A model generated the notes under the pieces. That model was given only the letters and a program-made list of their open reading frames with translations. It did not search any database and was not told where the DNA came from. A stretch of DNA of 52,207 nucleotides from a virus, in IMG/VR virus record IMGVR_UViG_3300025872_003055, positions 1 to 52,207 of that record. One strand, 5' to 3'. Made by a program: the position numbers and the translations under genes. Below are positions 1 to 52,207 of the stretch, one piece after another; within the stretch, counting starts at the first letter, position 1, and every line of letters starts with the position of its first letter.

Positions 1-359
1 TTTTCAGGATTTTTTCGTCTTGGGTGATTATCACCTTTCAAATGCTCCCAATATTGAGGATTTTTATTTCTGGCATGATTTTTACCAGTTCCCCAACCTT
101 GAGGTTCATTAGAAAGATTTAAACAACCATTTCTACCGTAATGGATAGAAAGCATTTCTCTTTCAGTTTCTCTTTTGTCAGTATCTTCATTGAATATTTC
201 TAGAAATATCCAATCATTGGGATACTTTTTAAGAGAGTTATGAAAATGGTCATTTCCTTTAAACTTTCTATGAAATCTTTCCCTTTTTTTGAGGGTCATT
301 GAGGTTGAACCCCAATAATAATCTCCGTTAGAAAGTCGTATCGCTAAGTAAGTTATCAT
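1..359 (-). CDS. GIY-YIG-like homing endonuclease in psbA intron 2 (partial, runs off the window)
   Basis: The ATG is at 359-357 and the frame stays open to the window edge, so the C-terminus is missing. The N-terminus (about residues 3-20, containing YLAIRLSNGDYYWGS) resembles a divergent GIY-YIG core. A later NP-x-YWEHLKGDNHPRRKNPE segment resembles the NUMOD3-type DNA-binding repeats that follow GIY-YIG domains in phage endonucleases. The ORF starts only about a dozen bases after the 3' strand of intron P7, so it is encoded within the second psbA group I intron and presumably promotes its mobility. Family assignment is by eye. An HNH or unrelated intron ORF is less likely because no Cys/His pattern is visible. 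Confidence 0.6.
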   Translation of the reverse strand, partial: MITYLAIRLSNGDYYWGSTSMTLKKRERFHRKFKGNDHFHNSLKKYPNDWIFLEIFNEDTDKRETEREMLSIHYGRNGCLNLSNEPQGWGTGKNHARNKNPQYWEHLKGDNHPRRKNPE

Positions 360-570
360 GGAAGTTAGACTATATCTTCATCCTTTATACTAATTATAGC
401 ATAAAGGAGTTGGGCGCTTAATCCTGTTATTAAGGAGACTGAACTCCTCAGGTAGTCGTTGAACCTTTCCCAAGTGTACTCGGGACTTGGCTGCTGATTG
501 GAGTGGTTATCCCTTTCCAGCAATTCACCCAATTTACTTCTTACGATTACTCGTAAGTGACACCATCTAG
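1..570 (-). ncRNA. Group I intron 2 of psbA (partial, 3' end outside the window)
   Basis: The minus strand shows the conserved group I core in order: a P4-P6 block (GGGTGAATTGCTGGAAA then CAATCAGCAGCCAAG), the 5' strand of P7 (GGTTCAACGACTA), a P7.1/P7.2-like insert, and the 3' strand of P7 (GAAGATATAGTC) at about 366-377. Exon 2 ends ...ACAT and the intron starts CTAGAT. The internal guide GTGTC at 563-559 pairs with ACAT and gives the U.G wobble expected at a 5' splice site. The core is near-identical in several blocks to intron 1. The ORF sits after P7, as in many phage introns. Confidence 0.85.
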
Positions 571-1581
571 ATGTTGTTGCCGTACATTAGAGACCCAGCA
601 ACAGGTTCTCTGATCCCATCGCATCATCTAACAAACAACCATATCTTCTGACTTAGGTTGTTTCTGTTGAGATTTTGTAAACTGGTTTATTCCATTTGGA
701 TTTCCACCAGAGCAAGTACCATACTCATCAAGTCTTGCTTCATAACCTAACTTAGCCATTTCACTTCTTCCACCATTTTCTACCCACTCTTTCCAAGTTT
801 GTAGATGAGAAATACATTCGGTTATTCTTTCTCCTCGTCTTACTCCCATATAAGGAAGTATTTTTTGTAGAATGAATAAGACCTTTTCTTTTTCTCCGAT
901 GTGAAGTGTATAAACTTGTTTACCTTTTACAGTTTTTCTTGATGGTAAGAAATAAGACTTATCTAAAAGTTTACTTAACCTTTGGATAATATCTTCATCT
1001 ACCATAGAAACTCTAATATAAGGTGATGGTGGTGTTTTAGAAACTTCATAACGGTCTTTGGAACGATTGTCTATCCCAAAGTATCCTTCACCTTCTAAAA
1101 TACCAGCAATCCAAGCAACATCAGTTTCAGTTAAGTTTAACATTTGGTTCTCAAATACTGTATTATTTATACAACATTTGAAATAAAAAAGTCAACAGTA
1201 GATGTGTGGACTATATCTTCACCCTTCATAGAAGGGGCTGGGCACTTAAACCTGTTATTAAGGAGACTCAACTCCTCAGGTAGTCTCTGAACCTTCCTTA
1301 GATGTATCTAAGGCTTGGCTGCTGATTGCCTTTCGGTTTCCAGCAATTCACCCAGTTTCGTCAATACTCTTACGAGTAAGGGACACCGATTAAAGCGTAA
1401 TGTCTACAGGGGGATTTGCAATAAATGCAATGATAAAAACCGAAGTAGCAACAAGCAGGCAAGGAATCATAAGAACTCCAAACCACCCCACATAAAGACG
1501 ATTATCGGTTGAAGTAACCCAGTTACAGAATTGTTCCCAGGCATTTGCGCCAGAACGGCGTGTTGAAATTGTAGCAGTCAT
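571..1581 (-). CDS. psbA: psbA, photosystem II D1 protein, exons 1 and 2 (partial, split by introns)
   Basis: D1 is the photosystem II reaction-centre subunit. Cyanophages carry it to replace host D1, which is quickly damaged during infection. Exon 1 is 1581-1400 (61 codons, the last split; [18 protein letters not shown] to NPPVDI). Exon 2 is 621-571, about 17 codons ([16 protein letters not shown]). The remaining roughly 280 residues must lie beyond base 1. The junctions were placed so that each upstream exon ends in U and intron 1 ends in G, restoring VDI-DGIREP exactly as in known D1. Translation without splicing would stop 3 codons into intron 1. No strong Shine-Dalgarno precedes the ATG, and the upstream frame is open for another 47 codons but has no D1 similarity. 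A composite early/late promoter lies at 1763-1797. Confidence 0.93.
628..1143 (-). CDS. LAGLIDADG homing endonuclease in psbA intron 1
   Basis: The protein has 171 residues. Near the N-terminus it contains [12 protein letters not shown], a clear LAGLIDADG-type motif with the acidic catalytic residue. One copy is visible, so it probably acts as a homodimer, like other single-motif intron enzymes. It would cut intron-less psbA and drive intron homing. The TAG stop (630-628) lies within the last bases of the intron, so the gene is wholly intronic. It has its own promoter: a T4-type late box TATAAATA at 1164-1171, 21 bases before the ATG, with a possible TTGACT -35 at 1190-1195. An intron ORF with a private late promoter matches the strategy of T4 intron endonucleases. 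Confidence 0.88.
   Translation of the reverse strand: MLNLTETDVAWIAGILEGEGYFGIDNRSKDRYEVSKTPPSPYIRVSMVDEDIIQRLSKLLDKSYFLPSRKTVKGKQVYTLHIGEKEKVLFILQKILPYMGVRRGERITECISHLQTWKEWVENGGRSEMAKLGYEARLDEYGTCSGGNPNGINQFTKSQQKQPKSEDMVVC
1164..1195 (-). promoter_or_regulatory. Late box / possible sigma70 hybrid promoter for the intron 1 endonuclease
   Basis: TATAAATA at 1164-1171 is a perfect T4-type late box. TTGACT at 1190-1195 lies 18 bases upstream of TATAAA, so the same bases could act as a sigma70 -10. Transcription would start just ahead of the ATG at 1143. Confidence 0.65.
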
Positions 1582-1762
1582 AAAAGCTTTAAAAGAATAA
1601 GAAATATCCATAGGGATTGGACTTTGCGTTATTCCTTCACTACCCTCAAGTGAAGGTATGAGAGACGTATTTAACGTGCTTAGTCTCGGTAAGGAGTTAG
1701 CGTCCCTTTTCAGCACGGTCACAAGGTCTTAGAAGTTGTTACATTTCTTAACCCCGTTGATG
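1582..1762 (-). promoter_or_regulatory. psbA structured 5' leader
   Basis: About 180 bases lie between the promoter and the psbA ATG. Two elements can be drawn. A long-range stem CGTGCT...AGCACG encloses a smaller AAGG/CCTT stem. Downstream of it is a perfect 7-bp hairpin CCTTCAC-loop-GTGAAGG. The region is also open in the psbA frame, but the encoded peptide resembles nothing I know. A role in mRNA stability or translational control is inference. Confidence 0.45.
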
Positions 1763-1797
1763 TATTTATCATAACATAAGGACCCCGGACCTGTCAA
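1763..1797 (-). promoter_or_regulatory. Composite early/late promoter of psbA
   Basis: TTGACA (1792-1797), an 18-base spacer, then TATGAT (1768-1773), is a good sigma70 promoter. The -10 runs straight into GATAAATA (1763-1770), a T4-type late box. The -35 overlaps the stop codon of the preceding small gene. psbA could therefore be read both by host sigma70 holoenzyme early and by the phage late sigma later. Confidence 0.7.
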
Positions 1798-1955
1798 CCC
1801 CCAAACTCATCAATCTTATCTAAGACTCGGTTGAGATACGTCTGCGCTAGAGACTTGGGGTCCGAGGTCCAGGTGACGTTCTCATTATACAACTCATGTT
1901 TGAGTTTGAGAACGGCACATTTAATCTCATCTTTCGTGAGTCTACCTCTAGGCAT
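1794..1955 (-). CDS. Hypothetical 53-aa protein
   Basis: The frame runs from ATG at 1955 to TGA at 1796-1794. It encodes a charged, probably helical peptide starting MPRGRLTKDEIKCAVLKLK. I do not recognise a family. A late box TCTAAATA (1979-1986) lies 24 bases upstream, and the stop codon sits inside the -35 of the psbA promoter. The gene is packed between hli and psbA, a normal place for small conserved cyanophage ORFs. The start is supported only weakly, because there is no clear Shine-Dalgarno sequence. Confidence 0.6.
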   Translation of the reverse strand: MPRGRLTKDEIKCAVLKLKHELYNENVTWTSDPKSLAQTYLNRVLDKIDEFGG

Positions 1956-1978
1956 AAGACTTTAAAAACTCTGTTCCT

Positions 1979-1986
1979 TATTTAGA
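1979..1986 (-). promoter_or_regulatory. Late box TCTAAATA
   Basis: A T4-type late box variant lies just after the hli stop and before the 53-aa gene at 1794-1955. Confidence 0.5.
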
Positions 1987-1987
1987 G

Positions 1988-2107
1988 TCAGAATACTCCA
2001 GGAATGAGTTGACCGGTAGTGAGATATGTACCCGCCATAACTACAAACGCAAGCATAGCAATTTTTCCATTAAGTGCTTCTGCTTGTTCAGTCCATCCAA
2101 ATTTCAT
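1988..2107 (-). CDS. hli: High-light-inducible protein (HLIP)
   Basis: A 39-aa protein with one membrane helix and the chlorophyll-binding signature WTEQAEALNGKIAMLAF (residues about 5-21), the ExxNGxxAM core of the LHC/HLIP superfamily. HLIPs bind chlorophyll and carotenoid in the thylakoid and protect photosystem II assembly, which fits its place next to psbA and petF. A strong Shine-Dalgarno (AAAGGGAG) precedes the ATG at 2107. The ATG overlaps the stop of the upstream gene, which implies translational coupling. It is short compared with host HLIPs, as is usual for phage copies. Confidence 0.9.
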   Translation of the reverse strand: MKFGWTEQAEALNGKIAMLAFVVMAGTYLTTGQLIPGVF

Positions 2108-2268
2108 TTGGTTTTCTCCCTTTTAGTAGTGTTTTGAATTACAATAAATTTGTCTTTAGGTAGAGTGCCTGCGACACAAACTTTGAGTTCGTCATCATTA
2201 GACCAGACACCAGATTCTACAAGTTCTTGAAGGGCAATACTCAGTTGCCCGAGCATTCCAGCACTCAC
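2104..2268 (-). CDS. Hypothetical 54-aa protein between petF and hli
   Basis: A GTG start at 2268 overlaps the petF stop (GTGA). An in-frame ATG lies four codons later. The stop overlaps the hli start (ATGA). The peptide has a helical N-terminal part ([16 protein letters not shown]) and a short beta-like C-terminal part. No function is recognised. The tight coupling on both sides is the main evidence that it is translated. Confidence 0.6.
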
Positions 2269-2555
2269 AGATTTTCTTCCTGTTCGGTGAGGATCACACA
2301 GTCAGACTTAGGATATGCTACACAAAGGAGAGCAAACCCTTCTGCCATCTGATCGTCATCAAGGAAAGATTGTTCTTCGTTATCAATCTCACCAGAGATA
2401 ACTTTGCCAGCACAAGCAGAGCAGGCACCTGCCTTACAAGAGAAGGGAAGATCTACTCCTGCATATTCGGCAGCATCAATAATGTATTGATCTTCAGGGC
2501 ATTGAATAGTGGTTTCGGTTCCATCAGAGGAACGAAGAGTAACGTTGAAAGTCAT
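2265..2555 (-). CDS. petF: Plant-type [2Fe-2S] ferredoxin
   Basis: The 96 residues are typical of PetF. Cluster ligands are Cys40, Cys45, Cys48 and Cys78 in the pattern C-x4-C-x2-C-x29-C ([11 protein letters not shown] then LLCVAYP). Ferredoxin accepts electrons from photosystem I and feeds NADP reduction, bilin synthesis and thioredoxin. In a phage it may supply phage or host reductases such as ribonucleotide reductase through thioredoxin. It is in a row with hli, a 28-aa membrane peptide and psbA, a photosynthesis-support cluster. The acidic composition is normal for the family. Confidence 0.93.
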
Positions 2556-2561
2556 AAAGTT

Positions 2562-2648
2562 TCAATAAGTTTCGCAAACTTTCTCAACAGAATAGCACAG
2601 AAGCACCAGGAACGCAACCCCAGTGAATGTGAAGATTGCTTCAGTCAT
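2562..2648 (-). CDS. 28-aa single-span membrane peptide
   Basis: The ATG at 2648 overlaps the TGA of the upstream hli gene (TGATG), and the frame ends at 2564-2562. The product begins MTEAIFTFTGVAFLVLLCYS, one hydrophobic span with a short charged tail. Its size and topology resemble the tiny subunits of cytochrome b6f or the photosystems (PetN, PetG, PsbM class), but I cannot match it to any of them by sequence. It sits between hli and petF, so a thylakoid role is plausible but unproven. Confidence 0.6.
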   Translation of the reverse strand: MTEAIFTFTGVAFLVLLCYSVEKVCETY

Positions 2649-2857
2649 CAGAAGACTCCGAAGAAGAAGTTGCCAGTGATAGCATAAGAAACAACGCCAG
2701 CAATAATACCGACCATTGCCCAGCGTGAATTTGCTCGTTCTGCCCGTTCTGCATAAGGTTCGATACCATAACGTTCAAGATCCTCTTTCGTCATGTACAT
2801 TGCAGGTTCTTTGGCAAACATATTCATTTGCCCAAATTCATTTTTTGTTACAGTCAT
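2648..2857 (-). CDS. hli: High-light-inducible protein, 69 aa
   Basis: The N-terminal half is charged. The C-terminal half holds the HLIP helix ERANSRWAMVGIIAGVVSY followed by ITGNFFFGVF, the typical marine cyanobacterial ending. The conserved ExxNSRxAM chlorophyll-binding core is intact. It is the first gene behind the sigma70 promoter at 2885-2913 and so heads the early hli-petF-hli-psbA unit. It binds pigment in thylakoids and protects photosystems during infection. Confidence 0.93.
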   Translation of the reverse strand: MTVTKNEFGQMNMFAKEPAMYMTKEDLERYGIEPYAERAERANSRWAMVGIIAGVVSYAITGNFFFGVF

Positions 2858-2884
2858 ATAAGTTTTGTGAAGAACTGTTACACA

Positions 2885-2922
2885 AGTATATAGTAAAAAG
2901 AAAGGGGTGTCAAGCCCCCTTT
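2885..2922 (-). promoter_or_regulatory. Terminator-promoter composite before hli/petF/psbA
   Basis: TTGACA (2908-2913), a 17-base spacer, then TATACT (2885-2890). The same bases form a hairpin AAAGGGGG-CTTGACA-CCCCTTT followed by CTTTTT, which would end the glycosylation operon. The -35 is in the hairpin loop. Confidence 0.75.
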
Positions 2923-2955
2923 GTCAGAATATGAAAACATTATAAGTATAAATGC

Positions 2956-3747
2956 TTACTGTTGAGGTTGAGAAGATTCGGTTATTCTACCCAAATATGG
3001 ATCATAGTTCATAAGGTCATCAATAGTCATATCAGATCCTTGCTTCTGCCAAAATTCAAGCAAACCATCATGACTTGCGCGATGAAAAACATCAATATGT
3101 TCAGGATGAATAGAAGATCCTAACTCAATTCTATAAAGAAATAATGGAATAGAAAAAGTATTACCAGAATTGTAAATTAAATCATCAGCAACAGGTCTTG
3201 GTTTTACACCCTGATCCAGTTTGTATTTGCCATCACGAACATGAAACTTTAGTAGTTTCTCAGCATGATGACGAGTAATCATATAGCAAGCTGTTGAAAA
3301 ATCATTCACAAATCTCTTGTGAAGTTTTATATGCAATGCTCCAGTACAAATGATTGCTAATTGAATCACATCCCAATCATAAGGAACTTTAGAAGCAAAA
3401 TCAGACCATGTAAAATTCCAAAATTTTACAATTTGAAGATCTACATCATCTTCCATAATGATCGCATATGGAGAATCAGATGTCTCATACCAATGCTTGA
3501 TTGCTTTTAAGTGAGAAGTAGTACATCCAATCTCGCCAGATGTCATTGTTTCTGGATACCGACCCTTAATGATGTCGCTCAAATCATCATCACGACCATC
3601 ATAAGCAGAAATACGAGTATAATTCTCAATCTCCCAATATTTAAACTGATCTTCCATATACTCTTTTCTTTCTGGTTGATCATCCAGATTGAGATAGTAA
3701 ATTGGCGGCAATCCTTTAAGTTTATGTGTTGATTTATTTTTATCCAT
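2956..3747 (-). CDS. Glycosyltransferase family 25
   Basis: 263 aa from the ATG that overlaps the upstream stop (TAATG). The N-terminal IYYLNLDDQPERKEYM, the SGEIGCTTSHLKAIKHW block and the acidic IIMEDDVDL motif are the hallmarks of GT25 LPS glycosyltransferases (galactosyl- or glucosyltransferase type). It would transfer a hexose from a nucleotide sugar. The acceptor is unknown and could be host LPS or a virion glycan. It is the last gene of the glycosylation operon and is followed by the terminator at 2891-2922. Confidence 0.85.
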   Translation of the reverse strand: MDKNKSTHKLKGLPPIYYLNLDDQPERKEYMEDQFKYWEIENYTRISAYDGRDDDLSDIIKGRYPETMTSGEIGCTTSHLKAIKHWYETSDSPYAIIMEDDVDLQIVKFWNFTWSDFASKVPYDWDVIQLAIICTGALHIKLHKRFVNDFSTACYMITRHHAEKLLKFHVRDGKYKLDQGVKPRPVADDLIYNSGNTFSIPLFLYRIELGSSIHPEHIDVFHRASHDGLLEFWQKQGSDMTIDDLMNYDPYLGRITESSQPQQ

Positions 3748-4538
3748 TAGATGACAGTCCAAGTTTCAGGAATTAAATCTTTGGTTTCTTTATCGGCATT
3801 ATTCGGACCAAACCACTTTGATGGTGCGATGACCTTTTCACTCTTTGCCAACCAAGCACCCCACCAGGAGAACGATGAATTGGCAATGATGTGTCCCGTA
3901 CAGAAAGTCATCAGGCACAGATCAATCTTATTATCACCAGATTCGGATACAAGGAACCGATCATCCGAAAACAGTTCTTGTTCCTGACACCACTCTGAAT
4001 CATCAGAGAAAACAATGACCTGTCTCCCATCAAAATGTTTCAGTGCTTCTTCATAATAACTCAAGTCTAGATTATGATGATTCGCATTATTTGTCAAGTA
4101 GTCTGTGCGACGAACGTGAAGAGAAACTGGATTGTCAAAACCTTCAGCAATCTCTTTACACGGTTCTAGAATGTGATCTCTGAACGTAAAGTCTTCAAGA
4201 ATACTATTCTCTATATGCTTAAAGTATTTCTCCGACTGAAAGAATCCAAACAGTGATACGTCATTTGGACACTGATCAAATAACAGTTGATCAAAATGAA
4301 AGAATCGTTCTTGAGCAACAGGAGCATTACCACCATCCAAATACTTGACATTTGATCTAGGAAGATTTGGAAGATCAAAGACTTCAAACAACTGATGAGA
4401 TCTCCACTCATCCTCAAACTTAGAAGGTGGAATACCAAAGTCATATCCTCTACGGGCAGCAATGCCCCTCAATGAGGCATACTGAAACATCTGATTGCCC
4501 AGTCTACCCAGATGTCCTAAATGATTAAATGCGAGCAT
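3747..4538 (-). CDS. Alpha-1,2-fucosyltransferase-like, GT11 (copy 1)
   Basis: 263 aa. LGNQMFQYA at residues 14-22 and the HVRRTDYL motif near residue 141 are diagnostic of GT11 enzymes, which use GDP-fucose. The C-terminal NSSFSWWGAWLA block is also typical. A second GT11 lies two genes upstream (5337-6170) and a GT10 fucosyltransferase at 13317, so the operon looks equipped to build a fucosylated glycan. The start is set at the ATG inside the end of the upstream gene; a GTG one codon earlier is possible. Confidence 0.9.
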   Translation of the reverse strand: MLAFNHLGHLGRLGNQMFQYASLRGIAARRGYDFGIPPSKFEDEWRSHQLFEVFDLPNLPRSNVKYLDGGNAPVAQERFFHFDQLLFDQCPNDVSLFGFFQSEKYFKHIENSILEDFTFRDHILEPCKEIAEGFDNPVSLHVRRTDYLTNNANHHNLDLSYYEEALKHFDGRQVIVFSDDSEWCQEQELFSDDRFLVSESGDNKIDLCLMTFCTGHIIANSSFSWWGAWLAKSEKVIAPSKWFGPNNADKETKDLIPETWTVI

Positions 4539-5340
4539 CACTAAATCTCCGTGCCAAGTATTCCTGTTGATTCATATATTTCACAATCGTATCCTTATCT
4601 TGCTCCCTTAACCACTGCCACAGGTTGTGATTGTCCATAAACTTTGGATTGTGATAATGGGAATTATGTGTTCTGGAATGTTCAAAGTGCCAGATCCAAT
4701 CATTGATTCTACCGACTTTATATCCTAAAGCATTAAACCGAAAATAAAATTCACAATCTTCCGCACCCCAGGATAAGAAGTTTTCATTCCACATTCCACC
4801 AGCGATTACTTTTTCTCTAGAATAGAATTGCGTCCAACCAATCGTAGAGGATTCTGTTCTACATCTGGTATCAATAACTCTCATATCAAATCCACTTTCA
4901 AGAAATGATTGAAAAACTTCCATCGGATAGTCTACTTGAAACTGATAGACTCCACAACCATAAGGATAGATTACATCTGCTTCTCCATTCATGATCGTTT
5001 GATATGCTTGATGATGACTACTCATAGGGTAGATGACATCAACGTCATGACTACAAACAACTTTTGTCTTTGCCATCAGAATCAGATCATTAAGAATCCG
5101 AGTCTTATGAAATAGATCTTCCGTGTTTTCTTCAAAGATATACTGAAGATTATCAACGCTCACATACTTCTTAATCTCTGGAATCGCACGAAACTTAAAC
5201 GTTGCGTGATCACTAACTTCCTTAACAATCACCGTTGCCTCTGGAAAATTCTTGAGGAGATAAGTTACAGAGGTGATGATGTTCTTTAACCGATCCTCAG
5301 ATTCAATTCTCGTCGGCATAATATAAGTTAGATCTTTCAT
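4525..5340 (-). CDS. Glycosyltransferase, GT-A fold, galactosyltransferase-like
   Basis: 271 aa. An N-terminal TYIMPTRIESEDRLKNI segment resembles GT2-type nucleotide-sugar binding. CSHDVDVIYP supplies a DxD-like metal site. GGMWNENFLSWGAEDCEF is the WGxED motif of the galactosyltransferase C-terminal domain (GT7/GT27 type). It probably adds galactose or an N-acetylhexosamine. Start and stop overlap both neighbours (ATGA upstream), so it is translationally coupled. Confidence 0.8.
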   Translation of the reverse strand: MKDLTYIMPTRIESEDRLKNIITSVTYLLKNFPEATVIVKEVSDHATFKFRAIPEIKKYVSVDNLQYIFEENTEDLFHKTRILNDLILMAKTKVVCSHDVDVIYPMSSHHQAYQTIMNGEADVIYPYGCGVYQFQVDYPMEVFQSFLESGFDMRVIDTRCRTESSTIGWTQFYSREKVIAGGMWNENFLSWGAEDCEFYFRFNALGYKVGRINDWIWHFEHSRTHNSHYHNPKFMDNHNLWQWLREQDKDTIVKYMNQQEYLARRFSDARI

Positions 5341-6170
5341 AATTGAATCCATCCCTCTGGAATTAAATCTGACATATTATAGTCGGCATAAGCAGAACCA
5401 AACCAGGTCTTTGGTGCGATGACTTTTCCACGACCGTTCTGTAACCAGGCACCCCACCAACTCATAGAACTGTTTGCAATGATTCCTCCAGAAGACATAC
5501 TCATCATACAAAGATCATAATACGGAATCGGAGATCTGACTCTCCCATCATTAGTATCTGATAGATGATTATAAAGTGGGTTCTCATCAGGAATTAGGAA
5601 CCTATCATCAGTAAAGTTTTCTCTACACCAGTCAAGATCATCAGAAAATACAAAGACGGGAACATCATCAGGAAACTCTGCTAATGCCTTTTGATAATAT
5701 TCAAGTGAACAGACGGGATGATATTGTGGTTGACTTAAGTAATCACCACGACGAACGTGTAGGAAAATAAAGTCTTTATACTGTTCTGTAATTTCCAAAC
5801 AAGGCTCTTTGATATCATTCTTAAACTCAAAATCTCTACGGATGATATCTTCTACATTCTTAAAATATTTTTCAGTCTGAAAATAATCGTGGATATTTAC
5901 ATTGTCTGGACAGGTTTCAAAAAACTTTTCACTAAACTCAAAATATCCAGTCACAACACTTTGATATGAAGTAACACCAAAGTTCTCTTCTTTTACTGTG
6001 GACATTTCAAAGCATTCAAAAAGTCCATAGTTCGCATCACCATAAGAATTTGGTGATGGGACTACCCAATCATAATTGTGTCTCGCAGCAATACCACGAA
6101 GTCCAGCATACTGGAACATTTGATTGCCCAGTCTACCATTTGATCCAAGACGATTATAACTAATGGTCAT
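5337..6170 (-). CDS. Alpha-1,2-fucosyltransferase-like, GT11 (copy 2)
   Basis: 277 aa, paralogous to the GT11 at 3747. It has LGNQMFQYAG (about residues 14-23), LHVRRGDYL near residue 146 and the C-terminal NSSMSWWGAWLQ. It is slightly longer than copy 1 because of an insert before the C-terminal domain. Two GT11 genes separated by one transferase suggest duplication followed by a change of acceptor. The start at 6170 overlaps the upstream stop (TGATG). Confidence 0.9.
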   Translation of the reverse strand: MTISYNRLGSNGRLGNQMFQYAGLRGIAARHNYDWVVPSPNSYGDANYGLFECFEMSTVKEENFGVTSYQSVVTGYFEFSEKFFETCPDNVNIHDYFQTEKYFKNVEDIIRRDFEFKNDIKEPCLEITEQYKDFIFLHVRRGDYLSQPQYHPVCSLEYYQKALAEFPDDVPVFVFSDDLDWCRENFTDDRFLIPDENPLYNHLSDTNDGRVRSPIPYYDLCMMSMSSGGIIANSSMSWWGAWLQNGRGKVIAPKTWFGSAYADYNMSDLIPEGWIQL

Positions 6171-6526
6171 CAGTCTCCCCTCTCAATACGAATACTATCT
6201 TCATCAAAGTGTTGTGTTGAAAATTCAAACAATTCAACATCAGTAATTGCGGTCATTTGATGTCTTAATCCACGATAGATATGAAACTTATCCCCAGGTT
6301 TAAGTATGATCGTTTGTGCTTCTGACTTATCATCAGAATCACCATAAATTAATGACAACTCTCCACTTTGAATGTAGAAAGTTTCATCCTTTAACTTATG
6401 GTGATGCCAAGAACACTTTTTCCCCTTTACAAAATAAAGAAGTTTCCCACAGTATTCTTCACAATTCACAATCCACTTTTCAAATCCCCATCCTTTGGGA
6501 ACAAACTTAATCTCCGAAGAACTCAT
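6170..6526 (-). CDS. Cupin-domain protein, mannose-6-phosphate isomerase-like
   Basis: About 118 aa, one double-stranded beta-helix domain. The metal-binding cupin motif 1 is visible as CSWHHHKLKDETFYIQSG (HxH...E) and motif 2 ends in GLRHQM. KGWGFEKWIVN near the start resembles the C-terminal domain of type II mannose-6-phosphate isomerase / GDP-mannose pyrophosphorylase. It may isomerise or epimerise a sugar phosphate feeding the GDP-mannose branch. The start is inside the previous gene's end; an ATG two codons upstream is equally possible. Confidence 0.75.
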   Translation of the reverse strand: MSSSEIKFVPKGWGFEKWIVNCEEYCGKLLYFVKGKKCSWHHHKLKDETFYIQSGELSLIYGDSDDKSEAQTIILKPGDKFHIYRGLRHQMTAITDVELFEFSTQHFDEDSIRIERGD

Positions 6527-6839
6527 TGGCATTAATTCCTTTATCGTCAATGTAGTAATCACCAGAGGGTTTACCGAGAACTAACTTGTGATACTTACAA
6601 CCCCAACTATCGAGTTGATTCTTTGTAAGTTCATAGAACATTCTTTTCGCTAGGTCAGCATTGTCGCCTGACCTACCCATACCTCTAGCGGTAAGATAAA
6701 TGATTTGGTTTCCTTCATCATACAACTTATTTATTTTGGCAATTCTATCGGGGTTTGGGATACTAGTTTCATAGTCACAGTCATCCCGACACTCTGGTTT
6801 ATCACAGATTGTACCGTCAATATCAACCACATACTTCAT
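6507..6839 (-). CDS. HAD-superfamily phosphatase
   Basis: 110 aa, beginning MKYVVDIDGTICDKPE with the catalytic DxDGT loop at residues 6-10. IIYLTARG is motif II and YYIDDKG carries the C-terminal acidic pair. The small capless form resembles sugar- or capsule-related HAD phosphatases. Given the HldE-like genes in this operon it could dephosphorylate a sugar bisphosphate, but the substrate is inferred only from context. It overlaps both neighbours. Confidence 0.82.
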   Translation of the reverse strand: MKYVVDIDGTICDKPECRDDCDYETSIPNPDRIAKINKLYDEGNQIIYLTARGMGRSGDNADLAKRMFYELTKNQLDSWGCKYHKLVLGKPSGDYYIDDKGINANEFFGD

Positions 6840-7747
6840 TCAAAACACCTCCGATAAGCATTCCAGTAATCAAGAGTTTCTTTCGGAACAATATCTTGCC
6901 AATCAGATAAACCTCGGATTAAATCAGTTGTATAACGATATCCAATGATCTCCTTCTCAAGATTGGTAACTAAATCCTGAACGTTTCGGTCTTGGTAAAC
7001 TGATGCCTTGTTATACACAACACTCTTGGGGAAATAATGCTGAAGAACATATCCACCCCAAATATCATCCATCCGCCCAACATGAGGGAATACCGAATAA
7101 TATGGAATGACTTCCCGTGCCAGAAAAGTATTTTGACTATTGAATGGTGAGATAGAAAGAGATCCATAAGGACCTTGAATCTTATCAAACTTTACAATGG
7201 GACGAATAGATAATCGTGCCATCGCATCAATATCAGGATCACCATCCCATAAATCTGCCTGAACAAGAACTCTACGCTTGAGTTTGCCACCATAAGAAAC
7301 TCGGTTCCTATAAGGAACCAAATCAATTGGATATCCACGATGCCAGACTTGATTATGTTCTGTGACCGACAGTGGATCAAAGACTCCAAGATCAGTATTA
7401 TAGAAATCAATCTCTACAGTTTCACCAACAATAACATTGGTTCCCCAATCATCATAAGGAATATTATCATCATCAACGGTCGCAACAATATCAGCGCCAC
7501 GATTATATGCTTCAACAAATCCAATATTACGACGTTGAATAGACTTCCATCCAATAGTCTCACTCAATTCTGGATATGTTTTCTCTTGATATTCTGGGGA
7601 GAGATAAATGCAATTTAGATTTTCATACTCATAATGTGGGGTTTTAGTATCACCCACCACAATCAGTGTCCAATCCTCTTTTCTTGAATACTTGATGGTA
7701 GCAAGAGTCGGGGGATTAATAGTTGTCGTTACAATATATTTGTTCAC
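6836..7747 (-). CDS. STELLO-like glycosyltransferase
   Basis: 303 aa. The opening IVTTTINPPTLATIKYS, the GWKSIQRRNIGFVEAY block and the acidic IVATVDDDNIPYDDW motif match the STELLO-type / reversibly-glycosylated-protein-like GT-A fold. The DDD would bind metal and nucleotide sugar. No membrane segments are seen, so it is probably cytosolic. It overlaps both neighbours by four bases and sits in the glycan operon. The sugar specificity cannot be read. Confidence 0.7.
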   Translation of the reverse strand: MNKYIVTTTINPPTLATIKYSRKEDWTLIVVGDTKTPHYEYENLNCIYLSPEYQEKTYPELSETIGWKSIQRRNIGFVEAYNRGADIVATVDDDNIPYDDWGTNVIVGETVEIDFYNTDLGVFDPLSVTEHNQVWHRGYPIDLVPYRNRVSYGGKLKRRVLVQADLWDGDPDIDAMARLSIRPIVKFDKIQGPYGSLSISPFNSQNTFLAREVIPYYSVFPHVGRMDDIWGGYVLQHYFPKSVVYNKASVYQDRNVQDLVTNLEKEIIGYRYTTDLIRGLSDWQDIVPKETLDYWNAYRRCFE

Positions 7748-8622
7748 ATTAAATACTTTTCAACGAAGTGTTTTGTTGTGTAGTTATTCACTGCCTTATT
7801 ATAAGCGTTTTTTCTCATTTCGTCAAACTCATCATAATGATTAATAATGTATTCTAACTTCTTATCAAGATCCGTTTCATCATCAAAATACATAAAGTCT
7901 TCATCGGGAGTAAAGAAGTATTCGATTGGATTCCAGGGATCTCTTTGACAAAGAATTACACATTTAGAAAATGCTGCTTCAAACATTCTAGATTTAATTT
8001 GAGGCATTGTTCCACGATCAATATGAGTAAATGCTTTATTATCCCTACCTCTAGGAAAGTTATAATAGTTTTCTGCGGTTGCTGGATCAATGTTACAAAG
8101 ACCATGAACAACTGACACTTTAGTTTCGGAAAGCATTCTCATCTTATCAGAATACGAACACCTAGGAACATTACCCATACTATAATGTCCGAATCTAAAA
8201 TTATATTTGGTAAAGACATTCTGGATGTAACTATCCCAAGGTACTGACCTTGGAAGACTTCCAAAATAAGATACATCAATTACCTTTTCTCTCTCTTCTG
8301 GAATCCAGTCCTCACTGAAGGGAAAGAAAGCAAAAGTTCTATTATCAAAAAGTTCAGCAGTATATGGACAAATAGTTAGAATTGTATCTGCCTTTTCATG
8401 AAGAACTGATTTTGGACCTTGAACAACACAGAAGTTTGGTTCTTCTAATGTCAGAACAACTTTTTCTTTATCTTCATATTGACCAGAATATAGGTCACCA
8501 TAAAAATCTGCCATAAACAAATAACAGTCTCTAGCAATATCTTCATACTTTTCAAAATTTAAATAGTATAAAGGATCTTCAGTAAGTCCATTCTCTGGTC
8601 TTACAAAATTTAAAACTTTCAT
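7744..8622 (-). CDS. Glycosyltransferase group 1 (GT-B fold)
   Basis: 292 aa. The C-terminal half contains a stretch with FEAAFSKCVILCQRD and DEDFMYFDDETDLDKKL, typical of group 1 glycosyltransferases of the CgeB/PF13524 type, where the conserved region binds the nucleotide sugar. The N-terminal acceptor domain is not recognisable. Coupled to neighbours by ATGA-type overlaps. The donor sugar is unknown. Confidence 0.72.
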   Translation of the reverse strand: MKVLNFVRPENGLTEDPLYYLNFEKYEDIARDCYLFMADFYGDLYSGQYEDKEKVVLTLEEPNFCVVQGPKSVLHEKADTILTICPYTAELFDNRTFAFFPFSEDWIPEEREKVIDVSYFGSLPRSVPWDSYIQNVFTKYNFRFGHYSMGNVPRCSYSDKMRMLSETKVSVVHGLCNIDPATAENYYNFPRGRDNKAFTHIDRGTMPQIKSRMFEAAFSKCVILCQRDPWNPIEYFFTPDEDFMYFDDETDLDKKLEYIINHYDEFDEMRKNAYNKAVNNYTTKHFVEKYLM

Positions 8623-9413
8623 AGAACCTCATTAATATCTTCTTGAGTTAAAATATAAACTCCCATATGCTGGACAGATTTGGAAGCCAGATAAACTGCC
8701 TTTGGTATGGCAACATTTAAATCTCTAGTATGTAAATAAAAGTAACAAAGAGTTGCCAAGAAAACATCACCTGCTCCAGTTACATCAAACACATCTACTT
8801 GAGGAGATCTGTATACATTATCTTTCCACTTTGCTCCCATCTTACCCATTGTGACGACTAGTTCACAATTTTTGGGTAGACTCTTCATTTTGTTTTCTTC
8901 ATCATTGTTAATCTTGATGATAGAATTATTAAAGTGTTTCAAATCTGGATTCTTACTATCAACAAAAATTGGTCCACCAAATTTTTCACACAAAACACTA
9001 ATTGATTCAAGATCAAGAATTCCTTTACAATAGTCAGATATAATTACAGCATCATACTTTTTACAATCAGGTATTTCCACAACATCTACCTGGTGTCCAA
9101 GATCTTCTCTTAAAAGAAGTTGATTGGACTTAGTATCCACAAATCTTCTTTTGATTAGTTGGTCTGGATCGTTGGTAATAAAGTCAACATCCAAACCATA
9201 GGCAAGCAGATTCTCTCTGACGTTTGCTGCCATTCCTGGGCGAGTTTCTTCTGCTCTGTAATCAAATACAGGAACAGGTGCCTCCGCACATAACCTGTCG
9301 CAGACACCATAGTGATAAATGTCTTTACAAGACTCACCGATAAGTAAGACCTTGAAGTGTTCTTGTTGTTGAATATTCTCCAACTCTGTCAAAAAACCGA
9401 ACTGCCTTGGCAT
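8619..9413 (-). CDS. PfkB-family sugar kinase, HldE N-terminal domain-like
   Basis: The C-terminal VDVFDVTGAGDVFLATL contains the ribokinase/PfkB catalytic DTGAGD-type motif, here DVTGAGD. VLLIGESCKDIYHYG and a GMAANVRENL segment match the heptose-7-phosphate kinase (HldE/RfaE1) N-terminal region. It probably phosphorylates D-glycero-D-manno-heptose 7-phosphate or a related sugar at C1. The nucleotidyltransferase half is a separate gene just upstream. The first ATGs (9422 or 9413) lie inside that gene, so the two overlap by 80-89 bases. Confidence 0.82.
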   Translation of the reverse strand: MPRQFGFLTELENIQQQEHFKVLLIGESCKDIYHYGVCDRLCAEAPVPVFDYRAEETRPGMAANVRENLLAYGLDVDFITNDPDQLIKRRFVDTKSNQLLLREDLGHQVDVVEIPDCKKYDAVIISDYCKGILDLESISVLCEKFGGPIFVDSKNPDLKHFNNSIIKINNDEENKMKSLPKNCELVVTMGKMGAKWKDNVYRSPQVDVFDVTGAGDVFLATLCYFYLHTRDLNVAIPKAVYLASKSVQHMGVYILTQEDINEVL

Positions 9414-9732
9414 AATGTCCACCTACAACCTCTTTACCTTTCCAATCAGATCCTACGACCATTATATCAGGATTTATTGTTTTTATCAAATCCTCAAGTT
9501 CTTCTTTACTATTAAAGATATGAACAACATCAATATAACGTATTGCCTGTAATACTTTGGAACGATCCTCTTGGGAAAAGATTGGTCTTTCCTTTCCTTT
9601 CATCTGTGCGACTTTCTCATCAGAGTCAATCGCAACAATCAAATAATCACCCAGAGACTTTGCATACTCAAACAGTTGAATGTGTCCAGGATGAAGCACA
9701 TCAAAGCATCCGTTTACAAAGATGATTTTCAT
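9334..9732 (-). CDS. Sugar-phosphate nucleotidyltransferase, HldE C-terminal domain-like
   Basis: 132 aa. VNGCFDVLHPGHIQLFEYAK has the HxGH cytidylyltransferase signature, and the end has GEYSTTRTLQ, the STT-type motif of RfaE2/HldE-C. It would transfer a nucleotide (ADP or CDP) to the sugar 1-phosphate made by the kinase encoded next. In most bacteria kinase and transferase are fused in the opposite order (kinase first). Here they are two overlapping genes with the transferase first. Confidence 0.87.
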   Translation of the reverse strand: MKIIFVNGCFDVLHPGHIQLFEYAKSLGDYLIVAIDSDEKVAQMKGKERPIFSQEDRSKVLQAIRYIDVVHIFNSKEELEDLIKTINPDIMVVGSDWKGKEVVGGHYAKAVRFFDRVGEYSTTRTLQGLTYR

Positions 9733-10220
9733 TTCTCCCCCATAATCATAAATGAGTTATTCAAATCAATCCCAGAAACAAATACGTTCCTATACCCACG
9801 ATCAACCATATAATCACGAATCATCTCTGGCACAAATACGTGCTTGTGCTTTCGGTTGTTCCATGGTCTCCAATATTTCTGACTATAATCTGGAAGATAA
9901 AGAAAAAGAACTCCACCATCTACCAGACGTTCATACCAGTAGTTCATTGTCTCAACCCAATCATCAACGTGCTCAAGACAATGACTAGAAAAGATATAAT
10001 CAGGATCTTTCTCTGGAAGATGATTGGCATCCCAAGGATCATCAAAACTCAAATCAATTGGAGTGGATCCAGGAAAAGACCATTCTGGTTTCATACATCC
10101 AATATCATATCCAAACCCAGAACAAACGTGCTTGGCAAACGGAATCGCAAACTGCGAAGCATTACCAATCGCTTGAAAATGAGGGTATTCAGTTTGCTGA
10201 TAATTGATTGTTTTAATCAT
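9729..10220 (-). CDS. SAM-dependent methyltransferase-like protein
   Basis: 163 aa. FGYDIGCMKPEW supplies an SAM motif I-like stretch, and DYIFSSHCLEHVDDW followed by GGVLFLYLPD is the classic type 11 methyltransferase pattern (motif II and post-motif). It may O-methylate a sugar of the glycan built by this operon. The start codon ATG at 10220 overlaps the stop of the previous gene (ATGA). The Rossmann core is short at the N-terminus, so activity is less certain than fold. Confidence 0.72.
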   Translation of the reverse strand: MIKTINYQQTEYPHFQAIGNASQFAIPFAKHVCSGFGYDIGCMKPEWSFPGSTPIDLSFDDPWDANHLPEKDPDYIFSSHCLEHVDDWVETMNYWYERLVDGGVLFLYLPDYSQKYWRPWNNRKHKHVFVPEMIRDYMVDRGYRNVFVSGIDLNNSFMIMGEK

Positions 10221-10969
10221 TGATATTGCCAGGGCAGATTGAATAAGTATCTTGTTTGCGACCAATCACCCCAACGGTGATGAAGGAACATTGGTTTGTC
10301 TTTGACCTTATCAAAGAGTTCAGAAGTCTCAAAGAGATAGTTCCAGGATGTTTCAATAAAGTTATATGCTGCTGCTTTTTCAATGACTTTACACCAGTCA
10401 AACAAAGAGTATCCTTCAATATGCTTTGCCTCTACGACTTGTGCTCCACCATAGTCAGCAGGATTTACAGATATTCTATCACAGATTTCAACTTGTGGTC
10501 TTGTACACCAATAACGATTAACAAGAACATACACATCATCATCTTTGAGTCCTAGGACATCATAAAACAGTTTATCTTCCTTTTCTTGATTGCGAACAAA
10601 CTTAATATGATCTCTCCAATCTGTCCAGTCCATTCCAATACTATCATACTTACCTGCCATGATTGGTTGATAGTTTCCAAAACCCTGAAAGTAAAACAAC
10701 TCATCAGTGATTTCAGTCTGCTTCTCTGGAAGATAATGCTGAATTCCAGGAAACTGAACGTGCTCTGGTAATGGTGGACGAGTCAGTTTTACTTCTTTAT
10801 CATCCCAAGAAATAAAATTAAAGTCTGGAATATAATCGTTCAACCATTCAAACTCAGATACAACTGGCCAATAGACTTCATATCCTTGGTCTTTGATATG
10901 ATGTGCCAGTTTTTGAAGAAATAAAATATCTCCAAGACCACAGGGTTGGTAAATTAATCCTACTTTCAT
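10217..10969 (-). CDS. GT9-like (heptosyltransferase-fold) protein A
   Basis: 250 aa. MKVGLIYQPCGLGDILFLQK is the GLGD-type N-terminal motif of the GT9 heptosyltransferase superfamily. A C-terminal FIETSWNYLFETSEL region would correspond to the nucleotide-sugar binding part. It is paralogous to the gene immediately upstream (10966-11688). Both could transfer the heptose activated by the HldE-like pair. Similarity to GT9 is weak apart from the N-terminus. Start chosen at the ATG overlapping the preceding stop. Confidence 0.6.
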   Translation of the reverse strand: MKVGLIYQPCGLGDILFLQKLAHHIKDQGYEVYWPVVSEFEWLNDYIPDFNFISWDDKEVKLTRPPLPEHVQFPGIQHYLPEKQTEITDELFYFQGFGNYQPIMAGKYDSIGMDWTDWRDHIKFVRNQEKEDKLFYDVLGLKDDDVYVLVNRYWCTRPQVEICDRISVNPADYGGAQVVEAKHIEGYSLFDWCKVIEKAAAYNFIETSWNYLFETSELFDKVKDKPMFLHHRWGDWSQTRYLFNLPWQYQ

Positions 10970-11688
10970 TCTACCTCCATTGGAGTCATCTCTCTCCACT
11001 CATCTCTGGTATACTCAATCCACTGCCATGGTTTCTTGAGAATCCCATCATAGACTCGTTCTGAATACTTATAATGACGTGGATGAATCGTAAGTCTTGT
11101 TGCTTTGAGATCTAATGTCTCCATCACATAATGAAGTGATGTGTCAACAGAATGCATCTCTTCGGCATTCTCAAATACCCAGCACCAATCAAAAACTTTA
11201 CCACCAGGAACGTTGGGATCCATCTCAACAACCTTCCCATCATATCCTTCTGGGATTTGTTGGTAAACTCCTTTCATTGGTTTGTAGACACTGTAGTATG
11301 GATTGACGAAAATAAAAGGATCTCCCTTCTCTAATCCAAGTCGCTTACGGAGATTTTCTTCTCGTTCAAGATTGCGTTCATACTTAAAGTAATCTTGCCA
11401 GTCATCATAAGAAACTCCAACAGCATCATACTTCGTTCCCATTACATCCCAAGATCCTCTTGGTTTGGGAACATTAGACAAATCAAGAACTCCAACCTCA
11501 CCAGAAGGAAGTTGGAGTTGTCCTTGAGCACCAATATGGGAATTAGTAATCATCTGGTCTACGCCAGCAGACCAGCAGGAAGGGGTAACTGGATGATAGA
11601 CAGTATGTTCTTGAGATAATACTGTTGCTATTTTCTGAATAAAGAAAATGTCACCCAGTCCTCCTGGTTGATCAATAATGATATTCAT
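10966..11688 (-). CDS. GT9-like (heptosyltransferase-fold) protein B
   Basis: 240 aa beginning MNIIIDQPGGLGDIFFIQK, with the same GLGD motif as its neighbour. Shared segments include the VG-(V/M)-DWxD-(W/Y)-(F/K)-K-x-xRN region and the V-FDWC-V motif. Tandem paralogs of this kind usually act on successive positions of one glycan, though this is inference. The start overlaps the stop of the dehydratase upstream. Confidence 0.6.
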   Translation of the reverse strand: MNIIIDQPGGLGDIFFIQKIATVLSQEHTVYHPVTPSCWSAGVDQMITNSHIGAQGQLQLPSGEVGVLDLSNVPKPRGSWDVMGTKYDAVGVSYDDWQDYFKYERNLEREENLRKRLGLEKGDPFIFVNPYYSVYKPMKGVYQQIPEGYDGKVVEMDPNVPGGKVFDWCWVFENAEEMHSVDTSLHYVMETLDLKATRLTIHPRHYKYSERVYDGILKKPWQWIEYTRDEWREMTPMEVE

Positions 11689-12665
11689 CAGTTAATCTTG
11701 TCGTACCAATACTTGAGAAGATCATTCAGAGTCGTATCAATATCATACTCTTCCTTGAATCCAGTGAGTTCTACAAGATTGGTAGAATCACCGTGCTGGT
11801 AATAGATCTCATGAGGACGCCAGAAAGGTTCATGAATCTTTTGCTCCACATGATTCAGACCAGACAGTTCAATCAACTTATCGGTGAAGAACTGCATTTT
11901 ACGAGGAGTATCTCCACAGATATTGAAGATGTGATTAGTGACCTCTGGATGAATCATTGCCAGATAATAAGCCCTAACAGTATCCCGAACATCCATCACA
12001 ACACGGGTTGTGTTAAGATTTCCAACCAACAGCACAGGATCCTGAAGACCCTTCATCATTCTGGCAATCTGATAGGCATCAGATGAGATGGAGAAGATCT
12101 TACCTCGGCGGGGACCAGTGTGGGAGAAAGCACGAGTGATGAATCCTTTGATGAATCCATTTTCCATACGTTCCTGAAGATAGACATCAGTTGCTGCCTT
12201 TGATGCCCCATAAGGATTAGCAGGCAGAATCGTATCTTCCCAATGAATCTTACGACCATCTTGACCGACGTTGCCATAGACTTCAGATGTGGAGCAGAAC
12301 ATCAACTTACAATCAGGTTGATGATCCACGATCACCTGAATCAAATTAGCACTACCCATCACATTAGTTTCCATTGTGCCAATCGGATCACGGAAACTAG
12401 AAGGAGGATGAGACTGTGCTGCTAGATGGAAGACACCATCAAACTGATACTTCTCAAACACATTACGCAGTGAGCGGTAGTTGCAGAGATCAGAATAGAG
12501 GAAGGTAATTGAATTATAGACTTCATCGGGCACTACGTCACGAATATCAGTCTCCATACCATTGGTACGACGAATCAAACCATAGACTTCGTGACCTTCA
12601 CTATGAAGAAGATTTGCCAAGTGAGGACCAGCAAACCCAGTGATTCCAGTGATTAAAAACTTCAT
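11688..12665 (-). CDS. GDP-mannose 4,6-dehydratase-like SDR
   Basis: 325 aa extended short-chain dehydrogenase. GITGFAGPHLANLL is the NAD(P)-binding GxxGxxG. CSTSEVYG and NPYGASKAATD give the catalytic S/T-E and YxxxK. SHTGPRRGK is close to the GMD SPRRGE-type active-site loop. It probably makes GDP-4-keto-6-deoxymannose, the first step to GDP-fucose, or reduces it (RMD). No GDP-fucose synthase is visible in the window, so the host or another phage gene would supply it. Confidence 0.82.
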   Translation of the reverse strand: MKFLITGITGFAGPHLANLLHSEGHEVYGLIRRTNGMETDIRDVVPDEVYNSITFLYSDLCNYRSLRNVFEKYQFDGVFHLAAQSHPPSSFRDPIGTMETNVMGSANLIQVIVDHQPDCKLMFCSTSEVYGNVGQDGRKIHWEDTILPANPYGASKAATDVYLQERMENGFIKGFITRAFSHTGPRRGKIFSISSDAYQIARMMKGLQDPVLLVGNLNTTRVVMDVRDTVRAYYLAMIHPEVTNHIFNICGDTPRKMQFFTDKLIELSGLNHVEQKIHEPFWRPHEIYYQHGDSTNLVELTGFKEEYDIDTTLNDLLKYWYDKIN

Positions 12666-13315
12666 TAATTTACAACTCCTTCAATAAGATCTTTACAAAC
12701 TTCAAGGTCAGCATCAACAGGGAACAGAATCAAGAACCCTTGAGCAATATACGATTCAATTATAACATGAGTTTCATCAAACAACTCATAGACAAAATCA
12801 ATTCCATCGGCACCAGCAACGTTCCTTAAATCCCAGTTGCCACCCTCATAAGGACCATCCTTATAAACTCTCAAATCATCAAGAACAAACACGTCCTTTG
12901 AAATATCCCTACCACTTTCTTTGATGACTCTTAGTTCAGACTCAAGAGGAATTCGCTTGGTAGGATCTGGTTCACTAGTATAAGTAGCACCGTTGATATT
13001 AAAATCAGCACCAGGAAAATGAGCATCGTGCCAGAACAGAGTTGGTTCTGGTGACAGAGTTTCCAGAATGGTTTTCATCTCAACATGACTATATCCTTTG
13101 ATGAGATGAAGATTAGGAGTTCCCTCAAACTTTTCTACCAACTTAGCATGAAGTTCATCCATCAACTCAATGGTATAAACATTGAGATCATCTGGACGGA
13201 CATTGAGAATATACGAAAGACTGTCGGCAATTCCAGTGCCAGTCTCTACAAAGTTTTTAATACCAAAAGTCTCAATGACTTCTTTTGGTTTGATTGCCTG
13301 ATAAATTTGTCCCAT
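12665..13315 (-). CDS. Hypothetical protein, possible methyltransferase fold
   Basis: 216 aa. FVETGTGIADSLSYIL looks like an SAM-binding motif I, and later segments (LNVYTIELMDELHAKLVEKF; TLFWHDAHFPG; DVFVLDDLRVYK) alternate strands and helices as in class I methyltransferases. The DAH and DD motifs resemble the FkbM-like proteins found in glycan clusters. Substrate unknown. It lies between the GT10 gene and the GMD-like gene and shares their transcript. Confidence 0.5.
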   Translation of the reverse strand: MGQIYQAIKPKEVIETFGIKNFVETGTGIADSLSYILNVRPDDLNVYTIELMDELHAKLVEKFEGTPNLHLIKGYSHVEMKTILETLSPEPTLFWHDAHFPGADFNINGATYTSEPDPTKRIPLESELRVIKESGRDISKDVFVLDDLRVYKDGPYEGGNWDLRNVAGADGIDFVYELFDETHVIIESYIAQGFLILFPVDADLEVCKDLIEGVVN

Positions 13316-13316
13316 T

Positions 13317-14120
13317 TTAATTAAAGTAATTAAGGTAAATAAAGTCTTCTAGGATTTCCATCTCTTTTGCTTTTTCTAAATTTTCTTTGATGGCATCCAT
13401 CTTTGAATAGTAAATGTCTTCAGATACATCAAACTCTTCTGTCAAATCAATTATACCATCTTTATTAAAATATTTGCCAATGTCTGGTGCTCCAAGATAA
13501 ACAGGAATGGTTCCTGTGGCAAAGCAGTCCAAAAGTTTTTCCGTAAAGTAAGTCTCATATTGACCATTCTCAATCGCAACCGAGAACATATAATCACAAA
13601 GTCCTTCTTCTTTCAAAGCGATCTCATTGAATCCACGCCCATAAAGATCTACTTGATCTCCAATTCTTTCAACCCACTGAAGGCGAAGTCTATGCCCTTC
13701 ACACATTCTTTTGTTTGAAGCAATCATAGAAATCATCTTTGATTTCTCATAGATCTTTGGTTCTTTGATCCAAAACCCTTGAGCAGGACACCACTTGAAC
13801 TTGGGATCAATTTTTAAAAGTTCTTGATTGTGTGTAAAGATAGCATCAAATGTTTCCAAATATTTTTCGGGAAACATCTTAACTTGATCAACAATTTGTG
13901 GAGTAATATATTTTGACTCCAATAACCAAGCATACTTTGGACCTTCTGGAGCATCATCCATCCAGGCATAGGGAAGAGTGCTGTCAAGATAAAAAGAACA
14001 CTCTCCACCTTCTTTGACCCATTCAATATACTTTGACTCTTTACCGTGAACAGAATATCCTTTATTCCCGTTTGTAAGATGAGTAAAAGTATCTCCGATT
14101 AAATTAAACTTTTTTCGCAT
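13317..14120 (-). CDS. Fucosyltransferase, GT10 family
   Basis: 267 aa. The C-terminal half shows the GT10 (alpha-1,3/1,4-fucosyltransferase) signature: SMIASNKRMCEGHRLRLQ, VDLYGRGFN, then SVAIENGQYETYFTEKLLD with the conserved YFTEK, and FATGTIPVYLGAPDI. It transfers fucose from GDP-fucose to an internal sugar. With the two GT11 genes this makes three fucosyltransferases in one phage operon. Start at the ATG inside the 3' end of the epimerase gene. Confidence 0.88.
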   Translation of the reverse strand: MRKKFNLIGDTFTHLTNGNKGYSVHGKESKYIEWVKEGGECSFYLDSTLPYAWMDDAPEGPKYAWLLESKYITPQIVDQVKMFPEKYLETFDAIFTHNQELLKIDPKFKWCPAQGFWIKEPKIYEKSKMISMIASNKRMCEGHRLRLQWVERIGDQVDLYGRGFNEIALKEEGLCDYMFSVAIENGQYETYFTEKLLDCFATGTIPVYLGAPDIGKYFNKDGIIDLTEEFDVSEDIYYSKMDAIKENLEKAKEMEILEDFIYLNYFN

Positions 14121-15156
14121 TGATTTGCTCACTAATCCATGAATAAGTTTTACGGATTCCCTCTTCCAGAGTTTGTGAATAATCCCAACCAAGTTCTTTG
14201 CGAATCAGATCGTTGTTTGAGTTACGACCACGAACACCCAGAGGACCAGGAATATGATTCTTTTCAACGGTCTTACCAGCAACTTTAGCGGCAGTATCAA
14301 CCAGTTGATCAATTGTCACCATCTCTTCTGATCCAATGTTAACTGGACCAATGAAGTTGGAGTCCATCATCCGACGAGTTGCTTCAATACATTCATCAAT
14401 ATAAAGGAATGAGCGGGTTTGCTTTCCATCACCCCAAACATCAATACTACCACCCTCTTCTGGAAGATATGCTACTTTACGGCAGATTGCTGCGGGTGCT
14501 TTTTCACGTCCACCATCCCAGGTTCCTTCAGGACCAAAGATGTTGTGATAACGAGCAACCCGTACAGGAATCCCGTAATTACGATGATAAGCGAAAAAGA
14601 GTCGCTCTGAGAAAAGTTTCTCCCAACCATATTCAGAATCTGGGTTAGCGGGGTAGGCTGACTCTTCACGGCAATCAGGATTATCAGGATCAAGTTGATT
14701 ATGCTCTGGATACATACACGCAGATCCAGAATAGAAAATCTTGGTGCTGTTCTTACCCAGACGCTCATTCATCTGGTGTTGCATTTCAAGAACATTCAGA
14801 TTGATCGTTGCTGAGTTATGCATGATGTCGGCATCATTGTCACCAGTGAATACAAACCCAGCACCACCCATATCAGCAGCAAACTGATAGATCTCATCAA
14901 ACGCCTGAATATAGCGATAGGGAACTGAATTATAAAAGTTTCCGCGATCACCCTTATATTCAATGACACGACGAACAAAATCTACGTCACGGAGATCCCC
15001 AAGGACAAACTCATTTGCTTCGTGCTTTGAATATTCTGGATACTTAAGATCTACACCACGAACCCAGTATCCTTCGGAACGTAGTCTGCGAACCATGTGA
15101 CTTCCGATGAAACCACCAGCACCAAGTACAAGTGCCTTTTTGATATATTGACTCAT
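14104..15156 (-). CDS. GDP-mannose 3,5-epimerase-like SDR
   Basis: 350 aa. GAGGFIGSHMVRRL is the NAD-binding motif. ADMGGAGFVFTGDND, FYSGSACMYPEHNQL and ESAYPANPDSEYGWEKLFSE follow plant GDP-mannose 3,5-epimerase closely, with catalytic YxxxK as YGWEK and the active-site Cys in SACMYPE. It would convert GDP-mannose to GDP-L-galactose or GDP-L-gulose, a precursor seen in algal and bacterial glycans. ATG at 15156 is 26 bases after the end of the dehydratase gene. Confidence 0.88.
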   Translation of the reverse strand: MSQYIKKALVLGAGGFIGSHMVRRLRSEGYWVRGVDLKYPEYSKHEANEFVLGDLRDVDFVRRVIEYKGDRGNFYNSVPYRYIQAFDEIYQFAADMGGAGFVFTGDNDADIMHNSATINLNVLEMQHQMNERLGKNSTKIFYSGSACMYPEHNQLDPDNPDCREESAYPANPDSEYGWEKLFSERLFFAYHRNYGIPVRVARYHNIFGPEGTWDGGREKAPAAICRKVAYLPEEGGSIDVWGDGKQTRSFLYIDECIEATRRMMDSNFIGPVNIGSEEMVTIDQLVDTAAKVAGKTVEKNHIPGPLGVRGRNSNNDLIRKELGWDYSQTLEEGIRKTYSWISEQINAKKV

Positions 15157-15182
15157 AAAATCATAAACTCTATAATTATATA

Positions 15183-16202
15183 TTATACTCTAATCCACCT
15201 CTCATTTGCAAGAGTCCATGACACAACTTCCGCAATTCTACTTCTAATGTCTTGTGGAACCCATCCCATTTTTTTCATCTTTTCACCCGAGAGTGCATAG
15301 CGAAGATCATGTCCAGGACGTGCGGAATGAAAATCAATCATTTGATACTTCAGTTCTTTTCCTTGAGCATCTGCAATAATTTGTGCTAATTCCAGATTAT
15401 TCAATTCTTCAGCACCAACAATATTAAACTTAGGACACTTAGCATCACCCCAATTCTTTTCACTAATTGTAGGTTGATTCAGCAAGAACAGAAGTGCATC
15501 TGAAACATCTTCAGCATGAATATAATGTCTTGACCCTGGAATAGTTTTTGTAGGATCACTATGAATTGTAATAGTTTCACCATCACGAATTTTTCTAATA
15601 CACATTGGAATATATTTTTCGGGGTGCTGTCTTTGCCCAAACACATTCATTGTATGTGTAATATAAACTGGAAGTTTATAAGTATTTTCAAATGCTACCG
15701 CAAGTTCTTCTCCACCCGCTTTAGAGGCACTATAAGGATTTGTAGAATTATATCGATCATTCTCCTCATATTTAATTCCATTAGGTGCAGGTCCAAAAAC
15801 CTCATCGGTACTAAAATAAACAAATCTTTCCAAATGATCAAGATTTCTTGCAAAGTCAAGAATATTGCATGTTGCAACAACGTTATCCATCACAAATTCA
15901 AGAGGATATTCAATACTTCTATCTACATGAGATCCCGCAGCAAGATGTAAAATATAATCTACTTTACCTATATCAGCAGCAATCAAAGGATTGATTGCTG
16001 CCTTTAAGTCATGAAAAACTACTTTTACTCTAGATTTATCCTTTTCCGAAAAGTCTTGTAAAATATCATGAAGGCGATTTAAATTTCCACTAAAATCTAA
16101 TCTATCGAGAGTAACTATTTCCCAATCAGTCGTTTTAAGGATCTGTGAAACCAAATGGTGTGCTATAAACCCCGCACCGCCAGTTACTAAAACTCGTTTC
16201 AT
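15183..16202 (-). CDS. dTDP-glucose 4,6-dehydratase-like SDR
   Basis: 339 aa. VTGGAGFIAHHLVSQI is the NAD-binding motif. LAAGSHVDRSIEYPLEF and YFSTDEVFGPAPNG carry the RmlB-type catalytic TDE, and NPYSASKAGGEEL the YxxxK. It dehydrates a nucleotide-activated hexose to the 4-keto-6-deoxy form. It is the first gene after the promoter at 16233-16261, so it heads the 13-kb glycosylation operon. Whether the substrate is dTDP- or CDP-glucose cannot be told. Confidence 0.85.
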   Translation of the reverse strand: MKRVLVTGGAGFIAHHLVSQILKTTDWEIVTLDRLDFSGNLNRLHDILQDFSEKDKSRVKVVFHDLKAAINPLIAADIGKVDYILHLAAGSHVDRSIEYPLEFVMDNVVATCNILDFARNLDHLERFVYFSTDEVFGPAPNGIKYEENDRYNSTNPYSASKAGGEELAVAFENTYKLPVYITHTMNVFGQRQHPEKYIPMCIRKIRDGETITIHSDPTKTIPGSRHYIHAEDVSDALLFLLNQPTISEKNWGDAKCPKFNIVGAEELNNLELAQIIADAQGKELKYQMIDFHSARPGHDLRYALSGEKMKKMGWVPQDIRSRIAEVVSWTLANERWIRV

Positions 16203-16232
16203 AAAAATGTTTTACTTTCATACTTTTAATCT

Positions 16233-16269
16233 ATTATACTAAAAAAGAGGAGTTTTTGCAACCCCTCTT
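16233..16269 (-). promoter_or_regulatory. Terminator-promoter composite before the glycosylation operon
   Basis: TTGCAA (16256-16261), a 17-base spacer, then TATAAT (16233-16238). The -35 sits in the loop of a hairpin AGAGG...CCTCT followed by six T, so the terminator of the upstream small genes overlaps the promoter of the next operon. Confidence 0.75.
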
Positions 16270-16271
16270 GC

Positions 16272-16394
16272 TCAGTATTGCAGGCTCGCCACCAATTCTT
16301 TAACTGGAAATTGGAAACCAGGCGGGAGAGATTCCCATCCGCACCAGTCGTCACTTATAATGCCCATACGACGAGGGCAAGACCTTGACTCCAC
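16272..16394 (-). CDS. Putative 40-aa protein (GTG start)
   Basis: From GTG at 16394, or an internal ATG nine codons later, to TGA at 16274-16272. The peptide contains MGIISDDWCGWESLPPGFQF followed by PVKELVASLQY. It is compositionally sensible but no Shine-Dalgarno is seen, and I know no family. It is followed directly by the terminator at 16240-16269. Confidence 0.4.
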   Translation of the reverse strand: MESRSCPRRMGIISDDWCGWESLPPGFQFPVKELVASLQY

Positions 16395-16405
16395 CAGTAT
16401 AAGTT

Positions 16406-16639
16406 TTAAGTCATTCCAGGACTAATGAGTTGAACAACTTTTGTGATTTCAGTAATACCAAAAAAAGCACATAAGAAAAGTACATCCCAAAGTTTAAGTT
16501 TAATTGCAAAAGGAATGCTAAGCAATCCTCCAATACATTTTAAAATTAAACCATATTTGAAATCTCCCCATAACATGATTTGATAACCAATTATAAGAAA
16601 AAAGTTCCCAAAATACCTCAGGATACTTGTTTTTGACAT
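16406..16639 (-). CDS. Small membrane protein, 77 aa
   Basis: Three hydrophobic segments (about residues 9-24, 30-45 and 48-70) point to an integral membrane protein. LWGDFKYGLILKCIGGLLS lies between the first two. Its topology is like half of a PQ-loop or YgjV-type protein, but no signature is clear. It follows the 71-aa gene closely and belongs to the same early unit behind the consensus promoter at 16882-16910. Confidence 0.65.
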   Translation of the reverse strand: MSKTSILRYFGNFFLIIGYQIMLWGDFKYGLILKCIGGLLSIPFAIKLKLWDVLFLCAFFGITEITKVVQLISPGMT

Positions 16640-16642
16640 CCG

Positions 16643-16858
16643 TTAGACAACCTCAACCGATTCAAGATCTTGAATAAGACAATCAATTAGAATATCATAA
16701 TTATCAAGAGGGTCATCAGAAAAAATAACGCCTTCATTTTGATAATACTTGCGAACCTTTTTATAAAGTTTCGGATTTTTTACATCAAGATAAAATTCAC
16801 CGTTAGCGGCAGAACGAAGAGTGCTAACATCTTTCTTGAATTTTTGGATCAGAGACAT
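16643..16858 (-). CDS. Hypothetical 71-aa protein
   Basis: The first gene behind a consensus sigma70 promoter, so an early function is likely. The protein is charged and soluble, with NPKLYKKVRKYYQNEGVIF in the middle and an acidic C-terminus. No domain recognised. Small early genes of this kind often bind host proteins, but nothing here shows a target. Confidence 0.65.
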   Translation of the reverse strand: MSLIQKFKKDVSTLRSAANGEFYLDVKNPKLYKKVRKYYQNEGVIFSDDPLDNYDILIDCLIQDLESVEVV

Positions 16859-16881
16859 TGTTTTGAATGATTTACTCTAGT

Positions 16882-16910
16882 ATTATAGGGGTTAAAGAGT
16901 TCCGTGTCAA
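16882..16910 (-). promoter_or_regulatory. Consensus sigma70 promoter
   Basis: TTGACA (16905-16910), exactly 17 bases, TATAAT (16882-16887): a perfect consensus. Just upstream an inverted repeat GTGCCA...TGGCAC (about 16912-16933) could be an operator or a weak terminator stem. Confidence 0.85.
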
Positions 16911-16935
16911 GAGTGCCAATTTAAAAGGTGGCACA

Positions 16936-17055
16936 CTAGTTCTTTTTATCTTGATGAACAACCATAATTCCAATGATTGGAACTACAATTAACAGATAAC
17001 AAATGACGAAAAGTGACACCTGATTAGTTAAAAGAAACTCTACTATATGTATCAT
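16936..17055 (-). CDS. Small membrane protein, 39 aa
   Basis: The ATG overlaps the stop of the 28-aa gene upstream (ATGA). One strong hydrophobic segment (SLFVICYLLIVVPIIGIMVV) is followed by a charged tail HQDKKN, so probably one span with a cytosolic C-terminus. No family recognised. The coupled pair of tiny membrane proteins is the only functional hint. Confidence 0.55.
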   Translation of the reverse strand: MIHIVEFLLTNQVSLFVICYLLIVVPIIGIMVVHQDKKN

Positions 17056-17138
17056 TTGTAAGCATGATTAAGTGACCAAATAATTAATATTCCAATTAAT
17101 CCAAAAATGGTTAGTGCATTAAAGATTGTTTTATTCAT
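17052..17138 (-). CDS. Small membrane protein, 28 aa
   Basis: The sequence MNKTIFNALTIFGLIGILII is followed by WSLNHAYK. It is a single-span peptide similar in size to small photosystem or cytochrome subunits, but without a match I recognise. Three bases separate it from the preceding 68-aa membrane protein gene, and it is coupled to the next one. Confidence 0.5.
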   Translation of the reverse strand: MNKTIFNALTIFGLIGILIIWSLNHAYK

Positions 17139-17141
17139 TTT

Positions 17142-17348
17142 CTAATTTAAAGTAATCTTGAGAAAAGGAAGTAATGGTGGTATCACACCTATAAGTCTCA
17201 ATAGTCCCTCAGCAAATAAAGCAAGAACCACCCAACCGACGCACATACTAATGATAGAAGCATTACGGTTATGTCGTCGTATTGCTGCATCGATCATCTC
17301 CTGTACTTCACTACGGGTTACATAATCATCGTCAAAAGGTTCCATCAT
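17142..17348 (-). CDS. Membrane protein, 68 aa
   Basis: Acidic N-terminus, then RSEVQEMIDAAIRRHNRNAS and one or two hydrophobic segments (ISMCVGWVVLALFAEGLL; GVIPPLLPFL). Widely distributed small cyanophage proteins look like this, but no function is known to me. The start overlaps the stop of the upstream 49-aa gene. Confidence 0.65.
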   Translation of the reverse strand: MMEPFDDDYVTRSEVQEMIDAAIRRHNRNASIISMCVGWVVLALFAEGLLRLIGVIPPLLPFLKITLN

Positions 17349-17494
17349 TTTTCATCTCCAAGAAACTTTGCAAGAGGGTCTCTGCGTGTTTTTACAATTT
17401 CTACCGCTCTTTTATAAAACATATTATCCGTATTACCAGATACCTCAAAGGTGACCTTGATCTTGCACCAATTGTCGTAAGTGTGCTGATCCAT
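17345..17494 (-). CDS. Hypothetical 49-aa protein
   Basis: ATG at 17494 to TGA at 17347-17345, overlapping the next start (ATGA). The peptide has a beta-like centre (CKIKVTFEVSGN) and a basic helical end (AVEIVKTRRDPLAKFLG). A probable promoter lies at 17521-17548. No family recognised. Confidence 0.55.
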   Translation of the reverse strand: MDQHTYDNWCKIKVTFEVSGNTDNMFYKRAVEIVKTRRDPLAKFLGDEK

Positions 17495-17520
17495 ATGGTT
17501 TAGATGGAATACTACTAGTT

Positions 17521-17548
17521 ATGCTAGCGAGCACTTCTAAACTGTCAA
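17521..17548 (-). promoter_or_regulatory. Probable sigma70 promoter
   Basis: TTGACA (17543-17548), a 16-base spacer, then TAGCAT (17521-17526). The -10 is a weak 4/6 match. It would drive the row of small genes 17494 to 16936, directly after tRNA-Ser. Confidence 0.45.
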
Positions 17549-17595
17549 CTATGTGTTGAATTCAACAAAGTGCTTAAGAAAATGTTAAATTTAAA

Positions 17596-17677
17596 CAGAA
17601 AATAATGGAATCGAACCATCAGGCGTGAACCTGGCATCGCTTTCAAGGCGATTTACCAACCATTGGTGCTATTTTCT
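17596..17677 (-). tRNA. tRNA-Ser (anticodon UGA)
   Basis: An 82-base cloverleaf with acceptor stem AGAAAAT/ATTTTCT, anticodon stem ATCGC/GCGAT with loop CTTGAAA (anticodon TGA), a long variable arm as required for Ser, T-loop GTTCGATTC and discriminator G. CCA is not encoded. It reads UCA codons, which are favoured in this AT-rich phage. Confidence 0.9.
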
Positions 17678-17685
17678 AAGAGTCC

Positions 17686-17940
17686 TCAACGAACTTCAAA
17701 ATCAAGTCGTCTAACTTTACGCTGACGACGATACTCTTGCCACATAATATCTTCATTCGTGAGGACATTATTTTTTGATTTGTGATAAGAGTTTAACATA
17801 ATTACTTGCGATAAGTCAACTGCAGAAACCTTATCTCCACGAATGGTTGCCATATTCGGGCAACCACAAGAAACTGACTTACTAGAATGTCCTTCTAGTT
17901 CTTTACCGCAAGAACGGCATCTAATTTTTAAGTTTTCCAT
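17686..17940 (-). CDS. Zinc-ribbon-like hypothetical protein, 84 aa
   Basis: Four cysteines in the pattern C-x2-C...C-x-C (IRCRSCGKELEG; VSCGCPN) suggest a small zinc ribbon at residues 8-28. The rest is helical and basic toward the end (WQEYRRQRKVRRLDF). Possibly a nucleic-acid-binding or adaptor protein. The gene lies just after the Dps-like gene and just before tRNA-Ser. Confidence 0.65.
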   Translation of the reverse strand: MENLKIRCRSCGKELEGHSSKSVSCGCPNMATIRGDKVSAVDLSQVIMLNSYHKSKNNVLTNEDIMWQEYRRQRKVRRLDFEVR

Positions 17941-17946
17941 TTCAAA

Positions 17947-18504
17947 TCAATATTGGGGTATTTCTTGTGGTACAACAATTGGAGTTTGTTCAGAATCTTC
18001 GACTGATAATTTTGAAGTTTTTTCTACTACCGAACGAAGCATCCAAACAAACTTTCCATGAGACTCCATCAAATCTTGAAGTAGATTTTCTGTGGCATAA
18101 GATCTTTGATTTCCTGCTTCTTCAGATGCTTCAGTAAGAAGTTCAAGAAGAATCATATTATCTGTCATCAATCTTTTCACCATGTCATCGGACTTTGTGA
18201 TGGGTTTACCAGGAATAATCTGTTTCTGACCCATTTCATCGACCTGTACGGCATCTGAACCCTGCCCAATGGTTGATACCTCAACAATTCTTGAAAGCGT
18301 CCCTATGGGGCGTATATTGAGGTATCGCATGTGTTCAGAAAGACGATCAATCTCTTCAAACATAGTTTCATATTGTCCACCGAACAATGTATGAATTTGT
18401 TGAAAATCAGATCCAACTACATTCCAATGAAACACCCAAGTTTTATGAAAGAGAAGAAAAAGATTTGCCTGAATATCGCTCAGTAATTTAAAAAGTTTCT
18501 CCAT
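17947..18504 (-). CDS. Dps-like ferritin
   Basis: 185 aa, with a four-helix bundle predicted from heptad-like helices. His26 (FHWNV), His38 (QIHTL), Asp53 and Glu57 (EEIDRLSE) are spaced exactly as the Dps ferroxidase ligands (H-x11-H-x14-D-x3-E). The second Asp usually found four residues after the second His is Gly here. Dps proteins oxidise and store iron with peroxide and protect DNA. In the phage it may buffer iron released from degraded host photosystems. A late box CATAAATA lies 19 bases upstream. Confidence 0.82.
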   Translation of the reverse strand: MEKLFKLLSDIQANLFLLFHKTWVFHWNVVGSDFQQIHTLFGGQYETMFEEIDRLSEHMRYLNIRPIGTLSRIVEVSTIGQGSDAVQVDEMGQKQIIPGKPITKSDDMVKRLMTDNMILLELLTEASEEAGNQRSYATENLLQDLMESHGKFVWMLRSVVEKTSKLSVEDSEQTPIVVPQEIPQY

Positions 18505-18522
18505 TATACCACATTTTTTATA

Positions 18523-18530
18523 TATTTATG
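18523..18530 (-). promoter_or_regulatory. Late box CATAAATA before the Dps-like gene
   Basis: T4-type late box, partly overlapping the stop codon of the 52-aa gene upstream. Confidence 0.6.
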
Positions 18531-18684
18531 CCGTCATTTTCTTCATAATTATATCAACATCATTCATTGCTTCTTGATAGGTATCACTTTTTCCAGATTC
18601 TTGTTTGAGAATGGGTCTTGATCCATCACAAACAGTCCAATGCCAAAGATTATTTTCTTTACATTCCCAAATGTTAATGTGCAT
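18526..18684 (-). CDS. Hypothetical 52-aa protein
   Basis: ATG at 18684, TAA at 18528-18526. The product begins MHINIWECKENNLWHWTVCD, looks like a small beta-sheet protein, and ends in a helix (YQEAMNDVDIIMKKM). No family recognised. A late box TCTAAATA (18732-18739) and a terminator (18701-18728) lie upstream. Confidence 0.6.
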   Translation of the reverse strand: MHINIWECKENNLWHWTVCDGSRPILKQESGKSDTYQEAMNDVDIIMKKMTA

Positions 18685-18700
18685 AAAATTTAGTAGATAC

Positions 18701-18728
18701 AAAAAAAGAGAGGACTAATCCTCTCTTA
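18701..18728 (-). terminator. Terminator after pstS
   Basis: Perfect 9-bp stem AAGAGAGGA-TTAG-TCCTCTCTT followed by a T-run on the minus strand. Confidence 0.85.
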
Positions 18729-18731
18729 ATT

Positions 18732-18739
18732 TATTTAGA
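18732..18739 (-). promoter_or_regulatory. Late box TCTAAATA
   Basis: A late-box variant between the pstS stop and its terminator. It could drive the 52-aa gene late, if the terminator is read through. Confidence 0.35.
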
Positions 18740-18742
18740 TTA

Positions 18743-19705
18743 TCAGTTTTGAATACGATTCACAACAATTCGTGCTTTATTTAAAACAGACCCTGCAAGA
18801 GGGACATAACCCAAATCATCGGCAATCATTTGAGAGTCTGCACTTAAAGCATATTTTAGAGCACTACGAATATCATCTGCCTTAGCACCATTACCAGTTC
18901 TATATGCAAGAATCCAAGTCAAAGTAGAAATAGGATATGCACCAGCACTAGAAGGATTTGGATTTTCACCAGCAAGATTAGCATCCAGAGTAATGCTATT
19001 CAGAGCAGCAGCACCAGAAGTAGCAGAAGGAAGAATAAACTTACCTGCCTTATTTTGAATTGCTGCTGCCTGAAGATTGTTTACCTTAACAAATCCAGTG
19101 TTTACATAACCAATCGCACCAGGAGTGTTTCGAATGGTTCCAGAAACACCTTCATTACCTTTTGAACCAACACCAGTAGGCCAGTTGACTGATTTACCTA
19201 CACCATAAGTCCATCCACCAAAGGCATTCAGAGAGTTAGTAAATGCAAAGGTAGTTCCAGAACCATCAGAACGATGAACCACCTTCATATCACCAGCAGA
19301 ACATCCCACTTGCTTCCAATTACTGATTCGACCAGCAAAAATATCTACGGTTTGCTTTTGAGTGAGTTTTAAAGTACATCCAGGTTTATTATATGCAACA
19401 GAAATCGTTCCACCGATCATAGGAATTTGAACAACACCACGCTTTACTTTTGCTGCTTCTGAGGGTTTGATTGGTTCATCAGAGGCGGCAAAATCGACAG
19501 TTCCTGCGACAAACTGACGAATACCAGCCCCTGACCCGACACTCTGATAATTCACACGATTACCAGAAGTTCGCGCATAATCCTGAAACCATCGTTGATA
19601 CAAAGGCGCCGGAAATGTCGCACCTGCACCATTCAAAGTCGTTCCTGCAAGCACAGCACTAGGAGCAGCAAGAAGACCAATTGCAAAAATGTGTTTGAGT
19701 TTCAT
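18743..19705 (-). CDS. pstS: Phosphate ABC transporter substrate-binding protein PstS
   Basis: 320 aa with a Sec signal peptide (cleavage after AVLA, about residue 20) and then GTTLNGAGATFPAPLYQRWF, the PstS N-terminal signature. Phosphate-binding residues are visible in the GAGAT, VGSGAGIRQF and RSDGSGTTFAF loops. It acts in the periplasm and feeds the host Pst transporter, raising phosphate uptake for phage DNA synthesis. It stands alone between its own terminator and a Pho-box-like promoter, so it is probably under host PhoB control. Confidence 0.95.
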   Translation of the reverse strand: MKLKHIFAIGLLAAPSAVLAGTTLNGAGATFPAPLYQRWFQDYARTSGNRVNYQSVGSGAGIRQFVAGTVDFAASDEPIKPSEAAKVKRGVVQIPMIGGTISVAYNKPGCTLKLTQKQTVDIFAGRISNWKQVGCSAGDMKVVHRSDGSGTTFAFTNSLNAFGGWTYGVGKSVNWPTGVGSKGNEGVSGTIRNTPGAIGYVNTGFVKVNNLQAAAIQNKAGKFILPSATSGAAALNSITLDANLAGENPNPSSAGAYPISTLTWILAYRTGNGAKADDIRSALKYALSADSQMIADDLGYVPLAGSVLNKARIVVNRIQN

Positions 19706-19728
19706 AAAAAGTGAATAACTACAAGTAA

Positions 19729-19773
19729 ATTCTAAAAGAAATAAAAGTAAAGGTCAACTAAGAGAAGGTTAAG
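19729..19773 (-). promoter_or_regulatory. Pho-box-like promoter of pstS
   Basis: Three direct repeats at 11-base spacing: CTTAACCT (19766-19773), CTTAGTTG (19755-19762) and TTTACTTT (19744-19751). The cyanobacterial Pho-box consensus is PyTTAAPyPyT; the first repeat is a full match and the others match 6-7 of 8. A -10 (TAGAAT, 19729-19734) follows 9 bases later and there is no -35, as expected for a PhoB-activated promoter. A fourth weaker repeat may lie at 19733-19740. Confidence 0.75.
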
Positions 19774-19784
19774 GAAATTATCCT

Positions 19785-19815
19785 ATTAAAAAAGCACCCA
19801 AAGAATGGGTGCTTT
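19785..19815 (-). terminator. Terminator of the outer-membrane-like gene
   Basis: Perfect 10-bp stem AAAGCACCCA-TTCTT-TGGGTGCTTT continuing into TTT on the minus strand. Confidence 0.88.
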
Positions 19816-19837
19816 CACTCAACTTATGAGTAGTTTA

Positions 19838-20212
19838 TCAGAAAGCGTAACGAACCTTCACTTCACCACCGAGAGCAAAGACTTCGGAAGTAAAACCGTA
19901 CTCACCAGCAACTTTTACTTTACCAGAGAGTTGCTTGGCGATGGGGAAGTTAACACCAACTTCACCAACGGCAACACCTTGATTTTGTGTTTTGCCAGTG
20001 TTCCATTCATAACCAGGACCAATTTCACCGAAGATGGTCGTACCACCTTTGGTCTTTTGCTCATAACCAACACGAAGTTCAGTTTGGGATCCCTTATAAG
20101 TACCGTCAACAGCGGCGGCAGTGGTCTTGCTTTCTACATAAGGGCCAGCAAAAGCAGCCGAAGCAAGAAAAGGAGTAGTAGCAGCAACAGCTGCGAATGC
20201 GTGTTTAAACAT
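19838..20212 (-). CDS. Small exported protein, outer-membrane beta-barrel-like
   Basis: 124 aa. A clear signal peptide ends in ASAAFA (residue 22). The mature part is rich in alternating polar/hydrophobic strands (GTYKGSQTELRVGYEQ; TIFGEIGPGYEW; GKVKVAGEYGF) and ends GGEVKVRYAF. A terminal Phe preceded by alternating residues is the Bam-recognised beta-signal of outer-membrane proteins. It may be a small barrel or an exclusion or porin-like protein. It stands alone between a hybrid promoter and a terminator. No family is recognised with confidence. Confidence 0.65.
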   Translation of the reverse strand: MFKHAFAAVAATTPFLASAAFAGPYVESKTTAAAVDGTYKGSQTELRVGYEQKTKGGTTIFGEIGPGYEWNTGKTQNQGVAVGEVGVNFPIAKQLSGKVKVAGEYGFTSEVFALGGEVKVRYAF

Positions 20213-20321
20213 AATAGTACCTCTATAGTTTCTCGCAGAGTTTCCTGCGGATGTAAGGAGTTTCGACTAACTCCGTTTATTCAAGCGACTTAACGAGTAT
20301 TTGAGGTTTTGTCACTCGGTT
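20213..20321 (-). promoter_or_regulatory. Structured 5' leader of the outer-membrane-like gene
   Basis: About 110 bases of untranslated RNA with two hairpins close to the start codon: GGAGT-8-ACTCC and CGCAG-GAAACT-CTGCG. A GAGGTA Shine-Dalgarno follows. Suggests control of translation or stability. Confidence 0.4.
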
Positions 20322-20356
20322 TATTTATTGTAGCATGACCTTTGGAATTATGTCAA
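20322..20356 (-). promoter_or_regulatory. Composite early/late promoter
   Basis: TTGACA (20351-20356), an 18-base spacer, then TACAAT (20327-20332), whose last bases begin the late box AATAAATA (20322-20329). Same arrangement as psbA. Confidence 0.7.
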
Positions 20357-20360
20357 TCCT

Positions 20361-21263
20361 TTACGGTTTTTTCGATTTTATTTTTCCGCTATTACATTTT
20401 GGAAAATATTCTTTTACAAATTCTTTAAATTTAGCACATAAATTTTGTTGTGATTTTGAATATCCCGTAATATCACAAAATTCAAAAAAACTAGATTGTT
20501 GATAAATTTTATACCATTCGGTATACAATTTTACTTTTTCCTGTCGAAGATTGTTTCTTTTTTCTTTTGTTTTAATTTTTCTTTCTTCTTTTCTTTTTTG
20601 TCTTTCAAAATAGGAATCAAAGTTATAAATTGCCCCCTTTTTCCATCCTTCAGGTATTTTTTCTCCATTTTTAATTCTTTTAGTCTGCCTCAATTCTAAA
20701 TTATAAATTAAAAATGTACCATATTGAGAGTTTTTTTCTCCTTGTTGATGTCCTCTTTCTTTAAATATTTTTGTTCTTTTTTTAATTACTTCTGGAGTTT
20801 TTGATGCCTTAACTGCTTTTAGTTGATTTTCTTTCAAAATATTTAATAACTTTTCTTTTTTATCCCAATTTGGATCGTTCCACAATTTTTTATTTCGTTC
20901 TCTTATTTTTTCTCTAGTAGATTGTTTTACTGGAAGTTTATTTCTACTTAATGCTCCTCTTCTATTAGCATCATAAGAAAACTTACCACCACAACATTCA
21001 TTTAAACAATAAGGATCATTTTCCCAATCTAGTTCTAACAACAAATTAGTTTCTGCCTTTGAAACTTTTTCATCAGAATCAAAACACTCAATAACAACTT
21101 TTGTAAATTTTGTACTTTTCCATTTATTTTTGTGAGTTTTTGGAGATCCTGTATAAGGATCGTTCCAAGGATTATATTCATCCGGGCATTTTCTTTTACC
21201 AACATAGTAAAAGAAGTCGGCAAAATGAATTACATAAAGATAAAATAACATTAAAATAATCAA
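20361..21263 (-). CDS. Free-standing GIY-YIG-type homing endonuclease
   Basis: 300 aa. The N-terminus (YLYVIHFADFFYYVGKRK) is a divergent GIY-YIG core, and an ETNLLLELDW segment supplies the later Glu. The middle repeats an RRGALSRNKLPVKQSTREKI type of NUMOD-like DNA-binding element. The rest is very Lys-rich and ends in a helix-turn-helix-like region. It is AT-richer than its neighbours, a sign of recent arrival. It lies just after tRNA-Gly and has a private late box TATAAATA at 21275-21282. An ATG four codons downstream is an alternative start. Confidence 0.75.
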   Translation of the reverse strand: MIILMLFYLYVIHFADFFYYVGKRKCPDEYNPWNDPYTGSPKTHKNKWKSTKFTKVVIECFDSDEKVSKAETNLLLELDWENDPYCLNECCGGKFSYDANRRGALSRNKLPVKQSTREKIRERNKKLWNDPNWDKKEKLLNILKENQLKAVKASKTPEVIKKRTKIFKERGHQQGEKNSQYGTFLIYNLELRQTKRIKNGEKIPEGWKKGAIYNFDSYFERQKRKEERKIKTKEKRNNLRQEKVKLYTEWYKIYQQSSFFEFCDITGYSKSQQNLCAKFKEFVKEYFPKCNSGKIKSKKP

Positions 21264-21274
21264 ATACTCAATGT

Positions 21275-21282
21275 TATTTATA
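21275..21282 (-). promoter_or_regulatory. Late box TATAAATA of the GIY-YIG gene
   Basis: Perfect late box 12 bases before the ATG; no -35-like sequence upstream. Confidence 0.65.
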
Positions 21283-21312
21283 AGGGAAGCGAACTATATT
21301 TAATTATTTGGA

Positions 21313-21384
21313 AGCGTCCTATCGAATTTGAATCGATCCCTCCAGAGTGGAAATCTGGGATGCTGCCGCTGACACCAAGGACGC
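21313..21384 (-). tRNA. tRNA-Gly (anticodon UCC)
   Basis: 72 bases. Acceptor GCGTCCT/AGGACGC, anticodon stem CCAGA/TCTGG with loop TTTCCAC (anticodon TCC), T-stem ATCGA/TCGAT, discriminator U as required for Gly. CCA is not encoded. Confidence 0.9.
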
Positions 21385-21434
21385 AAAATGGAGAATTTCT
21401 TCTCCAGCACATTTTCCTTCACACGGATAGGAAA

Positions 21435-21463
21435 AGTATAAGACATAATGAGTATTATGTCAA
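21435..21463 (-). promoter_or_regulatory. sigma70 promoter before tRNA-Gly
   Basis: TTGACA (21458-21463), a 17-base spacer, then TATACT (21435-21440), between tRNA-Thr and tRNA-Gly. Confidence 0.75.
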
Positions 21464-21538
21464 GATCCCCCGCTCGGAATCGAACCGAGAATCTTCCGCT
21501 TACAAGGCGGATGCAGTAACCGTTATGCTACAAGGGAT
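21464..21538 (-). tRNA. tRNA-Thr (anticodon UGU)
   Basis: 75 bases. Acceptor ATCCCTT/GGGGGAT with two G.U pairs, anticodon stem TCCGC/GCGGA with loop CTTGTAA (anticodon TGT), T-arm CTCGG/CCGAG with loop TTCGATT. Its 5' end is overlapped by the last codons of the HNH gene. Confidence 0.88.
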
Positions 21539-21939
21539 TGTCTATGATAGTCCTGTCGTGCTCTCTCACGCCTTTTAACTCTACCCTTACCCATATTCTT
21601 TGCCTTATATGTTGGAGTTTGAGAATGGCAATTTGGGCAGATAAACCTGAGATTATCAGGACTATCATTATAGGGGTCACCATCTTTATGGTCAATCTCT
21701 AAACTGATTGGGTTATTGTTCCATTCAGTAATCCCACAACAAGAACATTTATAACCTCGTGTTTCTGTGAGATATTCTCTTAATGCTATTTTACCAGGTT
21801 TTTTACCACCAGACAACCACTCATCAATTCTTTTAGTTTTTTGAAACTTTTGTTGACAAGCGTTAGAGCAATATTTACCAGTTTTATTTGCTGGATTATA
21901 TCTAAATTCTATTGAGCAATAAGAGCATTTACCTAACAT
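21523..21939 (-). CDS. HNH homing endonuclease beside tRNA-Thr
   Basis: 138 aa from the ATG at 21939, preceded by AAAGGA and a late box at 21957-21964; a longer upstream frame is not needed. Zinc fingers CSYCSIEF...YCSNACQQ and CSCC...CPNCH flank an HNH core with LEIDHKDGDPYNDSPDNLRF (the catalytic H-D-N pattern). It is a free-standing intron-type endonuclease. The stop codon lies inside tRNA-Thr: the last five codons are the first bases of the tRNA, as if the gene inserted exactly at the tRNA 5' end. Confidence 0.88.
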   Translation of the reverse strand: MLGKCSYCSIEFRYNPANKTGKYCSNACQQKFQKTKRIDEWLSGGKKPGKIALREYLTETRGYKCSCCGITEWNNNPISLEIDHKDGDPYNDSPDNLRFICPNCHSQTPTYKAKNMGKGRVKRRERARQDYHRQSLVA

Positions 21940-21956
21940 AGTAGTCCTTTTTATTT

Positions 21957-21964
21957 TATTTATA
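21957..21964 (-). promoter_or_regulatory. Late box TATAAATA of the HNH gene
   Basis: Perfect late box 18 bases upstream of the ATG at 21939. It decides the start of the HNH gene. Confidence 0.68.
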
Positions 21965-22027
21965 AGGTCTACTACCTTATTAATTTTAAATTTATCCAGA
22001 GTTTTGGATTGGCAGGGGAACACTAAC

Positions 22028-22044
22028 GGGGGTGTTGCCACCCC
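22028..22044 (-). terminator. Strong GC hairpin, possible terminator or processing signal
   Basis: GGGGTG-GCAA-CACCCC hairpin with a stable tetraloop and no T-run. It lies between the 65-aa gene and the HNH late promoter. Confidence 0.45.
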
Positions 22045-22051
22045 ACTGATT

Positions 22052-22249
22052 TCACTTAGAACTTACAAAAGTATTAATTTTTTCAGCAAGTTTTTCAATT
22101 TTTTCATAAGAAGGATATGGAGGATAATTCCATTTTGTCTCACCATTTTCATTATGTGAGCGAACAATTTCATATGAAGCAGAATATTCACTTTCCGCCA
22201 AAGTCATTGCTTGCTTAAAAATTTCAAAACGAAGTTCGTAAGGTGTCAT
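22052..22249 (-). CDS. Hypothetical 65-aa protein
   Basis: Helical, acidic protein starting MTPYELRFEIFKQAMTLAES and ending in EKIEKLAEKINTFVSSK. This style of short ORF is common among cyanophages near tRNAs, but I know no function. It has a Shine-Dalgarno-like AAGGAG before the ATG. It sits in the tRNA array and is probably co-transcribed with it from the promoter at 22690-22718. Confidence 0.7.
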   Translation of the reverse strand: MTPYELRFEIFKQAMTLAESEYSASYEIVRSHNENGETKWNYPPYPSYEKIEKLAEKINTFVSSK

Positions 22250-22281
22250 AGTTTTACTCCTTGTGTGTATGTTGTGTGTGT

Positions 22282-22352
22282 GCCGCTGAACGGGTATCGA
22301 ACCCGCTATCCAACTCCATTGTCTGGGTGTCCTGCCACTAGACTACCAACGG
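22282..22352 (-). tRNA. Degenerate tRNA-like gene, isotype not assignable
   Basis: Acceptor CCGTTGG/TCAGCGG, D-arm GTCT-AGTGGCA-GGAC and T-arm GCGGG-TTCGATA-CCCGT are all good. The anticodon arm CCAGA/GTTGG has a G.U pair and an A-G mismatch, the 7-base loop is CAATGGA, and there is no U at position 33. Either a decayed tRNA or one with an unusual loop. Confidence 0.55.
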
Positions 22353-22530
22353 CATAATGGTAGGAGGGATCTCTATGTGCGGACAGGATCACCTTTACCT
22401 TCATCCAGTATTACCCAGAGAGAGGGTTTGCACTTCCTACTTGTTTGATGGAGTAAGTGTGATATACCTCATCAGGATATAACAGGGACTTACCCTCTAT
22501 CAGTTTTATATATGGAGCATTATACTCCAA
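22353..22530. other. Non-coding gap between tRNAs
   Basis: No ORF of believable length and no further cloverleaf. A TGGAG-TATAATG-CTCCA hairpin directly follows tRNA-Arg (22515-22531). It may be a processing or termination element. Confidence 0.4.
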
Positions 22531-22602
22531 CAGGCTCACTTGGAATCGAACCAAGAACACAATTTTAGAAGAATTGGGTTATCTCCATTTAACTATGAGC
22601 CC
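22531..22602 (-). tRNA. tRNA-Arg (anticodon UCU)
   Basis: 72 bases. Acceptor GGGCTCA/TGAGCCT, anticodon stem CAATT/AATTG with loop CTTCTAA (anticodon TCT), T-stem CTTGG/CCAAG with loop TTCGATT, discriminator G. It reads AGA, rare in the host but used by AT-rich phages. Confidence 0.9.
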
Positions 22603-22643
22603 AAGAGACCTCCCTGTTTGTGCTTCTATGAGAGGCATGGGAG

Positions 22644-22681
22644 GGGCGGGACTTATGAGAGGGTTGGAACCTCGCCTGCCC
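22644..22681 (-). other. Leader hairpin of the tRNA transcript
   Basis: Imperfect long stem GGGCaGG...CCcGCCC enclosing GAGG-TTCCAAC-CCTC, which looks like a T-arm. It could be a tRNA relic. Confidence 0.35.
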
Positions 22682-22689
22682 ATGAGAGA

Positions 22690-22718
22690 ACTATAAGACC
22701 TAATCTCTCAGATGTCAA
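22690..22718 (-). promoter_or_regulatory. sigma70 promoter of the tRNA cluster
   Basis: TTGACA (22713-22718), a 17-base spacer, then TATAGT (22690-22695). The -35 overlaps the stop codon of the histone-like gene. A GC-rich hairpin with a T-run on the plus strand (22717-22740) adjoins it. Confidence 0.78.
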
Positions 22719-22900
22719 CCCCCCTTGCGGGTGGTTTTTTCCTCGCTGATTTCTGCACGGCGAGTTTTGGCAAGTTTTGAGAATTCTAGAAGTGCCTTAC
22801 GGGCACGAGTACCTGCTGAGGCATTACCCGCAACGAATTTTTCGTCATCAACTTTCCATTGCTCAAAAGCGTCAACCAGTTGTTGAATAGTATCGGACAT
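22715..22900 (-). CDS. Histone H1-like DNA-binding protein, 61 aa
   Basis: DDEKFVAGNASAGTRARKAL followed by LEFSKLAKTRRAEISEEK matches the KFxxGNxxAGTRxRKAL-x-ELxxLAK core of bacterial Hc1/histone-H1-like proteins found in chlamydiae and cyanobacteria. Such proteins bind and condense DNA. In a phage it may act on the host nucleoid or on replicating phage DNA. The C-terminal Lys-rich tail of Hc1 is almost absent here. Its stop codon is within the -35 box of the tRNA promoter. Confidence 0.72.
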   Translation of the reverse strand: MSDTIQQLVDAFEQWKVDDEKFVAGNASAGTRARKALLEFSKLAKTRRAEISEEKTTRKGG

Positions 22901-22939
22901 AACGTTTCCAAAAATAATAACGTATTATATAGTAAAGAT

Positions 22940-23110
22940 TTAATTACAACCAATGTAAAAAGGAGCGCAAATTCGCATCTCACCACCCAGAGACTTACAT
23001 TCATCAGTATAACACACAGAAGTATTTACTGGTGATTCAGAATACCTCGGACGATAAATTGAATTTGCCTTCTCAATAATTCCATCATATTCTGAAAGAA
23101 TTCTTTCAAT
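22940..23110 (-). CDS. Putative 56-aa protein with non-ATG start
   Basis: An open frame ending TAA at 22942-22940. The residues IERILSEYDGIIEKANSIYR and a Cys-containing end (VCYTDECKSLGGEMRICAPF) look like real protein. No ATG or GTG is available at the front; an ATT at 23110 is possible, and the frame extends eight codons further to about 23134. A late box GATAAATA (23141-23148) and a GGGGAG sequence lie upstream. Product unknown; four cysteines suggest disulfides or metal. Confidence 0.45.
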   Translation of the reverse strand: MERILSEYDGIIEKANSIYRPRYSESPVNTSVCYTDECKSLGGEMRICAPFYIGCN

Positions 23111-23140
23111 TGCCCAAGGGGAGGTTTGAGTATCTCCCCG

Positions 23141-23148
23141 TATTTATC
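23141..23148 (-). promoter_or_regulatory. Late box GATAAATA
   Basis: Late box after the lysozyme gene, before the ORF ending at 22940. Confidence 0.45.
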
Positions 23149-23151
23149 GGA

Positions 23152-23772
23152 TTATGAAAGAACTAAACGATTTGCATAAGAATATGCAAATTGAGTTCTT
23201 GCTCCGTGGTGACCCCACCCCAACCAGGAATATGCCAAACGCATATAATGGTCAATAGATTTCCCTGGAACTTTTAATCCATCTTCAATGTTTTTCCATT
23301 GAGATTCATTAATAATATAACGAAGTTGAGTATCAAGTGAAGATGGGTCTCCACCATAACGAGCGGCGAAATTACCTAATCCATTATAACGTGATTGACT
23401 TGTAAATTGGATTAGACCATATCCGCCTCGTGTGCAACCTCTATAAGAGGTTATTGCACCACCCTCACAAATATTAGGAACAAAGGTAGATTCTTGGCGA
23501 ATGTTTCCCATAATAGTTGCAAGAGCATTCTTATCAGTAATACCATTGTTCTGAAGAAACTCCAATGTCAGAGATTCATTGGTATTACATCCTTTACAAA
23601 TAAACCGTTTAATTTTTGGTTTTTCTGGAGCAACCTCATTGGTCGCTGTCTCCTGAATTTTGCTTTCTTCACTTACAGAGTTAATAGCAAAAGCCGGTGT
23701 TGGCAGTGTTGCCGCTGATGTTACAACCGCACCTAGAATCGCTACGGTTACATTTGTTAGGTTTTTAAGCAT
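23152..23772 (-). CDS. Phage tail-lysozyme-domain protein with signal peptide
   Basis: 206 aa. A Sec signal peptide ends in PTPAFA (about residue 29). LTLEFLQNNGITDKNALATI followed by MGNIRQESTF and GGYGLIQFTSQSRYNGL is the phage tail lysozyme (PF18013-type) fold with the catalytic Glu in RQES. It cleaves peptidoglycan. A Sec signal is unusual for a tail lysozyme and suggests export to the periplasm. It has its own sigma70 promoter (23901-23929), diverging from the plus-strand island. Confidence 0.85.
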   Translation of the reverse strand: MLKNLTNVTVAILGAVVTSAATLPTPAFAINSVSEESKIQETATNEVAPEKPKIKRFICKGCNTNESLTLEFLQNNGITDKNALATIMGNIRQESTFVPNICEGGAITSYRGCTRGGYGLIQFTSQSRYNGLGNFAARYGGDPSSLDTQLRYIINESQWKNIEDGLKVPGKSIDHYMRLAYSWLGWGHHGARTQFAYSYANRLVLS

Positions 23773-23900
23773 TTAAAAAAATTGAACTCTACATCCGTCT
23801 AAAAGATGGGGTATAACCTTTTCTCAAAGGGCATCTTCCACGGCTCTAAATCAAAGTCAAAGACTCATAACAATTACCCTACTCATAACAGGGATTTATC

Positions 23901-23929
23901 ATAATAAGTGACTATTTAGGATTTGTCAA
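23901..23929 (-). promoter_or_regulatory. sigma70 promoter of the exported lysozyme
   Basis: TTGACA (23924-23929), a 17-base spacer, then TATTAT (23901-23906). The leader to the ATG is about 120 bases. Confidence 0.72.
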
Positions 23930-23953
23930 GTGAACAATTTTGAAAGTGTCTTT

Positions 23954-23961
23954 CCTAAATA
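23954..23961 (+). promoter_or_regulatory. Late box CCTAAATA (plus strand)
   Basis: Late-box variant 25 bases before the first gene of the plus-strand island. Confidence 0.5.
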
Positions 23962-23985
23962 AGATAGATCATAATCTCTAGAGCA

Positions 23986-24447
23986 ATGAAAAGACTTCTA
24001 TTATCCTTTTCGTTATTCTTCACTACACCTGCATTTGCCGCTGAAATTACAAACAAAATTGTTGATTCTGTCCAATTAGGCGTCCAGGGTGCTGCGGTAC
24101 AATCCAACAGAGTAGGTGCTTCCTACTCGGCATCAGGTACAAATATTAACGTCACAACTCTTGGTGGAGTTGGTGGTGCTGGTTCTTATGCAATCAATAC
24201 AAACGGACAAGCATTTAGTTTTTCTGAAACATCAATTACTGCGGATACTGTTGTCACCACTCAGTCGGCAGCTTCTGGAACAATTGCTACTCCCAACCTT
24301 TATAGCGACTCTACTACTCAGTTAGGTGGTTCTGCTGGTACTCTTGCAGGTACTCTTAGTGGAACTGGTGTCCCTACTATCACTGCTGGTGGTCCTGGAA
24401 GTACTGGTACAGCACAAAGAACAGTTGAGTTAAGTGTATTCAAATGA
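23986..24447 (+). CDS. Exported protein, paralog family member 1
   Basis: 153 aa. Signal peptide MKRLLLSFSLFFTTPAFA. The mature protein is Gly/Thr/Ser-rich and beta-strand-prone. A SASGTNINVTTLGGVGGAGS block followed by YAINTNGQAFSFSETS is shared with the next gene, where it reads VTGTNINIPDRPGPG then YTIQTQGAPFQFSETY. No Cys. It looks like a secreted or surface fibrous protein. No family recognised. First gene of a nine-gene plus-strand operon. Confidence 0.65.
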   Translation: MKRLLLSFSLFFTTPAFAAEITNKIVDSVQLGVQGAAVQSNRVGASYSASGTNINVTTLGGVGGAGSYAINTNGQAFSFSETSITADTVVTTQSAASGTIATPNLYSDSTTQLGGSAGTLAGTLSGTGVPTITAGGPGSTGTAQRTVELSVFK

Positions 24448-24806
24448 GACATATAACTCTCGGACTGGTTGCAGTCTTGGGAGTTATTACTCCTTCATAT
24501 GCTGGTCCAGTTACGCCTAACTTTACGAGTGGCACAATTACTTCTGAGACCAAAACTCACACCGAAGTGATTGAGGTCATTAAACAAATAGAATATTCTA
24601 CTGGGACATCTTATACAGTCACTGGTACTAATATCAATATTCCAGATCGTCCAGGTCCAGGAGCGAATTATACAATTCAAACGCAGGGTGCTCCGTTCCA
24701 GTTTAGTGAAACTTATTTGACTCCTGGAATTTCTAAAGAAACATGGATAGATCGCAAAACCGTAGAAGATTCGGTTACAAACAGCATCTCTGTATTCACA
24801 CAATAG
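24444..24806 (+). CDS. Exported protein, paralog family member 2
   Basis: 120 aa. Signal peptide to SYA (residue 20). It shares the GTNIN-x9-Y-(A/T)-I-(N/Q)-T block with the gene before, so the two arose by duplication. The ATG overlaps the previous stop (ATGA). It ends NSISVFTQ, similar to the LSVFK end of its paralog. Function unknown; an extracytoplasmic location is inferred. Confidence 0.65.
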   Translation: MRHITLGLVAVLGVITPSYAGPVTPNFTSGTITSETKTHTEVIEVIKQIEYSTGTSYTVTGTNINIPDRPGPGANYTIQTQGAPFQFSETYLTPGISKETWIDRKTVEDSVTNSISVFTQ

Positions 24807-25366
24807 TATTTTTACTGGGTTTAGGTGCTTATGCTCAACAGGCACCATCCAATACAAATATAGCAGGACCCCAAGCATCTGCGACTGGTAATGTGACGAA
24901 CCAGGCAGTGCAAGTGTTACAAGGTCCTTTTGCTGTGAATACTTATGGTGCTGGTGTTTCGTGTCAAGGTCCAACACTCAACTTACAAACCTTTGGGTAT
25001 AACAATTTAAATCTCAATAAAGATCCAGAAAGTTTTCAAACAGGTTCAATAAATGCAGGAGTATCTGCAGGATTTTCTATTCCCCTTGATGGTTCGTTAC
25101 AAGAACTCTGTAAGCAAAGAGTTCGTACAGAGATTGCAAGGCAAGAAAGTGAGGTTTCAAAAAGTCGTTTAGATTTTGAATTGGTAAGATTATTAAAATG
25201 TGGAGAAGCAAAAAAAAGTGGAATTGATTTCCACCCAACAAGTCCTTATGCAAAAGTTTGTGCTGATGTAATTGTTCAACCACCTAAAATTGTTACAATA
25301 GATCCCGTAAATTCAATAAATACTAAGTTACCAACGGTACAAACAAATGTCCAAGTCCGCAAATAA
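24743..25366 (+). CDS. Exported protein, 207 aa
   Basis: A hydrophobic stretch IVFLLGLGAYA followed by QQAPSN looks like a signal peptide, although the ATG at 24743 gives an unusually long basic N-terminus and a 64-base overlap with the previous gene. A non-ATG start near 24788 (ATT) is possible. The mature part has a Gly/Asn-rich beta region, a helical middle and a Pro/Val C-terminus. Three or four Cys suggest disulfides. No family recognised. Confidence 0.6.
   Translation: MDRSQNRRRFGYKQHLCIHTIVFLLGLGAYAQQAPSNTNIAGPQASATGNVTNQAVQVLQGPFAVNTYGAGVSCQGPTLNLQTFGYNNLNLNKDPESFQTGSINAGVSAGFSIPLDGSLQELCKQRVRTEIARQESEVSKSRLDFELVRLLKCGEAKKSGIDFHPTSPYAKVCADVIVQPPKIVTIDPVNSINTKLPTVQTNVQVRK
25315..25322 (+). 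promoter_or_regulatory. Late box AATAAATA (plus strand)
   Basis: Inside the end of the preceding gene, 25 bases before the Lys-rich peptide gene. Confidence 0.4.
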
Positions 25367-25454
25367 GGGTAAGAAAGGATCTGCTAATAATAAAAAGCAA
25401 AATTCTGGTAATGCGACTGCAAAAAAAGCAAAGAACGGTGGTAAGAAAAAATGA
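25347..25454 (+). CDS. Lys-rich 35-aa peptide
   Basis: ATG at 25347 to TGA at 25452-25454, overlapping the preceding gene. It begins MSKSANKGKKGSANNKKQNS and continues in the same style, about 40% Lys. It has no hydrophobic core and would bind nucleic acid or another polyanion. A late box lies 25 bases upstream. It could be a condensing or internal peptide. This is inferred from composition only. Confidence 0.5.
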   Translation: MSKSANKGKKGSANNKKQNSGNATAKKAKNGGKKK

Positions 25455-25460
25455 GGTATT

Positions 25461-25655
25461 ATGGCAAGAGAATGGAACACCCCGATTCGAGAACCTTGGA
25501 ATCCAGTAATTAAAAAATGTCTTGATGCCGTAGATGAGCACATTAAGAACTATATCAAGACTGAAGATGAGTGGCATTTATCACAAGCAGAAATATTAAG
25601 AAACTATGTAAAAGATTTGAAAGTTTGGATACATAAGCAAGAGAGACGAGAATGA
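25461..25655 (+). CDS. Hypothetical 64-aa protein
   Basis: Soluble, Trp-rich, helical: MAREWNTPIREPWNPVIKKC then an acidic/basic amphipathic helix. No family recognised. Coupled to the next gene by ATGA. Confidence 0.6.
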   Translation: MAREWNTPIREPWNPVIKKCLDAVDEHIKNYIKTEDEWHLSQAEILRNYVKDLKVWIHKQERRE

Positions 25656-25804
25656 ATACATTTCCTTGGGGAGTAGTAATTATACTAAGTTGCGGTCTTA
25701 TCTTTACGGCATATGTAATCTACTACATATTAAAACTAGCACACGAGGAAATGAAAGATGAAGAACCTGGCACTCATTCTATCAACGACAAGTCTTCTCA
25801 TTAG
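25652..25804 (+). CDS. Small membrane protein, 50 aa
   Basis: One span (VVIILSCGLIFTAYVIYYIL) then a charged tail KLAHEEMKDEE. The start overlaps the previous stop, and the end overlaps the next gene, which begins within it. No family recognised. A lysis or envelope role would fit the neighbourhood but is not shown. Confidence 0.55.
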   Translation: MNTFPWGVVIILSCGLIFTAYVIYYILKLAHEEMKDEEPGTHSINDKSSH

Positions 25805-25970
25805 TGGAGCACTTTGTTATGGTGCTTATGTGACTTATAAGAAAGCAGAGGCAATCTTAAACAACCCAGAACAGTTTGTTGGTAAGGTTGTGGAGAATCA
25901 GGTCAATAAAACATTTGAAAAACTACAAATGCCCAAGATAAATACTCAAAAGTTTGGATTACCATTCTAA
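25758..25970 (+). CDS. Membrane-anchored protein, 70 aa
   Basis: N-terminal hydrophobic segment (LALILSTTSLLISGALCYGA) then a soluble coil (EAILNNPEQFVGKVVENQ). Probably an uncleaved anchor, as no clear signal peptidase site is seen; the C after GAL could be a lipobox-like Cys (SGALC), but the context is weak. It starts 47 bases inside the preceding gene. A late box GATAAATA (25937-25944) lies near its end, serving the next gene. Confidence 0.55.
   Translation: MKNLALILSTTSLLISGALCYGAYVTYKKAEAILNNPEQFVGKVVENQVNKTFEKLQMPKINTQKFGLPF
25937..25944 (+). promoter_or_regulatory. Late box GATAAATA (plus strand)
   Basis: 28 bases before the ATG at 25972, inside the preceding coding sequence. Confidence 0.4.
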
Positions 25971-25971
25971 T

Positions 25972-26193
25972 ATGACTTACTTCAATATCGTTAGATTATT
26001 TCTTATTGTTTGGAGTGCTCTTATGATTTCTGCAGTAGAATCCGTTTCCATTCGTAGTGAAGGAATGGTTGAATTGGAATCCACAAACAGAGATGCATAT
26101 GCCAAGGTTCTTACTCTTGCTGTGGGATCATTTCTTGGTGATGCTGCATTCAAATTAAAAAAGAAAAATGACTCAAACAATACAAAAGTCTGA
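25972..26193 (+). CDS. Membrane protein, 73 aa
   Basis: One N-terminal span (IVRLFLIVWSALMISAVESV) and a second hydrophobic stretch (AKVLTLAVGSFLGDAAF) before a Lys-rich tail. Start chosen at the ATG two bases after the previous stop; a longer frame six codons upstream overlaps it. Two short spans and a basic tail are compatible with a holin-like protein, but there is no family match. Confidence 0.55.
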   Translation: MTYFNIVRLFLIVWSALMISAVESVSIRSEGMVELESTNRDAYAKVLTLAVGSFLGDAAFKLKKKNDSNNTKV

Positions 26194-26320
26194 GGAAAAA
26201 AAGAAGGAAGAAAAAAAGGAATCAAGATTTAATAACTTTCTTCTTGATTCATTATACAACATAATTGCTTATATACCAGCAGCAATTATCACTTGGGTTA
26301 TTTCAAATATAGATTTTTAA
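26168..26320 (+). CDS. Membrane protein, 50 aa
   Basis: Charged Lys/Glu N-terminus (KSEEKKKEEKKESR) then one span (LYNIIAYIPAAIITWVI) and IDF end. It overlaps the previous gene by 26 bases, and its stop overlaps the stop of the convergent gene 26317-27222. Unknown function. Confidence 0.5.
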   Translation: MTQTIQKSEEKKKEEKKESRFNNFLLDSLYNIIAYIPAAIITWVISNIDF

Positions 26321-27222
26321 AAAGATAATCTTGCTGAAAGTTTTTTAGCAATTTTTTTCGCAGGGGCAAAGAGAGGTTTGAATCTCTTCTGCCCCTCTTT
26401 TGTAAATTTATTTGAAATAACATCATCAATAATAATCTTATTATCAATCTCATACAATGCATTAATTTCAACTTGGTCACGAATATATTGCTCCACGTTA
26501 TCCGTTTGACCAATCATTTTAGTTCCTTCAGCAGAATACTCAAAGATATCAATATGCCCCTCTTCTGCTAAGACATAATGCAGAACTGGTTTAACTTGTT
26601 TAATTTTGATTTTAAACTTATTCTTAGTTGCCTCTTTAATTAATGGTTCTGCTGCGTTCTTAAGGGCATTGAGTGTCGTTGTTGCCATCATTGTAGCAGC
26701 AGTTGTAACTACCGCGACAGCACCTGCCGTAGCAACAAGAGAAGGATCAGGTAGATTAATATCGGTTCCAAGGACTGTAAAAGTTGGTTGAGGTTTATCT
26801 GCTGGTATTTCAGCAATGGGAGTTTGAGAAGGGGGGGTTTGAACAACCTGAGGCAATTGAGGGGGGGAGGTATTAGGTAGTCCTCTGGGTTTATCAATTT
26901 CCTGTTGTTGTTTTTCCTTATCTGCTTTTACTGCAGCATCAAACTCTTCCTGAGTTGGAACATCAATCACAGGATAATCTAAAGTAAAGTTTGGCACTTC
27001 AAAAATAGGAAGTGCCAAACCCCTTGTAACTGGAGGTCTTAAAGACTTAGACTCTGCCGACAGGGACTGAATTATCGGTTGAGGAATCTCCTGAATCACA
27101 GTTCTGGCAACCTGCAGTTGAGGTATTTGAGACTGCGGTATCTGCTGGAGGTTCTGGTTCTGGAGTTGGTTCAACTGAGGTGACTGCAGGTTGAGAATCT
27201 CGTCTGGCATCTTCAGGTCCAT
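26317..27222 (-). CDS. Pro/Gln-rich membrane protein, 301 aa
   Basis: Three parts: an N-terminal Gln/Pro/Leu-rich region (about 1-160), one hydrophobic Ala/Thr/Val segment (about 162-187, TAGAVAVVTTAATMMATTTL) and a mixed C-terminal domain of about 110 residues ending in a basic tail. Its first 176 bases are also the end of the upstream gene in another frame. Position next to a holin candidate and endolysin suggests a spanin- or structure-like role, but no motif proves it. Confidence 0.55.
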   Translation of the reverse strand: MDLKMPDEILNLQSPQLNQLQNQNLQQIPQSQIPQLQVARTVIQEIPQPIIQSLSAESKSLRPPVTRGLALPIFEVPNFTLDYPVIDVPTQEEFDAAVKADKEKQQQEIDKPRGLPNTSPPQLPQVVQTPPSQTPIAEIPADKPQPTFTVLGTDINLPDPSLVATAGAVAVVTTAATMMATTTLNALKNAAEPLIKEATKNKFKIKIKQVKPVLHYVLAEEGHIDIFEYSAEGTKMIGQTDNVEQYIRDQVEINALYEIDNKIIIDDVISNKFTKEGQKRFKPLFAPAKKIAKKLSARLSF

Positions 27223-27376
27223 CCTTCTTCATAGTGTTAATACCAAAAGTTGCTGCAGAAGCAGTAAATACAGTGGCAATAAATGTGGGGTCCATCTTAG
27301 CAAGAAGACCAGCATATGATGCTGTAAGCAACGCAGCAGACCAACTCAAAATAGCAATACGAATTAATTGTCCCAT
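27047..27376 (-). CDS. Holin candidate, 109 aa
   Basis: Start at the ATG preceded by GAGAAAAAG; a longer start at 27406 has no Shine-Dalgarno. Two hydrophobic segments (AILSWSAALLTASYAGLLA; PTFIATVFTASAATFGI) separated by a short turn, then an acidic Pro-rich soluble tail with a C-x2-C. Location directly after the GH19 endolysin gene on the same strand is typical of holins. The family is not recognised, so this rests on topology and context. Confidence 0.5.
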   Translation of the reverse strand: MGQLIRIAILSWSAALLTASYAGLLAKMDPTFIATVFTASAATFGINTMKKDGPEDARRDSQPAVTSVEPTPEPEPPADTAVSNTSTAGCQNCDSGDSSTDNSVPVGRV

Positions 27377-27427
27377 AGCTTTTTCTCTTTTTTGAGTTTG
27401 TAACATTTTTCTATGTTTTGTGAATGT

Positions 27428-28141
27428 TTACTTAATAACCTCACAGCATCTATTGTAATATCTCTTACGATCATCTAACCCATTATAACCACCGTTGACT
27501 CTTTTAGTAACTTGATCAACTGTTGGATTTGAGTCACATAGAGCATTCATATTATTATTATGCCACCAGAATCCTGCGCTAGTGACTGGATACTTATCAG
27601 CAACATAAGATACACCCTCCATTACTTTGGGGTCTTTAATATAATTTGCAAATGCCTGATAGTTTGCACGACCAGTCATTTGAATGTATCCAGCACCCTT
27701 AAACTTCTTACCATCTCCTGGTTGAGTATTACCAAGATCTGAACGACCTTCGTAATCAGCACCAGAAGCAAGTTCTTCCTTATATCTTCCACCACCAGAT
27801 TCGTGTGAAATCTGTGAAAGGAAATGACGAATACGGACTGGTGTATTAATTTTGAAGAAGTTGAGTCCAGAATTCATTTCAGCAACTTCTGCATCTGTGA
27901 TTAGATTTTCACCACAATTCCAGATATGTGCGAGTTGTGCCTTGGTGACTAATGTGGTTCCGCTACTACCACCAGTTGAGGCAGCGGCACTAGTCTTTTT
28001 TCTATAAATCTCTGCCCAATCGGCATTATCTTCCAGATACTTAACGGGTAGATTATCTTCTAACCATTGAACTGCTTTGATATGATTGGGATTCTTTTCA
28101 TCATAAAACTTAAAAAAGTTATGAAGATCAATTTTTGCCAT
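27428..28141 (-). CDS. Endolysin, glycoside hydrolase family 19 (chitinase-like)
   Basis: 237 aa from the ATG with GGAGGTAAAA in front; the longer TTG start is less likely. The N-terminal 50 residues ([16 protein letters not shown]...WAEIYR) form a domain shared with the C39 protein upstream. Then a linker and a GH19 domain: [18 protein letters not shown] with the catalytic Glu, [18 protein letters not shown] and the C-terminal WWHNNNMN region. It cuts the glycan backbone of peptidoglycan at lysis. Confidence 0.9.
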
Positions 28142-28226
28142 TTTTACCTCCAAAGTATTTTTGATAGAGTTGATTTGCTTCTAGGTGCTTTCCGTTATTT
28201 GTAAGGTCTTTAATCACTTTTAACAT
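28128..28226 (-). CDS. Hypothetical 32-aa peptide
   Basis: ATG at 28226, stop overlapping the endolysin start region. It begins [20 protein letters not shown], amphipathic. Unknown; it may act through translational coupling. AAAAGAAAG before the ATG is a weak Shine-Dalgarno. Confidence 0.4.
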
Positions 28227-28239
28227 CTTTCTTTTGAAA

Positions 28240-28911
28240 TTAATCGAAGATTCTGCCCCATCCATCATTTCCTCCTGGGCACCAACGGTACTTAAGCATT
28301 GCTTTGGTGTAAATGGTTTTCTTACCGTTTGTCACAGGACCAGTATAGTTATCATTGCAGGAACCATACGGATCGTTTACATAATATCCTTTACCATCAG
28401 GTGTCTTACCAATTACAACTACCATATGACCACCGGTAGGAGCAGTTAAAGGTCCACGATGTAAAATACCAATGACTACTGGTTTTCCTGCATCTAGACT
28501 CTTATCAATATCAGCAAAAGAAAGATTATAACTGAAATGTGATTTAACTCCGTATGCTTCTAGAACTCTTGTCTGTACAGCATGATCAGTTGTGTCACCA
28601 ATTTCAAAAACTTTCTTTACATACTCATCATCACCTTTAATACTTCCTGGTTTTAAAAATGCTAAACACATCGCACAAGAAGAACTATTGCAAGTACGAT
28701 GTGCGTCTCTATAGTTATCCACCTGATTGAAATATGGAACATTTAGAACTGCTGGTGTAGGTGGTTTAGTTCTATAAATTCCAATCCAATCTGTTTCAGA
28801 ATCATCAAGAAATTCAGCAGGTAGATTGTCTTCTAACCACTGAACTGCTGCTACATGGTTTTCATTACCATCATCATAATACTTAAAAAAATTGTGAAGA
28901 TCTAGGGTCAT
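28240..28911 (-). CDS. C39-like peptidase with endolysin-type N-terminal domain
   Basis: 223 aa. Residues 1-50 (LDLHNFFKYYDDGNENH...DWIGIYRTKP) are homologous to the start of the GH19 endolysin. Then a papain-like C39 family domain: VPYFNQVDN, TCNSSSCAMCL with catalytic Cys74, GGHMVVVIGK with the catalytic His and YYVNDPYGS with the third residue. It would cleave a peptide bond, presumably in peptidoglycan cross-links, so the two enzymes could attack glycan and peptide together. Confidence 0.85.
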   Translation of the reverse strand: MTLDLHNFFKYYDDGNENHVAAVQWLEDNLPAEFLDDSETDWIGIYRTKPPTPAVLNVPYFNQVDNYRDAHRTCNSSSCAMCLAFLKPGSIKGDDEYVKKVFEIGDTTDHAVQTRVLEAYGVKSHFSYNLSFADIDKSLDAGKPVVIGILHRGPLTAPTGGHMVVVIGKTPDGKGYYVNDPYGSCNDNYTGPVTNGKKTIYTKAMLKYRWCPGGNDGWGRIFD

Positions 28912-29089
28912 TCTCCTCTCCTATGAACTCTAATGAGAAAATATCATGCTCTGGAATATTTGGATTCAACCACTCATAAAATTCAGACTGAATTGCATGG
29001 GCATCATCAATATTCTTATTGGATAAGAACTGAATACGATCAACTGCCCAATCGTGACTAATACGAAGAGTTTGTACCAGAGTGCTCAT
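28883..29089 (-). CDS. Hypothetical 68-aa protein
   Basis: Soluble acidic protein beginning MSTLVQTLRISHDWAVDRIQ. It ends inside the C39 gene (overlap of 29 bases). No family recognised. A possible promoter (TTGACA 29140-29145, TAGAGT 29118-29123) lies 30 bases upstream, so it may be the first gene of the lysis unit. Confidence 0.6.
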   Translation of the reverse strand: MSTLVQTLRISHDWAVDRIQFLSNKNIDDAHAIQSEFYEWLNPNIPEHDIFSLEFIGEENDPRSSQFF

Positions 29090-29117
29090 AATATTTAGGA
29101 ATTTGAGGTTTCATCTC

Positions 29118-29145
29118 ACTCTATCATATCTGGATTTCCTGTCAA
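29118..29145 (-). promoter_or_regulatory. Possible sigma70 promoter of the lysis genes
   Basis: TTGACA (29140-29145), a 16-base spacer, then TAGAGT (4/6). Divergent from the plus-strand late box beside it. Confidence 0.45.
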
Positions 29146-29146
29146 C

Positions 29147-29154
29147 TCTAAATA
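29147..29154 (+). promoter_or_regulatory. Late box TCTAAATA (plus strand)
   Basis: Late-box variant 17 bases before the ATG of the SegE-like gene. Confidence 0.55.
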
Positions 29155-29170
29155 CAGATAAACAATTCTT

Positions 29171-29593
29171 ATGAAGTGGCAATATAACGGTGAGGACTTT
29201 GATGAAGTACCTAAAGGTATGGAAGGTTTTGTTTATCTAATTACAAACTTAGCAAATAATAAAAAATATATTGGTAAAAAACACTTCTGGACTAGACAAA
29301 AAAATAAGAAGACTGGTAGAAGAAAGACAGAAGAATCTGATTGGAAATCTTACTTTAGTTCATCTGATGACTTAAAAGCAGATGTTAAGGTCTTAGGTGA
29401 AGATAAGTTTCTTCGTGAAATACTATATCTTTGTCCTCATAAGAAATCTATGAGTTATTATGAAACTTATGAGCAATTTAATCGTAATGTATTAATGAGT
29501 GAAGAGTATTACAATACGAATATTGGTGGTACTTATTATATGAGTGAATCTGAAAGGATTTATGGTGTCGTTATTAAGTCTTCTAATTATTAG
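29171..29593 (+). CDS. SegE-like GIY-YIG endonuclease
   Basis: 140 aa. GFVYLITNLANNKKYIGKKH is a GIY-YIG core. The WKSYFSSSDDLKADVKVLG stretch and the YYETYEQF block with Glu follow as in the T4 SegE-type family common in cyanophages. It may be a homing enzyme or a nuclease acting on DNA ends. It is a lone plus-strand gene with its own late box, a pattern of a recently inserted gene. Confidence 0.8.
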   Translation: MKWQYNGEDFDEVPKGMEGFVYLITNLANNKKYIGKKHFWTRQKNKKTGRRKTEESDWKSYFSSSDDLKADVKVLGEDKFLREILYLCPHKKSMSYYETYEQFNRNVLMSEEYYNTNIGGTYYMSESERIYGVVIKSSNY

Positions 29594-29631
29594 CTAAGCC
29601 CTGATCTTCAAAGGCGACAAACCTAGTCTAG

Positions 29632-29661
29632 CAATAAAAAGGGGGTCTTGTCAACCCCCTT
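29632..29661 (-). terminator. Terminator of the 29737-31200 gene
   Basis: AAGGGGGT-TGACA-AGACCCCC then TTTTT on the minus strand. The loop holds TTGACA, but no good -10 follows, so I do not call a promoter. Confidence 0.85.
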
Positions 29662-29736
29662 GATCTTATGTTATAATTCAATCAATCCTTATCCCAAGTT
29701 CCTCTACTCATCCCATCTCTATCCCTACTTCTTTGT

Positions 29737-31200
29737 TCATCTTCTTGCTTCAGTCACATAATATTCAACGATATCATCCCATGTATAATCCGAAAGATCA
29801 TAACCTTCCCCTAAAAGTTCATCAACCCATTCAGATACTTGCTCAGCAAGTAAATAATCATTGTATTCTTGCATGATAATTCCAATGGCATTCTGATCCA
29901 TTTCCATCATGATATAATTTGCTTCGTCAATCGTATCTGCATGACCTTTTCCAATTAAATACTCTAAAATAATGTCATAAGGTTCATAGGATTCTTTAGT
30001 AGTTGTGGTTGCATTATTTTTTTGTTGTTCTTCTCTTTTTCTCATTCTTTCTTTTTCTGCTTCAATATCTGCCTGTACAGAACTGGGATTTATTTGAGCA
30101 GTTGGTGATCCTTGAGTTGGAGTTTGATCCTGTTTCTCATAATCACTTGGTTTATCTCTTAATCTTGAAATAACATCATAACCTGCTTGTCCTGGTTTTA
30201 CTCTTGCGGCGAGTTTTGGATTTGCTCTTGCCCAGGTCTCCATATCTTTTTCTTTGTCACCAGTCTGTCCTGATGGTTGTGGAGTTCTTCTTTGTGGAGT
30301 ACCTCTCCCTGCCCCTCCACCGCCTCCAGAAGGAGTAACGCCTCTACCACCGCCACCTCCAGAAGGTACCCCTGAACCCCCTCTAGGCGCCGCTGGTGGT
30401 GTTGAAGGTTGATCTGCTCTTTGAGAACTTGATGGTTTTTGTTCTTGCCCACCACTTCCGGCACCTGCCAGTTTTGCGCCAAGATACCCACCTAATCCAC
30501 CCAATCCAACAATTCCTACGCCTTTAAGAATTCTTTTTGCTGTTGTACCTGTTAATGCCGCCTTTGCACTTTTAGCAATATCTTTTACTTTTTTAACTGC
30601 TTGTCCTATTTTTGCTTTTGTCAGTAATTCTGCAGATTGTCTTCCTGTTAATTTACCACCTCCAACTGGAGACATTGTAGAACTATAACCACCAACATTA
30701 GATTTCCTTGCAGAATTTTGAGCAACTCTCTGAAGCATTTTTCTTGCTTCTTCTGGGTTTTTCGCATTTGATAGTATTTTAGATACTCTAGTTCTTGCAG
30801 GTTTTGTTACCGCTCTTTTTGCAAGACCTAAAGCACCTTTTGCAACTCTTGTAATTAGTGATGCTATACCTTCATCAATTGCAATATCAAAAATTTCCAA
30901 CTGTTCTAAAATATAATCTTCAGGAACTGTACTTTCTGTAAGGATATTTTCATTAAAATTTAAATATTTTTCAATAATAATTTCTTCAGATGAATTAGAA
31001 AGAAATCCAATAATACCTTCGGCACTATATCCCTCATAAACCATTGAAATTGAAATAGTAGAAAGAATATCTTCTACTATTTCTGCCGTTTCGGAATCAT
31101 AATATTCAGACTCTTCATTCAAAAAATCATTTTGTTGAATATTAATTTCTTCATATAGATATGCAATATCATTAATGGAACCTTGCGAAACTCTAGACAT
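29737..31200 (-). CDS. Low-complexity virion-type protein with C-terminal modules A and B
   Basis: 487 aa. Helical N-terminus (with a divergent module-A-like stretch around 45-90), a basic Ala/Lys region, one hydrophobic segment (GVGIVGLGGLGGYLGAKL, about 235-255), then a Pro/Gly/Gln linker of about 110 residues. The C-terminal 80 residues contain module A (YDIILEYLIGKGHADTIDEA) and module B (EQVSEWVDELLGEGYDLSDY then TWDDIVEYYVTEA), both also found in the gene at 32655. A late box 30 bases upstream and a private terminator make it a late single-gene unit. No enzymatic motif. Probably a virion internal or tail protein. Confidence 0.65.
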   Translation of the reverse strand: MSRVSQGSINDIAYLYEEINIQQNDFLNEESEYYDSETAEIVEDILSTISISMVYEGYSAEGIIGFLSNSSEEIIIEKYLNFNENILTESTVPEDYILEQLEIFDIAIDEGIASLITRVAKGALGLAKRAVTKPARTRVSKILSNAKNPEEARKMLQRVAQNSARKSNVGGYSSTMSPVGGGKLTGRQSAELLTKAKIGQAVKKVKDIAKSAKAALTGTTAKRILKGVGIVGLGGLGGYLGAKLAGAGSGGQEQKPSSSQRADQPSTPPAAPRGGSGVPSGGGGGRGVTPSGGGGGAGRGTPQRRTPQPSGQTGDKEKDMETWARANPKLAARVKPGQAGYDVISRLRDKPSDYEKQDQTPTQGSPTAQINPSSVQADIEAEKERMRKREEQQKNNATTTTKESYEPYDIILEYLIGKGHADTIDEANYIMMEMDQNAIGIIMQEYNDYLLAEQVSEWVDELLGEGYDLSDYTWDDIVEYYVTEARR

Positions 31201-31229
31201 GGTTATGAATTAGTGCTTTTATATACAGA

Positions 31230-31237
31230 TATTTATA
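31230..31237 (-). promoter_or_regulatory. Late box TATAAATA
   Basis: Perfect late box, 30 bases upstream of the ATG at 31200. Confidence 0.7.
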
Positions 31238-31241
31238 AAAA

Positions 31242-32576
31242 TCAACCCCCTGGTTTATATTTTACGCCAAGTTTTTTATTACGCTCCACATCAGATCTGA
31301 TTGCTCTTTGTAGTGCTTGTTGTGCTTTTGCAGCATCGTGTTGTTTATATGCTCCAGCAAAAAATGTTCTTCCAATTCTTTCTAATGGATTCGAAGAAGT
31401 TTTGGCAAGAGATTGAGCACTTGGACCTGCCTTATAAACTGCTTTACCACCCTTAAATGCAAGATGACCTGCAACTGATTGACCACCTCTATTAACTACG
31501 CCAGTCTTGGCAAGTTGAACAGTTTTTCTTTGTTTACCAACACCGGTTGACATAAATGCTGGTCCACCTGGTTTCTTCTGACTAAATGATGTTGGACCAC
31601 CAATACCTTTAATAGTGGTTCCTGCTTGACTCTGGCGGTTTGCTTTTGCCATTGCTGCTCTTTCTTTTGCATTTGCTCCAGCAATGGTATCAAATGCCTT
31701 TTCTGCAGCAGCACCTCCTGCAAGGGCACCAACAGTTCCTGTAGCAGCACTCAAGATACCTCCACCACCAATTGCTCCCGCAGCACCACCAAGCAATCCT
31801 CCTGCGGCGACTGTGGCACCTTTAGCAAGAGATCTAGCCCATCCAGATCCTTTTGCTCTTTCATCTGCAGTAGATAATGCAGTATCAAGTACTGCAGATG
31901 CTGGACCTGCAAATTTTGAAAATTTTCCTAATCTTGATGCACTTCCTGCAGCAGTTAATGCGGTGTCTGTTGCTTTTGCCGCTTGTCTTGTTGGTGTTAC
32001 AATTGTTTTTCCACTTGGTCCAGTTCCAGCAGCTGCTCTTTTTAATCTTTCTGCAGCAGATGCTCTTCTTGCATTAGTTGACTGAAGTTGTGCTGGTGCA
32101 GGAGGTTTAATAGTTGAAGAAGATGCAGTGGCAGTTGCTGCTGCTGGTTTTGCAGCAGGAAGTGCTTTTTGTTTTGGAGTTACATCACTTACAGAAACTG
32201 GTTTGATTTCTGGAGTTGTTGCAGGAGTTGAGGGAGATGCTTTTACAATTGCTGCTGGTTTTGGAGGTGCTGACTGTGCAGATGCAGGTGCTGTTGGTTT
32301 AGGTGGAGCACTATATGGAACTATGTCACCACCTCTTGTAGGACTTTTAACTTTAGTAGTTTTCCCTTGTGGATTTATTTCTTTTCTTGCAGATCTAATT
32401 GATAGATCAGCAGCAGAACCCTGTAAAGTTTGTCCTTTTTTACCATAAGCAGCGTTACTTCCACCCAATCTTCTTCTAGATGCTGATGGTAAAGCATTAT
32501 ACTGTGCTCTAGTCATACCAGCAGGTATTTCTTCACTTAAATATGACTCTTGCAAAAATTGACTAAAGGACTTCAT
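31242..32576 (-). CDS. Ala/Pro-rich virion-type protein with T4-like capsid-targeting N-terminus
   Basis: 444 aa. The N-terminus MKSFSQFLQESYLSEE matches, residue by residue, the T4 internal-protein capsid-targeting pattern (MKTYQEFIAEA in T4), with L8-Q9-E10|S11 fitting the prohead protease rule (L/I)-x-E|x. Long Ala/Pro/Thr-rich stretches follow, a hydrophobic Gly/Ala segment (GGLLGGAAGAIGGGGIL), and a basic C-terminus. No enzyme motif. Late box 22 bases before the ATG. Inferred to be packaged and ejected with DNA. It could equally be a scaffold-associated core protein. Confidence 0.65.
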   Translation of the reverse strand: MKSFSQFLQESYLSEEIPAGMTRAQYNALPSASRRRLGGSNAAYGKKGQTLQGSAADLSIRSARKEINPQGKTTKVKSPTRGGDIVPYSAPPKPTAPASAQSAPPKPAAIVKASPSTPATTPEIKPVSVSDVTPKQKALPAAKPAAATATASSSTIKPPAPAQLQSTNARRASAAERLKRAAAGTGPSGKTIVTPTRQAAKATDTALTAAGSASRLGKFSKFAGPASAVLDTALSTADERAKGSGWARSLAKGATVAAGGLLGGAAGAIGGGGILSAATGTVGALAGGAAAEKAFDTIAGANAKERAAMAKANRQSQAGTTIKGIGGPTSFSQKKPGGPAFMSTGVGKQRKTVQLAKTGVVNRGGQSVAGHLAFKGGKAVYKAGPSAQSLAKTSSNPLERIGRTFFAGAYKQHDAAKAQQALQRAIRSDVERNKKLGVKYKPGG

Positions 32577-32597
32577 TTTTCTTTCTTACTTTTTAGT

Positions 32598-32605
32598 TAT
32601 TTATA
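32598..32605 (-). promoter_or_regulatory. Late box TATAAATA
   Basis: Perfect late box 22 bases upstream of the ATG at 32576; it follows directly on the terminator T-run. Confidence 0.72.
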
Positions 32606-32636
32606 AAAAAAAAGAGGGTTGGTTAGACCCTCTTTA
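32604..32636 (-). terminator. Terminator of the 32655 gene
   Basis: AAAGAGGGT-CTAACCA-ACCCTCTTT with a T-run on the minus strand. Confidence 0.88.
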
Positions 32637-32654
32637 AAAAATTATTCTTATTAA

Positions 32655-33755
32655 TTATCTAGATGGTCTTGTAGATTGAGTCTGAACAGTTCTTGGTTTT
32701 ACAGCTTGACCTCTAAGATTATACTTCGCTTCATCTTTCATTTGTGATTCTCTTGTTGGAAAGTATCCAGACTCAAGAATCTGATCTCTCCAATCTTCAC
32801 TCATATTTGCCATAATCACTGCTGCTGCCTCTTCGGTTTCGGCATAACCTTCATCGATCAGATAACCTTTTACGATGTCAAAAAGATCTAAATCCATATT
32901 CAATCTGCGCTGTCTGATTTGTTGCTGAAGATTTGGTTTTGGTGCAGCAGCAGGAGCAGTAGTTGTTGCTGCAGCAGGAGCAGGAGTTGCAGGTCCAGTT
33001 GCAAGTGCTCCAGTACCAGTCAAGTTTGCACCTGTTGCTCTAAGTTGCTGTGCTTGTCTAAGTTCAGCAGAAGTTGGAATTCTTCTTTCAATAGAAGAGG
33101 GAGCAATTGGAGCAGGACCTGATGGTGCAGCAGTTGGAACGGGTCTTGGTGGTGCAGCAGTTGGAACGGGTCTTGGTGGTGCAGCAGTTGGAACGGGTCT
33201 TGGTGGTGCAGCAGTTGGAGCGGGTCTTGATGGTGCAGCAGTTGGAGCGGGTCTTGATGGTGCAGCAGATCTTGTAGAAGAAGATGGTCTAGAAGAGGAT
33301 GCTGGTTGTCCACTCAAAAATCCACCAAGAGCAGAAACTGCTGCTCTTGGTTGAGCAGTTACATTTCTAGTAAAGGCATTAAGAAATCGTGCTTCTGGAT
33401 TTCTAGAAGTAGTAGTTTGTCCAGTGTATCCCCTCCACCCAGAACCTACAGCATCTGTAAAACGACCAAGAGCACCAGAAATATTTCCACCAACTGCTCT
33501 ACGTGCTTGTCCAAACTGTTGACGTAGATTAGCGCCAAAATTTTGGGCACCAGGCATACCTAAAATTTCTGTAAGGTATCCTTCATAAAGATCATCCCAA
33601 GTATAATCACTAAGGTCATAACCTTCTTCTACAAGTGAATTGACCCAGGATTCAACTTCTTCCCATACTTGCTCTTCAGTAAGTTCTTGTGAAGCATAAA
33701 CTTCATTATATGCCTCCATTAAACCTAGAGCATCAGTTCCAGTAAGTCTTGACAT
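32655..33755 (-). CDS. Pro/Ala-rich virion-type protein with modules B and A
   Basis: 366 aa. It begins MSRLTGTDALGLMEAYNEVY, the same 20 residues as the next gene upstream. Module B follows (WEEVESWVNSLVEEGYDLSD then YTWDDLYEGYLTE at residues 31-63), ending L61-T62-E63|I64, a possible prohead-protease site. Then a Pro/Ala/Arg-rich centre with five 27-bp repeats (TAAPPRPVP units), and module A near the C-terminus (LFDIVKGYLIDEGYAETEEA then AVIMANMSEDW). Late box 30 bases upstream; own terminator. Inferred virion internal protein. Confidence 0.65.
   Translation of the reverse strand: MSRLTGTDALGLMEAYNEVYASQELTEEQVWEEVESWVNSLVEEGYDLSDYTWDDLYEGYLTEILGMPGAQNFGANLRQQFGQARRAVGGNISGALGRFTDAVGSGWRGYTGQTTTSRNPEARFLNAFTRNVTAQPRAAVSALGGFLSGQPASSSRPSSSTRSAAPSRPAPTAAPSRPAPTAAPPRPVPTAAPPRPVPTAAPPRPVPTAAPSGPAPIAPSSIERRIPTSAELRQAQQLRATGANLTGTGALATGPATPAPAAATTTAPAAAPKPNLQQQIRQRRLNMDLDLFDIVKGYLIDEGYAETEEAAAVIMANMSEDWRDQILESGYFPTRESQMKDEAKYNLRGQAVKPRTVQTQSTRPSR
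33124..33258 (-). repeat. Five tandem 27-bp repeats
   Basis: Five in-frame copies, three identical and two with the same two changes, encode repeats of (T/A)AAP-(P/S)-RP-(V/A)-P. They are expected to change copy number by slippage. Confidence 0.95.
33695..33755 (-). repeat. 61-bp repeat, copy 1 (N-terminal module)
   Basis: Identical at all 61 bases to 34385-34445; the two genes share the same first 20 codons without a single change, including the wobble positions. Confidence 0.97.
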
Positions 33756-33784
33756 TGTTTCTCTTTTAATTTTTTATATATTTT

Positions 33785-33792
33785 TATTTATG
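33785..33792 (-). promoter_or_regulatory. Late box CATAAATA
   Basis: Late box 30 bases upstream of the ATG at 33755. Confidence 0.68.
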
Positions 33793-33818
33793 AAAAAAGA
33801 GGATCTTATTGACCCTCT
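33793..33818 (-). terminator. Terminator of the 33840 gene
   Basis: GAGGGTC-AATAA-GATCCTC (one G.U) followed by TTTTTT on the minus strand. Confidence 0.82.
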
Positions 33819-33839
33819 TGGCATTATTCTTGTTAAGTA

Positions 33840-34445
33840 TCAGAAACCTCTACCATAATTAGTTGAAGCACGTCCACTAGATCCACCAGATCCGCCTGTT
33901 GGTTTAGGTACATTTCTCGAAACTAGAGGTGTTCTTGGTCTTTGTACTGGAGCAGGACTAACTCCAACTCTTCCACCTTGAAGATATGGATTAGGTGGAG
34001 GAGTTTGTCTGCTGACTCTGGCACCTGGAGGTACTGGTCCACCCATTCTCATTGTTGTTGTACCTCGGTTAGGATCATTTAAAATTCTTTCACCTCTAAT
34101 ATTTTCACCTGGTCTCCTTAATCTACCTGTAGTTGTATATCTAGTATTCCGATTCCAAGGAAGAACATCGTGACCACCTTTTGCCCCAAGTTCTGCGGCA
34201 GTTGATCCTAAAAATCCAGTTCCACTACCTAAAATACCTTCAACAATGCTCTGGACCCAATTCTCACTCATGTTAGACATGATTGCAAGCGCACCATCTT
34301 CAGTAGTGGCATAACCCTCATCGAGTAGATGTGAGAAAATAATATCATAAAGTTCTACTTGTTCATTTGTGAGTTCTCTAGGAACATAAACTTCATTATA
34401 TGCCTCCATTAAACCTAGAGCATCAGTTCCAGTAAGTCTTGACAT
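33840..34445 (-). CDS. Virion-type protein with module A, 201 aa
   Basis: The first 20 residues are identical to the 32655 gene. Module A (LYDIIFSHLLDEGYATTEDG then ALAIMSNMSENW, residues 32-63) ends in I67-V68-E69|G70, another match to the prohead-protease rule. The rest is a Gly/Arg/Pro-rich low-complexity tail (e.g. SRQTPPPNPYLQGG) ending NYGRGF. No enzyme motif. Late box 30 bases upstream; own terminator. Inferred internal or head-associated protein. Confidence 0.65.
   Translation of the reverse strand: MSRLTGTDALGLMEAYNEVYVPRELTNEQVELYDIIFSHLLDEGYATTEDGALAIMSNMSENWVQSIVEGILGSGTGFLGSTAAELGAKGGHDVLPWNRNTRYTTTGRLRRPGENIRGERILNDPNRGTTTMRMGGPVPPGARVSRQTPPPNPYLQGGRVGVSPAPVQRPRTPLVSRNVPKPTGGSGGSSGRASTNYGRGF
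34385..34445 (-). repeat. 61-bp repeat, copy 2
   Basis: Identical to 33695-33755. Confidence 0.97.
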
Positions 34446-34474
34446 CTTTTTATTGTATGTTTTAAGTCTAAATT

Positions 34475-34482
34475 TATTTATA
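34475..34482 (-). promoter_or_regulatory. Late box TATAAATA
   Basis: Perfect late box directly after the terminator T-run, 30 bases before the ATG at 34445. Confidence 0.72.
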
Positions 34483-34505
34483 AAAAGAGGGACTTAAAGT
34501 CCCTC
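34482..34505 (-). terminator. Terminator after nrdB and the 50-aa gene
   Basis: GAGGGACTT-T-AAGTCCCTC with TTTTTAT on the minus strand; the stop codon of the 50-aa gene is in the apex. Confidence 0.88.
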
Positions 34506-34646
34506 AGAAATCATCCATTCTTTTTCATAATCATAATCACCAAACAAGAACTCATCAGATTCTGCTGCTTGTTTATATGCGTTTAGAATTTCTTGTTCAC
34601 ACCATTCATCATAATTTGAGTCTTGTTTGAGTATTTTAGGGTTCAT
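34494..34646 (-). CDS. Hypothetical 50-aa protein after nrdB
   Basis: ATG overlaps the nrdB stop (ATGA). Acidic, aromatic-rich peptide with DSNYDEWCEQEILNAYKQAA and FLFGDYDYEKEW. No family recognised, but translational coupling to nrdB and a Cys suggest a small partner of the reductase or a glutaredoxin-independent factor. This is a guess from position. Confidence 0.6.
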   Translation of the reverse strand: MNPKILKQDSNYDEWCEQEILNAYKQAAESDEFLFGDYDYEKEWMISEGL

Positions 34647-35824
34647 AGTTTGAAGTTTGCAAATGCATCGGTCTTCATATCTTGTGCAATTCCACCAATT
34701 ACATAACTTTCGATTTCCGTCTCTTGGGGAGCTACTTGCAATCCTTTAGAAGAAATCCAGTGCTCAGTCCAAGGGAGTGGATTATTCTTTGCAGAAATAT
34801 CATAAAGTGGCTTAAGTCCAATTGCCTTCATTCTGCGATTTGCAATCCATTCAACATACTGTTGTAACAGTTTGTCATTCAGACCAATCATCGAACCATC
34901 CTTGAATAGATACTCGGCCCAAAGTTTTTCCTGATTTACAGCATTCTCAAAGGTCTTGTAGAACCATTGCTCCTCCTCTTTAGCGATTTGTGTCATTTCA
35001 AGGTCGTCCCCCTCTTTCCACTTATTCAAAATGTTTTGAGTGATAACCAGATGCTGGTTCTCATCACGAGCAATTAGTGAGATGATTTTTGCACTTCCTT
35101 CCATAAGTTTAAGTTCGCCAAATGCAAAACTACAAGCGAAACTGACGTAAAAGCGAATACCTTCAAGAATATTAACGTTTGCAACTGCTCTAAAGAGTTT
35201 GCGTTTGAGTTCATACCTTGCCTCTCGTGCGTAAGGTACTTGTTCTAAAGCGTGAATCCACTCACTCGAATTATCATAATGATGAGCACTATTAATAAAA
35301 TCATTATATGCTTGAGTTACACTCACAGCACGTTCCATAATGCTATCTTCTTTCAGAATCGTATCAAAAACTTCAGATGGGTCTGAATAAACGTTCTTGA
35401 TGATATAAGTGTATGAACGGGAATGAATCATCTCCATAAATTCCCATACCTTCATACATGCTTCCAGTTCGGGTAGGGAACAGTATGGAGCAAATGCCAT
35501 ACCAGGTCCACGACCCTGAACTGAATCCAACATCACTTGATACTTGAGATTGCTAGTAAAAATATGTTTCTGCTCAGGTCGAAGAGATTGATAATCTCCA
35601 CGGTCCTTTTGAAGTGAAACCTCTTCTGGTCTCCAAAAATATCCCAGTTGCTGTGTTGTTAGTTTATCAAAAATTGGATACTTATAAGAATCATATCTTT
35701 GTATTCCTAATGGTTGTCCAAAAAACATTGGTTGCTTTTTGGTGTCTACTTCATTGGGATTAAAAACAGTCATAGATTCGACCATGGGTTTCTTATCGTT
35801 ATTTGTTTTAAAATTAAAATCCAT
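34643..35824 (-). CDS. nrdB: Ribonucleotide reductase beta subunit NrdB (class Ia)
   Basis: 393 aa. The diiron and radical-site residues are visible: Asp in the VMLDSVQGRG stretch, the E-x2-H of EMIHSRSYTYII with the radical Tyr following, Glu in FGELKLMEGS, and RDENQHLVITQ with the second E-x2-H. It supplies the tyrosyl radical for NrdA in dNTP synthesis. The ATG is 8 bases after the nrdA stop. A GTG 27 bases upstream (35851), inside the end of nrdA, is less likely. Confidence 0.95.
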   Translation of the reverse strand: MDFNFKTNNDKKPMVESMTVFNPNEVDTKKQPMFFGQPLGIQRYDSYKYPIFDKLTTQQLGYFWRPEEVSLQKDRGDYQSLRPEQKHIFTSNLKYQVMLDSVQGRGPGMAFAPYCSLPELEACMKVWEFMEMIHSRSYTYIIKNVYSDPSEVFDTILKEDSIMERAVSVTQAYNDFINSAHHYDNSSEWIHALEQVPYAREARYELKRKLFRAVANVNILEGIRFYVSFACSFAFGELKLMEGSAKIISLIARDENQHLVITQNILNKWKEGDDLEMTQIAKEEEQWFYKTFENAVNQEKLWAEYLFKDGSMIGLNDKLLQQYVEWIANRRMKAIGLKPLYDISAKNNPLPWTEHWISSKGLQVAPQETEIESYVIGGIAQDMKTDAFANFKL

Positions 35825-35831
35825 ATTTTTC

Positions 35832-38141
35832 TCAGATAGAACAACTCTCACAACTTTCTTTATCCGAACTCATAATATCTTCAATCAATGATTGAAGATC
35901 TTGTTTTGTTTCTCCCTCATCATCATTCTTCATATCATTTGTATTATGATAATATGCTGTCTTATAACCATACTTATATTGAGTAAGCATATCTTGTACC
36001 ATCACACTAACAGGAACTTCATTATTTTCATAATGTTCTGGATTATAAGATCCATTTGCAGAAATCGCTTGATCGAAGAACTTTTGCATAATTGCAACAG
36101 TATAAATATACCCACGATTGCTAGGCATATCCCAAAGGAGCGTATAATTGCTCTTAAGAGTTTGATACTGTGGAACAATTTGCTTGAGTGGACCTTTTTT
36201 GGACTTTTTAATGGACAGGTATCCTCTAGGTGGTTCAATTCCGTTGGTTGCGTTTGACACAACGGAACTGCTCTCCGATGGCATCTGTGCGGACAGTGCC
36301 GAGTTCCGTACTCCGTATTGTAGAACCTGTTCTCTAAGACTCTCCCAATCATATTTCAATTCGTTTGGAACAATTTCATCAACATCTTTCTTGTATGTAT
36401 CAATCGGAAGAATTCCTTGACCGTACTTGGTACGATGGGAGTATTCACAGGCGCCTTTTTCTTTTGCGAGATTCACAGTTGCCTTAATTAGATAATACTG
36501 GAATGCTTCAGTAAGTTCATGAACCAGTTGCCATGCACCAGGATCATTATAATTTTGACCGTGCTTGGCGAGATAATGAGCAAGACCAATATAACCTATT
36601 CCAAGCGAACGACGTGCCCTGGTGGCGATTTCTGCTGCTTTTACTGGGTATCCTTGGAAGTCAATCAATTCGTCAAGAGCACGAACAGAAAGATCGCACA
36701 ATTGTTCTAGGTCATCATTTGATTTAATCTTACCAATATTGATTGCAGAAAGAATACAAAGAGCAATTTCACCTTCTGTAGAATCAATGTGTTGAATTGG
36801 TACAGTTGGAATTGTGATTTCTTGGCAGAGGTTACTCATCTCAATTTTATCAAGATAAGAACTATGAGAATTACAATGGTCGATATTCATAATGTAAATA
36901 CGACCAGTCTCTGCACGTTCTTTCAGGAGTGAAAGAAATAGTTCTTGAGCGCCAACAGTTTTCCTTGGAATAGACTCATCTCGTTCATAACGTACATATA
37001 ACTCGTCAAATCCATCAGTACCAAAAGCATCATAAAGACCAGGAACGTTGTGTGGGGAGAAGAGTGTGATTTCTTCGTTGCGGATGAATCGTTCATAGAA
37101 GAGTTTGGAAATTTGGATACTGTAGTCTAACTTACGAACTCGGTTATCTTCGGTTCCTTTGTTATTTTTTAATACTAGGATGTCTTCGATTTCTTGGTGC
37201 CAAATCGGGAAGTGGACAGTTGCTGATCCACCTCTGATGCCGTTTTGAGTGCAACTTCTGACAGTTGCCTCAAACTTTTTGAGAAATGGAATAACGCCAG
37301 TGTGCTGAACTTCTCCACCTCTGATTTTAGAGTTGATCCCACGGATTCGACCTGCGTTGATACCAATTCCTGCTCTTTGAGCAACATACCTAAAAATTGC
37401 AGAATCACTTGACTCGATACTAGGCAAGGTGTCATCAACATCAACAAGAACGCAACTTGCATATTGACGAAGTGGGGTTCTAACACCCGCCATGATTGGT
37501 GTCGGAATGTTGATTTTGTGTTTTGAGATTGCATCATAGTACTTCCTAACGTAATCCAACCGTGTTTCTTTAGGATATTTGGAAAAAATGGTTGCAGCAA
37601 TCAGGAGATACATGAATTGGGGAGTTTCATGAAGTTCACCAGAACTTCTATCTTGCACGAGATACTTATCGACTACCTGACGTAATCCTGCATAAGTAAA
37701 CAGATAATCACGATCATGATCTATGATTGACTGAAGTTTATCAAATTCTTCATCATCATAATATGAAAGGATATCTGCATCGTAAACTCCACGACCAACA
37801 CAAGTCTCTATATGCTGCTTTACGGTAGGACATTCGTGCATACGACCAAACAACTGCTTGCGAATGGCAAACAATAGAAGACGAGCAGCGACAAACTGAT
37901 AATTAGGGTGATCTAAACTAATCAAATCCGATGCAGATTTGATTAGAATTTCTTGAATTTCTGCGGTTGAAATTCCATCATACAGTTGAATACCAGAAGT
38001 CATCTCAACTTGAGAAGGTGACACCCCAGAAAGGTCTCTACATGCTTCTTCAACCATAAGATGAAGTTTATTCAAATCCAGTGATTGAACGTCACCATTT
38101 CTTTTAATAACCTTTGTTCCGTTGCTCATACCTTTTTCCAA
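35832..38141 (-). CDS. nrdA: Ribonucleotide reductase alpha subunit NrdA (class Ia)
   Basis: 769 aa. An N-terminal ATP-cone (VIKRNGDVQSLDLNKLHLMV), active-site Cys in YASCVLVDVDD, the NLCQEIT triad Cys/Glu, PSESSSVVSNATNGIEPPRG, and the C-terminal shuttle pair ESCESCSI. It reduces ribonucleotides for phage DNA synthesis, using thioredoxin/glutaredoxin or possibly phage ferredoxin indirectly. Its start overlaps the primase end by 16 bases. Length is normal for T4-like phages. Confidence 0.96.
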   Translation of the reverse strand: MEKGMSNGTKVIKRNGDVQSLDLNKLHLMVEEACRDLSGVSPSQVEMTSGIQLYDGISTAEIQEILIKSASDLISLDHPNYQFVAARLLLFAIRKQLFGRMHECPTVKQHIETCVGRGVYDADILSYYDDEEFDKLQSIIDHDRDYLFTYAGLRQVVDKYLVQDRSSGELHETPQFMYLLIAATIFSKYPKETRLDYVRKYYDAISKHKINIPTPIMAGVRTPLRQYASCVLVDVDDTLPSIESSDSAIFRYVAQRAGIGINAGRIRGINSKIRGGEVQHTGVIPFLKKFEATVRSCTQNGIRGGSATVHFPIWHQEIEDILVLKNNKGTEDNRVRKLDYSIQISKLFYERFIRNEEITLFSPHNVPGLYDAFGTDGFDELYVRYERDESIPRKTVGAQELFLSLLKERAETGRIYIMNIDHCNSHSSYLDKIEMSNLCQEITIPTVPIQHIDSTEGEIALCILSAINIGKIKSNDDLEQLCDLSVRALDELIDFQGYPVKAAEIATRARRSLGIGYIGLAHYLAKHGQNYNDPGAWQLVHELTEAFQYYLIKATVNLAKEKGACEYSHRTKYGQGILPIDTYKKDVDEIVPNELKYDWESLREQVLQYGVRNSALSAQMPSESSSVVSNATNGIEPPRGYLSIKKSKKGPLKQIVPQYQTLKSNYTLLWDMPSNRGYIYTVAIMQKFFDQAISANGSYNPEHYENNEVPVSVMVQDMLTQYKYGYKTAYYHNTNDMKNDDEGETKQDLQSLIEDIMSSDKESCESCSI

Positions 38142-39097
38142 TTGTTAAACTTAATTTTTGCTTCTAAACCTGAGTAGGTATTTGATTCTATCATATCCAT
38201 AGGATTAAGTCCAGCGAGTACAATATCATTAATATCTTTTTGTTCAATGTATGAGGGCCAAATCACTACTTTTTCGCCACTATCGATTGTTTTTGATAGT
38301 CTTTCAATAATTTCTGCATTTCGTGGTTCGTTATCATAAATCCAAACAACCCCACTGAGACTGAGATTGCTGATATCAGCATCAGCGCCACACATAGCAA
38401 TTGAGTTTGGTATGAATGTGCTATCGAATGGACCCTCGGTAATGTAAACTGTTTTATCTTTTTGAATTGTATTGAGTCCATAGATTTTTGGTGCATTTTC
38501 ACTCAACATCACAGTGATATATTTAACAGATTTAGAGGAAAGAGATCTTCCCTGAAATCCAATCAAAGTACCATCAAAGTCATAAAGAGGTATTACTATA
38601 CGAGGTTCATCATATTGAATATCCCTAAATGTTTGTTTTTGCGTATTAGTCCACTTCTTAAATTTGTGAGCAAAATAAAACTTTTCTGAATTTAATTTTC
38701 TCTTTTCTAGATATTCTCTGGCGATTTGTATTTCTGATGCTTTGGGTAGATCTAATTTTGTCTTAAAAGTTGGTTTAGTGAATTCAAACTTTGGTTCCTC
38801 GACAACAAAGTTTTTTCCAGTGTATCCTTCTTTAAATTTCTCCAAAATATATTGTTTATGAAGAGTTGAATCAAGATCCTTTAGATAGTTATTAAATGAA
38901 AGACTCACACCACAATTATGGCATTTATAATTTGTGTTATTTTTTACTGAGTAAAGATATCCTCGTGCTCGATTTTTATTTTTTTGAGAATCTCCACAAA
39001 TTGTACATCTAAAATTATAGAGATCCGCTTTAACTTTTTTAAACTTTTGAAGACGAGACGATATTAGTCCAATGTACTTGGCATCAATCAAATCCAT
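38126..39097 (-). CDS. DNA primase, T4 gp61-like
   Basis: 323 aa. N-terminal zinc ribbon CTICGDS...CHNCGVS (residues about 31-64) and a TOPRIM core with YITEGPFDST (Glu) and VWIYDNEP (DxD-like). It synthesises RNA primers at the fork with the gp41 helicase at 45378. Its neighbours are nrdA (downstream, overlapping) and the coiled-coil protein upstream. Confidence 0.92.
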   Translation of the reverse strand: MDLIDAKYIGLISSRLQKFKKVKADLYNFRCTICGDSQKNKNRARGYLYSVKNNTNYKCHNCGVSLSFNNYLKDLDSTLHKQYILEKFKEGYTGKNFVVEEPKFEFTKPTFKTKLDLPKASEIQIAREYLEKRKLNSEKFYFAHKFKKWTNTQKQTFRDIQYDEPRIVIPLYDFDGTLIGFQGRSLSSKSVKYITVMLSENAPKIYGLNTIQKDKTVYITEGPFDSTFIPNSIAMCGADADISNLSLSGVVWIYDNEPRNAEIIERLSKTIDSGEKVVIWPSYIEQKDINDIVLAGLNPMDMIESNTYSGLEAKIKFNNWKKV

Positions 39098-39110
39098 TAT
39101 GATGTAGTCA

Positions 39111-39467
39111 TTACTTCGTGCGTTCTAGTCTAACTCCTTGTTGCTGTGGTGTCAAGAGTTTAGGACCGAATGCATTTATGATTCCTATAAGAACTGCTAC
39201 AAAGGCAATGATTGCCCCCGCTTGCCATCTGAATTTGGATAATCCTTCTACCTTTTTTTCTACATCAGAAACTCTTTTGGAAATAGTAGTATCTGATTCT
39301 TTTTGAAAGGTTATCCTTTCATCATGTACGGCAAGCATTTTACAAATATTTTGATTTGTTTCACTCAAGGTTTGAATTGCAGTATCAACTTTTTCTATGA
39401 TCTGTTCGTGTGCCTTGAATCTTTCTTGAAGAACTGCTAATTGAATTTTTGAGTCGTTGCCGAACAT
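39111..39467 (-). CDS. Coiled-coil membrane protein, XhlA-like
   Basis: 118 aa. A long heptad helix (about residues 8-75: RFKAHEQIIEKVDTAIQTL) followed by one span (WQAGAIIAFVAVLIGIINAF) and a short basic tail. The layout resembles XhlA/haemolysin-type and phage tail-anchor proteins. It could act in lysis or host membrane association. Orientation with the coil cytosolic is inferred from the charge. Confidence 0.6.
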   Translation of the reverse strand: MFGNDSKIQLAVLQERFKAHEQIIEKVDTAIQTLSETNQNICKMLAVHDERITFQKESDTTISKRVSDVEKKVEGLSKFRWQAGAIIAFVAVLIGIINAFGPKLLTPQQQGVRLERTK

Positions 39468-39478
39468 GATTCCTATTG

Positions 39479-39682
39479 CTATGGTTTCTTTTTAGACCAG
39501 CGTTTTCTTGCTCCAGGGAACGTACCCTTTCCTATTATTCCTCTTCTCTGAAAACTCATTACAGGATCATATTTCACAATATTTCCACTCGAAATATTAT
39601 TAGTAGGAGGAGATGCCGCAATACCCATTGCGCCATCTTCTTTAAGAATTCTAATAATAGAAATGATTTTATCGATGTTCAT
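39479..39682 (-). CDS. Hypothetical virion-type protein, 67 aa
   Basis: ATG overlaps the stop of the upstream gene (TAATG). An earlier in-frame ATG at 39709 (MFITIAGNLMNIDK) is less likely. A short helix (IISIIRILKEDGAMGIAASP) then a basic tail (GKGTFPGARKRWSKKKP). The basic C-terminus points to nucleic-acid or capsid-core contact. No family recognised. Confidence 0.55.
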   Translation of the reverse strand: MNIDKIISIIRILKEDGAMGIAASPPTNNISSGNIVKYDPVMSFQRRGIIGKGTFPGARKRWSKKKP

Positions 39683-40053
39683 TAGATTGCCTGCAATTGT
39701 GATAAACACTCTTGATCTGGTTCAATATCATGAATCTGTGTTTTAGGATATTCTGGTATTCTATTTAAAAATACTAGAAAACTCTTAATCAAAGGCCAAA
39801 GATTTGATTCTAAATTATAAAACAATAATGGTATGGCAGCATCATCAAAGACATTAAAAAGAATTGTTAAATGATTTAGAATCAGATGTATCTTAAGAAT
39901 ACCTGTATTTTTATATCGATTCAAAAGTCTTTTAATGTATTTTATTCTTTTCAGATCATCTTCGAAATCGTCTAAGGTAAGTGATTGTGGGTTATTATAG
40001 AATTTTATTGCGAATAACAAATAATTATCTTCATTCAGTTCATCAAATCTCAT
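39682..40053 (-). CDS. Hypothetical 123-aa protein
   Basis: MRFDELNEDNYLLFAIKFYN opens an all-helical soluble protein with an ILKIHLILNHLTILFNVFDD centre. A conserved small protein of T4-like cyanophages as far as I can judge, but no function. It lies between a late structural gene and the 67-aa protein and is coupled to both by position. Confidence 0.65.
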   Translation of the reverse strand: MRFDELNEDNYLLFAIKFYNNPQSLTLDDFEDDLKRIKYIKRLLNRYKNTGILKIHLILNHLTILFNVFDDAAIPLLFYNLESNLWPLIKSFLVFLNRIPEYPKTQIHDIEPDQECLSQLQAI

Positions 40054-40056
40054 GGA

Positions 40057-40824
40057 TCACGCTTTAATTGTTAAAGTAGTAACTCCAATACCTACACCAG
40101 AAGTTGAACCAGCGCCTGCAACATTCTTAACTAATCCAGTAAGAGAACTAGTTACACCAGCACCTCCAGAAGCATCTGTGATGATTCCAATAACACCAGG
40201 AGTCGTATTGATTCTTAAAACAGTTCCAATTCCAGTTGAAGGTGCCGTAAATGCAAAAGCAACTCTATTGCTAACCTGACCATTAAAGGTGATTACAGTT
40301 TGACCAACGCCAGGAATATTAACCTGAACAGGAACACCAGTGGAAGCAGCGGTTGCAACAATATTTGCACCAGTAGATTGTTGAATTGAAACCGTTGCCC
40401 CTGCAGAACAATAAACAACTTCATTCCAAACTACATGAACATAACCAACTGTATTGGTTGAAATTCCAGTGGTTCCACCGGCACCAATGCTAATTGGGGA
40501 TGCTAAATTGGGATCCTCAAAGAACACTGCAACAGGAGTTGCAAGACCTAATCCAGTTGTACTAGTTCCTGCACCTGCGGTATTAAGTCCTACCACGGGA
40601 ATTAAAATTTCATCATGATATGAAGTCGATAGACCAGAATGCATGAGAGAACCATAATGTCTGAAAATCCATCCACGATTGTCTGCAAAGCAATTATAAG
40701 GACTTCTAGTTCTATCTCTTGCTTCGAATAGACTCTCTGCAGGAGAGTACTTACCTAGATATTTTGGAATCGCATAATTGTTTGCTGCAGTTTCAGCATT
40801 TGTAGAGATGCCCCAAAGAGCCAT
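40057..40824 (-). CDS. Virion structural protein, 255 aa
   Basis: MALWGISTNAETAANNYAIP and NCFADNRGWIFRHYG begin a Gly/Thr/Val-rich beta protein similar in style to cyanophage structural proteins beginning MALWGIST. The C-terminal part is strongly beta-sheet with repeated G-(I/V)-G-(T/V) motifs, as in tail or head decoration proteins. Late box 34 bases upstream. Exact virion location unknown. Confidence 0.7.
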   Translation of the reverse strand: MALWGISTNAETAANNYAIPKYLGKYSPAESLFEARDRTRSPYNCFADNRGWIFRHYGSLMHSGLSTSYHDEILIPVVGLNTAGAGTSTTGLGLATPVAVFFEDPNLASPISIGAGGTTGISTNTVGYVHVVWNEVVYCSAGATVSIQQSTGANIVATAASTGVPVQVNIPGVGQTVITFNGQVSNRVAFAFTAPSTGIGTVLRINTTPGVIGIITDASGGAGVTSSLTGLVKNVAGAGSTSGVGIGVTTLTIKA

Positions 40825-40857
40825 GTTACTTACCCTATAAATTTCTTATTATATTGA

Positions 40858-40865
40858 TATTTATA
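40858..40865 (-). promoter_or_regulatory. Late box TATAAATA
   Basis: Perfect late box before the 255-aa structural gene, continuing from a terminator T-run. Confidence 0.72.
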
Positions 40866-40903
40866 AAAAAAGGAGATCTTTACTTTTAAGTCCCATCCCC
40901 TTT
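40866..40903 (-). terminator. Terminator of the 57-aa gene
   Basis: AAAGGGGAT...ATCTCCTTT (9 bp, one G.U) followed by a T-run on the minus strand. Confidence 0.75.
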
Positions 40904-40922
40904 AATTTAGTATAACTATTGC

Positions 40923-41096
40923 TTATACCTGAGGTTTGAATAGCAACTTTTTAACAGTAGAAAAAATTGCATCATCAATACTGTTATCGGTTGTTTTTAC
41001 ATACTTTTCAAGAAGATCAATTACAAGTTTCTTAACAGCAGGATGTGTAGCAATTTGAAGAATAAGTGGTTTTAGCAATAATACTATTACACCCAT
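40923..41096 (-). CDS. Hypothetical 57-aa protein
   Basis: MGVIVLLLKPLILQIATHPA then an amphipathic helix (KKLVIDLLEKYVKT). The N-terminus is hydrophobic enough to lie at a membrane. A late box ACTAAATA is at 41127-41134 and a terminator follows, so it is a late single-gene unit. No family recognised. Confidence 0.62.
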   Translation of the reverse strand: MGVIVLLLKPLILQIATHPAVKKLVIDLLEKYVKTTDNSIDDAIFSTVKKLLFKPQV

Positions 41097-41126
41097 AATC
41101 CCCTCAGTGTAAAAAGTGTCCTGTTT

Positions 41127-41134
41127 TATTTAGT
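41127..41134 (-). promoter_or_regulatory. Late box ACTAAATA
   Basis: Late-box variant, 31 bases before the ATG at 41096. Confidence 0.55.
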
Positions 41135-41136
41135 AA

Positions 41137-42798
41137 TCAGTCTCCAGATCTATATCCTCTAATACCACCTGTAGAATCTACAGAATATACATCATTTGGG
41201 AATGGATCTGGTTTTGGTTTTCTTTGAGCAACTTTTTGTGCGGGTGTTGGTCCGGCACTAGCAGGTCTTTTTCTCACTTTTTTCCCGGTTTGAGGGTCTT
41301 CAGTTCTTTCATTTTTTTGCTTTTCAAGTTTTCCTACACCTCTTTCTGCTTTATGTTGTTCAACTGTTCTTCCACCCCTAGTCATAATTCCTGGAGTTGT
41401 TCTTCTAACTTCTCTCATAGCAGGACTTAAACTAGTTCTTGGTTCTCCTTTTCTTGCTCTTGCTCTTTCATTGATTTGATCACCTTCTGGTTCATAAGAT
41501 GCTGCCATAACAATGGGATTTTTTACTCCCATTGATTGAAATTTAGATTTCACAAGACTAACCTTTGTAGGAAGAGATCTTTTATCTTCTTTATCATCAC
41601 ATCCACATTCAGATTCTTCTTTCATTGCCTGCTTACGAATCGTGGCAAAGTATACCTTTTTTCCCTTTTCGGTTCCATACTGTTGTTGCATACTCGCTTT
41701 CATGCCAGAAGGATCATATTTTTGCTTCAGTTTTTTCTCTTTCTTCTTTTTTGTTGCAGTCATCTTTTTTTCTTGCAACAAATTAAGAAATCTAGAATAA
41801 CCATTTTCAGAAATGAATTCACCATCAGGAACATGATGTGCCATCAAGGCGCTATTATACTTATTTGATGCATTTACACCTCTACTATCAGGTGGATTTA
41901 CTGTGATTTTATTTTTTCTTGTTGCCAAATCAATTTGATTTTGATTTGCATTTGGATTTACATACTCCGAAGAATCAACCTGTGGTAAATTTGCAAGAGT
42001 TGAAACTTCATAAAAATATGATTCCTTTACACTTGAAGTATCTTTTCCATCAGGTACTCCTCCCTTTTTACGCTGAATTGCATTATGAACTGCACCAGCA
42101 TGTTCTTTTGCACCACTTTCTATTTTACCATCGCCATCATAATCTTTTTTTGCCTTTTTACCTAATACTTCAGATGTTTTTTCGCCTTTTTTTCTTTCGC
42201 CTTCATAAGGGGTGCCATACTCGGTCATTTCAACATCAAGACCTTTTGCCCTCAATTGATTAATTTTTTCACGAGTCGCATATCTTACATAGGTGACACC
42301 ACTATCTGGATCATGAACTCTTACTTTATATTTTTTACCTGAACCCTCTTGACCTTCTTGTAATTCTTTCCTAAGTTGATCCTCATCAATATAATTTGTT
42401 TTTTCAACAAATACCTTATAAAGAGCATTCATCATCGAATGAGATGCAAAATCTTTCATTTCCATATCAAAATCTTCTGCTCTCATTGCATTTCCACCAC
42501 TACTTCCTCCATCACCAAAAAGTCTTTTTCTGACTTCAGATTTTTCAACTTCACTCATTGAACTGTTTTGCATATATTGAGAATATGCGGTACGAAGAGG
42601 TACGTTCTCTCTTCTTGCACGATATTTAATGTCATAGACTGCCTGACGAATTCTCTTATCAGGAGTGCTTTCACCGCCTTTTTCAGATCCTCTTTTCTCA
42701 TCTCTTTCTCCACCACCACTTGGTTTTGATTGTGAAGAGAGTGATGCCTGTGGATGAGGTCTAGAAGGAAGATCCTCTGCAATATGCTTCTTTTTCAT
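41137..42798 (-). CDS. Basic virion-type protein, 553 aa
   Basis: Highly charged, Lys/Arg/Gly-rich protein without hydrophobic segments. It contains YDGDGKIESGAKEHAGAV (an EF-hand-like calcium-binding DxDGDGxI loop), a Cys cluster SECGCDD and a long basic tail. The N-terminus MKKKHIAEDLPS ends in I-A-E|D, compatible with the prohead-protease rule. Probably a DNA-contacting internal or core protein. A late box CATAAATA overlaps the end of the upstream gene. Confidence 0.6.
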   Translation of the reverse strand: MKKKHIAEDLPSRPHPQASLSSQSKPSGGGERDEKRGSEKGGESTPDKRIRQAVYDIKYRARRENVPLRTAYSQYMQNSSMSEVEKSEVRKRLFGDGGSSGGNAMRAEDFDMEMKDFASHSMMNALYKVFVEKTNYIDEDQLRKELQEGQEGSGKKYKVRVHDPDSGVTYVRYATREKINQLRAKGLDVEMTEYGTPYEGERKKGEKTSEVLGKKAKKDYDGDGKIESGAKEHAGAVHNAIQRKKGGVPDGKDTSSVKESYFYEVSTLANLPQVDSSEYVNPNANQNQIDLATRKNKITVNPPDSRGVNASNKYNSALMAHHVPDGEFISENGYSRFLNLLQEKKMTATKKKKEKKLKQKYDPSGMKASMQQQYGTEKGKKVYFATIRKQAMKEESECGCDDKEDKRSLPTKVSLVKSKFQSMGVKNPIVMAASYEPEGDQINERARARKGEPRTSLSPAMREVRRTTPGIMTRGGRTVEQHKAERGVGKLEKQKNERTEDPQTGKKVRKRPASAGPTPAQKVAQRKPKPDPFPNDVYSVDSTGGIRGYRSGD

Positions 42799-42816
42799 GA
42801 GAAGAATTAATACTTT

Positions 42817-44175
42817 TTACTTTTTCCTTTTTTTATTTATGAAATTAATACCATAAGGTTTTCCACCTACTTGCAGATTTTCTGCACCCATTCCAATTGC
42901 ACCAGGAGTCATCATGGATGCATATTTAAATGCACCTAGTGTCCCCACTAAAGTATTTGGTTTTCCAGGAAGTCTCATCATATTATCCATATGTTTTTCT
43001 GAATAAGATTCCTTTACATCCTTAATCCAGGACTTAAACATAATACCATCTTCGGTTACACAAATTAAATGATTTGTACCTCTACGAATAACTCTTCCAT
43101 TAAGACCAGTATTTAGATTTTCGACAAGTGTTCCAACTTTATAAATTCTACCATTCACATAATTTTCACGAAGAGATTGTTGATCATATTTTGGTGCAAT
43201 TTCCCAAGTGTTATATCCCTCTTGTTGAATTTCTTGAATACCCATTCCTTGGCGAACCATATCAAATAATTGAATTGCTTCTTTATTTTTGATTGTTGAA
43301 GGAAGACCTGTTCTAAAAGTTATAAAATCACCTTCTGCTGCGGCAAGTCTTAATCTTGATGAAGATACTCCGTCCATTCCATTACCATCTGGATCTTGAT
43401 CTCCTGAGGGAATAACCTCAATTGAATCAAATTGATACAATTGATCATTATAATTATTGGCAAGTTTTTCGAATTCTTTTACTCTACTGGAACCCGCAAC
43501 AATTCTAATACTTGAATATCCATCATTGTGTGCTCTTTTAAGAACATCAAAAATTGTAATGCAATTAGGATCATTAACAATTCTTTCACTGTGATCCGGG
43601 AACATTCTTCTCATTAAAGATATTTTTGTATCTGGATCTAATGGGTTTTTCTTTTTATCCAAACTTCTTGATGGGACAATGATATAATCACTGCCATCCT
43701 CTTGAGATATCATTGCCGCAGTATCCATCAACTGTTGATGTCCAATTGTTGGAGGATTAAATCTTCCAAATGCAATTGTCAGAGAACCTTTTGTTTTTTC
43801 AACAGGAGGTGGAGTAAATACTGGAGGTTCTTGTGGAATAGGTTCTTCTTGAGGTAAAGGTTCCTGTTGTGGAGGTACTTCTTGTTGAGGTGGAAGTTCT
43901 TGTTGTTGCGCCTGAACTGGAACCTGTTGTTGCGATGGAGTTGGATATGCGGATCCAAGAGGAATATTTTTCTCGAATTCACCTTGCTTTGGATCCTTAC
44001 CACCAATAATTTGTCTCTTATTATAATATTTTAATTGCCCGCCAACAGTCTTTGCCTCAAATTCACCTGTTGCTCTATTATACCAACCACCATGACCATC
44101 GCCTACAAGTCCAAGTCTTTTTGCCTGAACAGATGCACCAGTTGCCTCGGTAATAAATTGAAGAAAAGTTTTCAT
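42817..44175 (-). CDS. Capsid-targeted nucleotidyltransferase-like protein
   Basis: 452 aa. Residues 1-11 MKTFLQFITEA follow T4 capsid-targeting sequences, with I8-T9-E10|A11 at the prohead-protease position. A Gln/Pro-rich linker (about 80-130) precedes a cytidylyltransferase-like Rossmann domain: LTIAFGRFNPPTIGHQQLMD with the (H/T)xGH signature, then VPSRSLDKKKNPLDPDTKIS and GVSSSRLRLAA (the S-S-x-x-R/T motif). It resembles NMN adenylyltransferases. A nucleotidyltransferase domain in a capsid-directed protein suggests an ejected enzyme, or a recruited fold without activity. Late box CATAAATA 51 bases upstream. Confidence 0.7.
   Translation of the reverse strand: MKTFLQFITEATGASVQAKRLGLVGDGHGGWYNRATGEFEAKTVGGQLKYYNKRQIIGGKDPKQGEFEKNIPLGSAYPTPSQQQVPVQAQQQELPPQQEVPPQQEPLPQEEPIPQEPPVFTPPPVEKTKGSLTIAFGRFNPPTIGHQQLMDTAAMISQEDGSDYIIVPSRSLDKKKNPLDPDTKISLMRRMFPDHSERIVNDPNCITIFDVLKRAHNDGYSSIRIVAGSSRVKEFEKLANNYNDQLYQFDSIEVIPSGDQDPDGNGMDGVSSSRLRLAAAEGDFITFRTGLPSTIKNKEAIQLFDMVRQGMGIQEIQQEGYNTWEIAPKYDQQSLRENYVNGRIYKVGTLVENLNTGLNGRVIRRGTNHLICVTEDGIMFKSWIKDVKESYSEKHMDNMMRLPGKPNTLVGTLGAFKYASMMTPGAIGMGAENLQVGGKPYGINFINKKRKK
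42834..42841 (-). promoter_or_regulatory. Late box CATAAATA
   Basis: Inside the last codons of the nucleotidyltransferase-like gene, 36 bases before the ATG at 42798. Confidence 0.55.
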
Positions 44176-44225
44176 TCTCTCTATACTTACACTTATAAGT
44201 GTCTACATTACTCTTATTCTTCAGT

Positions 44226-44233
44226 TATTTATG
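44226..44233 (-). promoter_or_regulatory. Late box CATAAATA
   Basis: Late box 51 bases before the ATG at 44175, after a strong terminator. Confidence 0.62.
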
Positions 44234-44238
44234 AATAT

Positions 44239-44267
44239 TAAAAAAGAGTGTCAAAAGACACTCTTTT
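44239..44267 (-). terminator. Terminator after the metallopeptidase gene
   Basis: Perfect stem AAAAGAGTGTC-TTTT-GACACTCTTTT with T-run on the minus strand. Confidence 0.9.
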
Positions 44268-44269
44268 AA

Positions 44270-44677
44270 TTAACGAATTGAAGTTAGTTCAAATAATTCT
44301 GGATGTAAATTTCCATACTTTCTGAGTAATTCACCTGCCTTTGCATTTGCCTGATTTTCAGTAGGACTTCCGGCATGAGAACTTCTATTATGAAGTCCTT
44401 TTTCTATATGTTGTTTATAATGCTCAAATTCATGTGCAACGGTTCTGAAAATATCCATTGGATGACGATTTATGATACTAATATGAATTATATTCTTATT
44501 AGAAATTTCACCAAATGCAGAAATCTTTTTGGCAAATTCAACATCATCCACAAGAATAATCGGAATATCATAAGAAAGACGAAGTTCTCTTTTTAGAAAG
44601 ATCACAAATCTCTTCAAAAAAACTTCAAACTGACCTCTCGTAATTGCTCTTCCTCTTTTTTTTCCTATCAAAGACAT
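44270..44677 (-). CDS. Zincin-type metallopeptidase-like protein, 135 aa
   Basis: VAHEFEHYKQH holds HExxH at residues 82-86, and SPTENQANAKAG supplies a Glu (E107) as the likely third zinc ligand, 21 residues after the second His. The rest has the alpha/beta layout of small zincins. It may cleave virion or host proteins. Position between head-type genes suggests a structural or maturation role rather than lysis. Late box AATAAATA at 44687-44694, followed by terminator 44239-44267. Confidence 0.75.
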   Translation of the reverse strand: MSLIGKKRGRAITRGQFEVFLKRFVIFLKRELRLSYDIPIILVDDVEFAKKISAFGEISNKNIIHISIINRHPMDIFRTVAHEFEHYKQHIEKGLHNRSSHAGSPTENQANAKAGELLRKYGNLHPELFELTSIR

Positions 44678-44686
44678 TTTTTGAAA

Positions 44687-44694
44687 TATTTATT
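44687..44694 (-). promoter_or_regulatory. Late box AATAAATA
   Basis: Late-box match 10 bases before the ATG at 44677, between the 61-aa gene and the metallopeptidase gene. Confidence 0.5.
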
Positions 44695-44878
44695 AGGCAC
44701 CAAGAACTGCACCGATATTATCATCAATATCTCGAATAACAGTACGAATGTCAGAAATTCGTGGAGGAACACTCACTTCATCATAAGTATATCCTTTTTG
44801 AGAATCAAAAAGAATTTGACGAACTGCAGCGGCAGAACGAACATCCATTTTAATTGTTACTTGTTTTTGTTTAGTCAT
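44693..44878 (-). CDS. Hypothetical 61-aa protein
   Basis: Begins MTKQKQVTIKMDVRSAAAVR; soluble with a helix and a beta hairpin (YDEVSVPPRISD). Its first codon overlaps the stop of the 32-aa gene. No family recognised, though it seems typical of T4-like cyanophages in this position. Confidence 0.6.
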   Translation of the reverse strand: MTKQKQVTIKMDVRSAAAVRQILFDSQKGYTYDEVSVPPRISDIRTVIRDIDDNIGAVLGA

Positions 44879-44973
44879 ATTTTCTTTGAATGATATTTAC
44901 TTGACCAAATTACATTATAGTTGGTTGTTAAAGATTTTGCAAATTGTTCTTTTAACATATCAATATCAAACAT
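44875..44973 (-). CDS. Hypothetical 32-aa peptide
   Basis: ATG at 44973, overlapping the MazG stop by a few bases. It begins MFDIDMLKEQFAKSLTTNYN and continues VIWSSKYHSKKI. Coupled at both ends, so likely translated. Unknown function. Confidence 0.5.
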   Translation of the reverse strand: MFDIDMLKEQFAKSLTTNYNVIWSSKYHSKKI

Positions 44974-45376
44974 CGCCTTCTTTTCGGTTTTCTGATCTAT
45001 AGACACTAAATGTCCCTTCCGGATACCTTGCAGATAATTTTTCATAATTAATTTGCATAATCTCCTCAAAAGAAGTATCCATAGCAATACATAGTTGTGC
45101 AAAATACCAGAAACAGTCGGAACATTCCCGGAGCAAATGGACCTTAGCATCATTATTAAAAGGTTTTCCTTGTAACAAGCACTTTTTAATAATCTCAACC
45201 GCTTCTCCTAATTCAGCAGAAGCACCAAGAGCAAATGTAAGAAGATGTGTGAGTTCTACACCTTCTGCCTCAAGTTCTGTCATACGAGCAAGAAGTTGCG
45301 CAAAGTCACTACTTGCAGGACTTGTTGTTTGGCGAACGAATTCAATATATTTGTTTGTATCAATAATTTCTGTCAT
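44966..45376 (-). CDS. mazG: MazG-like nucleotide pyrophosphohydrolase
   Basis: 136 aa. The MazG metal motif is visible: GASAELGEAVEIIKKCLL followed by HLLRECSDCFWYFAQLCIAM (E-x2-E...E-x2-D pattern). In cyanophages MazG has been proposed to adjust nucleotide pools or (p)ppGpp signalling of the infected cell. The ATG follows the helicase end immediately. The start could be further upstream, but no Shine-Dalgarno supports it. Confidence 0.87.
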   Translation of the reverse strand: MTEIIDTNKYIEFVRQTTSPASSDFAQLLARMTELEAEGVELTHLLTFALGASAELGEAVEIIKKCLLQGKPFNNDAKVHLLRECSDCFWYFAQLCIAMDTSFEEIMQINYEKLSARYPEGTFSVYRSENRKEGDV

Positions 45377-45377
45377 A

Positions 45378-46757
45378 TCAAAATCTAAATCCCTCGAATG
45401 TTTTTTTGAGTTTTTTGTTTTCATGATCATTGTACTCGATTTCTTGTCCAGAGTCAACTAGATCTGTTTGAGCATTTTGTTCCACATCATAGAGACGCAT
45501 CTTAGATCGATCAATACCAATTACAAAACGCTTGTTTACAGATTTATCAGAGTATCTGTTCTTAAGTTGTTTAATCATGATCTGATTCATATTATCGAGT
45601 TCTTCTGTACTTATGAGAGCAAGAAGAAGATCAGCGGTTGCAGCAGTACCAAAACTTTCAGATACATCTGTTAATTCAATATCAGAAGATGAGAATCCAG
45701 ATCTTGTTGTTTGTGTCGCTGTTATAAGTGGGACATTGAGTTCTACAACCATACCACGAACTTCTTCTGTGATACTCTTAACATAAGAATAAGAGTTCAC
45801 ATTGGAATTCGATTTGAATCTACTGGATGCACAAATATTCAGGTAATCAATAAAAATTACATCAGGTTTAAATGATTTCTTTAACTGAAGTTCATTTATA
45901 AGTGCCTTGAAATGACCAGAATGTGCCGATGCAGTAGGATATTGTTTAATTACCAAATTACCCTGAGTCTTATTCAAAAGTTTCTTCACTTTAGTTTCAA
46001 ATGCACTTTTGGGTAATGCCTCAAATTGATTAATTGAAATATCCAAAATATTAGCATCGATTCTTTTTGCAATTTCTTCTTCTGCCATTTCTAATGTAAT
46101 GTACAGAACATTTTTATTTTGAAGTAAAAATGAGGATGCCATATGACACATTGCCAATGTCTTACCCACATTAGGTCCAGCAAGAAGAATATTTAATGTC
46201 TTATTAGGGAGACCGCCATTTGTAATTTTATTGAGATAATCTAAATCAAAAGAAATTCTGTTCTCTTTTCGATGATAATAATCAAATCGTTCTTCATAAT
46301 TTTGAAAATAATCATGTCCAATATTATCATCAAAACTTACAGAAAGTGCTTCCGAGAGAATACTTGGAATGGCATCACGATTTTTCTTTTCATCATTTCC
46401 ATCGGCAATATGAATTGATTCCATTAGAGCAAGATAGATTGCTCTGTCTCTACACCATTTTTCTGTGGTATCCAACATCCACTGAAGATCGACTGGAAAA
46501 TCATTAAACGATTTTGATGTATTTCGAATCTCTTTGATTTCAGTTTCGTTAAGATCTGTTCTGGATTCTAACTCAATATTCAGTGCTTCCAGTGTAATCG
46601 AAGTACCGTATTTGGCAATAAATTTAACAGTCTCTTCAAAAATGATTTTTTCGGTCTTTTGCTCAAAATAATCTGGTTGAATGAAAGGTATAACCTTGCG
46701 CGAGTATTCTTCATTGAAAATTAAATTGCGTAAAATAGTGTGTTCAAGTCGTTCCAT
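45378..46757 (-). CDS. Replicative DNA helicase, T4 gp41/DnaB-like
   Basis: 459 aa. RecA-type motor with Walker A AGPNVGKTLAMC, Walker B DVIFIDYLNIC, the glutamine ITATQTTRSG (sensor/H3) and an arginine finger region with RSKMR. The N-terminal domain binds primase. It unwinds the lagging-strand template at the fork with gp61. The stop overlaps the region just before mazG. Confidence 0.94.
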   Translation of the reverse strand: MERLEHTILRNLIFNEEYSRKVIPFIQPDYFEQKTEKIIFEETVKFIAKYGTSITLEALNIELESRTDLNETEIKEIRNTSKSFNDFPVDLQWMLDTTEKWCRDRAIYLALMESIHIADGNDEKKNRDAIPSILSEALSVSFDDNIGHDYFQNYEERFDYYHRKENRISFDLDYLNKITNGGLPNKTLNILLAGPNVGKTLAMCHMASSFLLQNKNVLYITLEMAEEEIAKRIDANILDISINQFEALPKSAFETKVKKLLNKTQGNLVIKQYPTASAHSGHFKALINELQLKKSFKPDVIFIDYLNICASSRFKSNSNVNSYSYVKSITEEVRGMVVELNVPLITATQTTRSGFSSSDIELTDVSESFGTAATADLLLALISTEELDNMNQIMIKQLKNRYSDKSVNKRFVIGIDRSKMRLYDVEQNAQTDLVDSGQEIEYNDHENKKLKKTFEGFRF

Positions 46758-47314
46758 TACTTATAATGCAAATATGCGCTCATGATATACTTTGGTCCAC
46801 TTAATGGAGGTTCACCTCTATGTGGATACATCCATAATGGAGGAAAAATCACAAGAGTACCTCTTTTGGGTTTAATCATCATACCATCAAAAATAGTATT
46901 TCCACCAGTCTCAACATCATTAAGATACCACATAAAAGATAAAAATCTTCTGGATGATTCATGATTAGTTACATCCACATGAGTATCAAACCAATCATCT
47001 CCACCTGGATTGTATCGTTTAATTCTAAATTGTTCAAATGCGTGTTCTTCGGGAAAAACTCTTTTGTCTATAAATTCATAATATAAATCTCTGTATTCAA
47101 AGACTTTTTTAATAATTAAATTATGAATTTCATTAGTCTCTGTAGATAGATTACGATTTTCTGTGAAATTAAACTGAGTGAAATTTGGTTTTGAATCGTT
47201 TTCAATTCTTTCTTGCTTATCAGAACACTGCTCAAATAAAGAAATTAAATAATCACATATTTCGGGTTCTAGTGCATTATCATGAATTTTAATCAGATCA
47301 TTTAATTCAACCAT
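46757..47314 (-). CDS. 2-oxoglutarate/Fe(II)-dependent oxygenase (prolyl-4-hydroxylase-type)
   Basis: 185 aa. Fe ligands HxD in FDTHVDVTNHE and the distal His in MYPHRGEPPLSGPKY, with Lys in that stretch as the 2-oxoglutarate anchor. This is the common 2OG-Fe(II) fold of cyanophages. Substrate unknown; options include protein prolyl hydroxylation or nucleic-acid/sugar modification. It sits between uvsX and the helicase, so it is expressed with the replication genes. The ATG overlaps the uvsX stop. Confidence 0.9.
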   Translation of the reverse strand: MVELNDLIKIHDNALEPEICDYLISLFEQCSDKQERIENDSKPNFTQFNFTENRNLSTETNEIHNLIIKKVFEYRDLYYEFIDKRVFPEEHAFEQFRIKRYNPGGDDWFDTHVDVTNHESSRRFLSFMWYLNDVETGGNTIFDGMMIKPKRGTLVIFPPLWMYPHRGEPPLSGPKYIMSAYLHYK

Positions 47315-48353
47315 AAGAGAATTGCTCTTTTGCGGCTGCATCAAGTTTTTGCATCACTTCTTCTGTAAAATACTGATCTGGATTTCTCAGAATTTCTTTT
47401 GCATAAATTTTCTTACCATCAATTTCGTACCTACCTGCAGTATTTTTCCACATACCCGCTTCCTCACCAAGTTCAAGTAATCCATAATATCGATCCAGAC
47501 CGCGTTCATCATAAAACAAACGAATCTCAACATTTTGATTCTCCTTACTTAGGCGCGACTTTTGAGTTTTAGCACAAATAATATTTCCTACAACTTCGGT
47601 TCCATCTTTTTCTTTCTTCTTTGAAAGATAAATGATTGTCGAAGATGCATACTGTAATCCAGATCCTCCACTCATTTGTTTTCCACTATAAATGCTCATA
47701 CTTTCATATGTGTGATTTGTCACAATCATTGGAATATTTGCCTGACCAAGTTTAAGAGTCAACATTCGGAAAGCACCTTTAATCAGTTGCGCTTTGGTCA
47801 TATCTCTCGAATCTTTTTCGGCAAGAGCATCTCCGATTTCCTTATTTGTTGAAAGCATTCCTAAAGAGTCTAGTACAAACATACAAGGTTTGCGTTCATC
47901 TTGCTCTTTTTTCAAATACATATCAACTGCTTTAAGTGCCTTACTGCGAAATTCTTCTACAGTAACAACATTTATAACAACAGTTCTGGTTATGTCAATT
48001 CCTCTGGATACTAGGAGTGATTTATTGACGGCAGATTCAGTATCAAAATAGAGGCAATAACCATCGGGATTATTATCGAGAAAATTCTTAACAACGGCGA
48101 GACTGAAAAAAGTTTTTCCAGTACTAGACTCTCCAGCAATAGCAGTAATCTTATTCCCAGATACACCACCAAATATGCTACCTGAAACCAATGCATTAAA
48201 AATGTAAGAACCCGTATCAACATAAGTTTCAGTTTCATCAATATTTGATGCCAGTTGTGCATATTCACCACCAACCTCTTTTACAATATCATCTAGAAAA
48301 CTTAATTCAGATTTTACTTTTTTCTCATTATTTGCTTTTTTATTAATTGCCAT
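47307..48353 (-). CDS. uvsX: UvsX RecA-like recombinase
   Basis: 348 aa. Walker A AGESSTGKTFFSLAV, Walker B PCMFVLDSLGML and the MSGGSGLQYASS loop (L2-like) are all clear. It pairs DNA strands for repair and recombination-dependent replication. The ATG is 11 bases after the DNA polymerase stop region, within the same operon. Confidence 0.95.
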   Translation of the reverse strand: MAINKKANNEKKVKSELSFLDDIVKEVGGEYAQLASNIDETETYVDTGSYIFNALVSGSIFGGVSGNKITAIAGESSTGKTFFSLAVVKNFLDNNPDGYCLYFDTESAVNKSLLVSRGIDITRTVVINVVTVEEFRSKALKAVDMYLKKEQDERKPCMFVLDSLGMLSTNKEIGDALAEKDSRDMTKAQLIKGAFRMLTLKLGQANIPMIVTNHTYESMSIYSGKQMSGGSGLQYASSTIIYLSKKKEKDGTEVVGNIICAKTQKSRLSKENQNVEIRLFYDERGLDRYYGLLELGEEAGMWKNTAGRYEIDGKKIYAKEILRNPDQYFTEEVMQKLDAAAKEQFSYG

Positions 48354-48363
48354 TTTTTTATAC

Positions 48364-50865
48364 TCACATAAAGAACGATTCTAATGTTGTTGTCTTTTCG
48401 GTTTTCCAACCAATAATCTCCACTAAACTTTTAAGTGGTTCTAGAAATGATTTCTCAAATTGTAAGTCGTAATCGACATATTTGTCAAGACCTAATTCCT
48501 TTGGGAATTTTTGAATGAAAGAAATCACATTCTCATTGATTGTATTTGGTTTTTTGAGATAGATATATTTAATTTTTTCACCATTATTAATTAAAGAATA
48601 CTTGGTAGTCAACTTCTTTTTTTTAATGTAATGATTGTATAAAAGAGATCCTCTTACATGAATTGGAGTCCCTTTTGTAAAAATATTTTCTTTTGAATAG
48701 AACTTGCTAATGTCACTAATTCCTCTTGGAAATGCAATTTGCTCTGGTGAAAGATTATAAAATTCTTCCCTAATTTTACTTACATAATCAATGAGTTCAT
48801 CTTGCTCGCCATTCATGATAATTTTGATGGCATTCTTAATTTCATTTCTACAATAAGAAGGAGTGGATGTTTTAACTGCCTCAATTCCAGACATCTTAAT
48901 TTTAGGTTCGGCATATCTTACACCTTCATTATCCCAGACATTCAGAATATAATTCTTTTTCTTTCTCCAAAGAGCAGAAGAACAAATCTTTTCTCTCTTC
49001 ATGTGAAGACAATTTTGATATGAATTTGTAATCTGACATAATTTATCAAAAGATTTATCAATAAATTCCTGCATTACACCATCACAAATTTCTGTCAAAA
49101 AATTTATGATTTCTAATTCTGTAGGTTTCTTATCTTTAAATATCTTATTCACGATTGGTTCAAAATTTAAGAAACATGAATCAGTATCCATGGCAAGTAC
49201 CAAATCAACATCCTCGGTTCCAGAAATTTTATTCAAATAGGAATTCAAATCCCTCTCAATCCATTTAATTACAGATTGACCTGAATATGTAATCGCTTCG
49301 GCATTTCGAATATCATAAAAACGAAAATATTGATTCCCAAGAGAACCAAAGGCAGAGTTAAGACAAATCTTTAATGCCTGTTGATAATTCTTATAAGTTG
49401 AAATTTCTTCTTCCAATTTTACAGATGGAGTTTTTTCATATAAAGATTGCGCCTGAAGCATTTTTTTCTTGTAAACGCTTCGCTCATTAAACATCTTTTC
49501 CATAATTTTTGGAAGAAATCCCTGAACTTTTTTGCTATACATTGATCCATTGGAACAAATTGTATAATCAGAGTGTTCTGGTTTAACCTGAAATTTATTT
49601 TTTATGATTGAATTAATTGAAACATAATCATTTCTTTCTTCAATTAAAGTCTCTGGACTAATGTTATATGTTCGAATTAAAGAAGGATACAGGGAAGCAA
49701 GGTCAAAACTACAGACATACTTGAACTTTCCGATTTGAGGTTCTTTTACATGAGCACCCTTGAACTTTTCGGTTTTTTCTTCGGATCCTTTTTTGGATGG
49801 AATTACAATTTTATCTTTAATCAGATAATTATATATGATTCCGTCCCACATTCTACCTTGATAATAGACATCTTGTGGATTCACTTTTGCCTGATATGCA
49901 AGAGTAAATGCCAATTGAATGAGACTCAGTTTCTTCTCAAATCGACTAATCAGATTACAGTCTTGAACATTATACTTGACGAAAAGATTAAAATCTTTGG
50001 TATAAAAATCCTTAAATGTTTCAAACTCGTCATGTTCTAGTTTTCTTTCATTCAATACTTCTTCTGCAACTGTATCAAGACGATTATTTTCAGTATTAAT
50101 ATAGGCAAACTTTTTAAAGAGTTCAAGATAATCTAAAATAGTAATACCAAAAAGATCATAATCAAAAACAACTTTATCCTTTACAGTATATTCTCTACAT
50201 GTAATTTTTTTCCAAATAGAGAGTCTCTTAGTTTCAGATTCACCAAAGTTCTTTTCAACCCTATTAATGATATATGGAATATCGAATCCACCAATATTCC
50301 ATCCTGTTAGAACATCAGGATATGCATTTTCCCAGAATGTAAGGAATTTTTGTAGAAGAACTCTTTCATTATCACATTCGTAATAAATGTGATTGTCGAG
50401 TTTTTCGGTAAAAGGTCTACTACCCCATGTGTAAGTAATCTGTTTACTATAATCCTGAATTGTAATTAGAAGAATTTCCTCACCTGCCTCCTGAGCATCA
50501 ATGACACCCTGTTCTGCAGTAGTTTCAATATCTAGAACATACAAACGAATCTGAGAAATATCATAATCTATTGTATCATTAGGATATAATTCAGAAATAT
50601 ATTGATAAATTGGACTCTCATTACCGTAATACTCAAATCCACTAACATCTTTATATTGATCAATGAATTTACGAGTATCAGAAATTGTTCCTGGATTTAT
50701 AGGAGAAACATATTGTCCATTAAGAGTCTTATATTCAGTTTTAATTTTTGATGGGACATACAGAGTTGGTTGATATTTAATTTTATCCTTAATCTCTACA
50801 CCATCATCATAACCTCGATAAAAGATATAATCACCAATGGACTTTACATTTGTATAGAATCTCAT
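48364..50865 (-). CDS. DNA polymerase, T4 gp43-like (family B)
   Basis: 833 aa. Exonuclease motifs LYVLDIETTAEQG, NIGGFDIPYI and YNVQDCNLIS; polymerase A CSFDLASLYPSLIRT, B LKICLNSAFGSLGN and C LAMDTDSCFLN, plus a KKNYIL stretch. It is the replicative polymerase. It overlaps the upstream Sm-like gene by four bases. Slightly shorter than T4 gp43, as usual for cyanophages. Confidence 0.97.
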   Translation of the reverse strand: MRFYTNVKSIGDYIFYRGYDDGVEIKDKIKYQPTLYVPSKIKTEYKTLNGQYVSPINPGTISDTRKFIDQYKDVSGFEYYGNESPIYQYISELYPNDTIDYDISQIRLYVLDIETTAEQGVIDAQEAGEEILLITIQDYSKQITYTWGSRPFTEKLDNHIYYECDNERVLLQKFLTFWENAYPDVLTGWNIGGFDIPYIINRVEKNFGESETKRLSIWKKITCREYTVKDKVVFDYDLFGITILDYLELFKKFAYINTENNRLDTVAEEVLNERKLEHDEFETFKDFYTKDFNLFVKYNVQDCNLISRFEKKLSLIQLAFTLAYQAKVNPQDVYYQGRMWDGIIYNYLIKDKIVIPSKKGSEEKTEKFKGAHVKEPQIGKFKYVCSFDLASLYPSLIRTYNISPETLIEERNDYVSINSIIKNKFQVKPEHSDYTICSNGSMYSKKVQGFLPKIMEKMFNERSVYKKKMLQAQSLYEKTPSVKLEEEISTYKNYQQALKICLNSAFGSLGNQYFRFYDIRNAEAITYSGQSVIKWIERDLNSYLNKISGTEDVDLVLAMDTDSCFLNFEPIVNKIFKDKKPTELEIINFLTEICDGVMQEFIDKSFDKLCQITNSYQNCLHMKREKICSSALWRKKKNYILNVWDNEGVRYAEPKIKMSGIEAVKTSTPSYCRNEIKNAIKIIMNGEQDELIDYVSKIREEFYNLSPEQIAFPRGISDISKFYSKENIFTKGTPIHVRGSLLYNHYIKKKKLTTKYSLINNGEKIKYIYLKKPNTINENVISFIQKFPKELGLDKYVDYDLQFEKSFLEPLKSLVEIIGWKTEKTTTLESFFM

Positions 50866-51119
50866 TTTGTCAGTTCAAGATATTTTTCAATAATTTCAGG
50901 TTTAGGATCAACGCTAGTAAGAACCTTATCAGAATGAATTTTCATCTTTCTCTGATCCGTCATATCAGGCCATGAGGTTAGATTGCCTTCTGCATCAATT
51001 TTACATGGATTAATTAACATCCAATCAGGATCTCCAATTTCTTCTGGATAAACTTCAACTACTTCAGTAATAATCACATTATCTACATTAAGTAAAAGAC
51101 ACTTGACTTGTTTCTCCAT
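50862..51119 (-). CDS. Sm-like protein, 85 aa (copy 2)
   Basis: Beta-rich small protein: VKCLLLNVDNVIITEVVEVY then WMLINPCKIDAEGN. It shares an I(I/T)(T/S)-(E/D)V...N-P-(C/H)-KI framework with the gene upstream, typical of the Sm-like fold found in cyanophages. It could bind RNA and regulate translation of the adjacent polymerase, which starts within its stop. RNA binding is not proven from sequence. Confidence 0.65.
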   Translation of the reverse strand: MEKQVKCLLLNVDNVIITEVVEVYPEEIGDPDWMLINPCKIDAEGNLTSWPDMTDQRKMKIHSDKVLTSVDPKPEIIEKYLELTK

Positions 51120-51417
51120 TTAATTTTTCCTCATACATTTGTTTAATTGTTTCAATTGGTTCTACAACGGTTACAACCCAATCTGGAGAAATTGGAATCT
51201 GTTCATCGCTTGTAAGAATAATCCAGGGAGATAGTGATACCTCTAGATCTCCTCTTGGAGTTTCATTTTCTTCTGTGAGAAGAAGTGTTTTCCGAGTCTC
51301 AATTTTATGTGGTTTATTGAATAAGTATCCACGAAATTCATCTTCTCCTGTAAACAATTCTTTTACATCAGAAATAATTGTTTCTCCAGACTTTAGCAGT
51401 GCTAACTTGATTGACAT
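51088..51417 (-). CDS. Sm-like protein, 109 aa (copy 1)
   Basis: KLALLKSGETIISDVKELFT followed by GYLFNKPHKIETRKTLLL is the Sm-like motif seen in cyanophage proteins with a solved Sm fold, as I recall. It probably forms a ring and binds RNA. It overlaps its paralog by 32 bases and is the first gene of the DNA-replication operon behind the promoter at 51440-51468. A host Hfq-like role is inference. Confidence 0.7.
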   Translation of the reverse strand: MSIKLALLKSGETIISDVKELFTGEDEFRGYLFNKPHKIETRKTLLLTEENETPRGDLEVSLSPWIILTSDEQIPISPDWVVTVVEPIETIKQMYEEKLNGETSQVSFT

Positions 51418-51439
51418 TTAGATCATCTCCTCTCTCATA

Positions 51440-51493
51440 ATTTTAGCAAAAAAAAGGGGAGAAGTCAATCTGGTTTTGCCAGATGATTCTCCC
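51440..51493 (-). promoter_or_regulatory. Terminator-promoter composite before the replication operon
   Basis: TTGACT (51463-51468), a 17-base spacer, then TAAAAT (51440-51445). The -35 is within a two-part hairpin: outer GGGAGAA/TTCTCCC, inner ATCTGG-CAAAA-CCAGAT, then eight T. It ends the 52-aa/hsp20 unit and starts the polymerase operon. Confidence 0.78.
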
Positions 51494-51524
51494 TGCGCCG
51501 ACAATGTAAGAGGGGTCGCAATAC

Positions 51525-51532
51525 TATTTATT
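51525..51532 (-). promoter_or_regulatory. Late box AATAAATA
   Basis: Match directly after the stop of the 52-aa gene; any transcript would meet the following hairpin. Confidence 0.3.
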
Positions 51533-51691
51533 TCACTCTCTTTTTCTCTTAAAAGCACACACCTTTTTATTAGGTACCATGGCATATTTTACAGTTTTTC
51601 CGTAACAATTTTCAGGAGTTGGTAGAGGTGGATTTCCAAAATCTCCAATTTTTTCCTGAATAATTTCCATAAACTGATTAAAGGATATCAT
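51533..51691 (-). CDS. Hypothetical 52-aa protein with capsid-targeting-like N-terminus
   Basis: ATG overlaps the end of hsp20. MISFNQFMEIIQEK resembles the MK-x-F-x-QF start of the capsid-targeted proteins, with I11-Q12-E13|K14. The C-terminus is basic with one Cys pair (PENCYG, KKVCAF). The match is weaker than for the two large proteins, and it is not in a late unit. No function assigned. Confidence 0.5.
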   Translation of the reverse strand: MISFNQFMEIIQEKIGDFGNPPLPTPENCYGKTVKYAMVPNKKVCAFKRKRE

Positions 51692-52121
51692 AAACCTTTT
51701 TCTTTTGATGATCTGGAATAACTTTATTTAGTTTAACCGTGAGCAATCCATCAACAAAAGAAACATCACCAACGACTACATCGTCCGAAAGAGTCCAGGT
51801 TCGAGTAAATGCTCTTCGAGCAATTCCATTATGCACATATTCATATTCTGTTGGTGCTTTTTTGCACTCAACAAAAAGTTTATTCCATTCTGTAGTTACT
51901 TCAATATCTTCTTTTTTATATCCGGCAAGAGCAATTTCCAAAGTAAATTCAGTTGAACTTTCTTTGATTAAATTATAAGGTGGATAATTGGTGGATGATT
52001 CGTGGAGGGTTCCAAATCGGTGTAACCATTCATCCATACCAATTGAATTCTTTTCAATATCTTGAATTAACTTTTCAAGTCCACTGGAAGTATAGTGCTT
52101 TATAGTTGTTGTATTAAACAT
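51678..52121 (-). CDS. Small heat-shock protein, Hsp20 family
   Basis: 147 aa from the ATG with AAGGAG. The alpha-crystallin domain is visible: FTLEIALAGYKKEDIEV, NKLFVECKK and the ARRAFTRTWTL / VSFVDGLLTVKL strands (the A-x-x-x-G-L-L-x-V motif as VDGLLTVKL). Chaperone for aggregating proteins in infected cells or during head assembly. First gene of the window's right side, behind a promoter at 52147-52175. Confidence 0.92.
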   Translation of the reverse strand: MFNTTTIKHYTSSGLEKLIQDIEKNSIGMDEWLHRFGTLHESSTNYPPYNLIKESSTEFTLEIALAGYKKEDIEVTTEWNKLFVECKKAPTEYEYVHNGIARRAFTRTWTLSDDVVVGDVSFVDGLLTVKLNKVIPDHQKKKVYDIL

Positions 52122-52146
52122 TTTAATTCTCCTTAAAAAGCGAGAG

Positions 52147-52175
52147 TTTATAAAAGACCCAAAAGGCGTCTTCAA
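52147..52175 (-). promoter_or_regulatory. Probable terminator-promoter composite before hsp20
   Basis: TTGAAG (52170-52175), a 17-base spacer, then TATAAA (52147-52152). The spacer forms AAGACGCC-TTTT-GGGTCTT with TT, so it looks like a terminator of an upstream operon. Confidence 0.55.
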
Positions 52176-52207
52176 TATTATATATCAAAAAGAATAAAAA
52201 AAGGGAG

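Follow-up and report, generated by a model that had tools for sequence, protein, structure and literature searches.

psbA and its group I introns in the window

The window comprises an entire linear IMG/VR contig (52,207 bases) and carries psbA on the minus strand at one end. A PhotoRC-II RNA, the structured leader upstream of cyanophage psbA, was found at 1621..1729 (minus strand; Rfam RF01717, 53.8 bits against a gathering threshold of 39). Exon 1 (1400..1581, minus strand), located by tblastn and splice-aware alignment to D1, ends in GACAT, the last two bases of which belong to the split Ile60 codon. It is followed by the 778-nt group I intron 1 (622..1399, minus strand) at D1 Ile60, which is psbA nt 179 in standard numbering; the assignment was based on Rfam, on the T before the intron and the G at its end, and on the guide pairing GGUGUC/GACAU. 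Exon 2 (571..621, minus strand; 51 nt, CGATGGG...AACAACAT) encodes 17 residues with 100% identity to D1. Group I intron 2, at D1 Ile77 (psbA nt 230), is represented by its first 570 of 914 nt (1..570, minus strand), which were assigned by Rfam and are identical at 570/570 bases to contig 3300025732_003547. The window ends within intron 2 and therefore lacks its 3' splice site, 344 of the 914 nt, about half of the GIY-YIG gene, and every later exon. This sister contig, identical to the window at 1407/1407 overlapping bases, supplied the missing part of psbA and the full length of intron 2 (914 nt); its complete psbA contains five introns and gave five Rfam group I matches. D1 was restored by splice-aware mapping with 13/13 checked residues intact, using a list of residues that we take to be the key ones.

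The group I model RF00028 (gathering threshold 50) matched the minus strand at 585-347 for intron 2 (85.1 bits, E 2.5e-20) and at 1409-1190 for intron 1 (68.6 bits, E 2.2e-15). According to these scores, both introns possess the conserved P3-P8 core with the P, Q, R, and S elements. The U.G pair at the 5' splice site and the terminal G were found for intron 1 in the window and for intron 2 using the sister contig. The splice mapping demanded T and G at the intron borders, and the P1 pairing is the independent evidence. P1 and P2 hairpins were predicted in both introns. The intron 2 stretch folded clearly better than its shuffled versions (z -2.71), whereas the intron 1 stretch did not (z -0.51). 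Both introns are confirmed as real group I introns. The original prediction of two such introns in psbA, 51 nt apart and each splitting an Ile codon between AU and C after ACAU with a U.G at the splice site, was thus correct.

Both introns contain the guide GGUGUC, and to this extent the predicted common guide (GTGTC) stands. The pairings differ: the guide of intron 1 forms 5 exon pairs with GACAU, whereas that of intron 2 forms only 4 (ACAU/GUGU), the C of GTGTC lying unpaired opposite an A. P1 with U.G and 4 pairs was obtained for 12/12 site-77 introns. For the site-60 introns, 37/40 gave 5 pairs with U.G and 2 more gave 8 pairs at a later guide position that is possibly not the real one. 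The unpaired C was considered as a relic of site 60 and rejected because the same C is unpaired in introns at other sites. With G.U allowed, at least 4 pairs with GUGUC are possible at 36 of the 322 psbA positions ending in T in S-TIM54 and at 29 of 381 in the window virus. Furthermore, introns at sites 106 and 251 have the common guide GGGUCAC, yet their cores are only 67% alike. These results indicate that a shared guide is weak evidence for descent, and the guide match was rejected as proof of it.

Endonuclease genes of the two introns

The P9 region of intron 1 contains a gene for a single-motif LAGLIDADG homing endonuclease of 171 aa (628..1143, minus strand). Its match to Pfam LAGLIDADG_3 was 22.3 bits (E 1.6e-4), just below the cut-off of 22.5; a 39% identical protein from another phage contig (L078, site 183) scored 36. 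Relatives are encoded at 30 viral loci. The LAGLIDADG helix with its acidic residue is present, and WIAGxLEGEG, including the two Glu, was unchanged in 9/9 aligned sequences, that of the window among them. A search against solved structures gave weak matches only, the best being I-AniI (E 0.014). The T4-type late promoter motif TATAAATA lies ahead of this gene inside intron 1 (1164..1171, minus strand). We take this octamer to be the T4 late promoter. Of the site-60 introns with a LAGLIDADG gene, 23/23 (three representing copies of the window virus) had it between P7 and the ORF, compared with 0/11 site-77 GIY-YIG introns.

The P9 region of intron 2 encodes the first 119 aa of a GIY-YIG homing endonuclease (3..359, minus strand), and in the sister contig the ORF comprises 234 aa up to the intron end. 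The N-terminal GIY-YIG domain scored 26.8 bits (E 6.3e-6) in the 119-aa sequence and 24.1 bits in the 234-aa sequence, against a Pfam cut-off of 22.6. A domain search of the GIY-YIG proteins did not identify a DNA-binding domain. Different endonuclease genes in the two introns had been predicted and were found. The accompanying claim of a later endonuclease change in the derived intron oversimplifies matters: two contigs have at site 60 an intron whose endonuclease gene is already of the GIY-YIG type and akin to the one at site 77. Between the site-60 and site-77 versions the N-terminus is kept and the C-terminus has diverged.

One contig of 8,477 bases (L084), in which no group I intron was found, has an intact psbA without introns, followed by a free-standing LAGLIDADG cassette (519 nt, 87.9% identity). 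The gene and its own late promoter motif would thus behave as a cassette, a close copy of which stands alone. The psbA of this contig keeps an intact site-60 target (GTAGACATTGATGG), which is awkward if the enzyme of the cassette cuts there.

Relation between the introns at sites 60 and 77

The cores of the two window introns were 76% alike counting gaps and 83% alike over ungapped columns, and are therefore alike but not near-identical as first described. The nearest cores to each window intron came from the same site in other phages (0.937 and 0.943), compared with an identity of 0.761 between the two window introns. The window pair ranked 385 of 520 site-60 by site-77 core pairs, no closer than average, which indicates that any jump is older than the window phage. 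The closeness of intron 2 to intron 1 that would have supported the original prediction was not seen; intron 1 is closest to the site-60 introns and intron 2 to the site-77 introns of others, and thus the move did not occur in this phage.

These rankings bear on a recent local transposition, in which intron 1 would have given rise to intron 2 within this lineage, through reverse splicing or illegitimate repair into a position already able to pair with the guide, before an endonuclease swap. The same guide, the spacing of 51 nt, and the likeness of site-77 to site-60 cores are in its favor. Besides the rankings, the GIY-YIG gene at site 60 argues against it, as do the records: among 65 spanning both sites, 32 had an intron at site 60 only, 9 at site 77 only, 3 at both (two viruses), and 21 at neither. 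Local transposition in this phage is largely refuted, and we regard it as very improbable.

An older relation is better supported. The nearest cores to the site-77 cores were site-60 cores in 13/13 cases counting gaps and in 10/13 over ungapped columns, the other 3 being nearest to site 93. The core trees placed sites 60 and 77 in one set, which also included site 251 and one or two further rows, with SH-aLRT support of 99 in the 54-row tree and 87/86 in the 58-row tree. The AU tests rejected none of four groupings (p = 0.52 for site 77 alone, 0.18 for site 60 alone, 0.27 for 60 and 77, and 0.47 for 60, 77, and 251). The cores provide approximately 146 alignable columns and many forks lack resolution; with so few columns the trees were dropped as a decisive test. 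A core could not be extracted from 20 of 146 introns, including 7/7 at site 331.2 and 6/8 at site 337.0. The AU tests and the core identity ranking omit 9 of the 17 non-psbA cores of the 54-row tree, and the 58-row tree omits three more. Mosaics of the 60 and 77 types were found in both directions (L040/L070 and L068), one of them with a GIY-YIG gene at site 60, as judged by 39 diagnostic columns that are imperfect (the site-77 intron of L067 shows 6 and the site-60 intron of L078 shows 4 of the other type). The prediction that one intron came from the other is therefore partly supported: the nearest cores, the common tree set, and the mosaics agree with it, but not as an event in this phage.

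The site-77 intron could instead have been recruited from another phage gene, its resemblance to site 60 reflecting a wide phage intron family and its guide the shared target ACAU. The intron of a crAss-like gut phage (cr116_1) is consistent with this, with mean identities of 0.81 and 0.80 to sites 60 and 77 compared with 0.83 between those sites, as are the three site-77 cores nearest to site 93, the common guide on the dissimilar cores of sites 106 and 251, and the frequency of 4-letter guide matches. However, the mean identities of nine non-psbA cores to site 77 were 0.59-0.81, none above the 0.83 of site 60, and the L040 and L068 mosaics link sites 60 and 77 directly. We consider recruitment unlikely.

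Homogenization within one phage was also considered and rejected: different-site cores on the same contig showed no excess similarity (-0.0015 over 116 pairs, with the window and three near-duplicate contigs omitted), and 1247 of 2000 permutations were as high, although sites 183 and 216 of one record (L085) are 99.3% alike.

We conclude, with a probability of about 0.78, that the two introns are mobile self-splicing elements of one extended family that has settled at many psbA sites in T4-like cyanophages, and that the two have a distant shared ancestry, belong to lineages that exchanged parts, and arrived in this phage as separate residents of their sites, by then distinct. The anatomy suggests that the guide GGUGUC would pair with GACAU at site 60 or ACAU at site 77, that guanosine would attack after the U, and that exon joining would restore the AUC Ile codon. 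Each intron would spread via its own endonuclease, which presumably cuts psbA alleles without that intron, and repair of the cut allele would copy the intron in. Short ORF-poor forms account for 15/40 site-60 introns. The 60 and 77 lineages probably exchanged parts before reaching the window phage, and the mosaics and the free-standing cassette offer natural snapshots of introns changing sites and endonucleases.

psbA introns in cyanophages, chloroplasts, and known phage systems

In uncultured T4-like cyanophages, psbA is a hotspot for introns: we mapped 194 introns in 81 intron-selected records at 16 recurrent sites, with up to nine introns per gene. Rows at sites 141.1 and 163.1 (L193) and 335.2 (L186, two merged introns) were dropped before counting. 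A further 14 records, outside the 81, show exons of psbA without a mapped intron: S-TIM54, S-CREM1, and 12 contigs from IMG/VR. The majority of these 12 are cut beside an intron, and the psbA of L084 is uninterrupted. Chloroplast contamination as the source of the multi-intron contigs was rejected because the PhotoRC-II leader is present and the neighboring genes are phage genes: DNA polymerase, UvsX, and NrdA in the window, and elsewhere EndoVII and glycosyltransferases (L132), alpha-glucosyltransferase (L040 and L115), and topoisomerase II (L115).

The phage sites were compared with psbA group I sites of green-algal plastids, taken from Oedogonium cardiacum (PMC2442088, Table 4) and, for psbA-179 and psbA-750, from Ulva (PMC10151680); a psbA intron of group II (nt 576) is outside this set. 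Seven of the 11 published sites assembled from the available parts of these sources coincide with phage sites exactly in base and phase (nt 179, 276, 408, 548, 570, 645, and 750). Window intron 1 (nt 179) lies at one of them; the site of intron 2 (nt 230) is not among the 11 collected. The coincidence gave P <=1.5e-6 under every null tried, with P 1.2e-9 over 478 T-compatible positions. Over the 149 positions in the most conserved stretches P was 2.2e-7, and 5/5 chloroplast sites there are phage sites. Endonuclease family and loop agreed at 4/4 sites where both sides carry an endonuclease. As far as the published descriptions at hand extend, nt 179 has a single-motif LAGLIDADG in L9 in both phage and chloroplast, and nt 276, 408, and, more weakly, 548 have an HNH in L5 in both. 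In a scan of genome contigs with query A2, the single confirmed relative was a protein from a Chloroflexi MAG (32%).

Homing sites fall in conserved sequence, and the coincidence may thus be convergence, unrelated endonucleases having independently chosen the same most conserved psbA stretches. Conservation of D1 is high around the phage sites and the chloroplast sites, some phage introns at nt 548 and 179 have nucleases other than the chloroplast ones, and at nt 750 a T5orf172 protein in Ulva faces short phage introns; moreover, the comparison covers site, nuclease family, and loop. The exact matches in base and phase, also within the most conserved stretches, and the agreement in family and loop (weak at nt 548) argue against convergence, which we hold possible but somewhat doubtful. 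Tentatively, at a little under even odds, we propose that T4-like cyanophages and green-algal chloroplasts share one mobile psbA intron pool. The reservoir would be the phage gene, where introns recur at 16 or more sites and as many as nine occupy a single copy. Introns and endonucleases would have crossed from phage to plastid or back, either directly or by way of cyanobacteria, and moves between neighboring psbA sites would proceed by core recombination and by endonuclease cassettes able to leave the intron. The accessible text of PMC2442088 proposes transfer among algae for the Oedogonium introns. Exact site sharing with cyanophages touches the origin of many algal chloroplast psbA group I introns and opens a link between phage and plastid to a direct test on sequences.

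The T4 genome harbors introns whose cores are related but whose endonucleases differ (td, nrdB, and nrdD (sunY)), and it includes an intron-encoded enzyme with a late promoter of its own; the T4 introns differ in lying in three different genes, one in each. A close counterpart in psbA is that of S-PM2, likewise a group I intron in a cyanophage psbA with an endonuclease, F-CphI, beside the gene (PMC5931967 and PMC6083498, in the parts available). Its core is related to the window cores (blastn), and its site (nt 1002) is occupied in 12/81 records, including S-PM2 and S-SRM01. The S-PM2 intron differs in being a single 212-nt intron at another site (after D1 Arg334) with an EndoVII-type free-standing endonuclease outside the intron. 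Splicing of the single S-PM2d intron is described as light-dependent in the available text of PMC5931967, and a multi-intron psbA could thus be strongly regulated or costly. The psbA of S-SRM01 likewise has several introns, three in our splice-aware mapping (nt 276, 750, and 1002) and none at sites 60 and 77; the portion of PMC8557907 at hand describes a pair of partial psbA ORFs and a single suspected intron. In Twort and Bastillevirinae, as many as three group I introns interrupt a single phage gene according to the available part of PMC11878797. Those introns occupy other genes and hosts, and the nine introns in the 1.1-kb cyanophage psbA exceed the three per gene described there for phages.

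The psbA gene of the window and its complete copy

The window comprises one linear virus contig from IMG/VR, 52,207 bases long. We take it for a T4-like cyanophage, since its gene products include DNA polymerase, a UvsX-like recombinase and NrdA. It also carries a wcaG RNA motif (16278–16380, 81.8 bits), an abiF sRNA (22608–22644, 44.8 bits) and three tRNAs (21313–21384, 21465–21537, and 22531–22602). On the minus strand, psbA is preceded by a PhotoRC-II leader (1729–1621) and runs off the contig start. Exon 1 (1581–1400) is followed by intron 1 (1399–622; site 60, nt 179), exon 2 (621–571), and intron 2 (from 570, cut by the contig end; site 77, nt 230). Both are group I introns above the Rfam threshold with predicted P1 and P2 hairpins; compared with shuffled sequence, folding was clearly better for the intron 2 stretch (z −2.71) but not for intron 1 (z −0.51). 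Intron 1 encodes a single-motif LAGLIDADG protein of 171 amino acids, with a Pfam score (22.3 bits) slightly below the cut-off of 22.5, and intron 2 encodes a GIY-YIG protein, the first 119 amino acids of which lie in the window. Both endonuclease genes sit in the P9 region, past the last core strand. The introns would splice, and the endonucleases would cleave intronless psbA alleles, leading to homing.

The sister contig 3300025732_003547 (L080) contains the complete gene and matches the window without a difference over the 1407 bases that run from where exon 1 ends to the window edge. Its five introns, all above the Rfam threshold, follow S-TIM54 codon.phase 60.2, 77.2, 216.0, 331.2, and 338.0 (778, 914, 893, 253, and 234 nt, respectively), and their removal restores the reading frame. 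Standard D1 numbering equals the S-TIM54 codon minus one; with this offset, all 13 key positions carry the expected residue in spliced D1 from L080, phage S-SRM01, and the nine-intron record L132. The D1 of L080 diverges at residues about 92–116 and 186–199 (LYNLWDAASIDEALYNGWAYQ; FSAEHNILMNPLHM), with the 13 checked residues intact. Its site-77 GIY-YIG gene (4786–5488) has no stop within the intron and reads on, out of frame, for 5 amino acids of the psbA exon that follows; the corresponding gene in the survey record L115 (4001–4918) also has no stop within the intron, with an open frame of 305 amino acids.

Census of psbA introns

Viral-contig scans with guide and core patterns and with the two endonucleases of the window, plus S-PM2 and S-SRM01, gave 81 counted records, nearly all admitted for a mapped intron, so that the sample is uninformative on prevalence; 14 other records with psbA exons and no mapped intron stood outside the count. 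The 81 records held 194 introns, with at least one in 80 of them. Sixteen sites recurred, each in at least two records. By standard nt position (codon.phase; records), these were 179 (60.2; 39), 230 (77.2; 12), 276 (93.0; 8), 317 (106.2; 12), 408 (137.0; 2), 499 (167.1; 3), 548 (183.2; 11), 556 (186.1; 3), 570 (191.0; 3), 645 (216.0; 33), 750 (251.0; 5), 890 (297.2; 11), 992 (331.2; 11), 1002 (335.0; 12), 1008 (337.0; 14), and 1011 (338.0; 13). Two labels occurred in single records, 330.2 and 341.1, the latter probably a misplaced 338.0.

By intron number, the 45 near-complete genes divided into 10 with one, 9 with two, 10 with three, 12 with four, 2 with five, 1 with six, and 1 with nine. This maximum was found in contig IMGVR_UViG_3300042987_001812 (L132; psbA at about 6650–11260), where Rfam gave nine group I matches; one scored 48.7 bits and the other eight exceeded 50. 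Behind this psbA lies an EndoVII-like (F-CphI-like) gene. Record L186 had five Rfam matches, though its census entry has fewer introns. psbA was present in 512 named-phage records; among the matches that the core searches listed (22 of 22, and 40 of 75), the records named as cyanophages were S-PM2, S-RSM88, and S-SRM01. The psbA of S-SRM01 (NC_070963.1, 1379–3784) is split into four exons by three group I introns, at nt 276, 750, and 1002 (39.0, 91.9, and 81.5 bits, the first below the gathering score); the S-SRM01 paper suspects one (PMC8557907). The record annotates two partial psbA ORFs and leaves the last two mapped exons without annotation.

Relationship between the introns at sites 60 and 77

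The original prediction derived one intron from the other by a move to a nearby site. The lineages of the two sites are indeed linked. When gaps are counted, all 13 site-77 cores have a site-60 core as nearest neighbor; over ungapped columns this holds for 10 of the 13, and three are nearest to site 93. Trees placed sites 60 and 77 in one set, which also took in site 251 and one or two rows more (54 rows, SH-aLRT 99; 58 rows, support 87/86). Other results speak against the prediction. AU tests left site 60 alone, site 77 alone, and the union of both unrejected. The window cores, described as near-identical, are 76% alike, ranking 385 of 520 site-60 × site-77 pairs, and are closer to same-site introns in other phages (0.937 and 0.943). 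Similarity between sites 60 and 77 is 0.83, and that of a crAss-like gut phage intron to them is 0.81 and 0.80, respectively. The shared guide is a weak sign of descent: GUGUC forms at least 4 contiguous pairs, G·U allowed, at 36 of 322 T-ended positions in S-TIM54 psbA and 29 of 381 in L080, and GGGUCAC is common to sites 106.2 and 251.0, the cores of which are only 67% alike (251.0 and 60.2, 80%). Within this phage, each intron is a resident in its own right, and what links their lineages dates further back; they may have arrived separately. The crAss-like human gut phage cr116_1 (L007) has a group I core (2443–2711) with about 80% identity to each of the two psbA introns. It is flanked on one side by an endonuclease gene that comes after an rIIA-like gene and on the other by a gene for a 'protector from prophage-induced early lysis'.

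The 40 site-60 introns comprised 23 long, 15 short, and 2 with a GIY-YIG gene. These two (records L040 and L070) encode 199 amino acids related to the site-77 GIY-YIG protein (36% over almost the full length, E 2e-36; the N-terminus more similar than the C-terminus), so the proposed later acquisition of a different endonuclease is too simple an account. The site-77 protein matched a single record of the phage collection, a Yersinia phage protein (23.6%), and the LAGLIDADG protein matched 137, of which the 25 listed are at 31–36%. We compared 39 columns separating 37 site-60 from 11 site-77 introns, some of which show the other type in a few ordinary introns as well. The L040 site-60 intron is of site-60 type in P1–P2 and then mostly of site-77 type (12 vs 21 columns); the site-77 intron of record L068 is of site-77 type in the first 22 columns and then has 10 site-60 and 5 site-77 columns. 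By these mosaics, intron parts have passed from each of the two sites to the other, and a GIY-YIG gene has occupied both. Reverse splicing, which requires four to six pairs with the guide, and ectopic moves via relaxed endonucleases have also been proposed (PMC3984707). The mosaics favor recombination of homologous cores over either, without the data being decisive. A second neighbor pair, at 183.2 and 186.1 (8 nt apart), has LAGLIDADG genes 82–83% identical. In the psbA of record L085, the cores at 183.2 and 216.0 are 99.3% identical, likely by recent exchange within the gene.

TATAAATA, which we take to be a T4-type late promoter, lies between core and gene in 23 of 23 site-60 LAGLIDADG introns (three being copies of this virus) and in 0 of 11 site-77 GIY-YIG introns. 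I-TevI in the td intron uses a T4-type late promoter. Record L084 has the motif and a LAGLIDADG gene free-standing (3955–4480; 87.9% identity to the window over 519 nt), starting about 50 bases past the stop of an uninterrupted psbA with intact site-60 sequence. Upstream of the promoter, similarity to the window falls to 23 of 45 bases, and Rfam detected no group I intron in the 8,477 bases of L084. This arrangement behind psbA resembles F-CphI beside the S-PM2 psbA. In record L082, the site-60 LAGLIDADG gene (4001–4510) has an internal stop and is perhaps a decaying endonuclease.

Insertion sites common to phages and chloroplasts

Chloroplast psbA group I introns are placed at nt 179, 276, 384, 408, 525, 548, 570, 645, 754, and 898 in Oedogonium (PMC2442088 Table 4), 179 and 750 in Ulva (PMC10151680), and 525 in Scherffelia (PMC4743939). 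This list of 11 distinct sites, drawn from three papers, is partial: Chlamydomonas, Scenedesmus, Pseudendoclonium, and Chlorella have further chloroplast psbA introns, at positions outside the list. Phage and listed chloroplast introns share insertion positions to the base at 7 of the 11 sites (179, 276, 408, 548, 570, 645, and 750), six of them in Oedogonium alone; our scan patterns had been aimed at 179, 230, and 645, one scan favored ACAT sites, and the other sites came incidentally. The overlap expected by chance is 0.2 to 0.9, depending on the null. For the observed overlap, P is 2e-11 for any position, 1.2e-9 for 478 T-compatible positions, 8e-8 for 324 T-ended positions, 2.2e-7 for 149 T-compatible positions in the most conserved stretches, and 1.5e-6 for the least favorable null, 214 positions that are T in 80% or more of the genes; Oedogonium alone shares 6 of 10 sites (P 1.3e-9 to 1.7e-5). 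The literature, judged mostly from titles and abstracts with subscription papers mostly outside reach, yielded no report of this coincidence or, the S-SRM01 remark aside, of a cyanophage psbA with more than one intron mapped. When bacterial genomes were scanned with the aligned LAGLIDADG proteins, a single relative was confirmed, from a Chloroflexi MAG (32%).

Endonuclease family and loop match at all four sites where phage and listed chloroplast introns both carry one (548 sub-threshold), with LAGLIDADG in L9 at 179 and HNH in L5 at 276, 408, and 548. The phage HNH calls at 276 and 408 are by similarity to the site-645 protein, itself above the Pfam HNH cut-off, and the 548 protein matches HNH_2 at 16.1 vs 21. 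The exceptions are two phage introns at 179 with GIY-YIG and two at 548 with LAGLIDADG; at 750, Ulva has T5orf172 (PMC10151680), whereas the phage introns are short. Beyond the shared positions, phage and chloroplast introns may share descent, and phages and plastids may draw on a common pool.

Follow-up and report, generated by a model that had tools for sequence, protein, structure and literature searches.

The gene cluster at positions 29,737 to 34,445 of the window (the whole stretch of 52,207 nucleotides that was analysed), which is a fragment of a freshwater (lake) T4-like cyanophage genome near S-SRM01, probably encodes late, virion-packaged cargo resembling the internal proteins of T4; a 20-residue N-terminal tag (N-tag) would act as a capsid-targeting-like leader, and two recurring modules, A and B, as acidic helical adaptors or propeptides. 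The targeting function probably resides in the N-tag, rather than in the modules as such. Since the removable-looking front tag resembles the head-loading signal of T4, and purified virus particles reportedly contain a relative, the module proteins are probably packed into the virus together with the DNA.

Modules A and B in the cyanophage locus

The genes concerned are listed here, with arrows marking predicted cleavage positions:
29737..31200, minus strand, ORF of 487 aa; helical N-terminal region ending ILTE↓S, basic low-complexity middle, C-terminal A and B
31242..32576, minus strand, ORF of 444 aa without A or B; T4-CTS-like start; basic, A/G/P/S-rich
32655..33755, minus strand, ORF of 366 aa; N-tag, B, basic Pro/Ala/Ser-rich middle, A
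33840..34445, minus strand, ORF of 201 aa; N-tag, A, basic Gly/Pro-rich tail
42817..44175, minus strand, NMNAT/cytidylyltransferase, related putative cargo gene; start MKTFLQFITE↓A; late-promoter motif

Modules and tags are located within these ORFs as follows:
29749..29862, minus strand, module B; residues 447-484 of ORF 29737; ends VTE
29872..29979, minus strand, module A, diverged subtype; residues 408-443 of ORF 29737
32772..32885, minus strand, module A; residues 291-328 of ORF 32655
33567..33683, minus strand, module B; residues 25-63 of ORF 32655; ends YLTE↓ILG
33696..33755, minus strand, N-tag, 20 aa; ORF 32655; LME↓AYNEVY
34239..34352, minus strand, module A; residues 32-69 of ORF 33840; ends SIVE↓GIL
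34386..34445, minus strand, N-tag, 20 aa; ORF 33840; DNA identical to 33696-33755

The initial annotation had described A and B, in differing order and position, in three adjacent proteins. Both modules were present where it put them: phmmer searches of all window ORFs found A in three proteins (E 1e-22, 3e-11 and 3e-5) and B in two (E 3e-24 and 2e-10), and tblastn of A against the record returned precisely the three known places. The coordinates were right, but the adjacency needs amending, as ORF 31242-32576, which has neither module, separates two of the three proteins; the A copy of ORF 29737 is recognised here as a diverged subtype, a correction to that annotation. ORFs 29737-31200, 31242-32576 and 32655-33755 are orthologs of S-SRM01 gp271, gp270 and gp269, respectively. 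The search for A and B in cyanophages that had been proposed at the outset recovered relatives in S-SRM01, in environmental contigs and in IMG/VR (485 B stretches and 272 A stretches; many of the compared module sequences are orthologs, so that counts overstate independence). For A, the collection was scanned with a single sequence because the A alignment was too diverse. Identical module layouts recur in S-SRM01 and many environmental contigs, which argues that the module match is not due to chance. Judged by their sequence distribution, A and B look cyanophage-specific; they are shuffled among proteins; a search of 84,980 cellular (bacterial and archaeal) genomes for the N-tag plus B found no relative.

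The ORFs and their relatives match phrog_3708, phrog_27516 and phrog_22522; phrog_3708, matched by ORF 32655-33755, spans the N-tag/B region and an A region. These families had no assigned function, and their modular, tag-based, late/virion reading is new here. Among 70 relatives, no Pfam match at E 0.001 or better was found; the window proteins gave weak Pfam matches only, under the curated cut-offs, and PDB sequence searches gave chance-level matches only. The A copy of ORF 32655 is modelled as three helices (predicted structure, mean pLDDT 80). Foldseek against PDB identified no significant solved structure (best E about 1 for A and about 6 for N-tag plus B), and near structures in BFVD were cyanophage relatives only; RNA polymerase beta' (E above 1) and TadA were rejected as chance-level Foldseek matches. 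No relationship between A and B is claimed, the hhalign match being driven by the common N-tag.

The N-terminal tag and T4-CTS-like starts

The best candidate for targeting is the 20-residue N-tag, which the initial annotation named only in passing as an identical start of two proteins. This identity extends to the DNA of ORFs 32655 and 33840, where 61 nt, beginning precisely with the ATG, are the same and the upstream sequences are unrelated. Such an exact copy is exceptional; general concerted evolution of N-tags was not supported, identity being 0.71 both within loci (8 pairs) and between loci. Of 172 module proteins, 95 carry the tag (LxEAYxxVY), versus 3 of 1418 other ORFs. Among 87 unique N-tags, retrieved with a pattern that permitted E or Q at P1, P1 is invariably E (87/87) and P3 is L or I in 76, with P2 free. 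The N-tag contains L/I-x-E↓A, as does the T4 capsid-targeting sequence (CTS), of which 10 residues suffice in T4 (PMC9026906). A similar motif begins T4 ipII and ipIII (MKTYQEFIAE↓A); the tags themselves differ (cyanophage LxEAYxxVY versus T4 MKTYQEFIAEA), and the likeness, extending over few positions, could be convergent.

A T4-like CTS pattern (compare MKTYQEFIAEA) is matched by ORFs 42817 and 31242, whereas the A/B proteins share only the short hydrophobic-x-E-A motif. The start of ORF 31242 was compared with T4 ipII/ipIII and S-CREM2 virion proteins:
32547..32576, minus strand, T4-CTS-like N-terminus MKSFSQFLQE↓S of ORF 31242

S-CREM2, for which mass spectrometry (MS) data exist, was searched and has no A, B or N-tag protein, and therefore tests the CTS only. 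A broad CTS pattern, chosen after inspecting the sequences, is weakly enriched among its virion proteins (9/18, p 0.01); for a narrow T4-like pattern, also tested after inspection, four of four matches are in the virion (p 0.003). One of two CTS matches in S-SCSM1 is virion-labelled.

Late-promoter motifs and virion evidence

The motif [TC]ATAAATA lies 10-45 nt upstream of 146 of 167 module genes versus 143 of 633 other genes at the same loci; motif and spacing (mostly 24-30 nt) were read from sequence, and NATAAATA has been reported as the late promoter of cyanophages (PMC2984593). Like T4 internal proteins, the cyanophage module genes carry late-type promoter motifs, and in the window one precedes all four genes (ORFs 29737, 31242, 32655 and 33840):
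31230..31237, minus strand, late-promoter motif TATAAATA for ORF 29737; consensus in PMC2984593
32598..32605, minus strand, late-promoter motif TATAAATA for ORF 31242
32611..32635, minus strand, terminator-like hairpin between ORFs 32655 and 31242
33785..33792, minus strand, late-promoter motif CATAAATA for ORF 32655
33797..33819, minus strand, terminator-like hairpin between ORFs 33840 and 32655
34475..34482, minus strand, late-promoter motif TATAAATA for ORF 33840; directly after terminator hairpin 34487-34505

Virion evidence comes from relatives. S-SCSM1_89, which has the same N-tag and A, bears the label 'virion protein' in a genome annotated with mass-spectrometry data; it is the only A protein of S-SCSM1 and has its only convincing EAYxxVY tag, lacks B, and within its first 50 residues has the tag's own [LI]xE as the sole such motif. 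These labels seem to denote MS hits, since they cover 48 genes, regA included and terS and gp4 not, and 45 proteins were reported (PMC9602691). Presence in the virion does not in itself put a protein inside the head; it could also belong to the tail. Genomes with virion MS cover one A/N-tag protein (S-SCSM1_89) and zero B proteins, and the GenBank annotation of S-SM1 leaves MS hits unmarked. Homologs of ORF 42817, the NMNAT/cytidylyltransferase, were detected in virions of S-SM1 (PMC3037559), S-CREM2 (PMC10665884) and S-SCSM1 (PMC9602691), and the candidate cargo proteins share segments with the MS-detected S-CREM2 virion proteins 6 and 111.

Predicted processing and alternative readings

In the proposed mechanism, the N-tag (LxE↓AYxxVY) would draw the precursor into the prohead core, and a gp21-type protease would cut after [LI]xE, whether in the tag, where the next helical domain ends, or in both places; this domain would be B or, in ORF 29737, a distinct N-domain. 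The acidic front would thereby be removed, and the basic core would remain next to the DNA within the head. Modules A and B would be small, acidic and helical, serving as protein-protein adaptors or as N- or C-terminal propeptides. T4 gp21 cleaves after L/I-X-E (PMC9026906), and the N-terminal module does end in [LI]xE in the two proteins for which this had been noted initially (YLTE↓ILG in ORF 32655, SIVE↓GIL in ORF 33840). A further candidate lies in ORF 29737:
30934..30945, minus strand, candidate prohead-protease site ILTE↓S; residues 86-89; [LI]xE kept in the AB-family orthologs compared

Module proteins have basic cores and acidic tags; in 69 B...A proteins the charge is -15 for the front, +19 for the middle (range 2 to 30) and -8 for A, the middle consisting to 58% of A/G/P/S/T.

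The initial annotation regarded A and B themselves as capsid-core targeting tags, recognised by scaffold or protease at either end of the protein. This proposal is supported in part: the late genes, the virion-labelled relative, the basic low-complexity middles and the [LI]xE ends all agree with it; A and B are the most widely common parts, occur in differing proteins and are both acidic, most copies of A have [LI]xE at their end (among C-terminal copies, 113 of 134), and T4 Alt, processed at both ends (PMC9026906), provides a precedent for C-terminal propeptides. Yet A is mostly C-terminal (144/177), and it ends in [LI]xE, a short motif, at any position, so that the motif may simply be its last helix; C-terminal B lacks the canonical P3 (L or I in 2 of 25, mostly V as VxE, versus 46 of 55 for N-terminal B, a difference that could be one of lineage, as C-terminal B is largely one protein family). 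A targeting role of A and B as such is for these reasons unlikely; moreover, the S-SRM01 protease, scaffold and major capsid protein were found to contain neither module, and MS-detected S-CREM2/S-SCSM1 cargo (NMNAT, Cas9-like protein, kinase) has a CTS-like start without A or B.

It is rather improbable that the proteins belong to the tail, baseplate or neck, with A and B as tail assembly-contact domains. Tail proteins are likewise late and in virions; S-SZBM1 gp082, whose gene lies close to those for the tail sheath stabiliser and terminase, contains a B module; and a single member out of 70 has a match to a tape-measure PHROG (5e-6). However, basic low-complexity cores, an acidic leader followed by [LI]xE, and neighbours of T4-CTS-like type are features of head cargo, and Pfam domain matches are absent in the 70 members. 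Least probable are non-structural late proteins (e.g., lysis- or host-interacting) that co-purify with virions, the tag serving for localisation or interaction and [LI]xE being incidental: the module genes of the window adjoin two endolysins and nrdB, and the virion label in S-SCSM1 extends to RegA, so that contaminants exist, but such a neighbourhood is also in keeping with T4, whose ipIII and ipII genes lie beside lysozyme gene e, and [LI]xE is conserved while P2 is free.

The preferred reading, packaged cargo with an N-terminal leader, has its closest parallel in T4 IPI, IPII, IPIII and Alt, where a short N-terminal leader with [LI]xE↓A is likewise followed by a basic part, and diverse bodies stand behind a common leader. 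Unlike T4 internal proteins, the cyanophage proteins add at least one shuffled helical module (A, B) at either end, and their bodies are long and Pro/Ala/Gly/Ser-rich; no sequence homology was found between these bodies and T4 internal proteins. Head ejection proteins of the PhiKZ/SPN3US type have N-terminal propeptides of tens to hundreds of residues with P3-x-E cleavage (PMC10052503), comparable to the long N-terminal region before the predicted site here; in contrast to the cyanophage [LI]xE, their P3 is A or S, and no sequence relation was seen.

More tentatively, T4-like cyanophages may possess a modular head-cargo system, in which a leader (LxE↓AYxxVY or the T4-like FxxF[IL]xE↓A) and exchangeable acidic helical modules would bring numerous and variable basic fillers, as well as enzymes (NMNAT, kinase, Cas9-like), into the head to be delivered together with the DNA; recombination of tag-sized DNA would carry the modules from gene to gene. 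Many proteins in cyanophage virions are still unexplained; if the tag and [LI]xE rule hold, head-loaded cyanophage proteins would be readable from sequence, many 'hypothetical' late genes would gain a testable role, and the loaded proteins would perhaps be injected into some of the main photosynthesisers of oceans and lakes. The virion-associated NMNAT/cytidylyltransferase (T4-GC190) of S-CREM2 and S-SCSM1 has a T4-CTS-like N-terminus; unlike the module proteins, it carries an enzyme domain and neither A nor B.

Modules A and B in the window and beyond

The window is 52,207 bases long and makes up an entire IMG/VR virus record. Its closest isolate is Synechococcus phage S-SRM01, a T4-like cyanophage that comes from a reservoir, at ~77% DNA identity across 65% of a 7.1-kb query. 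Two endolysin genes on one side and nrdB on the other enclose four minus-strand genes:

29737-31200, minus strand, modules A and B, both C-terminal
31242-32576, minus strand, without A and B, between the module genes
32655-33755, minus strand, N-tag (a shared 20-residue N-terminus), B and distal A
33840-34445, minus strand, N-tag and A

Their order and layout are those of S-SRM01 gp269, gp270 and gp271; additional A copies occur in gp229 and gp231 of that phage. The initial annotation had placed module A (about 40 aa) in three window proteins and module B (about 35 aa) in two, and phmmer recovered them all (A at E-values of 1e-22, 3e-11 and 3e-5, B at 3e-24 and 2e-10). Collection scans of IMG/VR turned up B-coding sequence in 485 stretches and A-coding sequence in 272. 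Once identical C-termini had been removed, 172 proteins with A and/or B, from 172 loci, showed shuffled layouts (B-A 66, A 56, A-B 34, and rarer mixes); B lies at the N-terminus in 76 of its 112 cases, and A at the C-terminus in 144 of its 177. A proteins are also found in P-SSM2, S-CRM01, B23, DSL-LC02 and S-SCSM1, and protein 263 of the marine phage ACG-2014f combines a clear N-tag-B-low-complexity-A layout with a late-promoter motif. Among 70 diverse module proteins, none matched a Pfam family and 58 matched phrog_3708 (function not assigned); a search of 84,980 genomes of bacteria and archaea gave no relative of the N-tag plus B region. Within the literature searched, the LxEAYxxVY tag, its spread in cyanophages and the modular arrangement appear to be new.

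An exact 61-nt DNA copy, from the ATG to about the N-tag end, is shared by 33695-33755 and 34385-34445, with unrelated upstream DNA; it reads as a recent tag-sized exchange. S-SRM01 gp271 (29710-31308 of its locus) carries after B a basic extension, KYGTAKGRKKLAKK...AAAMWKNLGK, that is missing from the window ortholog. PSSM2_140 of P-SSM2 (2459-2614 of its locus), near gp23, gp3 and uvsY, is a stand-alone protein of 51 aa, essentially module A. The endolysin-like genes 27428-28153 and 28240-28911 (minus strand) have a common N-terminal stretch beginning DLHNFFK(F/Y)YD.

The N-tag and the [LI]xE motif

The module proteins most likely form a cyanophage counterpart of T4's internal-protein system. 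Targeting leaders, and release by proteolysis, are already known in T4; gp21 cuts after L/I-X-E, and the first ten IPIII residues are enough for head targeting (PMC9026906). T4 ipII and ipIII start with MKTYQEFIAEA; in the window, ORF 31242 starts with MKSFSQFLQES, the NMNAT/cytidylyltransferase gene 42817-44175 (minus strand) with MKTFLQFITEA, resembling the T4 capsid-targeting sequence (CTS), and the N-tagged A/B proteins carry LMEAYNEVY. An EAYxxV tag opens 95 of the 172 module proteins vs. 3 of 1418 other ORFs. The 87 unique tags all have E at P1 (the pattern permitted E or Q) and 76 have L or I at P3, with P2 free. These sequences are partly orthologs, so that tag and motif counts here and below are not independent events. 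In this reading the N-tag would act as the targeting leader and A and B would be add-on modules, and the proteins may reside in the head, be cleaved and be delivered. The analysis itself shows the composition of the proteins, module shuffling, late-promoter motifs, a conserved motif and a virion label on one relative.

The initial annotation had instead proposed that A and B themselves are capsid-core targeting tags, recognised by scaffold or a gp21-like protease, and that the N-terminal module ends in [LI]xE. N-terminal B does end in [LI]xE: 46 of 55 unique N-terminal tails have L or I at P3 vs. 2 of 25 C-terminal ones (mostly V), at a background chance for [LI]xE of 6% in 12-residue windows from the middle of the same proteins. 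Module A carries [LI]xE wherever it is placed (N-terminal 11/11, C-terminal 113/134), so that in A the motif is little guide to processing at the N-terminus; T4 Alt, however, undergoes processing at its two ends (PMC9026906). Targeting by A and B is possible, and less well supported than targeting by the N-tag. The AB family, with A then B at the C-terminus as in ORF 29737-31200, has an N-terminal domain that closes with ENILTE|S or with a variant keeping [LI]xE.

Protein charge, predicted structure and late-promoter motifs

Across 69 B...A proteins, mean charge is -15 in the front, +19 in the middle (every one positive) and -8 in A; the residues A, G, P, S and T make up 58% of the middle. Lysines of T4-like internal proteins contact DNA (PMC3012670), and a basic core that sheds an acidic leader would be in keeping with such proteins. 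Module A was modeled by AlphaFold as three helices (mean pLDDT 80), and N-tag plus B, at lower confidence (mean 65), as three predicted helices, one over the N-tag; neither model had a significant match among solved structures.

The late promoter reported for T4 and cyanophages, TATAAATA/CATAAATA (PMC2984593), sits in one of these forms upstream of all four window genes, on their strand and at a distance of 21-29 nt. Its placement, not its abundance, is informative; the entire window shows no enrichment (20 seen vs. 18.5 expected). Over all loci, the motif lies 10-45 nt upstream of 146/167 module genes vs. 143/633 other genes with products of 150 aa or more, a control set in which further late and CTS-tagged genes are present. 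Terminator-like hairpins separate several of the four genes, and in three cases (34475-34505, 33785-33819 and 32598-32635) the hairpin T-tract runs straight into the next gene's late-promoter motif. A late-promoter motif also precedes window gene 41137-42798 (minus strand), which adjoins the NMNAT gene; its start, MKKKHIAEDLP, is kept in relatives from other loci, and SSCSM1_92, the gene after NMNAT in S-SCSM1, bears a virion label.

Virion detection and CTS-like starts on other proteins

Mass spectrometry (MS) of S-SCSM1 virions reported 45 proteins (PMC9602691). Virion-protein labels in the S-SCSM1 record, on 48 genes, come near this number and look MS-based, since RegA bears one and neither the terminase small subunit nor the head completion protein does; we infer from the record that a label denotes MS detection. 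SSCSM1_89, the sole A protein and sole convincing EAYxxVY-tagged protein of this phage, is labelled; it starts with MDSKTFNSLSEAYAAVYSN, has A near its C-terminus and a late-promoter motif 25 nt upstream. A second, indirect line suggesting virion presence comes from segments of ACG-2014f 263 and of S-SZBM1 gp082 (which has B) that recur in S-CREM2 proteins 111 and 6, each of which MS found in virions (PMC10665884).

The CTS rule was checked separately in S-CREM2. There the narrow, T4-like pattern MKx[FYL]xxF[IL]xE, written after some matching sequences had been seen, picks 4/219 proteins, including a kinase and a nucleotidyltransferase, and 4/4 are MS-detected in virions (hypergeometric p 0.003); a slightly wider CTS pattern has two matches in S-SCSM1, one of them virion-labelled (NMNAT). 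Three virion-detected S-CREM2 (OR473000) proteins have CTS-like N-termini:

7704-10313, annotated Cas9-like, RFASFMAEA
10579-12846, annotated kinase, MKRFDAFLTEE
3837-5081, annotated SAM hydrolase, MKDFDSFLEE

These starts suggest that the three proteins are deliberately loaded into the head. Two S-CREM2 virion proteins, the Cas9-like one and the APH-like kinase, have in their N-terminal regions a short GLVGDGHGGWYNRATGEFEAKT segment that the window NMNAT also contains. Small proteins encoded at window 39479-39709 (minus strand), at 24342-25235 of locus L092 and by S-SCSM1_97 contain a stretch like the N-arm of the major capsid protein (GFTG...GYDPLM); among such proteins, S-CREM2 ORF160 has been detected in virions and S-SCSM1_97 carries a virion label.
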